From Cordilura impudica (Eukaryota > Arthropoda > Insecta > Diptera > Scathophagidae): a stretch of DNA of 64,000 nucleotides. Shown here piece after piece: positions 1 through 64,000 of this stretch. Each line of letters opens with the position of its first letter. Position 1 is the first letter of the stretch. The notes under the pieces are model-generated. The model worked only from the letters and a program-made list of their open reading frames with translations, was not told the origin of the DNA and made no database searches. Where the stretch lies: positions 158,129,056-158,193,055 of the forward strand of contig OY821519.1 of the NCBI GenBank assembly GCA_963682025.1. Reading direction: 5' to 3'. The position numbers were made by a program, and so were the translations under genes.

Positions 1-2838
1 TAGACCATTTCTAATACACTGCTGAAGATTTCGATAGTGAATTATATATGATTTTTTGTTAGTTAAATCGGGAATTAGTTTCTTAATATTATGATGTGTT
101 ATTGGTGGACTTTTAAGTTCAGCACAAAACGGTAAATCATTGTGACTATCGTGAAGTTCTTGAGGATAGTCTAAATCAACTTCTAAAATGTAACCAAAAT
201 CAGAGTTTTCGGTTACTTTCAAAATATCGAAGCTATCTATATCTTCAATCCATTCAAATTTACCTTCTGGTAAAGATTCAGACATTGCCCAACCATATAA
301 ATTGTTGGCGTCTAAATACATAAGATATTGTGTGGGCTTAGAACAATCATATGTTTTCATATATTTATGATTTGCAACTGTCCGACGTGTTGAGCATTGA
401 ACAATACCACCTCTAATTCCTTTTTTAATGAAATTATACATATTTATATCGGTGAACAATTCCAATTTAATTTTCGTTATTTTTAGCATGGCATCCCACG
501 ACAAACCAGGTGTCGTATAGTAATGACATGGATCAAGATGATATATTGATTTACAAACAGAACGAAAATTTTCAAATACATCAGTCAAAAGAAGTACATC
601 TGTTTTTAGATATAAAAGCATATACTCATTTAGAGATTGACAGTTAAATGTAGACCAAACACTTAACGCATGTTCATAATCAGCAATAGCACATTCTTTA
701 TTATTTAATGTAGAGAAAAACTGTTCGCGAGAAGGTAAGGAATTTTCGTTTAATTTCTCAGCTGAATCAATATACTCATAAGGAAATATACCTTTTCTTT
801 TCAAAAGATTAAATTCTAATTGATTTGGAAATATCGATTTTAATATTTTAAAGTCATCATTATGTAAATAATTAGATAAACTATCTAAACTTGATGACAT
901 AAATTTAAAAGAATCGAGAAAACGTAATTCTAAACTATATTTATCAGTTATTTGAATTCTTTTCGTAACAGATATATACAATTCTTTATTAAGAGGTATA
1001 ACATTTATACCACCCGGAAAATCTGCTAGTGCCTTTACAAACAAATGACAATCATAACCAGAAAAGTTATGAAAAATTATTGGGATATAGTTAGGCAATT
1101 GATAATTAATATTACATCTCAAATGAGCTGGACCGCGATATTGACCAGTTAAATGACAATGATCAGCACATCTATCATCACCTAAAAATTGATTACATAT
1201 ATGACACACATTAGTATTATATTGTTTTTCAAGTTCATGGGGTAACAGAGAATTCATTGGTACTACTTTCATTAAAAAGTTTTCACACAAAAAACGTGTA
1301 TCATCTATCAAATTTTGAACAAAATCTTTAACAACATCGTCACCCGTATACGTTCTAAACTTATTCAGTTTAGAATCAAAAGATGATTTTATGTAGTAGC
1401 TGTAAGCTATAGGTATATGTTTTTGAATGCTGATAACATTATTAGAATTTTTGTTGTTAATTTTACTTAATATACATTCAAAATCCGCATAGATAACAAA
1501 TGGTACATCTAATTTATTTTTAAAATTTTTGAACTGCAATATATTATCATTATCAACACCCGTAGGCATTTTGGTGACAATTTTATTGCATTCTTGTTTA
1601 TGTTTTAACAGCAAGAGTTCACTACTTGAATATTGTAAACAAAAATTACAAAAATATTTAGCACCATTATGTTTTGAAACCTGTGTGCTCAATAAACTAC
1701 TTAAGTTTCTTATCCAAACATAATGTGATTCATCGTTTTTATCATCTTGAATGTATAATAGATTGACATGAGTAATTTTTTCACCAACTGTCTTATAATA
1801 TGGTCCAACGATTTCTTTTTTTATCACATCACATCCAAAAACATTCACACTTATATTTAAATTATTTTTTTCAAATATCTTAATATCACCAACAGATAGA
1901 GGAAAGGTTAAGCTGGTGAAATCAATTGTTATTCCATTTGTTAGTGTTATTAAGCTTTGTGTGATAACATTACTAAAATGTGAATACTTTGGATTTAAAC
2001 GTTTGTTTTCTAATGCAGCTATAAGAGCCCATTTAAAACAATAATTATCATTATTTCTAATGTTGATGCACGCTTTTTTATTTCTAATAAATAGTGGTAG
2101 TTCTAAATATTTAGATCCTTTTATTGGACAATACTTGTTAACATTTATCTCAATTCTATTTATAGAGACTAGAGCCCAACCACTATCTCGCTCTTGAAAT
2201 TCATCCATTTTGGTTGCTATTTCTATACTATGACTATCGTACACGTCTGATAGATCTTGATCTAATTGAACTATTATCATTTTCGTTTGAAAAGATTTCA
2301 TACTAATTAGAGCACTATCATCATCATCATCATCATCATCATCATTTTCATTCTTATTAGTTTTTGAGAATTTTATATATTCTGCAAAAATTTCTATATT
2401 GAATTTTATATTTATATGTTCTAATAACATATTTTTTAAAATATTTATGATGCTTTCTTTTGCATTCGAAAATAAAATGTTTGTTGAAAGCTCACCTTCC
2501 TTTTTATTTTCGTATACAAAAGTTTGGATACGCTTATTAAATAAATTTTCGCTTATATATATATCGTTGTTTATAAACAAACGATTATTTTTTTTTTTAT
2601 GTTCATTAGTTCTCAAATGATGAGACCAAGAACCTTTTCTTATATTTAATTTACAAGTTTCACATCGTGTATAGCTACACGATGGAGTTTCTTCAATATT
2701 TTCAACTTTAACAATTTTTTCATTTTTTAAATTTAATTTTGTTTTGTTTGATTTTGGATTAATATGCTTATTATTAAAATGTCTTTTAAAATTAAATTTG
2801 GATACGAAAGACGTTCCACATATCTCACAGATGTACAT
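1..2838 (-). CDS. Protein-primed family B DNA polymerase, left-arm copy, partial
   Basis: Mirror copy of the polymerase gene at 8,769. It holds the N-terminal C2H2 finger, the exonuclease motifs and the first polymerase motif, and runs off the left edge of the window before the later polymerase motifs. The start given matches the second Met, just before the zinc finger. An earlier in-frame Met at 2,901 would lie inside a probable leader intron. The long Asp run encoded near 2,325-2,345 is also present in the other arm. The Polinton family replicates its linear DNA with this enzyme; whether this copy is functional cannot be judged because its 3' part is outside the window. Confidence 0.85.
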   Translation of the reverse strand, partial: MYICEICGTSFVSKFNFKRHFNNKHINPKSNKTKLNLKNEKIVKVENIEETPSCSYTRCETCKLNIRKGSWSHHLRTNEHKKKNNRLFINNDIYISENLFNKRIQTFVYENKKEGELSTNILFSNAKESIINILKNMLLEHINIKFNIEIFAEYIKFSKTNKNENDDDDDDDDDSALISMKSFQTKMIIVQLDQDLSDVYDSHSIEIATKMDEFQERDSGWALVSINRIEINVNKYCPIKGSKYLELPLFIRNKKACINIRNNDNYCFKWALIAALENKRLNPKYSHFSNVITQSLITLTNGITIDFTSLTFPLSVGDIKIFEKNNLNISVNVFGCDVIKKEIVGPYYKTVGEKITHVNLLYIQDDKNDESHYVWIRNLSSLLSTQVSKHNGAKYFCNFCLQYSSSELLLLKHKQECNKIVTKMPTGVDNDNILQFKNFKNKLDVPFVIYADFECILSKINNKNSNNVISIQKHIPIAYSYYIKSSFDSKLNKFRTYTGDDVVKDFVQNLIDDTRFLCENFLMKVVPMNSLLPHELEKQYNTNVCHICNQFLGDDRCADHCHLTGQYRGPAHLRCNINYQLPNYIPIIFHNFSGYDCHLFVKALADFPGGINVIPLNKELYISVTKRIQITDKYSLELRFLDSFKFMSSSLDSLSNYLHNDDFKILKSIFPNQLEFNLLKRKGIFPYEYIDSAEKLNENSLPSREQFFSTLNNKECAIADYEHALSVWSTFNCQSLNEYMLLYLKTDVLLLTDVFENFRSVCKSIYHLDPCHYYTTPGLSWDAMLKITKIKLELFTDINMYNFIKKGIRGGIVQCSTRRTVANHKYMKTYDCSKPTQYLMYLDANNLYGWAMSESLPEGKFEWIEDIDSFDILKVTENSDFGYILEVDLDYPQELHDSHNDLPFCAELKSPPITHHNIKKLIPDLTNKKSYIIHYRNLQQCIRNGL

Positions 2839-3442
2839 AATACAACAGAAATTAAAATAACGTTCTGAAAGTATTTGAAAAATTAAAGTTGAAATAAACA
2901 TAAATTATAGATTTGCTGTTAATATCTCTATAACATACCTGGATTTAGTGTAGATGTTTATATTTAAATATCTCTCAATTTCGGTTTAAGAGAATACTTT
3001 TAAGAATTAAGCTTTTACGTAGTTTTTCAATTAAATCGAATCCCGTTTCCACTTTTTTTATTTTAATATAGTTTTAAACAACTTTTAAATTATACAAAAA
3101 AAATATATATAATTTTCTGTTTATGTGTGTGATACGTTTTCTCTAAATAACAAAATTCAATTGTTTCATTGAAACTCATTAACAAATGTTTTTATATACA
3201 TTTTATATTCTTACTAAAATAAAGCCTTGTTCAAAAAGTTGCGATCAAGTGTATATATATATATATATATATATATGTTCGCATGTTATGTGAACATCTG
3301 TATATACAACAAAAAAAAAAAAAGTCTTCTATATTTTTCTTATTTTAATATTTTTTTATTTATGTTAAATAAAACTTCTTAACACATCAACGTTAAAGTT
3401 TATATTAACTAGTAGTAAATGTATTTCATCATATCAGCTAAT

Positions 3443-4102
3443 TTATAATATTTCCATATCTAAATCATGTGTATAATCTTGAATGTTGATTAATGTAACA
3501 TCGGATCGGTATGTAGTATCATCCTCAGAAACCACCTCAATTTCACCATTACTTAAAATTCTCTCATATTCAACTTGACGATATTCGAAACATGAAATAT
3601 TTAATCGACGTTTCAAGTAATTGCTGTCATATGTACAACGGATTCTCAATTTTATATTATCTTTATATTGGAGTTGAAAATGTCTATAAAATGGAGCCGA
3701 ACTTTCAATTATTCCTGCAATATTTTTTTCTTTTTTTAATAAATCTTGCCTAAATGTTTCAATAGCTTGTTCAACAGTAAAAGATTGATTTATAGGTGGT
3801 TGAGAGTCTTCTTGTTCTTCGATTGATTTAGATTCTGCTTTTGTTGTTGACTCGATGTTTTTATTTAAATCATCGATTGATTTAGATTCTGCTTTTGTTG
3901 TTGACTCGATGTTTTTATTTAAATCATTACTAAACTTTAAAAGTTTGAAATTTAGTTGTATGCTTACAGTATCATTATTTGGTAATTTTATTGCAAATTC
4001 AGTATTTTTAAGTTCATTTTCACTCAAATCAATAGGTAATGAAGCTGAAAACACTTGTATAATATAGATATATGAAAACAATATAATAAAAATATTTTTC
4101 AT
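3443..4102 (-). CDS. Polinton-associated secreted-type protein, left-arm copy
   Basis: Codes for 219 residues identical to the product at 7,505-8,164, which is described there. It lies between the (mirrored) 185-codon gene and the polymerase gene, with the same strand orientation as both. The function is unknown. Confidence 0.6.
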   Translation of the reverse strand: MKNIFIILFSYIYIIQVFSASLPIDLSENELKNTEFAIKLPNNDTVSIQLNFKLLKFSNDLNKNIESTTKAESKSIDDLNKNIESTTKAESKSIEEQEDSQPPINQSFTVEQAIETFRQDLLKKEKNIAGIIESSAPFYRHFQLQYKDNIKLRIRCTYDSNYLKRRLNISCFEYRQVEYERILSNGEIEVVSEDDTTYRSDVTLINIQDYTHDLDMEIL

Positions 4103-4195
4103 TTTAGTTTTTTCTTTTTAATAGATATGTTCTTAAGTTAGCGATATATTTTTGAATGAGATGATAAGAATTGTTTCTCATATTTATATACTAAT

Positions 4196-4783
4196 TTAAT
4201 AATCTCCATATTCAAATGAGTTATCTCCACCACCACCACCACCAGCTACTTTCTTAACTTTACTATCATTAGCCATTTTTTGAGAGAGGGGAGGTTTTTG
4301 CTGATTTTTATTCAATGAGTGGATATCAGTCTTACCATTATAAAGTTTAGTTGCACCTCTAAAAACATGATCATCTATTTCACTATAAACGCATGATGGT
4401 TTGTATGAATGTACATTTATATCTTTAAAACCGCCTTCATATACTGTTCCAACTAGTGATATCATACCACCAATAACCTCAATTTTTATATGTTGATTGT
4501 GACTAAATTGAAATATTGGAATATTTGTTGGCATTTGTTGTCCTCTATTAAGAGAAAAAATTTGCGTTCTAGTCCCTCCTTCTGCGGTTAGAAACACCTG
4601 CATTATAATATCCAAAACTATTGCATTTATTATTTGAAATGTTTTCCACTGTGCATGACAAATACAATATTTATCACCAGTTTTTAAAAATTGACCCCAA
4701 TACATATTTATCAAAGTTTTTAATTCAACTGAATCTCTTATTATAAATAACATATATATATATATATATATATATATTAACAT
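4196..4783 (-). CDS. Polinton-associated Gly-tailed protein, left-arm copy
   Basis: Same protein as 6,854-7,411. Here a shorter (TA)n run keeps an earlier in-frame Met, so the reading frame opens ten codons sooner and those codons are just translated microsatellite. I prefer the Met after the repeat (start 4,753), which both arms share. The function is unknown. Confidence 0.55.
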   Translation of the reverse strand: MLIYIYIYIYMLFIIRDSVELKTLINMYWGQFLKTGDKYCICHAQWKTFQIINAIVLDIIMQVFLTAEGGTRTQIFSLNRGQQMPTNIPIFQFSHNQHIKIEVIGGMISLVGTVYEGGFKDINVHSYKPSCVYSEIDDHVFRGATKLYNGKTDIHSLNKNQQKPPLSQKMANDSKVKKVAGGGGGGDNSFEYGDY

Positions 4784-5150
4784 AATAACAGAATATCAAT
4801 CTTGTTTGTTTGTACAACATACAGCTTTATCAATCACCTCTATCATAAGCGTGTTGATGTCCGAGATTTGTTTGTCAGTTTCAGTTATATAGTTTTGTTA
4901 TATGGTTTCAATCTATTAATCTAACAAAAAATAATAACAAATTTTTATTTATTTTTTTTTTTTAATCAATTTTTTATTTAAATTTTTTATTTATTTTTAT
5001 ACTTTTCTTTTTTAATTTTATATAATATATTAGAAATAAAATATATGATAACATTTAATTTTTAATTTTAATAATATTCAATTCAATTCAAAACAAATAA
5101 CTCCGGCTTTCGGTTGTCGTTGTCTTTGATTACATTCAATATTCTTCAAT

Positions 5151-5553
5151 TTACTTCTTTGGTGTATCTTGAACTAAAACAATAATAATTAATAATTAGA
5201 TTTAATAATAAATAAATAAAAACTATTTACCAAAAATTACCTGTTGTTTTCGCATTTATAGTTAATTCATAATTTAATTCGCTACTACCTTTCCTTTCTT
5301 TGGAAAGATAGTAGGTGTTGTGGTCAAATTCCGCAATAATATCGTCATCAATTGTATTATTGAACATACCGGGTAGGTATATATATTGGTTGTTTTCAAC
5401 CAAACATCGAATTTTCATCCCGAAGCGTGTCTGTACACGCTCCATCTTCATTATTTGGTAATTGTGATTGAAAACCATCTCATTTATAGAGAGAATTGTT
5501 TTGTTTTGACATTTTTTGAATATTTTTTTTAAATGTGCTTCCATTTTTAGCAA
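5151..5553 (-). CDS. Small Polinton gene next to palindrome centre, left copy
   Basis: Mirror of 6,039-6,441, with the same possible short intron (5,174-5,240). It lies nearest the palindrome centre, preceded by two TTCTGTTGCGG motifs at 5,625-5,635 and 5,707-5,717 that may belong to its promoter. The function is unknown. Confidence 0.55.
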
Positions 5554-5747
5554 TTTACTTAACTTGAATAATAGTTAAAGAAAACTAGAGGGGGTTTTTA
5601 TACAAAATTAAGAAATGTAATTTTTTCTGTTGCGGTTTTTTGTTTTTATAAAGTTGCAAATTTATTAAATGCGTGAGAAACAAAAAAAAATTTAGTTTTA
5701 AATAGCTTCTGTTGCGGTTTTTCTATTTAATCAAAAAATTTTAGATT

Positions 5748-5803
5748 AATTTAATAATTTCATTAACTAATAATAATATGGAATAAAACCACATTTATAT
5801 ATA

Positions 5804-5844
<41 letters not shown>
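5748..5844. other. Palindrome centre spacer with long poly-T
   Basis: These 97 bp are the only sequence not shared by the arms. It holds an AT-rich stretch, a short (TA)n run and then an uninterrupted T run of about 35 bases ending at 5,842. It would form the loop of a hairpin with stems longer than 5.7 kb. Confidence 0.85.
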
Positions 5845-5847
<3 letters not shown>

Positions 5848-6035
5848 CTAAAATTTTTTGATTAAATAGAAAAACCGCAACAGAAGCTATTTAAAACTAA
5901 ATTTTTTTTTGTTTCTCACGCATTTAATAAATTTGCAACTTTATAAAAACAAAAAACCGCAACAGAAAAAATTACATTTCTTAATTTTGTATAAAAACCC
6001 CCTCTAGTTTTCTTTAACTATTATTCAAGTTAAGT
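5848..6035 (+). promoter_or_regulatory. Divergent leader with paired CCGCAACAGAA motifs
   Basis: The motif CCGCAACAGAA occurs at 5,875-5,885 and 5,957-5,967, 82 bp apart, ahead of the 108-codon gene. It is mirrored in the other arm. Degenerate versions return at 13,091-13,101 (CCGCAGCAGAA) and 13,501-13,511. Exact repetition in an AT-rich leader suggests protein-binding sites or subterminal element repeats. This role is inferred. Confidence 0.4.
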
Positions 6036-6038
6036 AAA

Positions 6039-6441
6039 TTGCTAAAAATGGAAGCACATTTAAAAAAAATATTCAAAAAATGTCAAAACAAAACAATTCT
6101 CTCTATAAATGAGATGGTTTTCAATCACAATTACCAAATAATGAAGATGGAGCGTGTACAGACACGCTTCGGGATGAAAATTCGATGTTTGGTTGAAAAC
6201 AACCAATATATATACCTACCCGGTATGTTTAATAATACAATTGATGACGATATTATTGCGGAATTTGACCACAACACCTACTATCTTTCCAAAGAAAGGA
6301 AAGGTAGTAGCGAATTAAATTATGAATTAACTATAAATGCGAAAACAACAGGTAATTTTTGGTAAATAGTTTTTATTTATTTATTATTAAATCTAATTAT
6401 TAATTATTATTGTTTTAGTTCAAGATACACCAAAGAAGTAA
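6039..6441 (+). CDS. Small Polinton protein, 108 codons unspliced, probable terminal intron
   Basis: The first exon starts at the ATG at 6,039 after an AT-rich leader. Read straight through, the frame stops after 108 codons at 6,365. A GT at 6,352 and a T-rich stretch ending TTTTAG at 6,418 would instead splice to a short second exon ending in Lys-Lys-stop at 6,441, keeping frame. The product is small and basic near its start, with no membrane segment and no motif I recognise. It points away from the palindrome centre, and the next gene lies about 400 bp downstream on the same strand. It could be a small DNA-binding or virion-type accessory protein of the Polinton, but that is a guess. The arm-to-arm identity gives no independent test of coding. 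Confidence 0.55.
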
Positions 6442-6810
6442 ATTGAAGAATATTGAATGTAATCAAAGACAACGACAACCGAAAGCCGGAGTTATTTGTT
6501 TTGAATTGAATTGAATATTATTAAAATTAAAAATTAAATGTTATCATATATTTTATTTCTAATATATTATATAAAATTAAAAAAGAAAAGTATAAAAATA
6601 AATAAAAAATTTAAATAAAAAATTGATTAAAAAAAAAAATAAATAAAAATTTGTTATTATTTTTTGTTAGATTAATAGATTGAAACCATATAACAAAACT
6701 ATATAACTGAAACTGACAAACAAATCTCGGACATCAACACGCTTATGATAGAGGTGATTGATAAAGCTGTATGTTGTACAAACAAACAAGATTGATATTC
6801 TGTTATTATG

Positions 6811-6853
<43 letters not shown>

Positions 6854-6858
<5 letters not shown>

Positions 6859-7411
6859 ATTTATAATAAGAGATTCAGTTGAATTAAAAACTTTGATAAA
6901 TATGTATTGGGGTCAATTTTTAAAAACTGGTGATAAATATTGTATTTGTCATGCACAGTGGAAAACATTTCAAATAATAAATGCAATAGTTTTGGATATT
7001 ATAATGCAGGTGTTTCTAACCGCAGAAGGAGGGACTAGAACGCAAATTTTTTCTCTTAATAGAGGACAACAAATGCCAACAAATATTCCAATATTTCAAT
7101 TTAGTCACAATCAACATATAAAAATTGAGGTTATTGGTGGTATGATATCACTAGTTGGAACAGTATATGAAGGCGGTTTTAAAGATATAAATGTACATTC
7201 ATACAAACCATCATGCGTTTATAGTGAAATAGATGATCATGTTTTTAGAGGTGCAACTAAACTTTATAATGGTAAGACTGATATCCACTCATTGAATAAA
7301 AATCAGCAAAAACCTCCCCTCTCTCAAAAAATGGCTAATGATAGTAAAGTTAAGAAAGTAGCTGGTGGTGGTGGTGGTGGAGATAACTCATTTGAATATG
7401 GAGATTATTAA
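6854..7411 (+). CDS. Polinton-associated protein with Gly-rich tail, unknown function
   Basis: An open frame of 185 residues. The body (about residues 20-140) looks like a folded domain with Cys-rich and aromatic positions early (CICHAQW) and a Gly/beta-like stretch (IKIEVIGGMISLVGTVYEGG). The tail holds a run of six Gly followed by an acidic end (DNSFEYGDY). There is no signal peptide. The start given is the Met just after a (TA)n run. Upstream, about 6,700-6,790 can encode a short coiled-coil-like peptide in another frame, so a missed 5' exon is possible. It sits between the small central gene and the secreted-type gene, all on one strand. Polintons carry capsid, protease and packaging genes, but I cannot assign this to any of them. 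Confidence 0.6.
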
Positions 7412-7504
7412 ATTAGTATATAAATATGAGAAACAATTCTTATCATCTCATTCAAAAATATATCGCTAACTTAAGAACATATCTATTAAAAAGAAAAAAC
7501 TAAA

Positions 7505-8164
7505 ATGAAAAATATTTTTATTATATTGTTTTCATATATCTATATTATACAAGTGTTTTCAGCTTCATTACCTATTGATTTGAGTGAAAATGAACTTAAA
7601 AATACTGAATTTGCAATAAAATTACCAAATAATGATACTGTAAGCATACAACTAAATTTCAAACTTTTAAAGTTTAGTAATGATTTAAATAAAAACATCG
7701 AGTCAACAACAAAAGCAGAATCTAAATCAATCGATGATTTAAATAAAAACATCGAGTCAACAACAAAAGCAGAATCTAAATCAATCGAAGAACAAGAAGA
7801 CTCTCAACCACCTATAAATCAATCTTTTACTGTTGAACAAGCTATTGAAACATTTAGGCAAGATTTATTAAAAAAAGAAAAAAATATTGCAGGAATAATT
7901 GAAAGTTCGGCTCCATTTTATAGACATTTTCAACTCCAATATAAAGATAATATAAAATTGAGAATCCGTTGTACATATGACAGCAATTACTTGAAACGTC
8001 GATTAAATATTTCATGTTTCGAATATCGTCAAGTTGAATATGAGAGAATTTTAAGTAATGGTGAAATTGAGGTGGTTTCTGAGGATGATACTACATACCG
8101 ATCCGATGTTACATTAATCAACATTCAAGATTATACACATGATTTAGATATGGAAATATTATAA
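7505..8164 (+). CDS. Polinton-associated secreted-type protein with 17-residue duplication
   Basis: 219 residues. The N-terminus is a clear signal peptide: a Lys-Asn start, then a hydrophobic stretch over residues 4-20 ending near FSASLP. Residues about 58-92 contain a perfect tandem repeat of 17 residues (DLNKNIESTTKAESKSI then the same again), from a 51-bp duplication. The C-terminal half is charged, with Tyr and a few Cys (IRCTYDS, ISCFEYR) that could form disulfides. It follows the Gly-tailed gene by about 90 bp and precedes the polymerase gene, all on the same strand. I do not recognise a family. A secreted or membrane-routed protein is unusual for the standard Polinton gene set, so it is either lineage-specific or captured from a host. 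The function is unknown. Confidence 0.65.
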   Translation: MKNIFIILFSYIYIIQVFSASLPIDLSENELKNTEFAIKLPNNDTVSIQLNFKLLKFSNDLNKNIESTTKAESKSIDDLNKNIESTTKAESKSIEEQEDSQPPINQSFTVEQAIETFRQDLLKKEKNIAGIIESSAPFYRHFQLQYKDNIKLRIRCTYDSNYLKRRLNISCFEYRQVEYERILSNGEIEVVSEDDTTYRSDVTLINIQDYTHDLDMEIL

Positions 8165-8668
8165 ATTAGCTGATATGATGAAATACATTTACTACTAGTT
8201 AATATAAACTTTAACGTTGATGTGTTAAGAAGTTTTATTTAACATAAATAAAAAAATATTAAAATAAGAAAAATATAGAAGACTTTTTTTTTTTTTGTTG
8301 TATATACAGATGTTCACATAACATGCGAACATATATATATATATATATATATATACACTTGATCGCAACTTTTTGAACAAGGCTTTATTTTAGTAAGAAT
8401 ATAAAATGTATATAAAAACATTTGTTAATGAGTTTCAATGAAACAATTGAATTTTGTTATTTAGAGAAAACGTATCACACACATAAACAGAAAATTATAT
8501 ATATTTTTTTTGTATAATTTAAAAGTTGTTTAAAACTATATTAAAATAAAAAAAGTGGAAACGGGATTCGATTTAATTGAAAAACTACGTAAAAGCTTAA
8601 TTCTTAAAAGTATTCTCTTAAACCGAAATTGAGAGATATTTAAATATAAACATCTACACTAAATCCAG

Positions 8669-8742
8669 GTATGTTATAGAGATATTAACAGCAAATCTAT
8701 AATTTATGTTTATTTCAACTTTAATTTTTCAAATACTTTCAG
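8669..8742 (+). other. Probable leader intron of polymerase gene
   Basis: A consensus donor (CCAG then GTATGT) at 8,669 and an acceptor CTTTCAG ending at 8,742 lie just before the polymerase frame. Splicing them would remove the first in-frame Met at 8,706 and leave the Met at 8,769, directly ahead of the zinc finger. This is prediction only. Confidence 0.45.
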
Positions 8743-8768
8743 AACGTTATTTTAATTTCTGTTGTATT

Positions 8769-11735
8769 ATGTACATCTGTGAGATATGTGGAACGTCTTT
8801 CGTATCCAAATTTAATTTTAAAAGACATTTTAATAATAAGCATATTAATCCAAAATCAAACAAAACAAAATTAAATTTAAAAAATGAAAAAATTGTTAAA
8901 GTTGAAAATATTGAAGAAACTCCATCGTGTAGCTATACACGATGTGAAACTTGTAAATTAAATATAAGAAAAGGTTCTTGGTCTCATCATTTGAGAACTA
9001 ATGAACATAAAAAAAAAAATAATCGTTTGTTTATAAACAACGATATATATATAAGCGAAAATTTATTTAATAAGCGTATCCAAACTTTTGTATACGAAAA
9101 TAAAAAGGAAGGTGAGCTTTCAACAAACATTTTATTTTCGAATGCAAAAGAAAGCATCATAAATATTTTAAAAAATATGTTATTAGAACATATAAATATA
9201 AAATTCAATATAGAAATTTTTGCAGAATATATAAAATTCTCAAAAACTAATAAGAATGAAAATGATGATGATGATGATGATGATGATGATAGTGCTCTAA
9301 TTAGTATGAAATCTTTTCAAACGAAAATGATAATAGTTCAATTAGATCAAGATCTATCAGACGTGTACGATAGTCATAGTATAGAAATAGCAACCAAAAT
9401 GGATGAATTTCAAGAGCGAGATAGTGGTTGGGCTCTAGTCTCTATAAATAGAATTGAGATAAATGTTAACAAGTATTGTCCAATAAAAGGATCTAAATAT
9501 TTAGAACTACCACTATTTATTAGAAATAAAAAAGCGTGCATCAACATTAGAAATAATGATAATTATTGTTTTAAATGGGCTCTTATAGCTGCATTAGAAA
9601 ACAAACGTTTAAATCCAAAGTATTCACATTTTAGTAATGTTATCACACAAAGCTTAATAACACTAACAAATGGAATAACAATTGATTTCACCAGCTTAAC
9701 CTTTCCTCTATCTGTTGGTGATATTAAGATATTTGAAAAAAATAATTTAAATATAAGTGTGAATGTTTTTGGATGTGATGTGATAAAAAAAGAAATCGTT
9801 GGACCATATTATAAGACAGTTGGTGAAAAAATTACTCATGTCAATCTATTATACATTCAAGATGATAAAAACGATGAATCACATTATGTTTGGATAAGAA
9901 ACTTAAGTAGTTTATTGAGCACACAGGTTTCAAAACATAATGGTGCTAAATATTTTTGTAATTTTTGTTTACAATATTCAAGTAGTGAACTCTTGCTGTT
10001 AAAACATAAACAAGAATGCAATAAAATTGTCACCAAAATGCCTACGGGTGTTGATAATGATAATATATTGCAGTTCAAAAATTTTAAAAATAAATTAGAT
10101 GTACCATTTGTTATCTATGCGGATTTTGAATGTATATTAAGTAAAATTAACAACAAAAATTCTAATAATGTTATCAGCATTCAAAAACATATACCTATAG
10201 CTTACAGCTACTACATAAAATCATCTTTTGATTCTAAACTGAATAAGTTTAGAACGTATACGGGTGACGATGTTGTTAAAGATTTTGTTCAAAATTTGAT
10301 AGATGATACACGTTTTTTGTGTGAAAACTTTTTAATGAAAGTAGTACCAATGAATTCTCTGTTACCCCATGAACTTGAAAAACAATATAATACTAATGTG
10401 TGTCATATATGTAATCAATTTTTAGGTGATGATAGATGTGCTGATCATTGTCATTTAACTGGTCAATATCGCGGTCCAGCTCATTTGAGATGTAATATTA
10501 ATTATCAATTGCCTAACTATATCCCAATAATTTTTCATAACTTTTCTGGTTATGATTGTCATTTGTTTGTAAAGGCACTAGCAGATTTTCCGGGTGGTAT
10601 AAATGTTATACCTCTTAATAAAGAATTGTATATATCTGTTACGAAAAGAATTCAAATAACTGATAAATATAGTTTAGAATTACGTTTTCTCGATTCTTTT
10701 AAATTTATGTCATCAAGTTTAGATAGTTTATCTAATTATTTACATAATGATGACTTTAAAATATTAAAATCGATATTTCCAAATCAATTAGAATTTAATC
10801 TTTTGAAAAGAAAAGGTATATTTCCTTATGAGTATATTGATTCAGCTGAGAAATTAAACGAAAATTCCTTACCTTCTCGCGAACAGTTTTTCTCTACATT
10901 AAATAATAAAGAATGTGCTATTGCTGATTATGAACATGCGTTAAATGTTTGGTCTACATTTAACTGTCAATCTCTAAATGAGTATATGCTTTTATATCTA
11001 AAAACAGATGTACTTCTTTTGACTGATGTATTTGAAAATTTTCGTTCTGTTTGTAAATCAATATATCATCTTGATCCATGTCATTACTATACGACACCTG
11101 GTTTGTCGTGGGATGCCATGCTAAAAATAACGAAAATTAAATTGGAATTGTTCACCGATATAAATATGTATAATTTCATTAAAAAAGGAATTAGAGGTGG
11201 TATTGTTCAATGCTCAACACGTCGGACAGTTGCAAATCATAAATATATGAAAACATATGATTGTTCTAAGCCCACACAATATCTTATGTATTTAGACGCC
11301 AACAATTTATATGGTTGGGCAATGTCTGAATCTTTACCAGAAGGTAAATTTGAATGGATTGAAGATATAGATAGCTTCGATATTTTGAAAGTAACCGAAA
11401 ACTCTGATTTTGGTTACATTTTAGAAGTTGATTTAGACTATCCTCAAGAACTTCACGATAGTCACAATGATTTACCGTTTTGTGCTGAACTTAAAAGTCC
11501 ACCAATAACACATCATAATATTAAGAAACTAATTCCCGATTTAACTAACAAAAAATCATATATAATTCACTATCGAAATCTTCAGCAGTGTATTAGAAAT
11601 GGTCTAAAATTAGTTAAAATTCATAGAATATTAAGATTTAAACAATCTGCTTGGTTGAAACAGTATATCGATTTAAATACCTTTCATCGAACAAATGCCA
11701 AAAATGATTTGAGAAAAATTTTTTTAAACTTTTAA
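8769..11735 (+). CDS. Protein-primed family B DNA polymerase, main part (Polinton pPolB)
   Basis: This enzyme copies the linear Polinton genome, using a protein rather than an RNA primer. Visible in order: a C2H2 zinc finger near the start (CEICGTSF), a second CxxC pair (RCETCKLN), a long Asp run, exonuclease motif I in VIYADFE, exonuclease motif II in FHNFSGYDCH, and polymerase motif A in YLDANNLYGWAM. CxxC pairs around CHICNQFLGDDRCADHCH fit the insertion seen in Polinton polymerases. The frame stops at 11,735 just before motif B, after a run of seven T. The remaining motifs are read in another frame from 11,759. The start at 8,769 is preferred because of the probable leader intron; the frame itself opens at 8,706. 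Identification is firm; function is doubtful because of the frame break. Confidence 0.92.
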   Translation: MYICEICGTSFVSKFNFKRHFNNKHINPKSNKTKLNLKNEKIVKVENIEETPSCSYTRCETCKLNIRKGSWSHHLRTNEHKKKNNRLFINNDIYISENLFNKRIQTFVYENKKEGELSTNILFSNAKESIINILKNMLLEHINIKFNIEIFAEYIKFSKTNKNENDDDDDDDDDSALISMKSFQTKMIIVQLDQDLSDVYDSHSIEIATKMDEFQERDSGWALVSINRIEINVNKYCPIKGSKYLELPLFIRNKKACINIRNNDNYCFKWALIAALENKRLNPKYSHFSNVITQSLITLTNGITIDFTSLTFPLSVGDIKIFEKNNLNISVNVFGCDVIKKEIVGPYYKTVGEKITHVNLLYIQDDKNDESHYVWIRNLSSLLSTQVSKHNGAKYFCNFCLQYSSSELLLLKHKQECNKIVTKMPTGVDNDNILQFKNFKNKLDVPFVIYADFECILSKINNKNSNNVISIQKHIPIAYSYYIKSSFDSKLNKFRTYTGDDVVKDFVQNLIDDTRFLCENFLMKVVPMNSLLPHELEKQYNTNVCHICNQFLGDDRCADHCHLTGQYRGPAHLRCNINYQLPNYIPIIFHNFSGYDCHLFVKALADFPGGINVIPLNKELYISVTKRIQITDKYSLELRFLDSFKFMSSSLDSLSNYLHNDDFKILKSIFPNQLEFNLLKRKGIFPYEYIDSAEKLNENSLPSREQFFSTLNNKECAIADYEHALNVWSTFNCQSLNEYMLLYLKTDVLLLTDVFENFRSVCKSIYHLDPCHYYTTPGLSWDAMLKITKIKLELFTDINMYNFIKKGIRGGIVQCSTRRTVANHKYMKTYDCSKPTQYLMYLDANNLYGWAMSESLPEGKFEWIEDIDSFDILKVTENSDFGYILEVDLDYPQELHDSHNDLPFCAELKSPPITHHNIKKLIPDLTNKKSYIIHYRNLQQCIRNGLKLVKIHRILRFKQSAWLKQYIDLNTFHRTNAKNDLRKIFLNF

Positions 11736-11758
11736 ATAATGCAGTATACGGAAAAACG

Positions 11759-12526
11759 ATGGAAAACGTTGAAAAACGTAAAAATGTGAAAATCGTTCAT
11801 GCTTGGGAGAATGAACATAATCGTTTGGGTGCACGAGCTCTTATAGCAAAACCTAATTTCCATAGTTTAAAACATTTTACCGATAATATGATTGCAATTC
11901 AAATGAGTATGGATAGGGTAACGTTTAATAAACCTATATATTTAGGGTTTTCAGTTCTAGAACTATCTAAACATAAAATGTATGATTTTCACTATCAGTA
12001 TATGCAATCAAAATTTAATGAAAATTTAACATTAAATTATATGGATACTGACTCTTTTATTTACACAATAAGAACAGACGATTTCTATAAAGATATTTAC
12101 AATGATCTTCATCTAAACTTTGATACATCAGACTATTCAATTAATAATGTTTTCAATTTCCCCTTGCAAAACAAAAAGGTGTTGGGAATGATGAAAGATG
12201 AGAACAATGGTCATGTAATGCTAGAATTTATTGGGCTTCGATCAAAAGTGTATTCAACAGCTGTTGTTGATAAAGAAGAAATCAAAAAAGCTAAAGGTGT
12301 AAAAAACTCGGCTTTAAAAAAACTAACTATTAATGATTATCGTAACTGTCTGATAGATAAAACTATATATTATGATAAAATGTACATATTTAAATCTATT
12401 CTACATGAAATTTATACACAACAAATATCAAAAGTTGTATTAAGTTATGATGATAATAAACGTTATATAAGAGAAGATGGTATTAATACCTACGCTTGGG
12501 GACATTTCAAAATAAACAACAATTGA
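11759..12526 (+). CDS. Polymerase C-terminal part in shifted frame (Polinton pPolB)
   Basis: Continues the family B polymerase in a different frame: the end of motif B, then motif C as YMDTDS, then the Lys-Tyr motif in GLRSKVYS, and the family's usual ending of aromatic and Gly residues (YAWGHFKI). A one-base length change in the T run at about 11,705-11,715 explains the shift. It could be a true inactivating mutation or a homopolymer sequencing error. The mirrored copy of this segment lies outside the window, so the two arms cannot be compared here. Confidence 0.88.
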   Translation: MENVEKRKNVKIVHAWENEHNRLGARALIAKPNFHSLKHFTDNMIAIQMSMDRVTFNKPIYLGFSVLELSKHKMYDFHYQYMQSKFNENLTLNYMDTDSFIYTIRTDDFYKDIYNDLHLNFDTSDYSINNVFNFPLQNKKVLGMMKDENNGHVMLEFIGLRSKVYSTAVVDKEEIKKAKGVKNSALKKLTINDYRNCLIDKTIYYDKMYIFKSILHEIYTQQISKVVLSYDDNKRYIREDGINTYAWGHFKINNN

Positions 12527-12940
12527 AATTTTAATAAAGTCTAAATCATACAAACAAAAAAAAAAACAGTTTTTATTTTACAAAAACAATATTTATTTAT
12601 ATATATATATATATTAAAAACAATTTTTGCATTTTGCAAACAAAATAATTTACAATCACATGTACATATTTAAATCTATTCTACATGAAATTTATACACA
12701 ACAAATATCAAAAGTTGTATTAAGTTATGATGATAATAAACGTTATATAAGAGAAGATGGTATTAATACCTACGCTTGGGGACATTTCAAAATAAACAAC
12801 AATTGAAATTTTAATAAAGTCTAAATCATACAAACAAAAAAAAAAACAGTTTTTATTTTACAAAAACAATATTTATTTATATATATATATATATTAAAAA
12901 CAATTTTTGCATTTTGCAAACAAAATAATTTACAATCACA
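12381..12940 (+). repeat. 280-bp tandem duplication over polymerase gene 3' end
   Basis: 12,381-12,660 is repeated directly as 12,661-12,940 with no difference that I noticed. The unit contains the last ~49 polymerase codons, the stop, and about 130 bp of AT-rich 3' flank including a (TA)n run and an AATAAAG signal. The second copy of the gene end lacks the rest of the gene. Confidence 0.9.
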
Positions 12941-13111
12941 AACAATATGCGAATCAGTCGTATTTTGTTTCAAGATAAGACAATTTTCAAAATGAACATC
13001 ATGAACTGATAGGAACAAGTCTTTGTATTCAAACAATTTAATTATATCAACTCTTTCAAAACACGCACATTCATACATATCAACGAAAAACCGCAGCAGA
13101 ACTTTTAACAA
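12941..13111 (-). CDS. Possible C-terminal fragment of a convergent Polinton gene
   Basis: On the minus strand the frame is open from 13,111 and encodes a Cys-containing peptide (MYECACFERVDIIKLFEYKD, then VCDCKLFC). The frame continues into the duplicated 3' flank, which is probably noncoding. The composition looks coding-like but I recognise no domain. It could be the end of the next Polinton gene running toward the polymerase gene. Confidence 0.25.
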
Positions 13112-13570
13112 CAGAACAACAATACAGGGGTGACATTTATATCGTCGTTGTTAGTTTTCACATACAAAATTAGTATACAAATCCTAACCAACTCGAGCCA
13201 AACCGAGGCAAGCCGAGCCGAGCCAAGCCAAGCTAAGCCAAACCAAACCGAGCCAAGACAAGCCCCAAGTCAAGCCAAGCCAAGACAAGCCCCAAGTCAA
13301 GCCAAGGCAAGCCAAACCAAGCCAAGGCAAGGCAAGGCGAGCCAAGCCAAAGCGAGCCAAGCCAAGACGAGCCAAGCCAAACCAAGCCAAGTCGTACCAG
13401 GCCAGTTGCCGAATCTCATTACTCACACACTATTTCAAAAACTTACAGGTATATAAGTGCCAACCTATTTCAAGCACACATTCATACATACCAATCAAAA
13501 CCACAACAGAATAACAAAACAGGGTTGATTTTTTTGACGTCACTGTTAGTTTTGCCATACAAAATTAGTA
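13065..13570 (+). repeat. Diverged direct repeats flanking a minisatellite
   Basis: About 110 bp at 13,065-13,175 returns, diverged, at 13,468-13,565. Shared landmarks are ACATTCATACATA, the CCGCA(G/A)CAGAA-type motif, ACAGGG, and the ending CATACAAAATTAGTATA. Between them lies the 13,190-13,400 minisatellite. Both copies carry the motif seen at the palindrome centre, so the block may be Polinton subterminal sequence. Confidence 0.7.
13190..13400 (+). repeat. Pentamer-based minisatellite (GCCAA/GCCGA)
   Basis: A GC-richer block built from GCCAA, GCCGA and related 5-mers arranged in longer units such as AGCCAAGCC. It lacks stops on both strands, so long ORFs across it are by-products of the repeat. 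Confidence 0.9.
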
Positions 13571-14406
13571 TAAAATTTTTGCTCCCTGCTCTTTTTTCCA
13601 GATCTCTCCCCATGACACTACTATTACTAATATAAAAATTATTACAGCTAATTCAAAAACCTCCACTATAACAACCAGTTGAATTAATAAATAAATAATT
13701 TTTATATTAGCTGAGCCCCTGCAGTTCTTTGCTATAAGTGATACATAGATGACACTTGTTGTTTGATTTTATTTTATGTGTAAATAGATGTTTACACATC
13801 TCCCCTGTGATCGGATTCACATAGTATTTTTTTTTTAAACTATCACTCAAGAAAAGCTTGATAAATAATATGGAGTTCTGCACGATCAATTTCAATGATA
13901 AAAGTGTGGCTTGGTCCCTACACCCGAAAATATAGAAAATTTCCTATATGGTGCTGGCCGATCGGATAGTGAAAGCGCGCGAGATGTTTGATGTCATACA
14001 GGTCTGTGACTTTTTAAATAATCAGTAAGGTTTTAGGAAGCTTTCCCCTTGATGGGTGCCGCTTTATGCCGATGGATGAAACATATATCAGTACAACTCA
14101 CCGGAGACCAAGCAGCAGTCTTAGCAATTCTCAGGGAGAATTTGCGACGAAGAAAGATGAGTTTTTTGAGATGTTTGCGACATAATCTACATTGATTACC
14201 TTCAGAGGGGAAAAACAAACGGCAAAATAAAAAAGGCTGAATTTGGTCAAGATGAAAGTGATTTTTTATTAAGATAATGAACAGGTGTAGTCGAATTGTT
14301 ACTTCTTGTTAGCTCCAACGATGAAATCATTGATTATTTTGGGGAGCTAATATTTGGAAGGAATAAAATAATCGGGATAATATCGGCCAAAGTGTGTTGA
14401 GCTAGA
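13571..14406. other. Unassigned intergenic sequence
   Basis: No convincing gene. There is a weak inverted repeat between about 13,635-13,655 and 13,690-13,712 (TAATATAAAAATTATT against its complement). Short minus-strand frames at 13,707-13,895 and 14,033-14,218 have no recognisable motif. Confidence 0.5.
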
Positions 14407-15260
14407 ATTTTTTTTTACTAACTTATTTATTTACAAAATTTATAAACCTAAATTGTTATGTTAATATAACAATTGCTATATTATATCATCTAATGTTAAA
14501 ACATTTTATTATATTTTCTTGTCAATGTGTCATAATATATCAGGAAAGCGAATTTGATCCAATAGTATGATTTGAGCTTCTTTTATTATACTGCAGTTGA
14601 ATATTAAATGATGTATGCTGTATTGCATAATTGGTGGTTAAAAAGGTGACGGTGTGTTATACTTATGTGTGCTAGTCTGGGTCTGATCTATTTTGTAGGT
14701 ACATCCTTATGATATCTCGCGGGTATGTTGGTGAAAATTTGTTGGTTGATGTTTTTATGGTAATGTTGGTAATAGAGCCAATCATCCTTTTCTATTTGTT
14801 TTAAATTAGTTGAGATAATTTAAATTATATAAATTTAATTATATTTTGTTGCTTCATCGGCTAAAGTGTTACCTAGTATACCAATATTTCTAGAATATAT
14901 ATTACCTTGAATTTGGTATGATACTTTATTAGAATATCTCAAATTTTTGAAATAGTTGTACTTCTATTTTTTATTTCTTGTATTGCTGGTACTGCTGATT
15001 TTGAGTCTGTGCTTATCAGGAAATTACCACAAAAGTTATTGTATTTGTTTGGAAGAACTATGGCTATATCATCGCAACATTTTAATATATGTCACTTATC
15101 CTCTGATTGAATGATCTTTTATTGTTGTTTTTTATTGCCTTTGATTTATCATATTTCAGAAAATATTTCTTGTATATCTCATATAATTCATTAGGGTTTA
15201 CCAGTTGGTGACGTATATTGTTCCAATTTGTTTCTTTTGTTTGTTTGTTTCATGGTATTG
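14407..15260 (-). pseudogene. Decayed LINE with RNase H domain
   Basis: On the minus strand, pieces in several frames look like the 3' half of a LINE. At about 15,010-15,055 they give STDSKSA, the RNase H strand with its catalytic Asp. At about 14,855-14,900 they give GILGNTLADEAT, the RNase H C-terminal Asp motif. Near 14,545-14,620 a His/Cys stretch (HHLIFNC) matches the usual LINE tail motif. A T9 run at 14,407-14,415 would be the poly-A tail on the minus strand. Upstream (15,090-15,260) a Lys-rich linker-like segment is readable, with the reverse transcriptase apparently deleted. An RNase H domain suggests an I-type rather than a jockey-type LINE. It is many times broken and nonfunctional. 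Confidence 0.65.
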
Positions 15261-15936
15261 TGTTTAGGCATTTTGTTTTTATTATGTTTTGTTTTAAAAT
15301 ATCAATGCTCGAATATCCAATAAGAATGGTTTCTTGGTTTTTGTTTATGTTGTTAAGTGTTTCATCAATTTCTGATATGAACTTCACTATATTTTCTAAC
15401 GTAGAAATAAAATAAAAAAAATAGAAAAAATTTTATTTAAATGTACATAAATTTGTATTGATTCGAATGAAGTGCTTTAAAATCAATATTTGTAAAAAGA
15501 AGGAATGACGGTCAAGGCTTCTCACCTATGGGGAAGAAGTTTTAACCAGGGTGAATGGCTGTGTGCTTGATGGAAATTGGCGACAATTTACCGAGTGGTC
15601 CGGATGATTTTTGTAGATTGCAGGATTGTCCTAGTTAGGTGATGTCTGTGTATGTAGTTTAAGGGGGATAAGGGTTTTTCATTTATTTTTCTGAATGCAC
15701 ATGTCGAGAGTGTTGTTTCAAAATCGAAGCAAAACTAAAGAAGATACAGCGTTTCCAGCGACCGGCCTCATACGGTATATCATATATAAATCAGTGTTTA
15801 AAAAACTTTAAATCGATTTTCTCGCAAATATGTGTTTGAAGTCTTTGAACATCATAACTCAAAATGTACTTGACCGATTCTTTTGAAATTTTACACATTA
15901 TTTCTATATATAAATCGCCAGGTTCAGAAACATAGA
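15261..15936. other. Unassigned sequence
   Basis: AT-rich, with no gene I can support. Minor frames here are short and without motifs. Confidence 0.4.
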
Positions 15937-16345
15937 TGGCAAACGAAACCATTAAACGCAAACTGCAAAGTTTCACAAACGGATGCCTGCGCAACATCTT
16001 AAAAATATGGTGGCCAAGAACAGTATCGAACGAAGAACTACTACAAATCTCTGAGCAGGCAGACATCAATACGCAAATCTGAAGAAAAAAATACAACTGG
16101 CTAGGCCACACATTCCGTAAGCCGTACGACGAAATATGCCACTCAACACTACAATGGAACCCACAGGGTACACGCTTGCGAGGAAGACCGAAGACTACTT
16201 GGAGACGCACTATTTTCTTTGAGACAGGGAAATCTTTCAACGAACTTAGATACATTGCAACAGACAGAAACGAATGGAGATTTTATGTAAACAGCTTATG
16301 TTCCTGATGGAATACGCTAATAAATATAAATATAAAATATATATA
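15937..16345 (+). pseudogene. 5'-truncated LINE 3' end
   Basis: The plus strand reads as the C-terminus of a non-LTR retrotransposon protein. It has a helix-rich start (LRNILKIWWPRTVSNEELL), a WLGHTFRKP segment, then RLRGRPKTTWRRT and an ending WRFYVNSLCS-stop. One internal TGA interrupts it near 16,080. It is followed by an AATAAATATAAATATAAA tail at 16,317-16,340, a simple-repeat 3' end rather than poly-A. This combination is typical of 5'-truncated RTE-like or related LINEs. The minus-strand ORF at the same place is a shadow. Confidence 0.75.
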
Positions 16346-16491
16346 ACACCGAAGAGTTCTTTCTTCCCTATTTTTTAACAACAAATTCCCGAAATTTTAT
16401 AGCAAAAATCGTGTTTTTCACTTCAAAATGCTGCAAAAAAAATTGAAAAAACTTTGGGAAACATATCACCCTTTAAACGCAGTTCGATTAA

Positions 16492-17530
16492 TTATACCCT
16501 CCACTCCAGTGTGCAGAGGGTATATATAAGTTTGTCATTCCGTTTGTAATAATTAGAAAAAAAATTTTGGACCCCATAAAATATATATATTTGTGATCCT
16601 TATAACAACCGGAGTTGATATAGCGATGTCCGTCTGTGGAAATCACGATGATGGTATCAATCGGGCAGCTAGGGTGCTCGTTGACATAAAAAATGATTCA
16701 TTAACATCTTGAAAAGTTTGCTATTTAAAATCGGTCCATTAGGGCCCGAGATTTGAATGAAGAACTAAAAAAAGTCTTGAAAAAATATAATTTTCTATGT
16801 TGTTCTTGTCACGATCACGCCCTGAATAGTGCAGCTACAGTGATCGTTTTTAGTGAGAATGATTCACCAAATTCATGGGAAGATTTCTATTTCAAAAATC
16901 ATTAAAATCGGTGGAACAGGTCCAGGGAAATCTCTGAAAAGTTAAAAAAAAAAATGAAAAATATGATGTTTCTATATTGTTCTTGTTGTTATTCTAAATG
17001 TTGTGTTGTTGTCATAGCTGGACTTGTTGTTTTTGTGGTCGTTGTGGTAATAATATAATAAAAACTAACCCTTTGTACATTTTTTTATTAACTCTGGTAG
17101 AAAAATTTAAAAGTTTCCATTGTTTTGGCATCGCTCTAAAAATTTGTTAGATCATTTCTGTTATTACCACGAGCCTGCCTGCAAAATTTCAGATCGAATG
17201 GCTCACGGGAAATTGGTTGAAATCGATCCAAAATTTTTTCGACAAGCAGACACTACGAGTTAATATAAAGGGAGTAAAAATTCACCAACATCTAAAGCAA
17301 ATAATGCTAAAATACGTAGTTGTTAATAAAAAAAAAAACAATGTAAATATAGCAAAAAAAAAATTTTATGTATAAATTTATTTATAAATTTATATAAACA
17401 TATTAAATAAGACAAATAATATACATATATTATATATGTATATCCATAACAACTGCATGTTAGAAATAAGTCGGTATATTATTTTATTTACATAAAATTC
17501 TGCAATATTTTGTTGTGGGGAAAATACATT
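16492..17530 (+). repeat. Fly interspersed repeat, copy 1
   Basis: Starts TATACCCTCCACTCCAGTGT and continues through TTTGTCATTCCGTTTGTAA, GACCCCATAA and GATATAGCGATGTCCG. The same sequence, diverged, is at 25,912-26,750 in the same orientation. I associate this opening with a very abundant repeat of brachyceran flies, from memory. It has no coding capacity. Confidence 0.8.
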
Positions 17531-17698
17531 TCTTTTGCATTAACAGAGTGTCACTTCATTTTGCTCAGCGTGACTATGCCACAGTAGATGGCGCCACAAT
17601 TTTTGTTTGTTCTAATTAGCTTTGCAATAGTTATTTCTATTTTAACATGAATGTTAATATTTTCAACTGGATATCATACAGAACAATGTTAAGAGTAT
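17531..17698. other. Sequence left of gypsy element
   Basis: Short unassigned sequence ending in GTAT (17,695-17,698), the 4-bp target duplication that recurs at 25,877-25,880. Confidence 0.6.
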
Positions 17699-18403
17699 TG
17701 TCGTATTTGTAGTACATTTATGTATAAATGTATGTAAGCACAATGAGGTGCTAGTAAAACAAAATCAAAACAAACAAACCTACATACACACACACGTACA
17801 TTGGCTAGCGACAGTAAAATGTACAACAGAAAATATCAAGTGGATATTGGGGTAGGTCAAGCGACGTTAATAAATGACTCAGTGTGTTTGTTTGACTAAG
17901 CGGGTTACAGTTACAAAGTAATGCAATCGAATAGAGTTGATTGATCGACATGTAGATCAACTATATTTGATTTCATGTGTAAACCGAATACAATGCATGT
18001 GTTAGTGTATTGTATCGGCATGTACTTTAACCAGTACAATTCCACTCTCTTTGTTTGGAATTGTACTCAATGTATGAAAATAATTTTAATAGAAGAACCA
18101 CCCAAAATTCATAGTCGCCTGGTACAATTGTACATATTTATGTTTATACTAATATTAAAAATAGAGTTAGAACAAAATTATAATTATGGAGTGACTTTAG
18201 AAAGCCACACCCAAAACTATTTTAGAATCACTCACAATTGTTAGTTTATAAGCAGGGACTTTATTAAATAAAGAAGGCTTTTTATTCCAACAACCGAACA
18301 ATACAGATGTCTAATTATTTGAACGCTCACACGATGATATAAATCCAAGCAACGATGCATCCTTTCAACTAATAAAATAAATCATCATTCTTTTTCCATT
18401 ATA
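17699..18403 (+). repeat. 5' LTR of gypsy element
   Basis: Begins TGTCGTATTTG and ends CCATTATA, with the primer-binding TGG immediately after. The 89-codon ORF inside it also occurs in the other LTR and is not a gene. Confidence 0.95.
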
Positions 18404-18482
18404 TGGCGATCCTGCCACCGAATCCTGCCGACTGCCACCGAATCCTGCCGACTGCGACCGAATCCTGCCGAATCCTGTGGAT
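18404..18482 (+). repeat. Primer-binding site followed by ~20-bp repeats
   Basis: TGGCGATCCTGCC abuts the LTR and should pair with a tRNA 3' end. It runs into repeated units of the type CCACCGAATCCTGCCGACTG, about three and a half copies with small changes. The repeats share CCTGCC with the binding site itself. Confidence 0.7.
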
Positions 18483-19042
18483 GGGAAGACATCCAAGCAA
18501 CAGAAAGAATCCTGTAAGTAAGCCGTACCGCCTTAAACATACCTAACGTGAGTGAAAATGGTAGATAGCAGTAAGCTAAACCATTAGTTTACCACCAACG
18601 GCATAATAGCAGTAGAAAGTGCAAACTTAACTGCGTATATTGCGTTGAGGAAAGTTCTGGCTCAACGATAATAACAACAACTATCATCAAAAGCTGAGGA
18701 TGAAAACAACTAGCCTGTTCTTGATTTATATTTTATTTTTTTGGTTCGTATAAAAGTGTAATAATAGAAATAACCAACAGACACCGCATTGGCGAGGTTG
18801 GTGGAATTTCTAAAAAGAAAGTTTTTTTTTTTGAAGTTTGTGAAAGTATTTATAAAATTATGAAGTGAAATTTTGTAAAATGGTTATTTTATAAATTTTT
18901 AAATTTTCGTGAAGGTGATTTTTGAAGAAATTTTTTTTTAAAAAATAACGTAACAGTGAACTTGCATATTTGCGTCTATATATCATTTTTGCGACAAACA
19001 CCACACATGGATAGCTTACGGTGAAAAACTAGTTAAAATCCG
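18483..19042 (+). other. Gypsy untranslated leader
   Basis: About 560 bp between the repeats and the first small ORF, with no long frame. It would be part of the genomic RNA leader and probably holds packaging signals, although none can be identified by eye. Confidence 0.5.
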
Positions 19043-19429
19043 ATGGAAGAATCTTGGGAGGAATTGGAAAAGGGAATGCGTATAGCGGAAGAAAATTGGC
19101 AAAAACAATTAAAAGAATACGGAGCAGAGGCACCAAAGCCAGACATTTTGAAATTCGGACCAAAGCCTATCAAGATTGCACAGAAAATAAAAGTGGTTGA
19201 ACCAAAATATGAAATTTTTCCATTGCCGAAAGTAAGGAAATCAAGAGGCGATTTTGTAAATCGTAAGAAGAAGGAATTGACGCTGATGAATTCCGAATTA
19301 ACATATACCAAAGAAGAAGATAAAAGAACCAAGCTGATTGAACGTATAGCGAAAATAATATCGGATATTAAAGAGTTCCGGAAAGCAAAGAAATTATCGA
19401 AAAAGAAAGATGGGGAGCACCCAAACTAA
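19043..19429 (+). CDS. Gypsy pre-gag ORF 1, charged protein
   Basis: 128 residues, very rich in Lys and Glu, with predicted helices and coiled-coil-like stretches at residues 1-30 and 75-125. It has no membrane segment or zinc motif. It begins at the first ATG after the leader and overlaps the next ORF by 20 bp in a different frame, an arrangement typical of compact retroelement leaders. The function is unknown; a charged helical protein ahead of gag could be a structural or RNA-binding accessory. Confidence 0.6.
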   Translation: MEESWEELEKGMRIAEENWQKQLKEYGAEAPKPDILKFGPKPIKIAQKIKVVEPKYEIFPLPKVRKSRGDFVNRKKKELTLMNSELTYTKEEDKRTKLIERIAKIISDIKEFRKAKKLSKKKDGEHPN

Positions 19430-19604
19430 AATCAACGAGGTAATCTCAGCTACATCCCAAGCACCAACAGCAGTAAGCATAAGTCTTGAAATTGTAATTT
19501 TTGTCTGCGTAGTGGTGACAGTAATAGTAATAATGAAATATTTGCGCAAATATGTGAAAAAACAGATACGAAGACATAGTATAAGAGCTGGTTTACAGCA
19601 ATAA
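19410..19604 (+). CDS. Gypsy pre-gag ORF 2, myristoyl-type small membrane protein
   Basis: 64 residues starting MGSTQTK, which fits an N-myristoylation signal (Gly2, Ser/Thr downstream). A strong hydrophobic helix follows at residues 25-43 (ISLEIVIFVCVVVTVIVIMK), then a short basic tail (KKQIRRHSIR). It therefore looks like a tiny single-pass membrane protein. It overlaps the end of the previous ORF and lies about 230 bp before gag, separated by a (TA)n run. The role is not known to me; membrane targeting of particles is a reasonable guess. Confidence 0.6.
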   Translation: MGSTQTKINEVISATSQAPTAVSISLEIVIFVCVVVTVIVIMKYLRKYVKKQIRRHSIRAGLQQ

Positions 19605-19684
19605 CTTCAAAATCACACTGGTAGAAAAAAGAAGAAAAATGTTTGAATAAATAAAATTTTAAGATAAAATTTAAAACATGTAAA

Positions 19685-19726
<42 letters not shown>

Positions 19727-19830
19727 ACAGATTTAATCAAAAATTATAAAAATAAATAAAAATATATAAATGTTTAATACTAAGAATAAATAAATTAAAG
19801 AAAAAGAAAATTTAATAATTGTTATTTCTC

Positions 19831-21087
19831 ATGGATTCAATATTAAAATCATTAGAGTCAATATTGGTAAATGCAAGAAAGTCTATAGGTCGTCCATACT
19901 CTTTAGAAACTGTTTCAGCAAAGAGGTTAGAGATACAAGGTTTAGAAAAAGAATTAGAAAATATCTTAACAGAGTCAAACATTACAGAACGACAAAGTAT
20001 AAAAATATCGGAAAAATTTAGGAAATTAAGAGACGAAGCATTAGAATTGTTGACACAACATTCAAAAAATAAGGTTATACCGGATAAACAACAAATTGTG
20101 ACAATGGAGTCCATGGACATAAATGAAATATCTGCTGTAATTAAGCTGATTAACATTTTTACGGGAAAAAAGAGCGAACTGAATAGCTTTGTTACAAGTG
20201 TAGAATTAGTATATGAAACAATACCAGCGACGAAACAAAATGCTTTTTTCAATTTCGTATTCAAATCACGTTTGGATACAAAAGTTCAAAATATGGTAAG
20301 ACAAGAAACTATTCCAACGACTATAACAGAATTAATTACGGCATTGAAGACGACATACAGACCAGTTGGAAGTTCGAACAATGTTTTAAATAAGGTTTCC
20401 AGATTGAAAGGTGAATCGGTTAGAGAATTCGCGAACAAAATACAAGAGTTGATTTCGGAATTGAACGAGATCCAAATATTGGAAGTCGGGGAGACAGATA
20501 GAGCTTCTATAGTAAGAACAAATAACGTAATGGCGTTTAATACTTTCAAAAATGGTCTGAGAGATCAGCAAATCTTATCAACCATAAACGCCAGTAGGGT
20601 TACAAATTTCGTTGATGCATTGAAAATTGCAGAAGAGTCTGAGATGAATTCTTCACAGAGACAAATATTGTATGCTGCGAATGGCTATGCTGCAAATAGA
20701 CAGCAACGGTCGAAATGTAATAAATGTGGTTCAGTACACGGCAATATATGTCCAGCCAACGGGGCAAAATGTAATAAATGTGGAAAGTTTAACCACTATG
20801 CGAAAGTTTGTCGTTCAGGTAATCAAAATCATGTCAGAAACAACGGACGAGATAATAACAATAATAGGAATAACAGAAATGTCAACAGAAGTAATAATAA
20901 TAATTACCGTAATAATGGTAATAACAGGGGTAATAATAATAATTACCGTAACAATGGAAATAACAATGGAAACAACAACAACATGGGAAACAGTAATAGA
21001 AGTTTCAATATACATAGAGCAGAGACTCAGGGAAACTTCCAGATGCCGGAGATTACACAGAGAGAATCTCCAGGGGGCATGAATTAG
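19831..21087 (+). CDS. gag: Gypsy Gag polyprotein
   Basis: 418 residues from the ATG at 19,831; the same frame is open slightly further upstream without an ATG. The N-terminal half is helical and capsid-like (residues about 100-260). Two zinc knuckles follow near residues 290-325: CNKCGSVHGNIC, with tighter than usual spacing, and the canonical CNKCGKFNHYAKVC. The C-terminal tail (about residues 330-400) is dominated by Asn and Arg repeats such as NNNNYRNNGNN and should bind nucleic acid. The product would form the particle shell. Pol follows in another frame after a short gap. Confidence 0.9.
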   Translation: MDSILKSLESILVNARKSIGRPYSLETVSAKRLEIQGLEKELENILTESNITERQSIKISEKFRKLRDEALELLTQHSKNKVIPDKQQIVTMESMDINEISAVIKLINIFTGKKSELNSFVTSVELVYETIPATKQNAFFNFVFKSRLDTKVQNMVRQETIPTTITELITALKTTYRPVGSSNNVLNKVSRLKGESVREFANKIQELISELNEIQILEVGETDRASIVRTNNVMAFNTFKNGLRDQQILSTINASRVTNFVDALKIAEESEMNSSQRQILYAANGYAANRQQRSKCNKCGSVHGNICPANGAKCNKCGKFNHYAKVCRSGNQNHVRNNGRDNNNNRNNRNVNRSNNNNYRNNGNNRGNNNNYRNNGNNNGNNNNMGNSNRSFNIHRAETQGNFQMPEITQRESPGGMN

Positions 21088-21127
21088 AGACAAAAAGAAT
21101 ATTTAAAATATCATCGAATCTTAGAAA

Positions 21128-21874
21128 TTGCATCGAACTGAATATATTGGATACGAATACCGCGTTAACATTTTTAATAGACACAGGAGCGGATGTCTCT
21201 TTGTGCAAACAAAATTTTTTTACCGTTACGATGTAGATTCGGATGATGACTGTTGTTTAACAGGGATATCAAGGGAACAAGTTAGATCTATTGGTTCCAC
21301 AATGATAAAGATAAATATAAATGATACAATAATAGAACACAAAGTGCAATTAGTAGAAGATGATTTTCCAATAAACACTGACGGAATCCTAGGTAGAAAT
21401 TTCCTATCAAAATTCAAATGTAGTATAGACTATGATAAATACATATTAACATTTACCATGAATAACGAGAACATAATCATTCCGATACATGACGATATAG
21501 TTGCCATAAATCACATAAAAATTCCACCAAGAAGCAAAATAATAGTACCTTTTGATATAGATATAAAGGAAGACAAAATTATAATAAATAGGGAAATCAT
21601 TGAAGGTGTGTATTTGGCAAATACCATAATACCAAAAGATGGCAATAAACACATAAAAATTCTTAATGTAACAAATGATAAGGTGACAATCAAAAATCTT
21701 AGAGTGGAAACTATGCCACTGGAGAATTATGAAATTTTTAGAATTGATAAGAACACAAATAAAAGTCATGATTCGTATTCGGAAAGTAGATTTAAAAAGC
21801 TGTTAGAGAATTTGGATCTAAATAGTACAGACAAAGAAAGTCAAAGTGAGCTTGAAAATATTATAAAAAGGTAA
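21128..21874 (+). pseudogene. pol: Gypsy pol, protease region, frameshifted
   Basis: This open frame holds the C-terminal part of the aspartic protease (flap-like GISREQVRSIG and ILGRNFL) and the linker to the reverse transcriptase. The catalytic motif LIDTGADVSLC lies just upstream at 21,170-21,205 in a different frame, so the protease is split by a frame change near the A/T run at 21,208-21,222. A second frame change occurs near 21,865, before the RT. Either can be mutation or homopolymer error; they are not at a place where programmed shifting is expected. Confidence 0.85.
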
Positions 21875-21881
21875 TTTCTAC

Positions 21882-24731
21882 AAGCAAACAATTAGCCTAC
21901 ATGATAACAAACCAGTTTATATAAAAAATTATCGTTTACCTCATGCACAAACGGAAGAAATAAATTTCAAAGTACAAAATTTATTAGATGATGGTATAAT
22001 AGAACCATCTATTAGCCCTTATAATGCTCCTTTATTATTAGTTCCAAAAGGGGAACATACTGATCTAAAAAAATGGAGACTAGTAGTAGATTTCAGAAAA
22101 CTTAATGACAAAGTTGTCAATGATAAATTTCCACTAACAAGGTTAGATGATGTCTTGGACAAACAAGGTAGAGCAAAATATTTTTCAACGCTGGATATGA
22201 CAAGTTCATTCCACCAAATTGAACTAGATAAAAAATCACGTCCATATACTGCTTTTTCAACGACAGATGGTCATTACCAGTATAGGAGACTACCATTTGG
22301 TTTAAAGATATCATCAAATAGTTTTCAACGAATGTTGACAATCGCTTTATCAGGTTTGGATTCTGAAGCATTTTTATACGTAGACGATATAATTATTTTC
22401 GGATGCAGTTTGAAGCATCACAATGCAAACCTGGTAAAAGTTTTGGATAGATTGACCAAATATAATTTAAAACTTAATGCAAATAAATGCTGTTTTCTAA
22501 AACCTAAAGTTGTATATCTTGGTCACTTAATAACTTCAGAGGGTATAAAACCAGATCCTGGTAAATTTAGTGCGATACACAAGTATCCGATACCTAAAAA
22601 TGCCGATGACGTAAGAAGATTCGTTGCATTTTGTAACTACTACAGAAGATTTATTGCAAATTTTGCGGACATAGCAAGTTGTTTAAATGAATTACTTAAA
22701 AAGGGAATAAAATTCGAATGGACGGAAAAACGTCAATCTTCTTTTGAAACATTAAAACAGAAGCTGATAAGTCCGCCAGTCCTACAGTATCCAAATTTCG
22801 ACAAACCTTTTATTTTGACAACCGATGCATCTGATTTTGCACTCGGAGCAGTTTTGTCACAAGGTGAAATTGGCGAAGATATGCCAATATCATATGCAAG
22901 TCGATCTTTGAATAAGCATGAGAAGAATAAACCAGTAATAGAAAAGGAATTACTTGGTATACATTGGGGCATACAGTTTTTCAGACCCTATTTGTATGGT
23001 AGAAAATTTATAGTGGTAACTGACCACAGGCCACTAGTTGCTTTATTTTCACATATAAACCCAAGCTCGAAGTTGACTAGAATACGTTTGGAATTGTCAG
23101 ATTATGATTTTGATATAGTGTATAAGAAGGGAATAAATACTAATGCAGACGCACTTTCCAGAATCAATCTGGACTCAGATTTACTAAAAACAATGATACC
23201 TCCAAGGATCGATGAATCCGTTAAAAAAGCATTGGTGATTACAAGAGGAATGAAAAACAAAGAAACAAATGAAAAAGCTAGGAAAGCTGATGATAAAATT
23301 AAAAGTGATAAAGCTAAAAGTGAGGAAAGGATAAATGTGACAGCCGACACGGAGTCTGAGCGACTCGTGATATGGGACTGTACATCAATAAATGACATAG
23401 CGCGCGCGAATAGGATAAAGTTTAAATTAGACACAAGGTGCACCACACAAATAAAGATTGAAGACAATAGTAGTCTCAATGAAATGGCCATAAGATGTAG
23501 CGATAATCCATATTATTTAGATAATATACTGGAGAAACTACCATCGGTATTAGAGAAGTTGAATTACAAAGGTTACGCTCTCGAGAAGGGTGATAACATA
23601 TTCAACATAGTGACACATGAGAGATTCAAAGAAATCTTGAACAGAAACAAAGAAACTGACGTCAGAATATTGTTATATAGAAATCCTCAATACATAAAAG
23701 ATGAAAATAGAAAGAAACAATTAATAGAAGCTTATCACGATACACCATGCGGAGGACATTTCGGAGTTAAAAAAACGCTAATCCGTTTAAAACAAAAATA
23801 CATATGGAAAAATATGTATAAAATGGTAAAACAATTTGTAAGAACGTGTGATCTTTGCCAAAGAAACAAGCAAATCAGACACACAAGAGAACCATTAGAA
23901 AAGACTGACACACCATGTCAAAGTTTCGAAACCATAGTAATTGATACAGTGGGTCCACTGAGACCATCAGAAAATTACAGATACATACTGACTATGCAGT
24001 GTGAGTTAACGAAATATGTAATGGCCTGTCCAATGATGACTAAAGAAGCAAAATCTGTAGCAGAAGCACTTGTTGAGAACGTCATCCTGAAACATGGATT
24101 ATTCAAAACATTGAAATCGGACAAGGGGACTGAATTTACAAATCAACTAATGAAGGAGATATGTGAATTGTTGAAGGTGGAACAGACATTTTCAACTCCT
24201 TATCATCATGAAACACTTGGAACTGTTGAGAGAAATCACAGAGTTTTAAATGAATATTTTCTATCCTTTGTTAATGATGATGATTGGAATTCATGGATAC
24301 CATATTATACATTCGCATACAATACTACTCCACACGTTGACAACAATTATTCACATTTTGAACTGATTTTTAGCAAATTACCGAACTTGCCTAGTGACGA
24401 AATACATAACAGAGATAAAATATACAATTTCGAAAATTACTCAAATGAACTAAGAATTAGATTGAAATATTCATTGGAAAATGCAAGGAAAATAATAGAG
24501 AAAGTCAAAATGAAAAGAACGAAAGATTCTTTAGCTAACACAAATAGCATAGACTTAGAAATAGGGGACTTGGTATTAGTAAGAGTAGGAAACAGAAAAA
24601 AGAGTGAACCACCTTACGACGGTCCATATGAAATAGTAGAAATAAAAAATTTAAATGTAAACATAAAAGTTGGAAATAAAATAAAAACAGTACATAAAAA
24701 TTTATTAAAGAAATATTATACAAGAACATAA
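21882..24731 (+). CDS. pol: Gypsy pol, RT-RNase H-integrase region
   Basis: About 950 codons are open without interruption. In order: reverse transcriptase with RLPFGLK and the catalytic YVDD at about residue 165; RNase H starting TTDASDFALGAVLSQ near residue 313; integrase with an HHCC zinc domain around residues 615-665; the DDE core with Asp in VIDTVGP (about 687), Asp in SDKGTEF (about 746) and Glu in GTVERNH (about 782); and a GPY-type module (DGPYEIVEI) near the end. No chromodomain is visible. The start is set just after the upstream frameshift, since no ATG is expected here. This half looks functional, but it is cut off from gag and protease by the shifts upstream. Confidence 0.93.
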   Translation, partial: KQTISLHDNKPVYIKNYRLPHAQTEEINFKVQNLLDDGIIEPSISPYNAPLLLVPKGEHTDLKKWRLVVDFRKLNDKVVNDKFPLTRLDDVLDKQGRAKYFSTLDMTSSFHQIELDKKSRPYTAFSTTDGHYQYRRLPFGLKISSNSFQRMLTIALSGLDSEAFLYVDDIIIFGCSLKHHNANLVKVLDRLTKYNLKLNANKCCFLKPKVVYLGHLITSEGIKPDPGKFSAIHKYPIPKNADDVRRFVAFCNYYRRFIANFADIASCLNELLKKGIKFEWTEKRQSSFETLKQKLISPPVLQYPNFDKPFILTTDASDFALGAVLSQGEIGEDMPISYASRSLNKHEKNKPVIEKELLGIHWGIQFFRPYLYGRKFIVVTDHRPLVALFSHINPSSKLTRIRLELSDYDFDIVYKKGINTNADALSRINLDSDLLKTMIPPRIDESVKKALVITRGMKNKETNEKARKADDKIKSDKAKSEERINVTADTESERLVIWDCTSINDIARANRIKFKLDTRCTTQIKIEDNSSLNEMAIRCSDNPYYLDNILEKLPSVLEKLNYKGYALEKGDNIFNIVTHERFKEILNRNKETDVRILLYRNPQYIKDENRKKQLIEAYHDTPCGGHFGVKKTLIRLKQKYIWKNMYKMVKQFVRTCDLCQRNKQIRHTREPLEKTDTPCQSFETIVIDTVGPLRPSENYRYILTMQCELTKYVMACPMMTKEAKSVAEALVENVILKHGLFKTLKSDKGTEFTNQLMKEICELLKVEQTFSTPYHHETLGTVERNHRVLNEYFLSFVNDDDWNSWIPYYTFAYNTTPHVDNNYSHFELIFSKLPNLPSDEIHNRDKIYNFENYSNELRIRLKYSLENARKIIEKVKMKRTKDSLANTNSIDLEIGDLVLVRVGNRKKSEPPYDGPYEIVEIKNLNVNIKVGNKIKTVHKNLLKKYYTRT

Positions 24732-25159
24732 AAATATATTGTAAACTATAAGATCGTAAAATTAAGAATAACATTAAACTATACAAACCTCAAATTTAAG
24801 ATAAACAAAAAAAAAAAAAAAACATAGAAATATATTGTAAGCTGTAAGAATAGAATTAAAACATACAAAAAAGAAAATAAACAAAAATAGTATGTTAAGA
24901 TAATATAAACAAACTTATAAATTATGTCAATTAAATCTAAATTCTGTACTGTAAACAGAAAAGTTATTGAACAAATTTTTAAGAACTATACAAAAATAAG
25001 AAAAATCAAATTACAAACCAATTAACAAAAAATTAATGAACAAAATTTTTTATGATAAATATACAAAAATAAAGAAGATAAAATTCAAATTACAAAATAT
25101 TTATATTAAATCAGAAAAAATCCCATAATTTATGTAAACAAAATTATAAGATTTTTTCT
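24732..25159 (+). other. Gypsy 3' untranslated region
   Basis: AT-rich, with about 90-bp sections that resemble each other (ATAGAAATATATTGTAAGC and AAAATATATTGTAAAC). There is no ORF, and specifically no env frame. Confidence 0.6.
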
Positions 25160-25171
25160 TGAGGATAAGGG
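25160..25171 (+). promoter_or_regulatory. Polypurine tract of gypsy element
   Basis: GAGGATAAGGG lies directly before the 3' LTR and would prime plus-strand synthesis. Confidence 0.75.
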
Positions 25172-25876
25172 TGTCGTATATGTAGTACATTTATGTATAA
25201 ATGTATGTAAGCACAATGAGGTGCTAGTAAAACAAAATCAAAACAAACAAACCTACATACACACACACGTACATTGGCTAGCGACAGTAAAATGTACAAC
25301 AGAAAATATCAAGTGGATATTGGGGTAGGTCAAGCGACGTTAATAAATGTCTCAGTGTGTTTGTTTGACTAAGCGGGTTACAGTTACAAAGCAATGCAAT
25401 CGAATAGAGTTGATTGATCGACATGTAGATCAACTATATTTGATTTCATGTGTAAACCGAATACAATGCATGTGTTAGTGTATTGTATCGGCATGTACTT
25501 TAACCAGTACAATTCCACTCTCTTTGTTTGGAATTGTACTCAATGTATGAAAATAATTTTAATAGAAGAACCACCCAAAATTCATAGTCGCCTGGTACAA
25601 TTGTACATATTTATGTTTATACTAATATTAAAAATAGAGTTAGAACAAAATTATAATTATGGAGTGACTTTAGAAAGCCACACCCAAAACTATTTTAGAA
25701 TCACTCACAATTGTTAGTTTATAAGCAGGGACTTTATTAAATAAAGAACGCTTTTTATTCCAACAACCGAACAATACAGATGTCTAATTATTTGAACGCT
25801 CACACGATGATATAAATCCAAGCAACGATGCATAATTTCAACTAATAAAATAAATCATCATTCTTTTTCCATTATA
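25172..25876 (+). repeat. 3' LTR of gypsy element
   Basis: Same length as the 5' LTR and about 99% identical by eye. It is followed by GTAT (25,877-25,880), the target duplication. Confidence 0.95.
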
Positions 25877-25911
25877 GTATACACGGGCTGGTCTTTTATT
25901 TCATACGTTTT

Positions 25912-26750
25912 TATACCTTCCACTCCAGTGTGCAGAGGGTATATATAAGTTTGTCATTCCGTTTGTAATAATTAGAAAAAAAAAATCTGGACCCCATAAT
26001 ATATATATATTTGTGATCCTTATAACAAGCGGAGTTGATATAGCGATGTCCGGCTGTCCGTCTGTGGAAATCACGATGACGGCTTCAATCGGGCAAGTAG
26101 GTTGCTCGTTGGTAAAAAAAATGATTCACTAACATCCTGAAAAGTTTGCTATTTAAAATCGTCCAAATCGGTTTATCTGGTCCCTAGAATTGAACGATGG
26201 AGTAAAAAAAGTCTTGAAAAAATATGATTTGACTATGTTGTTCTTGTCGCGATAACGTTCTCAATAGGACAGCTAGGGTGCTTGTTGTTAGTGAGAATGA
26301 TACACCAACATCATGAGAAGGTTTCCGTTTTTTAAATCGTGACAATAGGTTTCATAGGTGCCGAGAAATCACTGAAAAGGTAAAAAATATGATGTTTTCC
26401 TATATTGTTATTCTAAATTTTGTATTTTGACACAGCTTTACTTGTTGTTTTTATGGTGGTAATAATATAAAAATTCACCAATAGCAACATATTATGGTGT
26501 AATATTTAAGTTAGTTAATTAATAAAAGAAACTATAATAAATCAGTATCAATATTCTGCGATTTTTATAAGATCACAAAATATTACAAATTGATACATAC
26601 ATATTACTGTTGCAAATATCAAAATACTATTAATAACATTCATATATTCTGTATATGTATATCGATAATAAGCGCATATTAAAAATAAAAATAATATAAA
26701 TATAAATTATTTTATTTATACAAAATACTGCAATTTTTAGGGTTGCAAAA
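25912..26750 (+). repeat. Fly interspersed repeat, copy 2
   Basis: Diverged copy of 16,492-17,530 in the same orientation, beginning TACCTTCCACTCCAGTGTGC. One copy lies on each side of the gypsy element, about 1.2 kb and 35 bp from its ends. Confidence 0.8.
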
Positions 26751-26937
26751 AATAGTATGATTTTAAGGGTTATACTTTTGGTACATACTTGCATTCAAAA
26801 GTAGTAGTGAAACCATAAAATTTTACCCTGTAAAAAATTGGTGTTTAAAAAAAATTTTTTTCTCAGATGATATAATATAATATAGATGTCAATAATATTT
26901 AATTATAATCATTTTTAAAATGTACTATTTAATGTTT

Positions 26938-27061
26938 GGCGCAGGCAAACTTCATTCCCGGACTACCGGGAATTTAATGCACGAGTTATTCCGCATTAGG
27001 AATAATCGCGGAGCTCAGCTCAATCAATGTGCAATGATTAAGCCTCGCCCTGGGAAACATG
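26938..27061 (-). ncRNA. U1 snRNA-like fragment, left copy (5'-truncated)
   Basis: Read on the minus strand, this follows U1 snRNA from stem-loop II to the 3' end. It matches CCCAGGGCGAGGCTTA, CATTGCAC, GCGATTATTCCTAATG, TAACTCGTGC and a 3' stem ending in GGCGTTCGC-like sequence. The 5' part with the splice-site-pairing ACTTACCTG is absent. The Sm site is damaged (AAATTCCCGG instead of AATTTNTGG), so it should not make a working snRNP. Identification is from memory of U1. Confidence 0.75.
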
Positions 27062-27078
27062 TGTTCATGCTTCCCTTT

Positions 27079-27469
27079 TGTTTAAGTACAATTTAATATT
27101 TTCTTTGTACTTTTCCGCCTTTGAGTCAATTAGCCATTTTTGGGTTAATTCTGGGTTAAAATCTATGAAACTCCTTTTTTTATACATCGTTGAAAGGAGT
27201 GTTTACATAGATTTTAACTAGTAAAACCGTTAACGGTGCTTAGATATTGCTCGCCACCTTCTCTCTTTTATTTTTTAACTTATAAAATCAATCGTTTTGG
27301 TACCTTCGTACAATTCGTACACATAAACACCATCCGCTGTGCATATTTTTAAAAAAAGGTAATACATTTGTATATACAAATAAAATAGAGATTTTATTTT
27401 CTCTACTTATAAAACCTAAAATTAAATTGTGTTTTATTTTTTATATATTTTTTGCTACATACGCAAACA
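27079..27469 (+). repeat. 5' LTR of BEL/Pao element
   Basis: Starts TGTTTAAGTAC and ends ACGCAAACA (TG...CA). Confidence 0.96.
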
Positions 27470-27471
27470 TT

Positions 27472-27489
27472 TGGTCCTGCGAACCGGAT
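27472..27489 (+). promoter_or_regulatory. BEL primer-binding site
   Basis: TGGTCCTGCGAACCGG begins two bases after the LTR, the usual place for tRNA pairing. I have not identified the tRNA. Confidence 0.6.
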
Positions 27490-28491
27490 CCTGAGGAAAA
27501 ATTTGGAAAATTTTTAAAAATTATTAATTTCAACATTCCCACAGCCTTCATCTTGTCAACACCAGCAAGAACCTGCAAAAACAACCTTTCGCTGCAACTA
27601 CAATTTACATCAAATTTAAACTAAAGGTGCGTATAGTTCAGTTTTTTTTATGTGTGAGCAAATCAAAAAATTTAAGATTTAAAAAGTGTATAATAAAAAT
27701 TAATTTAAAAATAAAAAAGTTTCATCGTTATTGAAATACTATTTTTTTTTGCATACTTTTCGTTTTACAACCCTACGCGTTACGTTACATTACGTGTATA
27801 TTCTTTACGTGGACGGTGACATTAATTATATCGTGTTTGTTTTAATCGAAAATAAAAAGAAAAAGCCGTCGGGATTTTTAAAAAGTGTTTAGTGCAAGTA
27901 ATAATATAAATAATCATATCGTGTTTGTTTTATTCGAAGGAAAGAGAAAAAGCCGTCGGGATTTTTAAAAAAAGTGTTTAGTGCAAATAATAATAATTTA
28001 AACAGATTTACATTTAAACATAACTAAATCGGTTTTTTTTTCCTTTGTGTTATACATATACGCTCACGCGAACGTTTTTTTTTTTTCGTGTTTAAACTGC
28101 TTAAGCTGAGTAGTTTTTATTTCTCTATACGTTCACGCGTTGGTTTTTTTTGTGTTTATGCTCAAGAGTGTGTTCATTTCTCTTCACACTAATATATACG
28201 CACACGCATTGTGTTGGTTTGTTTTTTCTATAACATTGTTAGTCACCCTACTGTCCGTTTTAGTCGCGACATATCCAGTGTGTTTTTTATTAATTTTTTT
28301 TTTCCAAATTTTGGTTTTGCTTCTAATTTGTTAAAATAATACCACATATTAAGAAAATAAAATTTTTTTTTTAATATAGTTTTATATTATTAGCTTATAA
28401 TATATTATTATTTTTTCGGATTTTTTTTAAACGAATTTTTATATTGTTATTTAAATTAAATTAACTTATTTTAAAATAAATTCGAACCAAA
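27490..28491 (+). other. BEL untranslated leader with internal duplication
   Basis: About 1 kb. A segment of roughly 75 bp at 27,832-27,905 repeats at 27,918-27,990; shared landmarks are CGTGTTTGTTTT, AAAAAGCCGTCGGGATTTTT and AGTGTTTAGTGCAA. Later parts carry repeated CGCTCACGCG-type stretches near 28,060-28,140. No convincing short gene is seen. Confidence 0.7.
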
Positions 28492-31400
28492 ATGCCGGGA
28501 ACTGCACTTGATATTTTTATTCGCGATTCGGATACGCTCATTAAATTTGAGGCGAAATTCAACGATATTCGTGAGGAATTACATTCGGTATTTAATCTTG
28601 AAATTCGTGGAAAAGAATTGGACTTGCTTTGGGAACAAGTAAAATCGACATATCGTACTTGTTTATCATATTTAGGAAATTCGGATGACGCGGAACCGGC
28701 GGATTTTGACGCGGCTGAATCGAAATATGAAGCCACTTTTAACGCGTACGTTAATTGTTTATCTAGGATTAATGAACGATTACATCATTTTAAATCCAAC
28801 GCGACACCGAAAGAGCAGTCTCAGTCTCCGAGTTTAAACCTCAATTCAGCTGACAACTTTTGTCATAATTTAACGCTTCCGCCATGCGATACCGACGTTT
28901 TTGAGGGCGATTACATTTCTTGGCCCACTTTTAGGGATCTTTTTACAGCGGTTTATATCAATAACTCTCGACTTAGCAATATTGAGCGGCTATGCCATCT
29001 AGTTCGGAAAACTAGTGGCGAAGCTCGGGAAATTGTTTCGAAATGCCCTCTCACTAATCAAGGTTTTGATGTTGCGTGGCGCAACTTGAGGGACGCATAT
29101 GATAATCCGCGTATGCTGGTTAATAACCAGTTAAAATCGCTATTTAGCCTTCCCTTTCTTGATAAGGAAACCTCGTCGGGATTAAAAACTTTACAACGCG
29201 GAATAAACGGTTGCCTTACGGCTATGTCAATTTATAATATTTCGACGCACAGCTGGGATCCTATTATTGTATTTCTTTGTATTCAACGGTTACCTTCGCA
29301 AACTGTTAGTCTGTGGGAACAGAGTATAAAGGACAAATCAGCTTTGTCACTCTGGAAGGATTTGGACCTCTTTCTGACAGAAAGAGTTCAAACTTTAGAT
29401 TGTTTACGTGATATTAGGGGTTCAGAATCTGCTAAACGGCTTTCTGAACCTAAAATCAAAGCGCATCATACCAATGCTGCTTCAACTTCAAGTGCTTCTT
29501 GTGTTCTTTGTAAGAATCAAGTTCACTTTTTACGTTCTTGTCATCGATTCAAAAGTTTATCTGTTGCGGATCGATTTTCTACGGTAAAAAAGTTTCACTG
29601 TTGTGTCAATTGTCTCGCAAGGACACATGAAGCTAAAAATTGTAGCAGTTCGTATAATTGCTCCATTTGTAACAAGAGACATCATACTATGTTACACCGT
29701 GAATTACCATCTTCTGAAGTTTCTAGGGATACTAATCGGTCGAATTCGGGTGTTAGTTCGGTTTCTGTTTCTCGAGTTTCAAACTCCGTACCTGCAATCG
29801 CATCATCTTCGAATGCCAATCATGCCACAGCTCCTACAAATCGTCAAGTATTTCATACAGCACAAAGTAGGACTGTACTTTTAGGGACGGCTATGGTGAA
29901 TCTTATTCATCAGGGTACTACGTACCCAGCCCGGGCCCTTATTGACCCTGCTTCTGAAGCATCGTTCATTTCTGAACGTTTGCAAAATCGCCTGAAAATT
30001 TCGACGCATTCGACGAATGCTCAAATTTCAGGAGTTAATCAGGCAGTTACGGCAATGTCTAGAAAACTTTGTTCATTAAAAATTGGCTCCACCCTCGATT
30101 CATCCCTTGTATTGGAAACATTGGCACTTGTTTTGCCAAATATTTCGGGTAATTTACCATCATTTACAGTCCACTCGTATTTAAAGGAAAATTTGCCAAA
30201 CCTTCGTTTGGCCGATATTAATTTTGATGACAGTCGACCTGTTGATCTTTTGCTTGGCGCGGATTTATATCCAAGAATTCTGTTGGGAGAAATCCGTCGC
30301 AATATTTTGGGCTCTTTACTAGCTCAGAACACTATTTTTGGCTGGATTATTACTGGTCCAGTTGTACAACCTCAAGTTCAGGTATATTCTACGAATGTCG
30401 AATTTTCAGAGGAAGATTGCCTTAACAAAAATCTTTTGAGATTCTGGGAACTTGAGGAAACTCCTAAAAGAAAAATTCTGTCTCCATTTGACAAATTTTG
30501 TGAGGAAAATTATAAAGCGACTACTCGTCGCGAATCTGATGGTCGATATGTAGTGACTCTCCCATTTAAGCCTGAATTTCCTGAAAAATTTTCTTTAGGG
30601 ACTTCAAGACCTGGTGTTATGGGACAATATCTTAGGACCGAATCATCTTTAATGCGTAGACCTGAAATTAAGGAGATGTACGATGACGTCGTTAGGGAGT
30701 ATTTGGACATAGGACATATGAGACCGGTATTACCAAATTTTTCATCTCCTACCTCTTTTTGTTATTTACCTCATCATCCAGTGGTAAAACTAGAACGTAA
30801 GACAACTAAATTGAGAGTTGTTTTCAACGCTTCAAATAGAACTTCTAATGGAATTAGTTTAAACGATTGCCTTTACGTAGGACCTACCTTACAAGCAGAC
30901 TTAGTTCTACTTATTCTTAGGTGGCGTCTGTTTAAATTCGTCTTCAATTGTGATATTACTCAAATGTATAGGCAGATTCGGGTTGATCCTTCTCATACCC
31001 CTTTTCAACGAATTTTGTTTAGGGATTCTCCGACGGAGACCGTAAGGGACTATGAATTACAGACAGTGACTTTTGGCGTTAACTGCGCTCCATACCTTGC
31101 CATTAGGACGTTATTACAACTCGCTGACGATTCTGAGGCTGAGTTCCCTCTCGCAGCACATATTCTACGAAAGTGCATGTACGTTGACGACGTTTTGACA
31201 GGGACTCATGACATTTCGACTGCATTAATGGCTCGTGATCAACTCGTCGCTGCTTTGGCCTCTGCTAAGTTTCAGCTAAGAAAATGGACTTCAAACGAAC
31301 GGAGTATTTTGAAAGACATACCTTTGGACCATTTAGTTGACGCTAAATTATTGACCTTTATAGAATCGAATACTTCAAAGACTTTAGGAATTCAGTGGAA

Positions 31401-33765
31401 CGCTCAGTTGGACTCGTTTTATTTTAGTGTGACTCCTATTTCATTAAAATCTGGGTATACTAAGAGGGAAGTCTTATCGACTATCGCGAAATTGTTTGAT
31501 CCTGTAGGTTGGTTAGGTCCTGTAATTGTGGTTGCTAAAATTATCATGCAAGAAATTTGGCTTGATAATATAAATTGGGATGATATGCTTCCAATTTCGA
31601 CGGAAGTTGAATGGAAAAGATTTGTAACTTCTTATCATGAGGTAAATACTATTCGTATTCCAAGATGGGTTAATTATTCGCCGGGAAATTCTGTTGAGCT
31701 TCATGTTTTTTCTGATGCCTCGGAAAAGGCATACGCGGGGGTGATTTATATTCGAATTCAGGTCTCTAACGGCGAAATTCATACTCACCTACTTTCATCG
31801 AAAACCAAAGTAGCCCCCATCAAATCAATTTCTCTACCTCGTTTAGAACTGTGCGGGGCGGTGTCAGCCTCTGAACTTTTGAAGACGGTAATAGGTGAAA
31901 TTGATATTAAAATTGATCAAATTTACTGTTGGACTGATTCGACGATAGTCCTTTCTTGGTTAAGGAAAACGCCGTGTTCCTGGACCACATTTGTAGCGAA
32001 CAGAGTATGCCGCATTCAAGAAAATGTAGGAAACCATAATTGGTATCATGTTTGTTCTGAGGATAATCCTGCAGATTTAGGTAGTCGTGGTACCTCTCCC
32101 AATGAGCTGGAAAATAGTGAGCTTTGGTGGCATGGTCCAAGATGGCTGGGTCAAGATAAAGTGCACTGGAATATAACGGATCTAAGTTATCTTGACACTG
32201 ACATTGAGGGTCGGGTGGTCAAAACTCATGCTTCCTTCTTTACGGACGGTAAGGGGGAAGATATATATGTGGATATTTTGAATAATTACTCTCGTCTTGA
32301 TCGAGCTCTTCGGATAATCTCATATATTTTGAGGTTCTTTTACAATAGTCATCCAGCTCATAGGTCAAATCGTTATATGAATGTGGATAAAATCGTTGCT
32401 GGTTATGAAATCAGAAGAACAAAATTGCATTTAGCCATTGTGGCTCAGAAACATCACTATGCAGATGAATATAAGTGCCTGTTAGACAAAAAACCGTTAA
32501 GTTCAAAGAGTTGCCTTATTTCTTTGAATCCCTTTCTCGACAAAGACGGTGTGATAAGATTGAATGGTCGCTTGGTTAAATCACCATCCCTTTCATATAC
32601 GGAGAAATATCCTATTATTTTACCTTATTCGAGCCGATTTACTCAATTGTTAATAGAATTTGTTCATATGATTTCCATTCACGGTGGAAATCAGTTGATG
32701 TTGCGAATACTGCGCATTGAATATTGGGTTCCACGCTTGAAGTCGAAAATTCGTGGAGTCATTGGTCGTTGTAAACGGTGTATTATTGACCGTAAAGTAT
32801 CTTGTCGTCAAATTATGGCGGCTCTGCCCCCTGAAAGAACTACTCTTACTAGACCATTTATGACAACGGGCGTTGATTTTGCTGGTCCCTTTGACATCAA
32901 AAGTTTCACGGGCAGAGCTTGTAGGATAACGAAGGGCTACGTTTGTATTTTTGTTTGCTTTTCTACGAAAGCAATTCATTTAGAGGCCACGTCTGATTTA
33001 TCGACGCCTACTTTTTTATCTGCCTTTCACAGATTTATTTCTCGACGAGGTTGCCCCTACACTATATTTTCGGATAATGGCACAAATTTTGTAGGTGCAT
33101 CGCGTGAATTAGAGAAGAATTTTAAGATGTTTCTTAAGGAAAGTCAGATTGCAGTGGGTTCTATTTATGGTATTCAGGGTTTAACTTGGCGGTTTATACC
33201 GGCCGGGGCACCTCATATGGGTGGCCTTTGGGAAGCCGGGGTCAAGAGTTTTAAACACCGTTTTCGTAAGGAAGCGCAATCTTTTAAGTATACTTTTGAA
33301 GAATTTTCTTCAGTTCTCGCAAGAATCGAAGCTTGTCTAAATTCACGTCCTCTTTGTTCTATGGCGGATAACCCTCGGGAACCAGTAGCTCTTACTCCTG
33401 GTCATTTTTTAATAGGTGGACCAATACTTGCTCCCCCGGAGCCTGAAATTAATGAATCTCCGATAAGTCTTGTTAATCGATTTCGAAAAATGAAAGCGTT
33501 GTCTCAACTTTTTTGTCGCCGATGGAAAGAAGAATATTTAATGACGTTAAATAAGCGCTATAAATGGAAATATCCGGAACGCGATCTACAGGAAAACGAC
33601 TTAGTCATTATCAAGCATGAAAATCTACCTCCAACATCGTGGCGTTTAGGCCGGGTCATAAAAGTTTATCCGGGAAGTGACGGTCGCGTAAGGGTCGCGG
33701 ATATTCGTACTGCTAATGGGGTTGTAAAACGACCAATAACCAAACTGGTCATTTTGACCGAATAA
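28492..33765 (+). CDS. BEL/Pao Gag-Pol polyprotein, intact
   Basis: 1,757 residues from the first ATG after the leader. Order: Gag with a DUF1759-like capsid region (to about residue 320); zinc knuckles near 336-402 (CVLCKNQ, CCVNCLARTHEAKNC, CSICNKRHH); aspartic protease near 470-620 with the active-site Asp in ALIDPASEASFIS, where the usual Gly is Ala; reverse transcriptase with MYVDDVLTG near 895; RNase H starting VFSDASEKAYAG near 1,070 with WTDSTIVLSW near 1,147 and NPADLGSRG near 1,190; an integrase zinc region near 1,390-1,425; integrase core Asp residues in GVDFAGPF (about 1,459) and SDNGTNFVGA (about 1,525) with the Glu in GGLWEAGVK (about 1,575); and a C-terminal DUF5641-type module. 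All domains of the family are present at normal size. It makes particles and integrates new copies. The protease Ala may be tolerated in this family; I could not check. Confidence 0.97.
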   Translation: MPGTALDIFIRDSDTLIKFEAKFNDIREELHSVFNLEIRGKELDLLWEQVKSTYRTCLSYLGNSDDAEPADFDAAESKYEATFNAYVNCLSRINERLHHFKSNATPKEQSQSPSLNLNSADNFCHNLTLPPCDTDVFEGDYISWPTFRDLFTAVYINNSRLSNIERLCHLVRKTSGEAREIVSKCPLTNQGFDVAWRNLRDAYDNPRMLVNNQLKSLFSLPFLDKETSSGLKTLQRGINGCLTAMSIYNISTHSWDPIIVFLCIQRLPSQTVSLWEQSIKDKSALSLWKDLDLFLTERVQTLDCLRDIRGSESAKRLSEPKIKAHHTNAASTSSASCVLCKNQVHFLRSCHRFKSLSVADRFSTVKKFHCCVNCLARTHEAKNCSSSYNCSICNKRHHTMLHRELPSSEVSRDTNRSNSGVSSVSVSRVSNSVPAIASSSNANHATAPTNRQVFHTAQSRTVLLGTAMVNLIHQGTTYPARALIDPASEASFISERLQNRLKISTHSTNAQISGVNQAVTAMSRKLCSLKIGSTLDSSLVLETLALVLPNISGNLPSFTVHSYLKENLPNLRLADINFDDSRPVDLLLGADLYPRILLGEIRRNILGSLLAQNTIFGWIITGPVVQPQVQVYSTNVEFSEEDCLNKNLLRFWELEETPKRKILSPFDKFCEENYKATTRRESDGRYVVTLPFKPEFPEKFSLGTSRPGVMGQYLRTESSLMRRPEIKEMYDDVVREYLDIGHMRPVLPNFSSPTSFCYLPHHPVVKLERKTTKLRVVFNASNRTSNGISLNDCLYVGPTLQADLVLLILRWRLFKFVFNCDITQMYRQIRVDPSHTPFQRILFRDSPTETVRDYELQTVTFGVNCAPYLAIRTLLQLADDSEAEFPLAAHILRKCMYVDDVLTGTHDISTALMARDQLVAALASAKFQLRKWTSNERSILKDIPLDHLVDAKLLTFIESNTSKTLGIQWNAQLDSFYFSVTPISLKSGYTKREVLSTIAKLFDPVGWLGPVIVVAKIIMQEIWLDNINWDDMLPISTEVEWKRFVTSYHEVNTIRIPRWVNYSPGNSVELHVFSDASEKAYAGVIYIRIQVSNGEIHTHLLSSKTKVAPIKSISLPRLELCGAVSASELLKTVIGEIDIKIDQIYCWTDSTIVLSWLRKTPCSWTTFVANRVCRIQENVGNHNWYHVCSEDNPADLGSRGTSPNELENSELWWHGPRWLGQDKVHWNITDLSYLDTDIEGRVVKTHASFFTDGKGEDIYVDILNNYSRLDRALRIISYILRFFYNSHPAHRSNRYMNVDKIVAGYEIRRTKLHLAIVAQKHHYADEYKCLLDKKPLSSKSCLISLNPFLDKDGVIRLNGRLVKSPSLSYTEKYPIILPYSSRFTQLLIEFVHMISIHGGNQLMLRILRIEYWVPRLKSKIRGVIGRCKRCIIDRKVSCRQIMAALPPERTTLTRPFMTTGVDFAGPFDIKSFTGRACRITKGYVCIFVCFSTKAIHLEATSDLSTPTFLSAFHRFISRRGCPYTIFSDNGTNFVGASRELEKNFKMFLKESQIAVGSIYGIQGLTWRFIPAGAPHMGGLWEAGVKSFKHRFRKEAQSFKYTFEEFSSVLARIEACLNSRPLCSMADNPREPVALTPGHFLIGGPILAPPEPEINESPISLVNRFRKMKALSQLFCRRWKEEYLMTLNKRYKWKYPERDLQENDLVIIKHENLPPTSWRLGRVIKVYPGSDGRVRVADIRTANGVVKRPITKLVILTE

Positions 33766-33816
33766 TTTACTTTTTCTTCGATATTTTCTTTAAATTTTTT
33801 ATTGTTTCATAGAAAT

Positions 33817-33924
33817 ATGGAATCTCTCCCTAACCTTTTTGACGATGCTCTGCTCGATTATGAGGATGCTATGGCGCAATACACCATTTTTGGATGGGTC
33901 ATATCTGGCCCATCTCCATTGTAG
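33817..33924 (+). other. Small frame resembling an internal polyprotein segment
   Basis: A 35-codon frame starting MESLPNLFDDALLDYEDAM and ending AQYTIFGWVISGPSPL-stop. Its end closely resembles AQNTIFGWIITGP inside the same element's protease-RT region (about residue 610). It is probably a recombination remnant of a related element rather than a gene. Confidence 0.5.
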
Positions 33925-34072
33925 AGTCCTTACTGGCTCATATGTAGAGTCCTTACTGGCTCAAATTGTAGAGTCCCTACTGGCTCATACTTATTTATAA
34001 TCAATTTTCCATTGGGGTCCCTACTGGCCTATGGAAAATTGCTACGTCGAGGTCCCTACTGGCCAATTTAAG
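33925..34072 (+). repeat. Iterated (GGTCC)CTACTGGC motif before BEL 3' LTR
   Basis: TAGAGTCCTTACTGGCTCA occurs twice, then TAGAGTCCCTACTGGCTCA, then GGGGTCCCTACTGGCCTA and GAGGTCCCTACTGGCCAA, spaced about 22-50 bp. A poly-A run at 34,077-34,100 follows. Confidence 0.85.
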
Positions 34073-34223
34073 TGTTAAAAAAAAAAAAAAAAAAAAAAAA
34101 TAATAATAAATTGAATTCAAGCTCACATTTTTAAACTGAACTATGCCTTATTTTAAGATATTTAAGTTATTTGTTAAAGTATTATTGTTGCAACACACCT
34201 TGATGTTGCAAGGTGGCCGGCAA

Positions 34224-34614
34224 TGTTTAAGTACAATTTAATATTTTCTTTGTACTTTTCCGCCTTTGAGTCAATTAGCCATTTTTGGGTTAATTCTGGG
34301 TTAAAATCTATGAAACTCCTTTTTTTATACATCGTTGAAAGGAGTGTTTACATAGATTTTAACTAGTAAAACCGTTAACGGTGCTTAGATATTGCTCGCC
34401 ACCTTCTCTCTTTTATTTTTTAACTTATAAAATCAATCGTTTTGGTACCTTCGTACAATTCGTACACATAAACACCATCCGCTGTGCATATTTTTAAAAA
34501 AAGGTAATACATTTGTATATACAAATAAAATAGAGATTTTATTTTCTCTACTTATAAAACCTAAAATTAAATTGTGTTTTATTTTTTAAATATTTTTTGC
34601 TACATACGCAAACA
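34224..34614 (+). repeat. 3' LTR of BEL/Pao element
   Basis: Copy of 27,079-27,469, followed by the CCTTT target duplication. Confidence 0.96.
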
Positions 34615-34619
34615 CCTTT

Positions 34620-34735
34620 GCACAAACGCCATTCCCAACTACCAAAAATTGTAGGCACGAGCTATACACATCAGGAATAGTCGCGGGCTCAACTCAATCA
34701 AAGTGCAATGATTAAGCTTCGCCCTGGGAAACATG
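34620..34735 (-). ncRNA. U1 snRNA-like fragment, right copy (5'-truncated)
   Basis: The minus strand reads CCCAGGGCGAAGCTTAATC, CATTGCAC, GCGACTATTCCTGATG, then an intact Sm-type site AATTTTTGG (plus strand 34,642-34,650) and GGGAATGGCGTTTGTGC. That is U1 from stem-loop II to its 3' end, and the 3' part resembles the fly form. It lacks the same 5' portion as the left copy, with both ending at AAACATGT. It keeps the Sm site but cannot pair with 5' splice sites. Confidence 0.8.
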
Positions 34736-35392
34736 TATTCATTCATTTCTTAGCACAAACCGAACTTCTTATGGCACATTAAAAATAAACTAATTGAGAA
34801 GTACAATTCATCATTACGCTGTATTATAATACTATTTTCTTATTTTACTACTAGCTAGTAAACAAAGTGATCGTATCATTGTAAACGAAATAGAATTGAA
34901 ATTGTGTGCAGATTTGTTTTACTTAAAAAACTGTTTCTACAGGTAGTGAATAAAATCCCAGTAAACATTTTATGCAATAAGTGATCATGTGGAGTCTTTT
35001 TTGACTCATATTAAACAGCTATTAAAACAGTCATAAATGCGCTCTTTTGCTGATCACAAAATATTTTTTTGTTGAGAGGAAATATTACCTTACCCCCGAC
35101 TCTTCTTGAGAACCTTTTTTATCCAATTTTCTGATTAATTTCGACTTATTTTTGAGTCATATTTAATGTCATTTTTCTATAAATCACTTTTTAAGCGTAA
35201 GAAAAAATCATTTCTTAGTCTTTTTCTAATAACGCATGTGATTAATCAGTTTTTAATCATCAAAAGTGCTCGAAGAAGACACAGTAAGATGATTTTTGTT
35301 AAAAGAATCTTCGAAGTGATTACTGGGATATCGTATATTTTTGATTACACACACATATACGTAATGGCACCAGTAAGCCGAACTCTCTCATG
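34736..35392. other. Unassigned AT-rich sequence
   Basis: No gene supported. The short ORF at 35,166-35,393 has no motif. Confidence 0.4.
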
Positions 35393-35961
35393 AAACACAT
35401 AGACGACAGCGGCTACACGACTACAGCCTGTCAAAAATAAAATACACGCGTTTATATGAAAACGATTATTTTGACACCAACACAGCTACACGACTACATG
35501 ACCACTTTTGCTGCTGTAGTCAACTTAGGCTAATTTCTATTTTTGTTGGCTACAAAATAAAAATAGTGTTGACAATATAACAAAACATGCAAAAGATATT
35601 AGTGCTATGAAATATTTTATTTTGTTGGAAAAATTAATCGCAAAATGAAATGCTATAATAATTCTAGTAATAAGTAAATTTATTTATTTATTTTTACGTT
35701 ATAATAATGCATTATAAATAAGTAATATATTTAAGACAATTTTATATAGAATCATACATGTTTTTCTATTTTAATAAAGTAAAAAAAAATATAATTGGCA
35801 CTACTGAAATAAAAATGATTTTGTATAAAAACGGCTGTTTATATTGTTGTTATATGTTGCTGTCGTTTTCAAAAAAATTAAGTAGTTGACTACACGACTA
35901 CAATTGCAGCCAGCAGCATTTGCATCCCTGTGTTTGTGTAGCCTCTGTCGTCTATGTGTTT
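35393..35961. mobile_element. MITE with AAACACATAGACGACAG ends
   Basis: About 25-bp inverted ends at 35,393-35,417 and 35,937-35,961 with one mismatch (AAACACATAGACGACAG then C/A then GGCTACAC). The interior is AT-rich, noncoding, and repeats GCTACACGACTACA near both ends. No target duplication is convincing, so the superfamily is open. Confidence 0.75.
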
Positions 35962-36432
35962 TATGCATAAGTAACAATTTCATTTAGTCTTATGAAAGCT
36001 TTTAAACAAAGGAGATATACGTCGCATTGTTTTGCGAAATCTTAAATTTTTTTTTAATAGGTACCAGTGATGCCAGGAGATTTTTACAGAAATCTCTACG
36101 CTAATGAAAAAAAATCCCTATTTTTCCCTACACCCACTTGTTTTCTCTCTACATTTTTCCCTACACTACTTTTTTCAATTTTTCAAAAACAAAAAATTAT
36201 TTTTAATTTGTTAATTTTCAATTTCAATAATGCAAAAATAACACAAAAACGAAAAAAATATCATAAAAAATAAGATAAGAATATCATTAGAATTACATAA
36301 AAACAACCTAAAAAACCAACAGCTATTATAAAAAAAATATTTTTACTATTCTGTATAATTCATCTTGTAGTATATGGCTAGATGTGCATTTAAAATTTAC
36401 ACAATTAATTAAAATGGCTTGCAGATGGGGTC

Positions 36433-37150
36433 TTATAACGTAAACATAATTTTGGTTGTTGGTTTTAAAAGATATTTGTTTTTAAGACATTGGTTATTAG
36501 CATGTATACTTAGATCTGATTTATCGCAATTTAATATTTTTTCACAAGCCTTGCATCTGTATTTAAAGTCGTCATCTTTGACCTGTTCCATCGCATTAAG
36601 GTGTTATTACACGATGTGTTTTTACATATGTATTGCCACTTTTTTTTATCCATATGAAATTCCTCATGTCTGTCAAAATTGTCTTTTACATAAGATTCAT
36701 AATTTTTGCTATCACACGTGCATATGTATTTCCGTATGACATAACCTCTAAATGTAAACAACAGCTGATTTAATTTGTGAATTTACAAAAATTTATTGTT
36801 AAAAAAAAGATATATATTTTTTAATTGTTAATTAATATTAAACAATTTATTTTTCTTTCAATATTAATCTTATAATTTACTCTGTTTTTCTTTCGCCACA
36901 AGCAGTGTTGTATTTTCATATGTTTGTCATGCAAAAATAGAACCTGTTCTAATTGAAAAATGTACATGTGACTTTCCCCATGTATTGTACGTAAACAATG
37001 TTTCATATGTATCACACGATGTGTGCAACTTTTGTTGTGGGAAAATTTGACAGCACATATGTAAAAAACACATCATGTAATAGCACCTTTAGCTTCTCGT
37101 CTGTCAACTAACTTGAGTAAAACCTTTGTTTTCTGTATTTCTTTGATGTG
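36433..37150 (-). pseudogene. Zinc-finger-like reading frame split by a MITE
   Basis: On the minus strand a frame runs from about 37,150 (KVLLKLVDRRE) to 37,089, and resumes at 36,598 after the MITE to a stop at 36,433. Removing the MITE and one TTA copy leaves the frame open and continuous. The second part contains YRCKACEKIL, NCDKSDLSIHANNQC, a Cys2-His-Cys pattern like the BED-type finger at the start of hAT transposases or related host proteins. An AG at the upstream edge (AAATACAG) could be a splice acceptor, and an ATG-led frame (MSGSFFDDAEN) sits just upstream in another frame. It may be the first exon of a decayed transposon or a host gene fragment. Confidence 0.45.
36599..37088. mobile_element. 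PIF/Harbinger-type MITE with TTA duplication
   Basis: Inverted ends of about 33 bp open AGGTGTTATTACACGATGTG on the left and, complemented, AGGTGCTATTACATGATGTG on the right. TTA stands on each side (36,596-36,598 and 37,089-37,091). A TTA/TAA 3-bp duplication is the PIF/Harbinger signature. The 490 bp hold no transposase. Confidence 0.8.
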
Positions 37151-37804
37151 TTTTCAGCATCATCGAAAAACGAACCGGACATTTTTCTAAAACCAATCAT
37201 GTTTACATTTATAATATTTTAATATTCTTTTTATTTACAAACTTAATATAATCGAAGAGATCTAAAAAGATGGCGTACTTATGTATGTATTAAAAAAAAT
37301 GCACAAAACAAGTAAACTGCACAAAAGTGTTTTTTACTTGTCATTCTTATTAAAGAAGCCACGTATTTACTTTCTCCATATTATAGAGTTATTACCAGAT
37401 TTAAAAAAGATAGATATTTTTAATTTTAAAGTTTAAAATTGAAATGTATATAATATTAAGTTGTTAAAAAAATTTTTCAAAAAATCCCTACAATTCCACA
37501 AAAGTAAGAAATCTTTTGCATTAAACACATAGACGCAAATCCATTTATCGATGCGTTACAAATGGAATGACAAACTGATGTAATAAGATCGAAAAAATAA
37601 AACTGATTAACGGTAGTGCTTTTAATATATAAGACATGGTCAAGTATTCCGAAAAAGATCCGAAATTTTAAAATATATTTTGTTTACTATCTTCTATTGA
37701 CTTTAAAATTGTTAAACGTAAATGCTGAAAATTCAGAGTATTTGTTGTAATAAATTACTAAATTGATCAAATTGTTTACATTTTCAAATATTTTATCTAA
37801 ATTT
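37151..37804. other. Unassigned AT-rich sequence
   Basis: No gene supported. A short stretch (AAAAAATCCCTACAATTCC) at about 37,483 resembles 36,108-36,135. Confidence 0.4.
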
Positions 37805-37880
37805 GTTACAAGAAAACCTAGGTGGAGGGTATCAAAGATTCGGCATAGCCGAATTTAACACTCTTACTTGTTTTTATTTG
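37805..37880 (+). repeat. End of a fly interspersed repeat
   Basis: GGTGGAGGGTATCAAAGATT, CGGCATAGCCGAATTTAACA and CTCTTACTTGTTT form the characteristic other end of an abundant fly repeat, including the short palindrome TTCGGCATAGCCGAA. It may belong to the same family as 16,492 and 25,912. Confidence 0.5.
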
Positions 37881-37926
37881 CAATGATCCCGTAACGTGTT
37901 ATGATGTTCACCGCAAAACGCCAACG

Positions 37927-37963
37927 CACAGTGGACCATTTGACGAGAAGGCGGTCAAAAATC
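37927..37963 (+). repeat. Terminal inverted repeat, element A 3' end (RSS-like)
   Basis: Heptamer CACAGTG, 21-bp spacer, then TCAAAAATC, which matches seven of nine positions of the V(D)J nonamer ACAAAAACC. Confidence 0.85.
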
Positions 37964-38596
37964 TATAACTTTTGATTCGATAGGAATTTTGATATGCGGT
38001 TTTTTTTTGTTTGGTAGGTGAGACTTTAGCCTTTAAGTTTTGCTATAAAACGTAATTCTCGATCGAAAATAAAAAAAGTTACGGAGGGTTTAAAATACAT
38101 TTTCATTTGTAACTAGTTGAATTTTAGTACAAAAATGAAGTGTTAAAAGTAAAAAAAGGTTTTTTTTTTAATATGTCTTATTTTTTCAGTTAATTTTACA
38201 GCTAATACTTTTTAAAAATTTTTTAAGTTTTTTTTTCAGAAAATGCCAAACTTTGGCCCCCGTAAACTTTTAGTCCTAATGTGCACAAGGGCCAAAAGTT
38301 GTTTTTTTTTTTTTTTGAAAGATCCCGAGTTAAAATATAATTTATTAAGCAGCGAACGTAACAGTTACCTTATATTGAAAAACTCGTATGTTTTTGCTCT
38401 AGTTAAATTTTTTTTTATTGTCTTTTTAAATATTTCTATATCAATTTTTATGGTAAATTTATGAAATATAACAATTTTTATTGCAAATTTACAAAATATA
38501 TAAATTTTTTAATCAAGAAAAGTTTTTAACTATATAAAAAAAGTGTAACTTAATGTTAGTGTAATGAAAAAGTACTTTAAATCAACCAATTTTAGT

Positions 38597-38991
38597 AAAA
38601 ATTTCTTCTAAATAGCCTTGATTTTCATCTTCTAGAAGTTGTTTAGCTTCTTCGTCTAATTAAATAGAGCTAGTTTTCCATTTTTGACGAATTTTGGACA
38701 TATATGGATCTGAAGTGCACAACAAAATAGTGATAAGGTCTTCATTAGTACAACATCTTGTGTTCCTTTGTTACTTTTTTCTTGCGCTTCTTCAGATAGA
38801 TCTCCTATTGGTAGCATATTGTTTTGAATTATTTGTTCCCCATGGTACAAAATTTTATGAACTGTGGATGGCATATATCTCCAAGAGTATTTTTCATTAT
38901 AAAGTATAGCTGTTTTATTTATTATTATTATTTCTTTATTAATTTCCTGTACAACAACACATGTCTTATAATTAAAGTACAGGATTTTCAT
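38597..38991 (-). pseudogene. RAG1/Transib-like transposase A, C-terminal part
   Basis: The minus strand reads YSWRYMPSTVHKILYHGEQI, then LPIGDLSEEAQEKSNK, which is the region of the third catalytic acid. A small deletion and frame change follow, then LLCTSDPYMSKIRQKW and, after an in-frame TAA, the family's ending (LDEEAKQLL, YLEEIFTKI). It is separated from the rest of the gene by about 5 kb of inserted LINEs. It matches copy B over the same stretch. Confidence 0.8.
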
Positions 38992-39152
38992 CGTTCAAAA
39001 ATTCGCCACAAAATTAAAATATTTACAATAAAAAAAAATGTATAACTTATTTAAAATAAAGTAAAATAAATACAAGAAATTATTAAAATTCATGAATTTA
39101 AAGAAATGAAAATTAAATATATTTAAACAAAGTAACTAAACAAAAATTTCTT

Positions 39153-39668
39153 TTAATGTATCGCGTTGCTTACTAATTGTTGGTTGTATGGAATTGCATT
39201 CCAAAGACGTGTGGCGTTTATGAAAAATTGCCATTCTGACACAAGGCATCGACGCATAGAGATAATAAGTTTTTTGCCCCTTCTGGATCTAGCAAACTGT
39301 ATTTGATCATAAAGATATAGGGGTTTCTCAGTGTAAATAATTTTGTGCAAAAACATTAAAACCCTTATATTAATAAGGTTATCGAATGAGACTCCATAAA
39401 GACTTTTTGAGAAAGTCGAAACGCTATCACGTTTCTTCAGTCCATAAACATATCTAACAATATTGTTGTACAAAATATTTAGTTTTTTCTTGCTGGCGTA
39501 CTCGCAGTTGCCAAAAAGTTCACAGCCATAAAGTAGACCAGGAATTAAGTATGCCTTTGCAAGAAGATGTCTTACTCTTAACGGCGTAAAATACTGAGTT
39601 ACCCAAAGCGATCTTAGCTTTATATACGTTTGAACCACAAGTGTATCTACGTGGCTTGACCAAGTCAA
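39153..39668 (-). pseudogene. LINE 2 C-terminal domain
   Basis: 171 codons continuing the RT protein after a frame break and a short divergent stretch near 39,670-39,750. It holds the post-RT region (YLIPGLLYGCELFG, then a conserved ending around RLWNAIP) seen in jockey-group LINEs. Confidence 0.8.
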
Positions 39669-39747
39669 GTTGTTATTGAAAACTATGCCAAGATTTTTTA
39701 CCTATTTTACAATCTCGATTTTCTGATGGTTTATTAGTATATCATGT

Positions 39748-41535
39748 TCAAGAACAGGCTGAAAAGTTTTTTTTATGAATAATCAAACATTTTGATTTAT
39801 GCGGGTTGAGACAAAGTCGATTTGCAGTGGCCCAAAAATGTATTTTATTAAGGTCATAGTTTAGCTTTTCAACATTTTCTTCTATGGAGCTTACTGGACT
39901 ACTCAGATACAGCTGAACGTCGTCCGCATACATGTGTATTTCGCAGTGAGATAGTTGTGGCAAATCATTGGCATAGACGGAAAAAAGAAGTGGACCCAGA
40001 ATCGATCCTTGAGGTACGCCTCTCGTAAGTGTTACAGGTCTTGAGGTCGAATTATTAACGTATACAGATTGATTCCGATTTGTGAGGTATGAATGTAAAA
40101 GCTGCGTAGAAGTGGATGAAAAGTTAAAAAAGTGTTTTAGCTTCATACATAGTGTTTGATGGTTTACTGTATCGAACGCCTTTGAATGGTCGAGAAGTAC
40201 CAAAAAGTTTATGTTACTACAATCCAGTCTTATGTTCTCGGTTACATTAACCAAAGCTGTAGTACAACTGTGGTTAGAACGAAATCCGGACTGCTTGTCA
40301 GACATTAGTTGATTTTCGTTTATATAATTGCTCATTTGTAGATGCAGTAGTTTTTCCATTACTTTTGATAGAAAGCTTAATATAGCTATTGGGCGATACT
40401 CCGTTTTCGATTTTGGAGTAGGTATTATTTTTGCATATTTCCATTTAGTAGGGAAATAACTTGATGTAATAATGGTGTTAAATAGGTGTGTTATATAAGG
40501 CAATATTAATGGCAAAATGATCTTGATAAACTTGGGATGTAAGTTATCGAAACCCACGGCGTTTGATTTTATTAATGAAAAACTGGATAATACATCAAAC
40601 TGACTAACGCAAGAAAACTCGAATGCAGTTTGTTCAAAAGAGGAGCTATTATTCATAATATTGTTGTTCGAATCTGTACTGTTCACTATTGTCATCGGAA
40701 GATAAGTGAAAATGCTATTAAGTTCGTTTGCGTCAATTGGGCAGCTTTCATTTTTATTATTTTTGCCAATACCAATATCTCCAATGGTTTTCCATGTATC
40801 CTTGGAGTCAATGGTGGATGAAAATCGTTCGGAATAGTAATTAGTTTTAGCCATTCTTATTTTAGAATTAGCCTCACTTCTAGCAGTGCGAAAATCGAGT
40901 TTCAATTCATTCGTTTTGAAACGTTTCCACCGGGAATAAGTAAAATCTCTGCGTTGTATTGATTGCTGAATATCAATTGAAAACCATGGTAAACTCTTTG
41001 TGGTAACTTTTTTCTTTTTTAACGTAACTGTATCATCAAAGAGGCTTAAGATATTACGTTCTAAAAACTCCAACTGATCATCAACAGAAGTCATTTGGTA
41101 TATTTGGTTCCAATTGAATAAGTTGAAATTTTCATACAACAAACTATAGTTAAGATTCTTGTTATCACGATAGGAGAAAAAAATTTGATCTTCTTGGTGG
41201 AGCTGGAAATCATAGGCTAGAAAAACCAGATTATGTTTAGAAAAACTGGAAGCTGAGATTTGATCATACAGCAGGACCTTCGATGGATTAGCGACAAATA
41301 TTAGATCAATCAATGTACTGCTGGACGTTGTAAAGTGTGTTGGTGTTGTAATATTCGTTGGTGTAAGTCCTAATGACTGCATACTATCTTTAAACGACGA
41401 TTCTTTTAGTAGATTCGAATTGAAATCTCCCAAAATTGCTATATCATTGTAAGGCATGGTTAAGATTTCAATTTTGTTCATAAAATCGGCAAAAGGTACA
41501 ACAAATTTGGGTCGGTGAGCACAACCAATCAGCAT
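39748..41535 (-). pseudogene. LINE 2 endonuclease C-terminus and reverse transcriptase
   Basis: 595 open codons. The start shows endonuclease motifs (AILGDFNSNLL and SKHNLVF at the catalytic His). RT motifs follow: YRPIAILSFLSKVMEK, DHSKAFDTVNH, GVPQGSILGPLLF and the catalytic YADD in MYADDVQLY. The first part of the endonuclease is missing; one stop (TAA) stands just upstream of the first Met, in the same frame. RT motifs are intact, but the element cannot be autonomous. Confidence 0.9.
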
Positions 41536-41867
41536 TTTTCTTCCAGATGATGAGATTTAAACAAAAATATACTCAATTCTGTCATTTTCTTCCGCCTTGC
41601 AACGAAAACTACATTTTTTTTTTTATTTATTTATTTATTAGGTCAATGGAATAAATCCTTACAGACCTGTATAAATGATATAATTACATATGTACATATA
41701 TTGAAACAATGAAATGATTTAAAAATAAAAACAAATAGTTAGGAATTTAAGAAAATAATGATATTATGCTTAATTACATCAGTGTTCAACGAAAAATCAA
41801 TTAATTGATAAAGATTATTATAAACACAACAAATTCTTCTAAAAGGATCAGCTAGAGCATAGTTGGT

Positions 41868-43748
41868 TTAAAAATATTTAACAAAGCGTGGTTGGAATTG
41901 GCGTGATACTCGTTGAGGAACATTAAAAGTTATATTGTTGACAAGAAAGTTAGAACAGATTTCACCATTAATTAGGTTGATCATAAATGTTACTTTTAGC
42001 ATAGTCCTACGGCTTTCCAAAGTAGGTAATTTTATTAATTTAAGTCGATCACCGTATGAAGGTAGATTAATTGCAGAATTCCAAGGTAAGCCACGTAAGC
42101 AAAAGAGTAGAAATTGTTTCTGTACAGACTCGATTCGTTGAATATGAATGTTATAGAAGGGATCCCATATTATTGACCCATATTCTAAAATAGGTCTTAC
42201 AACAGATGTAAAAAGTTGTTTGGTTATGTAAGGATCAGTAAATTCTTTTGCCCATCTTTTAATAAAGGCGAGTGTACCTCTAGCTTTATTAACTGTCATG
42301 GTGACGTGAGATACAAAGTTTAATTTAGGATCAAGTAGAATCCCTAAATCCAGAAAAGTATCAACAAGTTCAAGCTGATATCCGCCCAGAAAGTAGTTAG
42401 CAGGAAAAACATTATTTCTAGAAAAACGCATACATTTACATTTTTTCAAATTTAGTTCCATTACGTTACGGTTACACCACGAAAAGAAATTGTTGAGATC
42501 TGATTGAAGATGAATATGATCATTATGTTGACAGTAACTTAAAAAAATTTTAACATCATCAGCGTACATTAAAACGTTGCAAAAATTTATCACTTTTGGA
42601 AGATCATTGATGAAAAGGGAGAAAAGAATTGGTCCAAGATGGCTGCCTTGAGGAATACCAGAAGTCACAGTAATATCTTTAGATGACATATTATTATACA
42701 CTACACGTTGTGTTCTCTCAGAAAGATATGATTTTATCCATTTAAGGCTTAATGGTTTTAAACCTAATAAATCCAATTTGATCAGTAGAAGGTTATGGTT
42801 TACTTTATCGAAAGCCTTACTAAAATCGGTGTATCCTGCATCTGTTTGTTTTTTCTTGACAAAACCATCGTTAATTATTGTCGTAAAATGAAGCACATTT
42901 GTAACGGTAGAGCATCCTTTCCGAAATCCGTGTTGAAATGGTGACAAAATTGACGATGAGTGATAGCACAAAAAATCTGTAATAAATTTTTCGAAAAGCT
43001 TAGGGATTGCACTAAGTTTAGCAATACCACGGTAATTAAAAACATCCGATCTATTTCCAGATTTAAATAATGGAATGATGTAAGAAGCTCTCCAAAATTC
43101 TGGAAAGTAACCGTTTTTTATTGACGCATTAAACAACAGAGTCAGTGGTATTGCCAAGGAAGTAGCACAGAAATTGAGTATAGAACTAGGTACTCCATCA
43201 GGTCCATGAGTAAATGAAACTTTAAGTTTCTTCAGGCTATTAACAAGTTGTGCCTTATCAATTAGGGGAAAAGATATAGCTTGATTTGTGTTTATTGGAT
43301 ATGAATAGCTGTTGGAACAATATTGAACAACAGAATATGTACTAGCAAAAAAGTCTGCAAACATGTTACTTATTATAGTATCATCACTAGATTCGATATC
43401 GTTAAATTTCATTACAGATGGATAAACAGTCGTTTTTCTTTTTGAATTAACAAAGTTGTAAAATGCTTCAGGATCACGATTGAAATCTTCCTTCATTTTG
43501 TTTAGATAGTTTTTGTATAAATAATTGTTAAGAATATTATATTCGGCACGATGAATGGAGTATTTTTCAAAAAATACAAGAGAACCAAAAATTTTATACT
43601 TTTTATAATACTTGTTCTTCAAATTTTTTAATCTTGATAGTTGTTTTGAGTTCCAAGGCGGGCCAGTTCGTAATAGTATTTTTGACGTATATTGCCACTC
43701 CACCTCCTCCTCTTCCACTTCTATTAAACCGAAATACTTTATAACCAT
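41868..43748 (-). pseudogene. LINE 1 reverse transcriptase ORF
   Basis: 626 open codons. Pre-RT region, then YRGIAKLSAIPKLFEK, TDFSKAFDKVNHNLL, SGIPQGSHLGPILFSLF, the catalytic YADD in LMYADDVKIF, and the post-RT thumb with ILEYGSIIWDP. The first ~20 codons are not homologous and come from the deletion joint with the endonuclease part. RT looks whole; without the endonuclease it would depend on other elements. Confidence 0.9.
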
Positions 43749-44010
43749 CTAAGCAAATGAGGCTATCCGGAATAGATTCATCGAGCCATGTTTCAGAAAC
43801 ACACACTACATCAATATTTGATTTTTCGAAAACGAATCTGAACTCATCAATTTTGCACATTAAACTTTGTGCGTTTATGTGGCAGATTTGTACTCCTTTC
43901 TTTTGTTTCGCCAAGATTTTTACCATATTAAACGTCACATCTTTAGAATTTCCACTTATGTTACCAACAATGTTCATTAAAATAAAATTCAAATACTGAA
44001 CTAAAAGCAA
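43603..44010 (-). pseudogene. LINE 1 endonuclease N-terminal part
   Basis: Apurinic-type endonuclease start: ICHINAQSL (catalytic Asn), VVCVSETWLDES (catalytic Glu) and SGRGGGGVAIYVK. It ends abruptly at about 43,680, where the frame passes into the pre-RT region, so the central and C-terminal endonuclease (catalytic Asp/His) has been deleted. Confidence 0.85.
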
Positions 44011-44205
44011 CGCGATATAAAATGAAACTAGTCCAAAAATAAAAGTATGATATTTTAAAAAAATATAAATGAAATAAATGATTTAGGGCATCTAAGCTTT
44101 CAATACAAATTGGCTCATCCGTATGCATTCGTTTGATGTAACTGCTTCGCAAAGAATTTTAAAGTTGCCGTTTGTTAGGTTTTCGTTGATGTAAAAATAT
44201 TGACT

Positions 44206-45801
44206 TATTTCATAAGGATTTTGAATCGTCTTATTAATTCATGATCTACACCTGTGATAGATGCTGCAGTTTCCGGATCGGAAAAAAATCTCCTTGCAGT
44301 ATTTCCATCATTTGTGTTTCCTTCCCCTTGTTTTGGTTGGTCGATTACGAGGCCTAGCTGTAGATATTTTTGTTGAATTTGTTTTTTGCTTTCTTTTTTC
44401 TTAATTTTCTTTGTTTTTTCTCACTGTTTCGCCTAACGGACCAAATTCCAAATCATAACCCAATTTAAGAATATGCTCCATGAAACGTATTCTAGCATGA
44501 AGAGGGGACATTCCAAATTCGTAGGCTTCCTTAAAACTATCGTCTTCTGGTGGGGGTTGGCTTAATTGACTTGATGTCTTTTGGCATATAATGCAGCTTG
44601 ACGTTGACTTTGTTCCAGTTAAAGCCTGTGCAACTTTTCCATCAATCATTGTGAGACACATTTTAAAATGTACTTCAATGTCTTGGTCATCAAATTTAAA
44701 TATTACTGGTTGAAGTTCCTTAATTTGATCTTTTATTTTTTGAGCTTCTTCAGTTATGACATCTTTGGTTTCCTTTTTGAATGCAAATTTTATTGGTCTG
44801 CAATACTCTGTTGAAGAAGGAATTTCATTTTTCAATATATCAATTTCTGTTGCTCTACTAGTTGACGGCTCTAAGACGCTATACCTTTTTGTTAAGCGCA
44901 ATGGAACGAAAGATACCATAAATAAATTGGCATCTGATGAATTTTCGGCATTAAATTGCTTGTATTGTTTCTGACCAGAGGATCCATCACATCCCCATTT
45001 AGAAATTAAAGTAATGCTGTCATTACAATTTTTTTTTTAAATGATCAGTATCAAGCGTATTTAGCAATCGTTCTGCAGTATGTTCAAGGAGATCTTGCAA
45101 TTTTATTTCTGCTGATATTGAAGTGACATTAATAGCAGATTGTGAAGGTAAGCATTCTCTTTTGGCAGAAACTAAATCTGGATACTCTGGAAAAATCCCA
45201 CAATTCTTTTCATTGGTTCGCTTCCGCAATTCCTTATATGGATTTTTGGTCAATTTCAAATCCAAAAATAAGGCGAACGCTTCTTCCGGCGTAAATTTCT
45301 TATCTTCAATTCATGTAGGAATGCTTTTCAAAATCCTCTTTGTGCGCCTTGGGCTCGCTTCTACTAATTTTTCAATTATTTAAATTTTTTTTTTTTTGGG
45401 TTGGTTGAATTTGGTGCAAAAATGAATCCTTAATAATTCTTTGAGAAATTTCTTCATTGATATTCTCCAGCTTGCGCCTTCGAGATCTTTCACTACATCC
45501 GTCAATTGGTTTTGCTGGTCGACCCTTTTTCCACTTTCGTTGGCAGTTGTAGATGCACTCTCAAAAATAAGTTCCTTTATTAACCAGTCTTGCTAACGTT
45601 TGTACATCTTTGCCTTGCTATGAGAGCATTCAATGTACCGTCTTTTCAAATTCGATGCAAAATTAGTAATTTTTCCTTTGTGCATTTCAATGTCTTCTAG
45701 GTTACAATTCTTAAAGAATTCACTATGTGCAAAATTACATCGTCTACATCATTTCGTTGAAAATAAATATCTGCCAGATCTCTGTAACAGTACTTAGCCA
45801 T
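44206..45801 (-). pseudogene. RAG1/Transib-like transposase A, N-terminal and core part
   Basis: The ATG at 45,801 opens a peptide like copy B's (MAKYCYRDLADIYF). Frames then change several times through a basic region (GRPAKPID, RSRRRKLEN) and the first core block. Key points: WGCDGSSGQ near 44,970-45,000, which I align with the first catalytic Asp of RAG1; MIDGKVAQAL then a CIICQ zinc pair near 44,580; SPLHARIRFMEHIL near 44,480, aligned with the second catalytic region but with Arg at the Asp position; and GNTARRFF near 44,300, matching GNxARR of RAG1. It breaks at 44,206 at the LINE insertion and resumes at 38,991. Stops and shifts make it nonfunctional. RAG1 homology is my own motif alignment, from memory. 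Confidence 0.75.
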
Positions 45802-45882
45802 TGCACAAATTGTAATGAATAGTAATTGTGGAAACAATATTATAAATACTCGTTCTTGCAATTATGTAAAATAAAATTTTTT

Positions 45883-46390
45883 ATCTATTATTACCACTTT
45901 TAGAAGCATAAAAACCCACACCCTAACCCCTTTTAAAAGGTGAAGCATACCTGCTCGTATCTTAAGGGGCTATGTCGCAATAGTTTTTTTTTACCATTTA
46001 CAAACTTTTATCTTTTATTACCACTTTTAGAAGCATAAAAAACCCACACCCTAACCCCTTATAAAAGGTGGAGCATACCTGCTCATATCTTAGAGGGCTA
46101 TGTCGCAATAGTTTTTTTACCATTTACAAATTTTTATCTTTTATTACCTCCTTTAGAAGCATAAAAAACCCACACCCTAACCCCTTTTAAAAGGTGAAGC
46201 ATACCTGCTCATATCTTAAAGGGCTATGTCGCAATATTTTTTTTTTACCATTTACAAATTTTTATCTTTTATTACCACTTTTAGAAGTATAAAAAACCCA
46301 CACCCTAACCCCTTTTAAAAGGTGAAGCATATCTGCTCATATATTAAAGGGCTATGTCGCAATAGTTTTTTTTACCATCTACCTGTTATT
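45883..46390 (-). repeat. Four tandem ~127-bp repeats in transposon A 5' region
   Basis: Copies begin TTACCACTTTTAGAAGCATA at about 45,891, 46,018, 46,143 and 46,272. Each contains CCCACACCCTAACCCC, GGTGAAGCATACCTGCTC and GGGCTATGTCGCAATA. Unit lengths are about 127, 125 and 129 bp. Confidence 0.92.
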
Positions 46391-47240
46391 TAAATTGTTT
46401 CCCATTTTGTCAGGTATTTAAACTATATAACTCTAATTCAGACTATTAATATTTTTGAAAGATACCTATGTAAATGTACCTGTAACAATTAAGCGCATTA
46501 TATCTCAACCCTTTTTTATAAGTATATAACAACTCCTGACAACTCTACCGACACGCAAAAAAATACACCGCGGTGCACCGGTACGACCAACTTTTGTATT
46601 CATAACACTCAGTCGGACGGACGGACATCGTTTAATCGACTCAGAAAGTGTTTTTGAGTCGATCCGTATAATAGAAGATGGATAAAGGTCCAATATTTTT
46701 GGCAGTTACAAACATCACCTCAAACTTAATATATCCTAACCACATAGTGGACAACTTTTGTATTCATAAATTTTGCAAAAAAATATCTAACATTGGGTCA
46801 GAAAAATTGTTCTGATGCACACGGGCGGAAACTGGCGGGTGTATAATGGGGTATAGAAGTATAGGGGAGGGTTCGGACTATAGAAGAGTGCAAGATTTTT
46901 TCTGACTGCTTTTGACTGGCAGGAGTTATAAAAAAATTTTTTTTTTAAATTTCGGAATGACTCAGTGATTTTACATTTTTAACATTAATAGCATGGAAGC
47001 CACAAAATTATACAAAATTTATTTCACTCCAAAATCTTTTAAATCAAATAAGTTACAGTCATTCAAAAATAAAAATTTTAAAAGAAATTTTTAATTTTAG
47101 CAAAATACTGAGAAAGCCCATTTTCGAAGACCCTGTTCGCTGTGATATAGTTGAGATAGAGTCGCAATTTTTTGGCTCCCGAGGTTTACTAGTATTTACT
47201 TTCAAATGAATAACATAACTTCAAAATCGGTAACAAAAAA
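46391..47240 (-). other. Transposon A 5' untranslated and subterminal sequence
   Basis: AT-rich and noncoding. It contains a stretch GGACGGACGGACATCG like the fly interspersed repeats, and blocks shared with the 5' end of element B in opposite orientation. Confidence 0.55.
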
Positions 47241-47247
47241 AAAAAAT

Positions 47248-47284
47248 GATTTTTGCCCGCCTTCTCAAAATATGGTCCACTGTG
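47248..47284 (-). repeat. Terminal inverted repeat, element A 5' end (RSS-like)
   Basis: Complement begins CACAGTGGACCATATTTTGA. The nonamer-like GCAAAAATC starts at the same position 29 as in the other ends. Confidence 0.85.
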
Positions 47285-47760
47285 CGATGGACAGTATGAG
47301 TACTTGCGAGTATCATATGGGTTGAAAAATCGCCCTGCTATATTCCGTTTCGTAAATAATGTCTTACGAGACCTAATAGCTGCCGGACTAGTTGTTTATA
47401 TATATACGACATTCTTATCGCATCTCCTGATTTTTCATCTCACTTGAATTCAGTTATTGAAGCGGTTAAAAAAATTGCGATCATTCGGTTTTGAGTTTAA
47501 CCTGAAAAAGTGCAAGTTTGCTCAATTTGAATTAGAATATTTAGGTTTTCGTGGAAATTCTTCTGGTATCCTTCCTAGCAATCGCCATATCCAAGCTATT
47601 CAGCAATATCCTATGCCCAAGAACCACAAACAATTGCAAGCATGCCTTGGACTTTTCTCATTCTTCCGTCGATTTGTGCCTTCATTTTCAAAAATCGCTC
47701 ACCCCTTAACACAACTTCTGCCTTCAGCTGATAGCGATATAAAATACAACCATGAGCTTC
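47285..47760 (+). pseudogene. Gypsy reverse transcriptase fragment between transposons A and B
   Basis: It opens exactly at the transposon end with DGQYEYLRVSYGLKNRPAIF, the middle of a gypsy RT. It passes the YxDD region, where a frame change destroys the motif, and continues as FNLKKCKFAQFELEYLGF and QACLGLFSFFRRFV. It ends near 47,760. Since the fragment begins right at the transposon boundary, A probably inserted into this gypsy copy. Confidence 0.8.
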
Positions 47761-49167
47761 GCCGTGATGTCAGATTTGACATATGGCAAAAACTTCCACT
47801 TCCGTTTTGACATCCAAAAGAAAGACAGATACATGTTGTAAATTGAGAACTTTTGTTTTAATAAAATTAAAATTTTCAAGCTTTCATACGTGGCTATAAA
47901 ATAAAAATTATGGACACAAAAAAACGAGATACTTGGTGTATAATTGCCATAAAAAAAATTCACAAGATACAACAAAAATATATTAAAAGACTATAAATAT
48001 AAATATTTGGATTTGACTTCTCAAAACGCGCAAAAAATATATCTTTTAAACTTGGTAAAGTTAAAAATTTTAAAATTGTAGGCTTTTATTTTTATCTTTA
48101 TTAAAACTTTTCTCGTTAATGCCATTAAAAAAAAAAGGTTGAAAAAAATTGACACATAAGACGTACGAATTACAATATAAATTCTATACAAATATTCCAA
48201 AAATAATACAATCACAATTGGTGAAGTTTTCGGGATGCGTAAGTGGGTGTGTGTGTGTGGACTCAGCGGTTTTATGTGTGCCTATTAAATAGCCCTCTTA
48301 CTGTTCTTCAACCAAAAATTACTTTACACAAAATGAACAAATAAAAATTTCTCTATCTGTGTTTTTCCATATCGGTGCATTATTCATCCAATGGAATTTT
48401 CACGTTATCGGAAAATCAGATAAACTTTATTGAAATTCCTGACTTCGAAACTGTTCCGAACGGATATCTGAAAGTCTATCCGATCGACAGATATTTTTAT
48501 CAAATAATTAAAATGGATCAGAAACTACATTTAACATTAAAACTTTCGACAATCACCCTACCAATGAAACATTTAACAAAAAAAAAAAAAAATAATTGCC
48601 AATTGTACTGTTTAAAAACGAATACCTTTGTTTCCAGTTTCCTCTGTTTTGAATCTATACACAAAACTAAGATTTGATCTTGATTTGGGCTTTACAGGCT
48701 TATAGGATCCAAAACTTTGGAAAACTTGAAACAAAAGCATCTATCATTAGGATATTTCGAAATTTTAGTTGGCTATTGTCAGTATATTTTGATCTACTAG
48801 CCCCAGAAAACTTGGCAGCACTCCTACGATACACTATTGTAACTATGCATTTTACGATTAATTCGCACCATTTCTACACATTCACTCGCTAAAACACGCT
48901 ACATAAAAAAATACAGATCAAAAAATAAAAATAAATCCACAGCATCAAACATAAATCACAACTACCACGTACACTCAAAAAAGTACATTAAGGGGTAAGG
49001 TTTTAAAAGCGAAAAAAGACGTATTTTCATAATTTTTTTTACGATATGAATAATGTTGGATTATTTATTTCATATACACGTTATAGCATAACATTTGAAG
49101 AATATTAGAAAACATTTTCAATTAAAAATTTTAATATGTCCGTGGCAGTGAATCTCCGGAGGCGTTG
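47761..49167. other. Unassigned sequence between the two transposons
   Basis: AT-rich. Short frames at 48,375-48,677 and 48,674-48,892 show no motif. It may include more of the decayed gypsy. Confidence 0.4.
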
Positions 49168-49204
49168 CACTGTGGTCAATATTTTGAGATAGCGGCCAAA
49201 ACTC
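49168..49204 (+). repeat. Terminal inverted repeat, element B 5' end (RSS-like)
   Basis: Heptamer CACTGTG, then the nonamer-like CCAAAACTC from position 29. The heptamer has T where the other three ends have A; both fit the Transib consensus CACWRTG. Confidence 0.85.
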
Positions 49205-49879
49205 CTTTTGGTTTTTGTTCTCCGATTTTAAAGTTATTAGACTCATATGAAAGTAGACAGTAGTAAACCTCGGGAGCCAAAAAATTAGAACTCTATTTCA
49301 ACTATTTCACTGAGAACAGGGTGGTCCAAAATGGGCTTTTTCAGAATTTAGTAAATTTATGATATTTTTAGTTAATTTTTAAAGTTTAAATGATCATAAC
49401 TTTTTTGTTTTTCAAGATTTTTGGACGAGATAAATTTTGTGTTGTAACTTAACTTATTGAAGCTGTACTGTTTTCAGAACAATTTAAATTTTTTTTTTAA
49501 AAAAGGTAAAATTTCTCGGAAATTTCCTACTTCATAGAGTACAACTCCTGTGAGTCAAAACACGAATTTACTATTTTGTAGTCCTAACTCTCCCCTACAT
49601 TCTTATATATACATGTCCATGCATCGGGACTGCACTTTTTGAGCTCCAGCAATTTTTCTGACCCAAGGTAAGATTTTCGGTACAAATGCACGTCATATTT
49701 TTTGAGAAGTTATTTGTATGTGAAAGTGGCTATTATGCATATATTTTGATGAAATTTTGTACAAGAGTTCTTATTGGCCCAAAAAATAATTCTGTTGAAA
49801 TTAGGAGAAGTTGGCCCATATTTGGACCTAGTCCACATAGAAGGGTGTACCAAATTTTGACAAAAATGACAATGGAACG

Positions 49880-50215
49880 CTCAAATTATGTGGTATCTGG
49901 CAATTCATTTGGAAAAGGTAAAAAAGATTTTATTGCCATCTAATATTACACAACTTAAATACGTGAAAATTGCAACTAAATTTAAAACCAATGGAAATAA
50001 CTGGTAAAACCAAGTATCTTTTATATTATTGCCAGTACCTGTTAACTCTCAAATTATGTGGTATCTAGCAATTCATTTGGAAAAGGTAAAAAAGATTTTA
50101 TTGCCATCTAATATTACACAACTTAAATACGTGAAAATTGCAAATAAATTTAAAACCAATGGAAATAACTGGTAAAACCAACTACCTGTTATATTATGTT
50201 TCAAAGAGGTAAAAA
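49880..50215 (+). repeat. Two tandem ~168-bp repeats in transposon B leader
   Basis: 49,880-50,047 and 50,048-50,215 are nearly identical (start CTCAAATTATGTGGTATCT). They sit just before the transposase ATG, in the position of the unrelated 127-bp repeats of A. Confidence 0.92.
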
Positions 50216-50290
50216 AGATCATGTTGAAACATCGAGCAATAGTATATTAATCCATGCATTCATTTTTTTTTCTTCATTATTGTTTAAACA

Positions 50291-52298
50291 ATGGCTAAAT
50301 TCAGTTATAGTGTTCTATCTGATATATATTTTGAACGGAAAGATGAAAACGATATTATTTTACATATAATGAATGATCCATTCTTTAAAATATGCGACAA
50401 ACAAGAAATTAAAATTCATAACTTAAAAATAAAAAAGTTTTTAAATACTTTAAGAAAACGGTACAATCAATGTTCCAGAAACAAGAAATTGTTTTACTCA
50501 CGCAACCAAGAATGGCTAAGAAATAAACTTATTTTTAAAAAGCCATCAGTAACTACCACGGAAACTGGAAAAGGTGGTCGACCAGCAAAGCCAATTGATA
50601 ATTGTAGTGAAAGATCACGAAGACGCAAGCTTAAACATATCAATGAAGAAGTTTCTTGTAGCATCATAAAGGATTCATTTCTGCATAAAATTCAACCATC
50701 GAAAACTAAAAAGGGTAAAATTGCTATCATTGAAAAAATAGTGGAAGCAAGCCCCAGACGCACAAAAAGGATTTTAGAAAGTATGCCGACACCAACTGAA
50801 GAAAATAAATTTACTCCAGAAGAAGCATTTGCACTATTTTTGGATTTGAAAATGACTAAAAACCAATATACAGAATTGCGGAAGCGAACCAATGAAAAAA
50901 TTGTGGAATTTTTCCATCATATCGAGATATAGTTTCTGCCAAAAAAGATTGCTTACCTTCACCAACTGCTATTAGTGTAACTTCAAGTTCAGCAGAAATA
51001 AAATTGCAGGATCTTCTTGAACACACTGCAGAACGATTATTAAAGACATTTGATGCTGACTATTTAAATAAGTTTAAAAATTGCAGCATGACTTTAATTT
51101 CTAAATGGGGATGTGATGGGTCCTCTGGCCAGAAACAATACAAACAATGTAATGCGGAAAATTCATCAGATGCCAATTTATTCATGATTTCTTTCGTTCC
51201 ATTACGTTTAACAAAAACTTATATTGGCTCAGAGCCGTCAACTAGTAGAGCTGCAGAGATAGATGTATGGAAGAATGAAATTCCCTCGTCAACAAAATTT
51301 TGTAGACCAATAAAGTTTGCTTACAAAAAGGAGACTCAAGATGTCATAGATGAAGAAGTCGAAAAATAAATGATCAAATTAAAGAACTTTAACCAGTAAC
51401 ATTTAAATTTGATGACCAAGACATTGAAGTAAATTTTAAAATGTGTCTCACAATGATTGATGGAAAAGTTGCACAAGCTTTAACCAAAACAAAGTCATCG
51501 TCAAGCTGCACCATATGCCAAAAAACATCAAGTCAATTGAGCCAACCACCAACACAAGACGATAGTTTTAATGAAGCATATGAATTTGGAATGTCACCTC
51601 TTCATGCTAGAATTCGTTTTATGGAGCATATTCTTAAATTGGGATACGATTTGGAAACAACAAAGAAAATTTGGAAAAAAGAAAGCAAAAAAAAAAAGAT
51701 ATTCAAGAAAAATACCGTGAGATAGGCCTTATAATTGACCAGCCAAAGCAAGGAGAAGGAAATTCTAATGATGGAAACACAGCAAGGAGATTTTTTTCCG
51801 ATCCAGAAACTGCAGCTTCTATAACTGGAGTAGATTATGATTTAATACGACGATTCCAAATCATATTACAAGTTATAGCATGTAGCAAAAAGATAGATGC
51901 AAAAAAATTTGGTCAGTATGCTAATGAGACAGCAACCCTTTATAACCAAAAATATTCTTGGAGACATATGCCAACCACAGTTCACAAAATTTTGTTCCAT
52001 GGGGAACAAATAATTCAGCACAATATGCTTCCAATTGGAGATCTCTCAGAAGAAGCGCAAGAAAAAAGGAACAAAGACTACAGATTCTTTCGCGAGCACA
52101 ATACAAGAAAAATTTCCAGATATTGTACTAATGAATATCTTATTAATATTTTGTTGTGCACATCAGACCCATATATGTATGTCCAGTATTCGACAAAAAT
52201 GGAAATCAACCTCATTAGAGTTAGATGAAGAAGCTAAACAACTACTGCAAAATGAAAATCAAAGCTATTTGGAAGAAATTTTTACTAATATTGTTTAA
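50291..52298 (+). pseudogene. RAG1/Transib-like transposase B
   Basis: The ATG at 50,291 starts 213 open codons: an N-terminal domain (MAKFSYSVLSDIYFERKDEN), a basic GGRPAKPID / RSRRRK segment like a nuclear localisation or DNA-contact patch, and a helical part. Frames change near 50,920, at 51,369 (with one further stop), near 51,690 and near 52,180. Core motifs: WGCDGSSGQ (about 51,105-51,130), MIDGKVAQAL and CTICQKT (51,450-51,520), SPLHARIRFMEHIL (51,595-51,635), GNTARRFF (51,775), MPTTVHKILFHGEQI, LPIGDLSEEAQEKRNK (52,028-52,075) with FFREHNTRK, then the end at 52,298. These follow the RAG1 core order CDG, CxxC, LHxD, GNxARR, SExxExxNK. The LHxD Asp is Arg here. Alternative: a lineage that lost canonical chemistry, or a different DDE family with convergent motifs. 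Confidence 0.78.
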
Positions 52299-52867
52299 TT
52301 AATACTAGTTTAAAGATTACAATTTGTTTCTAATTTTAGTATAAATTTTTATTAATACATTTAAATAAAATATATGTGCACTTTAAATCAATAGTAAAAG
52401 TTTACTTAAAATTTTATCGATGTTGTGTTCTGTATATAATATATCCAAATGGTATTGATATTGTTGGGAATTTCAGTGTTATTTTTCAGTTTAATCCTCA
52501 CAAGAATTAGCTTTCTTCCAAAAAAACCAACCTTTGGCCCCTGTGAATATTGAGACTAAATAAATGTCAGGGGCCAAATGTTGGCATTTTCTGACCAAAA
52601 TTAAGTTTAGGAATAATAAATAAGTATTGTTTGTAAAATACGATTGAAGAAAATAAGAAATTATAAAAAAAATACCTATTTAAAATGTCAAAATATTCAA
52701 CTTTTACATGGAAACTCAACAAAAAATTAAAATGCATTTTTAACTCCAAATTACTTACGTTCCTATCAGTCGATTTTTACGTTTGAACACGCAAATTGAA
52801 GCTTAAAGTCCCTCCTATTGCACAAAACAAATTGCGTAAAAAAATACCAATTTGGTCAAAAGTTATA

Positions 52868-52904
52868 GAGTTTTGACCGCTATCTCGCGAAATTGACCAC
52901 TGTG
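52868..52904 (-). repeat. Terminal inverted repeat, element B 3' end (RSS-like)
   Basis: Complement reads CACAGTG, 21-bp spacer, TCAAAACTC. CGCCG follows on the right. Confidence 0.85.
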
Positions 52905-53220
52905 CGCCGGTTGATGGTGTTGGCAGTGCGATGGCACTGGCAGGCAGATGGCGGCACCGTGGGTGGCTTGGTGTGCCGGCTGATGATATCAGGAGTGCGG
53001 TGATACTGGTCGACAGATGGCGGCACAGTAGATGGCCTGGCACGACTATGCTAGCAGGCAGATGGCTTAGATGCGCCGATTGATGATTTCGGCGTTGTGT
53101 TGACACTGGCAGACAGGTGGCGGCACAGTAGATGGCGGGCATACAGGTAGTCGGCGGTGCGACCGGTCGGGAGAGCGTCAGCAGCCGGCAGAAGGCGGTG
53201 GTGCGACTAGAGTTGCTGTC
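52905..53220 (+). repeat. GC-rich degenerate tandem repeat
   Basis: Repeats of elements such as GGCAG(G/A)CAGATGGCGGCAC, TGATG(A/G)T and ACTGGCAG at roughly 70-80 bp. GC content is far above the surroundings. Confidence 0.7.
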
Positions 53221-53292
53221 GTGAGCTGTGCTGTGTCTTGGCCACCTGTAATGATAAGAGCGGGGTTAGCCGGGAGCAGTCAGCATAGGTCG

Positions 53293-53721
53293 CTGGATTA
53301 TCGAGAGCAGTCAGCCGTTAAGCCGCTGGATTATCGGGAGCAGTCAGCCGTTAAGCCGCTGGATTATCGAGAGCAGTCAGCCGTTAAGCCGCTGGATTAT
53401 CGGGAGCTGTCAGCCGTTAAGCCGCTGGATTATCGGGAGCAGTCAGCCGTGAAGCCGCTGGATTATCGGGAGCAGTCAGCCGTGAAGCCGCTGGATTATC
53501 GGGAGCAGTTAGCCGTGAAGCCGCTGGATTATCGGGAGCAGTCAGCCGTGAAGCCGCTGGATTATCGGGAGCAGTCAGCCGTTAAGCCGCTGGATTATCG
53601 GGAGCAGTCAGTCGTGAAGCCGCTGGATTATCGGGAGCAGTCAGCCGTTAAGCCGCTGGATTATTGGGAGCAGTCAGCCGTTAAGCTGCTGGATTATCGG
53701 GAGCAGTCAGCCGTTAAGCCG
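53293..53721 (+). repeat. 33-bp minisatellite, 13 units
   Basis: Unit CTGGATTATCGGGAGCAGTC then AGCCGTTAAGCCG, thirteen in a row with few changes (GTTAAG/GTGAAG, CGAGAG/CGGGAG). Because 33 is divisible by three, it stays open and encodes LDYREQSAVKP repeats within a 172-codon frame (53,221-53,739). There are no unique spacers between units. Confidence 0.95.
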
Positions 53722-53939
53722 CTGGATTTATATGGATGACAACCGGTACCGATCGTCTTTAAAAGATTGGAGATATCTTGTAGTAAGATACACCACTCAG
53801 CTTTAGCGCCGAAAACTGACTTGCCATCCTCAGACCAACCTTGCCTTCTTATGTAAATAAATTTGTAAACTCAGTGAGAATTCAAAATACCCTTTGCTTT
53901 AACCACTTGAAAAACTATTTTTAGCAGGCAGAAGTGTAG

Positions 53940-54470
53940 CTTGTTTTGTTCGTGTTTGGTTGAATGTATATTTCTTTAAATGATGTGTGGTTGTGGGTAT
54001 ATGTTGATCTGTAGTTATTTTTATATGAGAGCTTGGTTTGGTTGATGTTTAGTTGAATGTGTAGGCTTTACTGTTGTGACGTGGATGTTTACTTAGTGAG
54101 TATAGTTTTGTATGGTAGCTTAGCCTTATTGATGTTTGGTTGAATGTGTATTTATTACTGCTGTGACGTAGGTATTTTGTTATTGAGAAAATGATGTGTG
54201 GTTGTGCGTATATTGTTCATGTTTGGTTGAATGTATAAGCTTTACTGTTGTGACGTAGATGTTAACTTAGTGAGTGTAGTTTTATATGAGAGCTTGGTTT
54301 TGGTTGTTGTTTGGTTGAATGTGTATTTATTGCTGCCGTGACGTAGGTATTGAGAAATGATGTATGGTTAATGTGTAGTTTATTTTTATATGGAAGCTGG
54401 GTGTTATTCATGTTTAGTTGAATGTATATGCTTTATTGTTGTGACGTAGATGTTGTTCTCTTTTGATGTG
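53940..54470 (+). repeat. Degenerate tandem repeat with GTGACGTAG boxes
   Basis: Recurring blocks: TTTGGTTGAATGTATA or TTTAGTTGAATGTGTA (six or more times), GCTTTACTGTTGTGACGTAG (about five times, with variants TTATTGCTGC), and TTATATGAGAGCTTGG. The larger period is roughly 160-170 bp made of two related halves. Confidence 0.8.
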
Positions 54471-54539
54471 GTGTTGCGCTACGGTGGGTATTTATGGCTG
54501 TTGGTTGGTGGATTTTATGTGCAACGCAATTTGCGTTGT

Positions 54540-55680
54540 TACACCATTGTTTGGCCACTGAAAAATTTAACAAACTACTTATATGGCAGCTCGGATCTGG
54601 AAATTCACACAGACCATCACCGTTGACATTTGCTGTTTTTACACGAAACCCTAATGCAAAAATTAAAAGACGGAGCTCTTTCATAGAAGAATTTTCACTT
54701 ATAACCCAGGTGTTACTAATGTGGTGGCTGAAGCTCTTTCACGACAATACTTAAACAATATTTCAGATGAATCTTTACAGGATACTCAACATTCTGCTGA
54801 AAGCAGTAATGATTTTAATATTCCCAAAATTTCTAAACCTTTGAATGAATTTAAACAACAAATTTTACTGAGTAAGGCAAATTTTTCATTACATGAAGTG
54901 CTAATAAATTTTGGTAGAACCAGACATATTATAGAATTCGACACTAGGGAAAAACTCAAGACCATCCTTTTGGAATTTATTCAACCAAATTATAGTTACT
55001 TAGGTAAATTGTACGCAGGAAGATCTCTGTGATTTTAAAGAAACTGTCAAGGGTGTTTTCACGATTAAATTTGTATATACCAGAATATTTCCCATAGATA
55101 TAATAAATGTCGATGATCAACAAAACATAATACAAAATACTCATTCCCGAGCTCATCGAAGTTGTAGAGAAAATTGCAAACAGAAAGTACCAATCGGAGA
55201 GGCTCCGATTCCCAACAAAGAGAGGGAGCACCTAAACATAGATATTTTTTATGCAAAAGGTTTAACACTTATAACTTGCATCGATGCTTATTCCAAATTT
55301 TTAGTCATTAAAATATTGAGGATAAAACTAACCTAGGGGAAAAAGTGTTAAGACGTACTACAGGGGTACAACACGGCATAGCAGCTCAACAATATAATCA
55401 TACAATTCATCTGGTCACCAAAGTAAACCCGCAGATATCCTTTTTAATAAATTGTCACATAAAAAAAACACAGGAAAGAATGTTATTAAGGAATAACCAT
55501 AGTCAAGTAAAGACCTATCAACCAGGCGATCCAATATATGAGAAAATTATAGGACAAAGAAAAAAATTGTTGCCACGATTTAAGAAACAAAAAATTAAAG
55601 AAGACAGGTAATAAAGTAAAAATTCAATTTCGCGATGGAATAATTCATACAGGTAATATTAGGACCTAAATATTTTGGAT
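54540..55680 (+). pseudogene. Errantivirus-like gypsy pol remnant (RNase H to integrase end)
   Basis: Broken frames in order: an RNase H fragment near 54,600-54,700 (SPLTFAVFTRNPNAKIKRR), the NVVAEALSRQ motif at 54,715-54,750, an interdomain region to about 55,030, integrase core near 55,240-55,320 (DIFYAKGLTLITCIDAYSKF), and the integrase C-terminus at 55,345-55,670 with FKKQKIKEDR. The middle of the integrase core is deleted. Stops and shifts are frequent. It is a nonfunctional fossil. Confidence 0.8.
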
Positions 55681-55893
55681 AAGCTGTTTATTTTTTATTA
55701 TTTATAGAACTTTTTGCAATATTTTTGCATAATTTTTGCAATATTTGAAATTTGCAAAATAAAAGTCCGGATGTTGGACTATACAAATACGAAATTAATA
55801 TCGATTCATCAAGGGCAGACAAGACGGAGATTTTAGACCTATGCATATTTTGGAATTGAACAAAATTAACCGACTACTAACGAATAGTGAATA

Positions 55894-56223
55894 GTGACAA
55901 AAAAAGTATTTTATAGAATTAACTTGCCAGCCATTGATCGAACAAATTGTGAAAAATTACTAATTAAGCTCATAAAACAAAATGAAATTATTATAAAAAT
56001 TAATTCAGAAAATGCTATTAGTTTTAAGAATAAAATTTTTGAAATGAAAAAATTACTAATTAAACTCATAAAACAATATGAAATTATTATAAAAATTAAT
56101 TCTAAAAATGTTGTTAGATTTAAGAATATAATTTTTGAAATGGAAAATGATTGTTCTCAATTTCATGAATTACGTATTTGCAATAATGAAAATTTAATAG
56201 ATATAAGTAAAAACAATGTATAA
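55894..56223 (+). pseudogene. Env-like fragment of the errantivirus-like remnant, with internal duplication
   Basis: 109 open codons lying in the env position after pol. The fragment resembles the middle of an insect errantivirus envelope protein, with no signal peptide, furin site or membrane anchor retained. A segment of about 33 residues is repeated in tandem (LLIKLIKQNEIIIKIN and LLIKLIKQYEIIIKIN mark the two copies), from a roughly 99-bp duplication. It is a truncated and rearranged relic that cannot act as an envelope. Confidence 0.55.
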
Positions 56224-56720
56224 AAAAACAAAGTCACAATTGATGTCATATAAACGATCTTCCAATATCTTAACAAAAGGGACGCTTGATCTTACAGGGG
56301 GAGGAGTTAAGATAATGCCAACCCTTAATATAAAAAAAAAATGTTTGGTCACACGCGCAACCCATTTTACACGCGCCGAATGTAATAACTTTCATTTAAT
56401 TCGTGGAATACAAGAAATGTTCTTTAAAACGTTCCCACAGATTTCACAATGCCAATTTCCGCTATCGTACAAGAATTATACTTTTAAGCATTCCCACATA
56501 TTTCACAATATCCGCTATCGGACAGATTTCAAAATGCATCAATACGAAGTGTGACACCTGCGTTGCATTTTTGCAGACGATTTCCATAGAACTCAAGAAA
56601 TCGTTGCACACGCCAAATAGTCGATACTAACGTGAACACATATACTAAAGTAAATAAAATTCTCGATAAAATTGATTCCCACAATAAGTATAACTCTTTA
56701 TTTTTATTTAATATTTTATA
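56224..56720. other. Probable 3' part of the gypsy remnant
   Basis: Two related ~50-bp stretches (TTCCCACAGATTTCACAATG and TTCCCACATATTTCACAATA) at about 56,433 and 56,490, and an end resembling an LTR-like region with AATAAA signals. No intact ORF. Confidence 0.4.
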
Positions 56721-56938
56721 GGTCTATTATGGATGGCAACCGAACTATAGTTGCGTTGTCAAAAGGCAACGCAACTGACGTTTAAATTGGTATTATGTGA
56801 GGCAACTATGCTATTTTGACAGTTTAGAAACTGAAAATAAATGTAAACAAAAGATAAAGAGCATTGACAGAAGTGAATTTGTGTAGTGAATGTGTGAAAA
56901 AAATTTATATTAATTAAAATTTTATTAAATATGATAAG

Positions 56939-58106
56939 CTCCGTGGAACTTTTTTTGATGAGGACGAGGAGGAGGAGGTCTTAGACGTTTCATCTATTAG
57001 ACAGCACTTGAGGGAAAACTCTAATCCCCTGGAATTACTGTCTGTACTGCTAGTAAATTTTTATGTTTAAATTAACTTTCAATAAACCATTACTTGTTTT
57101 AGTTTCAAAGTTTATTTTCGTCTTCCAAAATATGCAGTAGTTTATGTAGTGGAAGCCTTAAATAATGACTTTAAAAAAAGTCATCGGGCAACAGCAATAC
57201 CTCCATTGTTGAAAGTTTGCGCAGCTCTCCGATTTTTTGCCGAAGGAAGTTTCCAGAAATCCCACGGCAACGACCTCAATCTGGGAATGGCGCAATCAAC
57301 ATTGTCGATGGTATTAAAAGACGTTGTCCATTTAATAGAACAAAATCTGTGCAAAGTGCGGATTGTAACAAAAATGACAGAGGAGGAAAAAACAAAAAAT
57401 AAAAATTATTTTTATTCGAAGAAGAAGTTTCCTGGTGTTGTTGGTTGCATAGATGGGACACACGTGCATATCATGGGACCGAAGGAAGACATTCGACATT
57501 TATATATGAACAGGAAAGGATACTATAGTTTAAATGTTTTGTTGGTAAGTTGTTTAATAATTATTATTTCCTTTTATAAAGATGACTTCTTTGTAGTTGT
57601 GCGATTGCCAAATGAAAATAAGGTATGTTGATGCCAGGCATCCTGGTTGCTGCAGATTTGGACAAAACACATGGCTGCTAAGTTGTATTACATTTTAAAA
57701 TTTAAAATTTTAAAATTGATTTAAGAATTTAGGTGATTCAGGATTTCCTTTGGAACCTGAACATATGACTCCTTACCGTTCAGCTGAACCTCAACCGCCA
57801 GAAGGAAAATATAACATAATTCATTCTAAGGTCCGGAATGTGATTGAGCGAACAAATGGTGTTCTAAAGTCTACATTTATATGCCTTTCTGCTGAACGGG
57901 GTCAGCACTACAAGCCCGATAAGGCTGTTTCTATTGTAAATGCATGTTGCGCATTATACAATATTGGTATGCATTATAACGCTGATTGCGAAGAAGATTC
58001 GATAGTTCCCCGGGATGCTGCAGTCATTACCGTAAATGAAAATATAGATAACAATATTTTGGCCACAGATATTAGACGCAGAATTATGCAATGTTTAAAT
58101 GAATAA
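56939..58106 (+). pseudogene. Harbinger (HARBI1-type) transposase, split and deleted
   Basis: An acidic first exon is likely at 56,939-57,060 (FDEDEEEEVLDVSSIRQHL). After a TTTTAG acceptor at 57,102 come YFRLPKYAVVYVVEALNND, then 57,149-57,544 with FPGVVGCIDGTHVHI (first catalytic Asp) and NRKGYYSLNVL. A short intron with perfect GTAAGT (57,545) and TTTGTAG (57,596) leads to CDCQMKIRYVDARHPGCC. The next stretch, which should carry the second catalytic Asp, is deleted. Coding resumes at about 57,730 with [16 protein letters not shown] and [13 protein letters not shown] (catalytic Glu) to a stop at 58,106. The family cuts and pastes DNA at TWA sites. This copy cannot be active. Confidence 0.85.
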
Positions 58107-58372
58107 ACATTTTAAATATTTTCATTTCATAGTTTTTATTATTTTAAGTTCTTAACAATTCATTTTATCATTTTTAAAGAATAGGAACATCACATTCATT
58201 TTAACAAAACAAAAAAAAAGGAGTATTATTGAAAAAAAATATATATATTACATTCACGTGTTGCTTAATCTATAAAACTTATTATTGAACTCACAGATCT
58301 TTTTCATTTTAGGTTCATTGCTTAAAAATATTCTTAAATCTAAAAAAATTAAATTATGTACATATATGAGAT

Positions 58373-58521
58373 CATTGGTTCAAATTCGCAAGCTGCTTTT
58401 CTAAAATTTCTAATTTTTTTTGTTTAATTTTCATATTTAACTTTGGTCTTCCTTTTGAGAATCGAATTTCTTTTTCTTTATTTCTTTTGTGGATTATGTT
58501 CTCTTGTCGTATAGTTATCAT
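58373..58521 (-). pseudogene. Harbinger second gene, C-terminal exon
   Basis: The minus strand encodes 49 residues from MITIRQENIIHKRNKEKEIR to KQLANLNQ-stop: a basic segment and a Lys/Leu-rich helix suited to a coiled coil. Another piece on the same strand at about 58,843-58,995 reads KKPEDRKFTLLEE and then a helix, in broken frames. PIF/Harbinger elements usually encode a Myb/SANT or MADF DNA-binding partner here. The N-terminal DNA-binding domain is not recognisable. Confidence 0.45.
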
Positions 58522-59147
58522 TGATACTCACACCGTCTTATTCCATTAATTGTATGCCTTCATGTGAGGTCTACTTGTGTGTTCTACATGTTTACTAGTG
58601 TCACCAAACAATCTTGTGTTGTTTTCACACAAACTGTAAACATGCCGACACTTGAGTGCAACACGATATTATTTTATTATTTGGGTCTTTCTTATACTTG
58701 AACTACTTAATTGTTATTTAAGTCAATGAGTAACAACCTTGAAAAGTATTTCGTGCTATTCACATTACAAAAATTATTTAATTGTTATTTATTTTTTGGA
58801 CGATGAGTAATAACCTTCAATTACTTATGGATATATTACACTTTAATTTCTTTCATCACTTCGTATATTTTTCTTTTTAAACTGTTCATCTCCTTCAGAA
58901 TATCGTTTTTTAAAGATTACTCTCAATTTTTTTTGATGGTTTTTACACTTTGTGCCACAGTTTACTCTTCAAGTAGAGTGAACTTTCTGTCCTCGGGTTT
59001 TTTTGCTTTAAAAAACTACATCAACTAAAAATACACAATTGCCAATATGATTACTGTCTGACAACTAAAGTTGACAGTTCTCAGTTGACAGTACCATTTT
59101 GTCAAGTGGTAACGCAACTAAAGTTGGGTTGTTATCGATAATAGACC

Positions 59148-59856
59148 CACTAAGCTTACTTTACTCTTTATTCTTAAAGCAGTCCTTTCTTTAAATATTC
59201 TCACAAAATATTTTAAGGTAACCATTTGTAAAATTTATAAATATAGAACATTAGATAAGGAACAGTTCAAGCTTGAATTAAAAAGTAATAACTTAAAAAG
59301 CTGTTTTATTAAGTGAAAGAAAAATAATTAATTTATTGATAAAAAATCAAGTGAAATATTTAATTTGCACAGTTTAATACACTGTGATCGGATGTAAAAT
59401 GTCGAGTAAGGCAGCGGTATGCGAGCCGGACTGAGAAACCGTGCGTCGCTAAACTTTGGAGTAAAGATCTTTTATTTTTATTTTTAATACATGTTTTCTT
59501 AATGTTACATGTTTTTTACTACAATTTTAAAATATTGGTAGAATATGTCATAATAAAATATAAACGCAAATTTTTTAATTTATTCTGATATTGTTTATAC
59601 ACATAATTATATATTTTACCAGAAAGTTGTCTTAGTATTTAATATGTGTGTATATAGCTACATACATATCGTAGGTATGTAATATTGTACATCACATAAC
59701 AGCCAAAATTAGCAAACTAACGTAGCCATCATAAGAAAATCTATTTAAAATTTAAAACATATATGTAAACATATATGTATGTATTGTAAAACATATATGT
59801 TTTGTCTGAAATAGCTTATATTTGTTTAAGTGCAGTATTGTCCACTAAATGAAATA
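59148..59856. other. Unassigned sequence
   Basis: AT-rich, with ACATATATGTATGT-type simple repeats near 59,755-59,800. A GC-richer stretch at 59,399-59,450 (GGCAGCGGTATGCGAGCCGG) looks vaguely tRNA-like but has no box B. Confidence 0.4.
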
Positions 59857-59930
59857 TGTATCGGTAGAGCTTGTGTTGCGTACTGGCGCGCAAGTGTTAA
59901 TGGTTCGATTCTTCGTAGTATTTTTTTTTT
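59857..59930 (+). tRNA. tRNA-like pseudogene or SINE head with Pol III terminator
   Basis: Contains a D-arm-like TCGGTAGAGCTTG, a perfect 5-bp anticodon-stem-like pair TTGCG/CGCAA around an 8-base loop, a good box B (GGTTCGATTCT) and a T10 run at 59,921-59,930 as terminator. The acceptor stem does not pair and the loop is one base too long, so it is not a working tRNA. Confidence 0.3.
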
Positions 59931-60230
59931 AAGTTTATTTATTTACAATAATTATAATTACTAGCAGATTCCAGCTCTCGAAATTCGTGTGCAATTTCTA
60001 GACAACTTTATTTTTCAACTTAGCCAATTCACAAACCAACCCTTTTTTGGTTTATTATTATTGTGAACGAAGATAACAAATCTTAATATCTTTAGATCCT
60101 ATATATTATTTGTTGCAATATCTATATGAAAAGATAAGATCTCATATGTAATCTCATATGCAATTTGTTAAAATATGTAAATAAAGGAAGAATATATAAT
60201 CGAAAATTCATTAACAAACTAACAAATTTA
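59931..60230. other. Unassigned sequence
   Basis: AT-rich, no gene supported. Confidence 0.4.
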
Positions 60231-60237
60231 AAGATGT

Positions 60238-60500
60238 CATCTTCCATCATGACAACGACCCCAAACATTCAGCCAAAATCGTCAAGGAATGGCTTAGTTC
60301 ATATGTGGTTGGGGTCATGGAGTGGCTAGCGCAGAGCCCTGATCTCAACCCGATCGAAAATATGTGGGTTTATTTAAAACGTCGGCTGGCAGAGTACGAA
60401 GAGGCCCCGAAGAGCATTAATGAGCTGTAGGAGAGGGTACAGGCTGAATGGAAGCAAACTACTGTGGTTTATGTATCTAATCTGTACAAATCCATTCCAT
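60238..60500 (+). pseudogene. Tc1/mariner transposase C-terminal fragment
   Basis: The plus strand reads FHHDNDPKHSAK (second catalytic Asp), then EWLAQSPDLNPIENMWVYLK (catalytic third acid within PIEN), then a helical ending. A TAG stop interrupts it near 60,427. The N-terminal DNA-binding part is missing. It is a dead fragment of a Tc1-like element. Confidence 0.88.
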
Positions 60501-60939
60501 ATTGAATGACTCAGTTGAAAAAAGCAAAGATATATTGGATAAACTATTAAATTTAGATCAACATAACCTTGGTGCAAAAGTGAGGCAATTGTTAATTTGT
60601 TAGATACTTAAGTTATGAATTAATTATTTTTTTATTTCTTAAGGATTGATATTTTTATTTATGTAAACAGTTTTTAATTTGTTTTTTTTTTTTTAATTTG
60701 TTTAATCATTAAGAATTTTCGTTAAACCGTCGAACGGACGTGTATTTTATATTCGCTCCGTAATTACCGGCCTTTTATTAGTCTAAAGTACACAAAATAA
60801 AAATAAAATATATATATAGCGAAAAGACGCTTAACCCTGGAAGTAAAAAAAAATATAATCTACATAAAAGAAAAAAAAAAGAAATAAAAAAAACAAAAGA
60901 GATATAATATTTAAAAAAATAGAAAAAAAATATATAATA
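60501..60939. other. Sequence between Tc1 fragment and jockey ORF1
   Basis: About 60,501-60,600 is probably the rest of the Tc1 element. Somewhere after 60,700 the jockey 5' UTR begins; a GC-richer stretch CCGTCGAACGGACGTG at 60,728 may mark it. The 5' end is not certain. Confidence 0.4.
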
Positions 60940-62534
60940 ATGCTTGTTGGGCATTCTCCGATAGAGGAGAGTTCTCTCCACAAAAATCTAACTAATGATC
61001 TAACCAATGCAACTACAAACGAACAAGATATAAAATCAAATAATAAAACAAGTTTTCTCATGGCGCATGAGCAATTAACACCGCTCTCCCACACAAATGC
61101 ATACACATCAGTATCTTCTTTTGCTACGTCACTAACAACAACAACTACTACCACCTCTTACAATAATAATACCACCAATACTACGACTACGTCAGTAATA
61201 TCTTCTTTGCCGTCAACGACAATGTACTTAACTAGCCAACTAAAAACTCCCTTAAATAAAAATAAAGAGAAGGGGATAGACAAACCACAATCTAATAGTA
61301 ATTCGAAGAGAACACGTAATTCTCCAATTAGTGGAGAGGGACATAACAGTAGTACAAAAAAACAGCGAACAAAAGGACAAACTCAAAAAACATTAAAAAC
61401 ATACTGGTTAGGCCAACCCTCAACACAAAACAGATTCGAAATTCTGTCGATGAAACAACACAAGAAAATGAAAACCAAAATAAACCTCCTACTAACAATT
61501 GGAAAAGCCAAAAACTCGCAAGCCTCCACTAATATACATACAAAACGTTCAATATATTGACAATCTGAACAAGGCACTAAGCACACTACCCAACTGCATC
61601 TACGAACTAATAGTTCTTAAAGATAATGAAGTTAAAATACAACCTCTAGAATCGTTTCACTATACAGAAATAATTAAACTATTAAAAACTAAAGAAACCC
61701 AATACTACACATACAAACCACAAGAGCAAAAAGGTTTCAAGGTAATGCTAAGAAATATGCATTATTCAACAGATAAAGACAAATAAAAAAGAACTTTCAG
61801 AACTTGGGCACGAAGTAACTCACATACAGGTTGTATTATAGGCTGGCACCAAAAAACCCTTATCACTGTTCTCAATTGAACTCAAAATAAATAAAAACAA
61901 TAAAGATATCTACAATATCAGTCACATTTTACATTGCAAAATCAATTTTGAACCGCCACATCAGAGAAGAACCTTACCTCAATGTACAAATTGCCAAAAA
62001 TACGGACACACGAAAAACTTTTGCACAAAAAGTCCTGTTTGCGTCAAATGTGCCGGAAGTCATAAAACAAGTCAGTGCCAAATAAAACAAAAGAGTGATC
62101 ATATCAAATGTGCACTATGTTTCGAAAAACAAACTGCAAACTATAAAGGTTGCATGGTTTACAAGGCCCTCAGAGTAAAAAAAATAGCAAACGAAACTCA
62201 AGAAGACAATGAAATACAGCAAACAAATAAAACCAAAAATGCGCAAGTAAGTTTTGAAAATAATCCTAGTCGTATTACTTCATATGCCCATGCAATTAAA
62301 GCTAACAATTCAGCAAATGAAAAAAATATTCCCACAACAAGTTCTACCATAAACTACAATACAAACACAACAAATACATCCACATCAAGTCCCATAGTAA
62401 CCCCTTACACACAACAATCAAATAATGATATGCAAGATATCAAAGATATGATGAAACAGCTTATAACCCAAGTATCTAATATGATGAATATAATCACAGT
62501 TCTACTTTCAAAATTAGATGGACAGACAAAATGA
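60940..62534 (+). pseudogene. Jockey ORF1 (Gag-like, PRE_C2HC and CCHC knuckles)
   Basis: An RNA-binding particle protein. First part 60,940-61,560: Thr/Asn-rich low-complexity tail with a basic segment (KRTRNSPISGEG). A frame change near 61,495 leads to IYIQNVQYIDNLNKAL and the PRE_C2HC-type domain (GFKVMLRNMHYSTD). A second shift near 61,785 and one TAG near 61,840 precede the zinc knuckles at about 61,980-62,150: CTNCQKYGHTKNFC, CVKCAGSHKTSQC and CALCFEK. It ends GQTK-stop at 62,534. The domain order is that of jockey-clade ORF1. Confidence 0.8.
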
Positions 62535-64000
62535 ATTAAATATTGTACTATGGAATTCAAATGGTCAAGGTAAACACGTCCTTGAACTAAAAACTTTTAT
62601 ACATAAAAACTCTGTAGATATACTACTAGTATCTGAGACACACTTCACACAAAAAAGTTATGTAAGCATACCTAACTTCACAATATTCCACACAAATCAT
62701 CCCGATAACACCGCCCATGGGGGCACAGCAATAATTATAAAAAATTCGATTAAATGTACTGAACTTGAAAGTTTCCGAAAAGATCACCTTCAAGCTACCT
62801 CAATAGTTATTGAAGACTTGTTCGGCCCACTCGTGATAACTGCCGTATATTGTCCTCCTAAACACAACAATACTTAAGTAGAATAAATTAAATTTATAAA
62901 ATCACTTGGAAACCGTTTTATAGCAGGAGGAGACTTCAACTCCAAAAATACAATCTGGGGTTCCAGATTAACCCTCACAAAGGGTAGACATTTACTAGAA
63001 GTCATTAGGGAAACAAACAGCAAATTCTTAAGTACTGGAGAGCCTACTTACTGGCCAACAAATTTAAACAAAAAACCTGACCTAATAGACTTCTTCATCA
63101 CCAAAAATATAAAACATGAGCATCTAAAAATAGAATCGTGCTTCGAATTATCCTCTGATCACTCGCCCATAATACTTAAACTTGAAAGTAATGTTCTTCT
63201 TGCGACTGAAAACAAATTTTCTTACAACAAAAAAACAGACTGGGAATGCTTTAGAGAAATTGTTGAAAATAAACTTGATATCAAGATATCACTTAAAACC
63301 AAAGTCAAAGTGGACAGCTCAATGGCATATTTTAATGATACCCTCTTGTATGCTGCATCTGATTCTACACCCACAGTAACTCCAAAACCAAACTAATATA
63401 GTATACCAACATTTATCAAAGATAAGATTAAGGCAAAGCGAAAGCAAAGAAAAAAAATGGCAATCAACAAGAACTCCCTTGGATAAAACAATCCTAAAAA
63501 AATTAACCAAGGAGTTAAAGGACCTGTTGAAAAAGGATAAACAGGACAAACTGAAAACCTATCTCGAAAACCTTGATGCAAACATTCACCAACCACCTAT
63601 CCAAAAATCTGACTTAACGTGGGCCAGAACTCATAGTGAAAAGGTTAAAATATTAGCTGCTCACTTCTACGAAACTTTTTCCAATCCAAAGGATTGGATT
63701 ACCTGCCAAATATCACTCCAACCACAAACTGTCACATCAAAAATATTACTCTAAATGATATAAAAAATTCAATCAAAATAAAAATTGATGCTAACAAATC
63801 GCCTGGTTATGACAGGGTTACAGGCAAACTATTAAAAGAACTTCCAACAAAAGGTCTTATCTTCATCAGAAACATTTTTAACGTTCTAATAACAATGAAA
63901 TATTTTCCAAAAGTATGGAAAGTTGCTGAAATAATCGAATTTGCTAAACCCAACAAAGACGCTACAAAAGTTACTTCATACAGACCAATTAGTCTACTAC
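62518..64000 (+). pseudogene. Jockey ORF2 (endonuclease and RT start), truncated by window
   Basis: Starts at the ATG at 62,518, overlapping ORF1. Endonuclease motifs: VLWNSNGQ (catalytic Asn), LLVSETHF (Glu), GGTAIIIK and ITAVYCPPK. Stops at 62,876 and 62,885 are followed by FIAGGDFNSKN and SSDHSPIIL (catalytic Asp and His) in the same frame. Further stops come near 63,395-63,620, and the RT begins near 63,750 with IKIDANKSPGYD and SYRPISLL at the window end. Clearly inactive. Confidence 0.85.

What the first reader, a model, noticed from the sequence alone, without database searches (positions are those of the whole stretch)
37927..52904. Head-to-head pair of RAG1/Transib-like transposons whose ends are V(D)J-type recombination signals
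Seen: four ends (37,927; 47,284; 49,168; 52,904) carry CACAGTG or CACTGTG plus an A-rich nonamer-like block starting at position 29 in every case, with shared GAGANRGCGG between. Both elements encode the same transposase. Known: Transib elements have CACWRTG ends and are related to the RAG1 recombinase, whose signal is CACAGTG, a 12 or 23 bp spacer and ACAAAAACC. Inferred: these are diverged RAG1-family transposons with a nearly complete RSS-like architecture, spacer 21 bp. The family differs from the Transib proteins I know, so it may be an undescribed lineage.
Basis: partly seen in the sequence, partly recalled or inferred. Interest (0 to 1): 0.88.

Follow-up and report, generated by a model that had tools for sequence, protein, structure and literature searches.

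The report
Transib pair rearranged through swapped ends
Two Transib jumping genes, whose enzyme is related to the RAG1 enzyme that shuffles antibody genes, lie head to head, and one end of each abuts a complementary half of the same kind of short repeat, likely because a single jump took one end from each element and flipped the DNA between them.

Summary
Four ends (37,927; 47,284; 49,168; 52,904) carry CACAGTG/CACTGTG, a 21-bp spacer and an A-rich block. The elements are Transib transposons: transposase pieces match HzTransib (E down to 2.9e-52) and RAG1 only weakly; a relative's model matches HzTransib first, RAG1 second. In the host genome, 16 of 18 two-ended B copies have perfect 5-bp GC-rich target duplications. 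Symmetric Transib ends with 20-22-bp spacers are published, so the RSS-like architecture is ordinary; spacers are 21/21, not 12/23, and the nonamer match is modest.

The unexpected part is the arrangement. Neither window element has its own duplication. The flanks of A's 3' end and B's 5' end are complementary halves of a ~215-bp repeat, each with the same CAACG; uninterrupted copies hold it once at that site (12 of 12 read). A and B show no switch of type. Best explanation, inferred: reversed-ends transposition, known for maize Ac/Ds. One transposase would have paired A's 3' end with B's 5' end and inserted both nearby, inverting A and its neighbour. Four searches showed me no report of this for Transib or RAG1.

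The parts
37927..47284 (-). Transib element A (9,358 bp with nested insertions), 5' end at 47284, 3' end at 37927
   Evidence: TIRs at both ends; closer to A-type references in 15 of 15 segments compared
49168..52904 (+). Transib element B (3,737 bp), 5' end at 49168
   Evidence: TIRs; closer to B-type references in 14 of 14 segments compared; genomic copies
37927..37963 (+). A 3' end: CACAGTG, 21-bp spacer, TCAAAAATC
47248..47284 (-). A 5' end: CACAGTG, 21-bp spacer, GCAAAAATC
49168..49204 (+). B 5' end: CACTGTG, 21-bp spacer, CCAAAACTC
   Evidence: same 37 bp in 18 of 20 copies read
52868..52904 (-). B 3' end: CACAGTG, 21-bp spacer, TCAAAACTC
   Evidence: same 37 bp in 14 of 18 3' ends read
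50288..52298 (+). B transposase gene, broken by frameshifts; catalytic motifs at 51106-51120 (WGCDG), 51450-51467 (TMIDGK), 52049-52066 (EEAQEK)
50576..50584 (+). GRP motif at the start of the predicted nonamer-binding-like domain
44404..45310 (-). A transposase, central part (WGCDG 44983-44997, TMIDGK 44635-44652)
38659..38994 (-). A transposase, C-terminal part (EEAQEK 38776-38793)
38920..44216 (-). nested non-LTR retrotransposon sequence inside A (two reverse transcriptase genes)
37883..37926 (+). left half of short repeat R, ending in CAACG (37922-37926), abutting A's 3' end
48992..49167 (-). right half of repeat R, with the second CAACG (CGTTG on + at 49163-49167), abutting B's 5' end
47285..47721 (+). 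gypsy retrotransposon fragment beside A's 5' end, starting with CGATG (47285-47289)
   Evidence: continuous across this point in 5 of 5 other gypsy loci read, 2 with CGATG and 3 with TGATG
47908..48799 (.). dispersed repeat between the gypsy piece and the R half
52905..53104 (+). satellite repeat beside B's 3' end, starting with CGCCG (52905-52909)
   Evidence: continuous across this point in 3 of 3 other loci read, 2 with CGCCG and 1 with GGCCG

Best explanation
Elements A (37,927-47,284) and B (49,168-52,904) are two diverged families of Transib transposons, and their head-to-head layout is likely the product of one reversed-ends transposition, in which a transposase would have paired A's 3' end with B's 5' end and inserted both at one CAACG site in a short repeat. 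Shown: ends, transposase kinship, 5-bp GC-rich duplications of other copies, complementary halves of the same repeat with the same 5-mer at exactly these two ends, no duplication at either element taken alone, no A/B switch along either element. Inferred: before the event the order was R-left, R-right, repeat, gypsy, A (5' to 3'), lost DNA, B (5' to 3'), satellite. The transposase cut at the facing ends (A 3' and B 5'), the DNA between was sealed off and lost, and the two ends attacked R 1.9 kb away: A's 3' end joined R-left and B's 5' end joined R-right. That inverts A with the 1.9 kb and leaves gypsy and satellite flanks unpaired, as seen. Cleavage chemistry (hairpin on the flank, blunt transposon end) is taken from HzTransib and RAG (PMC6941560, passage).
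For: Transib: HzTransib matches E 7.7e-26, 8.6e-33, 2.9e-52; RAG1 at best 0.056; model of relative P0002: HzTransib E 9.6e-39, TM to target 0.90, then RAG1 E 1.4e-20, Hermes 0.014. Copies: 16 of 18 two-ended B copies have perfect 5-bp duplications, 92.5% GC, C at position 1 in 16 of 16. Joint site: A's left flank and the complement of B's left flank share CAACG and align as one stretch to L056; joined, they hit a dispersed repeat, 39 of 40 scored matches (of 981 candidates) running across the junction; the 12 of these 39 that I read carry CAACG once at the site and align better to one 5-mer than to two. Of 63 distinct Transib-end flanks in 72 loci only these two match the repeat (scores 70, 50; next 20). 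The other two flanks are continuous target sequence elsewhere: gypsy in 5 of 5 loci, satellite in 3 of 3. Segments of A are closer to A references in 15 of 15 and of B to B references in 14 of 14 (tandem repeats and the nested insert left out). Pairing is feasible: copy L040 has a B-type 5' end, an A-type 3' end and a perfect duplication. [quoted passage not shown]
Against: That both halves come from one copy of R is inferred: the site reads CAACG in the 12 copies read, so identical 5-mers are not independent proof. L040 shows that A/B hybrid elements exist, so a hybrid inserted at R followed by two separate recombinations could give the same flanks. 2 of 18 other B copies also lack a duplication (L025, L030), so discordant flanks are not unique; L025 lies five bases from an A-type element. 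The assembly was not checked against reads. The lost circle and the pre-event order cannot be seen. The paralogue L056 differs from the window right at the site.
Confidence: 0.7

Rival explanations
1. A hybrid Transib with a B-type 5' end and an A-type 3' end (like L040) inserted normally at R; later recombination with an A copy in gypsy and a B copy in satellite produced today's A and B.
For: L040 is such a hybrid, with duplication CGACG. Families are repetitive enough to recombine.
Against: Needs at least two further recombinations, or one with a reciprocal hybrid (A-type 5' end, B-type 3' end). Whether such reciprocal hybrids exist was not tested: full copies were picked by their B-type 5' end. 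A and B show no switch of type along the segments compared, but exchange within one family would not show.
Confidence: 0.15
2. A composite transposon bounded by A's 3' end and B's 5' end inserted at R, and a later unrelated inversion produced the present order.
For: Also explains the shared CAACG and the two R halves.
Against: Needs a second event with a breakpoint inside the 1.9-kb inner segment; that segment is a string of repeats, so such a breakpoint could be hidden, but nothing calls for it.
Confidence: 0.1
3. Two independent ordinary insertions, each later scrambled; both happen to sit at the same site of two copies of R.
For: R has about 981 candidate copies; CG-rich 5-mers are preferred targets.
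Against: 0 of the 61 other Transib-end flanks lie in R; each element would need its own rearrangement; the halves are complementary and 11 kb apart.
Confidence: 0.05

Closest known systems
HzTransib (Helicoverpa zea Transib; PDB 6pqn, 6pqx and others)
   Same: RAG1-like DDE transposase core, 42% identity in the fold alignment of relative P0002; the literature gives 5-bp, GC-biased duplications for Transib and RSS-like heptamers (PMC8289069, PMC7204232, passages)
   Different: The PDB chain starts about 166 residues into this family's protein, which has an N-terminal part with a GRP motif; HzTransib ends are said to have little or no nonamer similarity (PMC8289069, passage), these have 6-7 of 9
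Transib families with symmetric ends, 20-22-bp spacers (PMC8355894, figure legend)
   Same: Heptamer, 21-bp spacer, nonamer-like block at both ends
Vertebrate RAG1 and V(D)J recombination signals
   Different: Spacers 21/21 instead of 12/23; no RAG2-like frame seen; far weaker sequence match than to HzTransib
[quoted passage not shown]
   Same: 3' end of one element and 5' end of a neighbour share one target duplication; flanking inversions are among the reported products; inter-element DNA is joined into a circle in the model
   Different: hAT elements, 8-bp duplications, events isolated de novo; here Transib, 5 bp, two families about 80% alike, seen as a fossil

Membership tests
Transib | RAG1-like DDE transposase, closer to HzTransib than to RAG1 | tested here: met
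   motifs; DDE triad of HzTransib from PMC6941560 passage
Transib | Terminal repeats starting with an RSS-like heptamer | tested here: met
Transib | 5-bp GC-rich target site duplications | tested here: met
   16 of 18 two-ended B copies; not at the window copies taken singly; for the A family only 5' flanks were read
Transib | Single gene, no RAG2-like partner | tested here: met
   By frames only: in B, L021 and L033 the frames of 90 aa or more are transposase, one of 93 aa (B, L021) and one of 122 aa antisense to the transposase (L021, L033); no RAG2 profile was run
RAGL transposon (RAG1L plus RAG2L) | Convergent RAG2L gene in the element | tested here: not met
   by frames
V(D)J recombination signal | 12/23 spacer pair | tested here: not met
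   21 and 21 bp at both ends of both elements
V(D)J recombination signal | Nonamer ACAAAAACC | tested here: inconclusive
   6-7 of 9 at a fixed place; random 90-mers reach 6/9 in 9.3%
RAG1 nonamer-binding domain | GRP motif and NBD fold | tested here: inconclusive
Reversed-ends transposition | Ends of two elements share one target duplication and one empty site | tested here: met
   same-copy origin of the halves inferred
Reversed-ends transposition | Other two ends keep only one copy of their own target | tested here: met
   gypsy and satellite flanks continuous elsewhere
Reversed-ends transposition | Inter-element DNA lost as a circle, transposase causes the event | not testable with these tools
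   historical event

The most novel reading that the evidence does not exclude
RAG1-superfamily transposases perform alternative transposition in nature: a Transib enzyme synapsed the 3' signal of one element with the 5' signal of another family about 20% diverged, cut both, and reinserted them, inverting a chromosome segment. This would make Transib a maker of inversions and would show recombination-signal pairing across families without any 12/23 rule.
Probability: 0.62. Interest if true: 0.65.

Novelty: new member of a known kind. Interest (0 to 1): 0.48.

Why it matters
The elements add a family with many near-identical ends to Transib: 28 copies (window included) score the maximum over 253 bp of 5' end, and 1 of 20 copies read in full keeps an open stretch of 678 codons with all three catalytic motifs. 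The arrangement, if read correctly, extends reversed-ends transposition from hAT elements to the RAG1 superfamily, where it bears on how signal ends are paired and on how such enzymes rearrange chromosomes. It is testable with an enzyme already studied in vitro (HzTransib).

Tried and rejected
Rejected: another DDE superfamily (Hermes ranks far below, E 0.014); chance ends; simple mutated duplications: with each element alone the flanks differ by two transitions (CAACG/CGATG, CGTTG/CGCCG), and I first took this for CpG decay, but the flanks are different sequences (R, gypsy, satellite), so decay is not the reason. Homologous inversion between A and B: would leave A/B chimeras, none seen in the segments compared. 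Left nothing useful: viral-contig scan (no relative), Rfam and tRNA scans, Pfam RAG1 on pieces (best 5e-4, under the curated cut-off), Foldseek on the N-terminal model (no hit at 0.001). dN/dS of A against B is 0.20 over 354 codons, but one of six aligned stretches (25 codons) looks out of frame. The tree has no RAG1 and is rooted at the midpoint. Host identity was not established; six long contigs and 1.49 Gb would suit a large-genome fly (recalled, not tested).
Full report
What was claimed and checked. The four ends are exactly at the stated places; a 28-base pattern that I wrote from them (3 mismatches allowed) occurs only at these four places in the window and in none of 100 shuffles. Positions 1-7 are the heptamer, 8-28 a spacer with shared blocks, 29-37 an A-rich block; 5'/3' identity inside each element drops after position 37.

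What the elements are. Pieces of both broken transposases match HzTransib in the PDB with E 7.7e-26, 8.6e-33 and 2.9e-52; RAG1 appears only at E 0.056 and above. A search with B's joined pieces found 518 proteins, 120 listed; the best, P0001, is 92% identical over 69% of the query and ends near B's frame break; P0002-P0007 are 51-55% identical over the whole length. In a tree of 78 rows (query plus 77 of the 120 listed, those shorter than 450 residues and others left out) the query groups with P0001-P0007 (100% SH-aLRT), apart from P0052, a Helicoverpa protein whose source name begins 'V(D)J recombination-activat'. A model of relative P0002 matches HzTransib best (E 9.6e-39), then RAG1 (1.4e-20), with Hermes at 0.014. 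The three catalytic motifs are present in both copies. The A and B genes differ mostly at silent sites (dN/dS 0.20 over 354 codons, one of six stretches probably out of frame), as expected if both lineages had working enzymes.

The families in the genome. The host assembly has 1.486 Gb in 855 contigs. B's first 253 bp gave 1200 candidates, 40 scored, 28 of them (window included) at the maximal score. I read 20 of the 39 other scored copies in full: 18 have both ends, and 16 of these have a perfect 5-bp duplication, all starting with C, 92.5% GC. L025 and L030 have both ends but no duplication; L026 and L029 show no 3' end. L025's 3' end lies five bases from an A-type element. One of 20, L033, has an open stretch of 678 codons with all three motifs; L021 has 646. 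L040 has a B-type 5' end and an A-type 3' end, with duplication CGACG. The A family looks older: 40 of 118 candidates scored, 94-100% identical at the 5' end; A-type 3' ends are more numerous, 513 candidates.

The odd arrangement. Neither window element has a duplication: A is flanked by CAACG and CGATG, B by CGTTG and CGCCG. A's right flank is gypsy sequence that runs on without a break in 5 of 5 other loci read (2 with CGATG, 3 with TGATG), so A probably once inserted there; B's right flank is satellite, likewise continuous in 3 of 3 loci read (2 CGCCG, 1 GGCCG). A's left flank and the complement of B's left flank both carry CAACG and align as one continuous stretch to locus L056 (371 of 462 columns). 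Joined with one CAACG, they hit a dispersed ~215-bp repeat R: 981 candidates, 40 scored, 39 running across the junction at 86-92% and the fortieth the window's own B-side half. In the 12 of those 39 that I read, CAACG occurs once at the site and the one-5-mer alignment scores better, 12 of 12. Among 63 distinct Transib-end flanks in 72 loci, the four of the window included, only A's 3' flank and B's 5' flank match R. Segments of A are closer to A-type references in 15 of 15 and of B to B-type references in 14 of 14 (tandem repeats and nested insert left out), so homologous exchange between A and B probably did not create this.

Mechanism. These facts fit one reversed-ends transposition. In maize Ac this reaction uses the 3' end of one element and the 5' end of a neighbour, joins the DNA between them into a circle, inserts both ends at a new site with a shared duplication, and can produce inversions (PMC3744419, passages). 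Applied here: R-left, R-right, repeat, gypsy, A, lost DNA, B, satellite becomes R-left, A inverted, gypsy, repeat, R-right inverted, B, satellite, which is the window. L040 shows that an A-type 3' end and a B-type 5' end can be moved as a pair. Weak points: the same-copy origin of the R halves is inferred, hybrids such as L040 permit a longer recombination route, reciprocal hybrids were not looked for, and no reads were available.

Known or new. Transib ends with symmetric 20-22-bp spacers, 5-bp GC-biased duplications and the kinship with RAG1 are published (PMC8355894, PMC8289069, PMC7204232, passages). For alternative transposition in Transib or RAG1 I ran searches; they returned 2, 0, 15 and 0 papers. 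I read passages in one of the two and two of the fifteen (PMC9834309, PMC12974806, PMC6620893) and saw no such report; the rest I saw only as listings. The library is open-access only, so this is not proof of absence.

Verdict. The finding is real and its interpretation largely right, but the RSS-like ends are normal for Transib. The likely reversed-ends event is the part worth following.

Noticed in passing
3443-4795 and 6815-8164: Two ORFs are repeated with nearly the same protein sequence in opposite orientation, next to a long two-frame ORF (8703-12526) that looks like a family B DNA polymerase (recalled; no Pfam hit at 1e-5 for its first part).
   Followed up: no
12380-12940: A perfect 280-bp tandem duplication at the end of the polymerase-like ORF.
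   Followed up: no
L040 (whole locus): Hybrid Transib with B-type 5' end and A-type 3' end and a perfect duplication CGACG.
   Followed up: partly
L025, L037, L070; shorter traces at L020/L026 and L024: Transib copies separated from another Transib end by only five bases, suggesting that the CG-rich duplication itself is a favoured target.
   Followed up: partly
L033: The only one of 20 B copies read in full with a whole transposase frame has a changed 5' heptamer, CCCTGTG.
   Followed up: no
49168-49174 and family copies: The B family has CACTGTG at the 5' end (18 of 20) and CACAGTG at the 3' end (18 of 18); the two differ only in the central base of a near-palindrome.
   Followed up: partly
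45878-46382 and 49876-50197: A and B carry different tandem repeats in their 5' non-coding part (128-bp and 168-bp units).
   Followed up: no
19819-24731 and 28480-33765: Long open gypsy and BEL/Pao retrotransposon frames.
   Followed up: no
53271-53728: About 14 copies of a 33-bp unit that stays open in frame.
   Followed up: no
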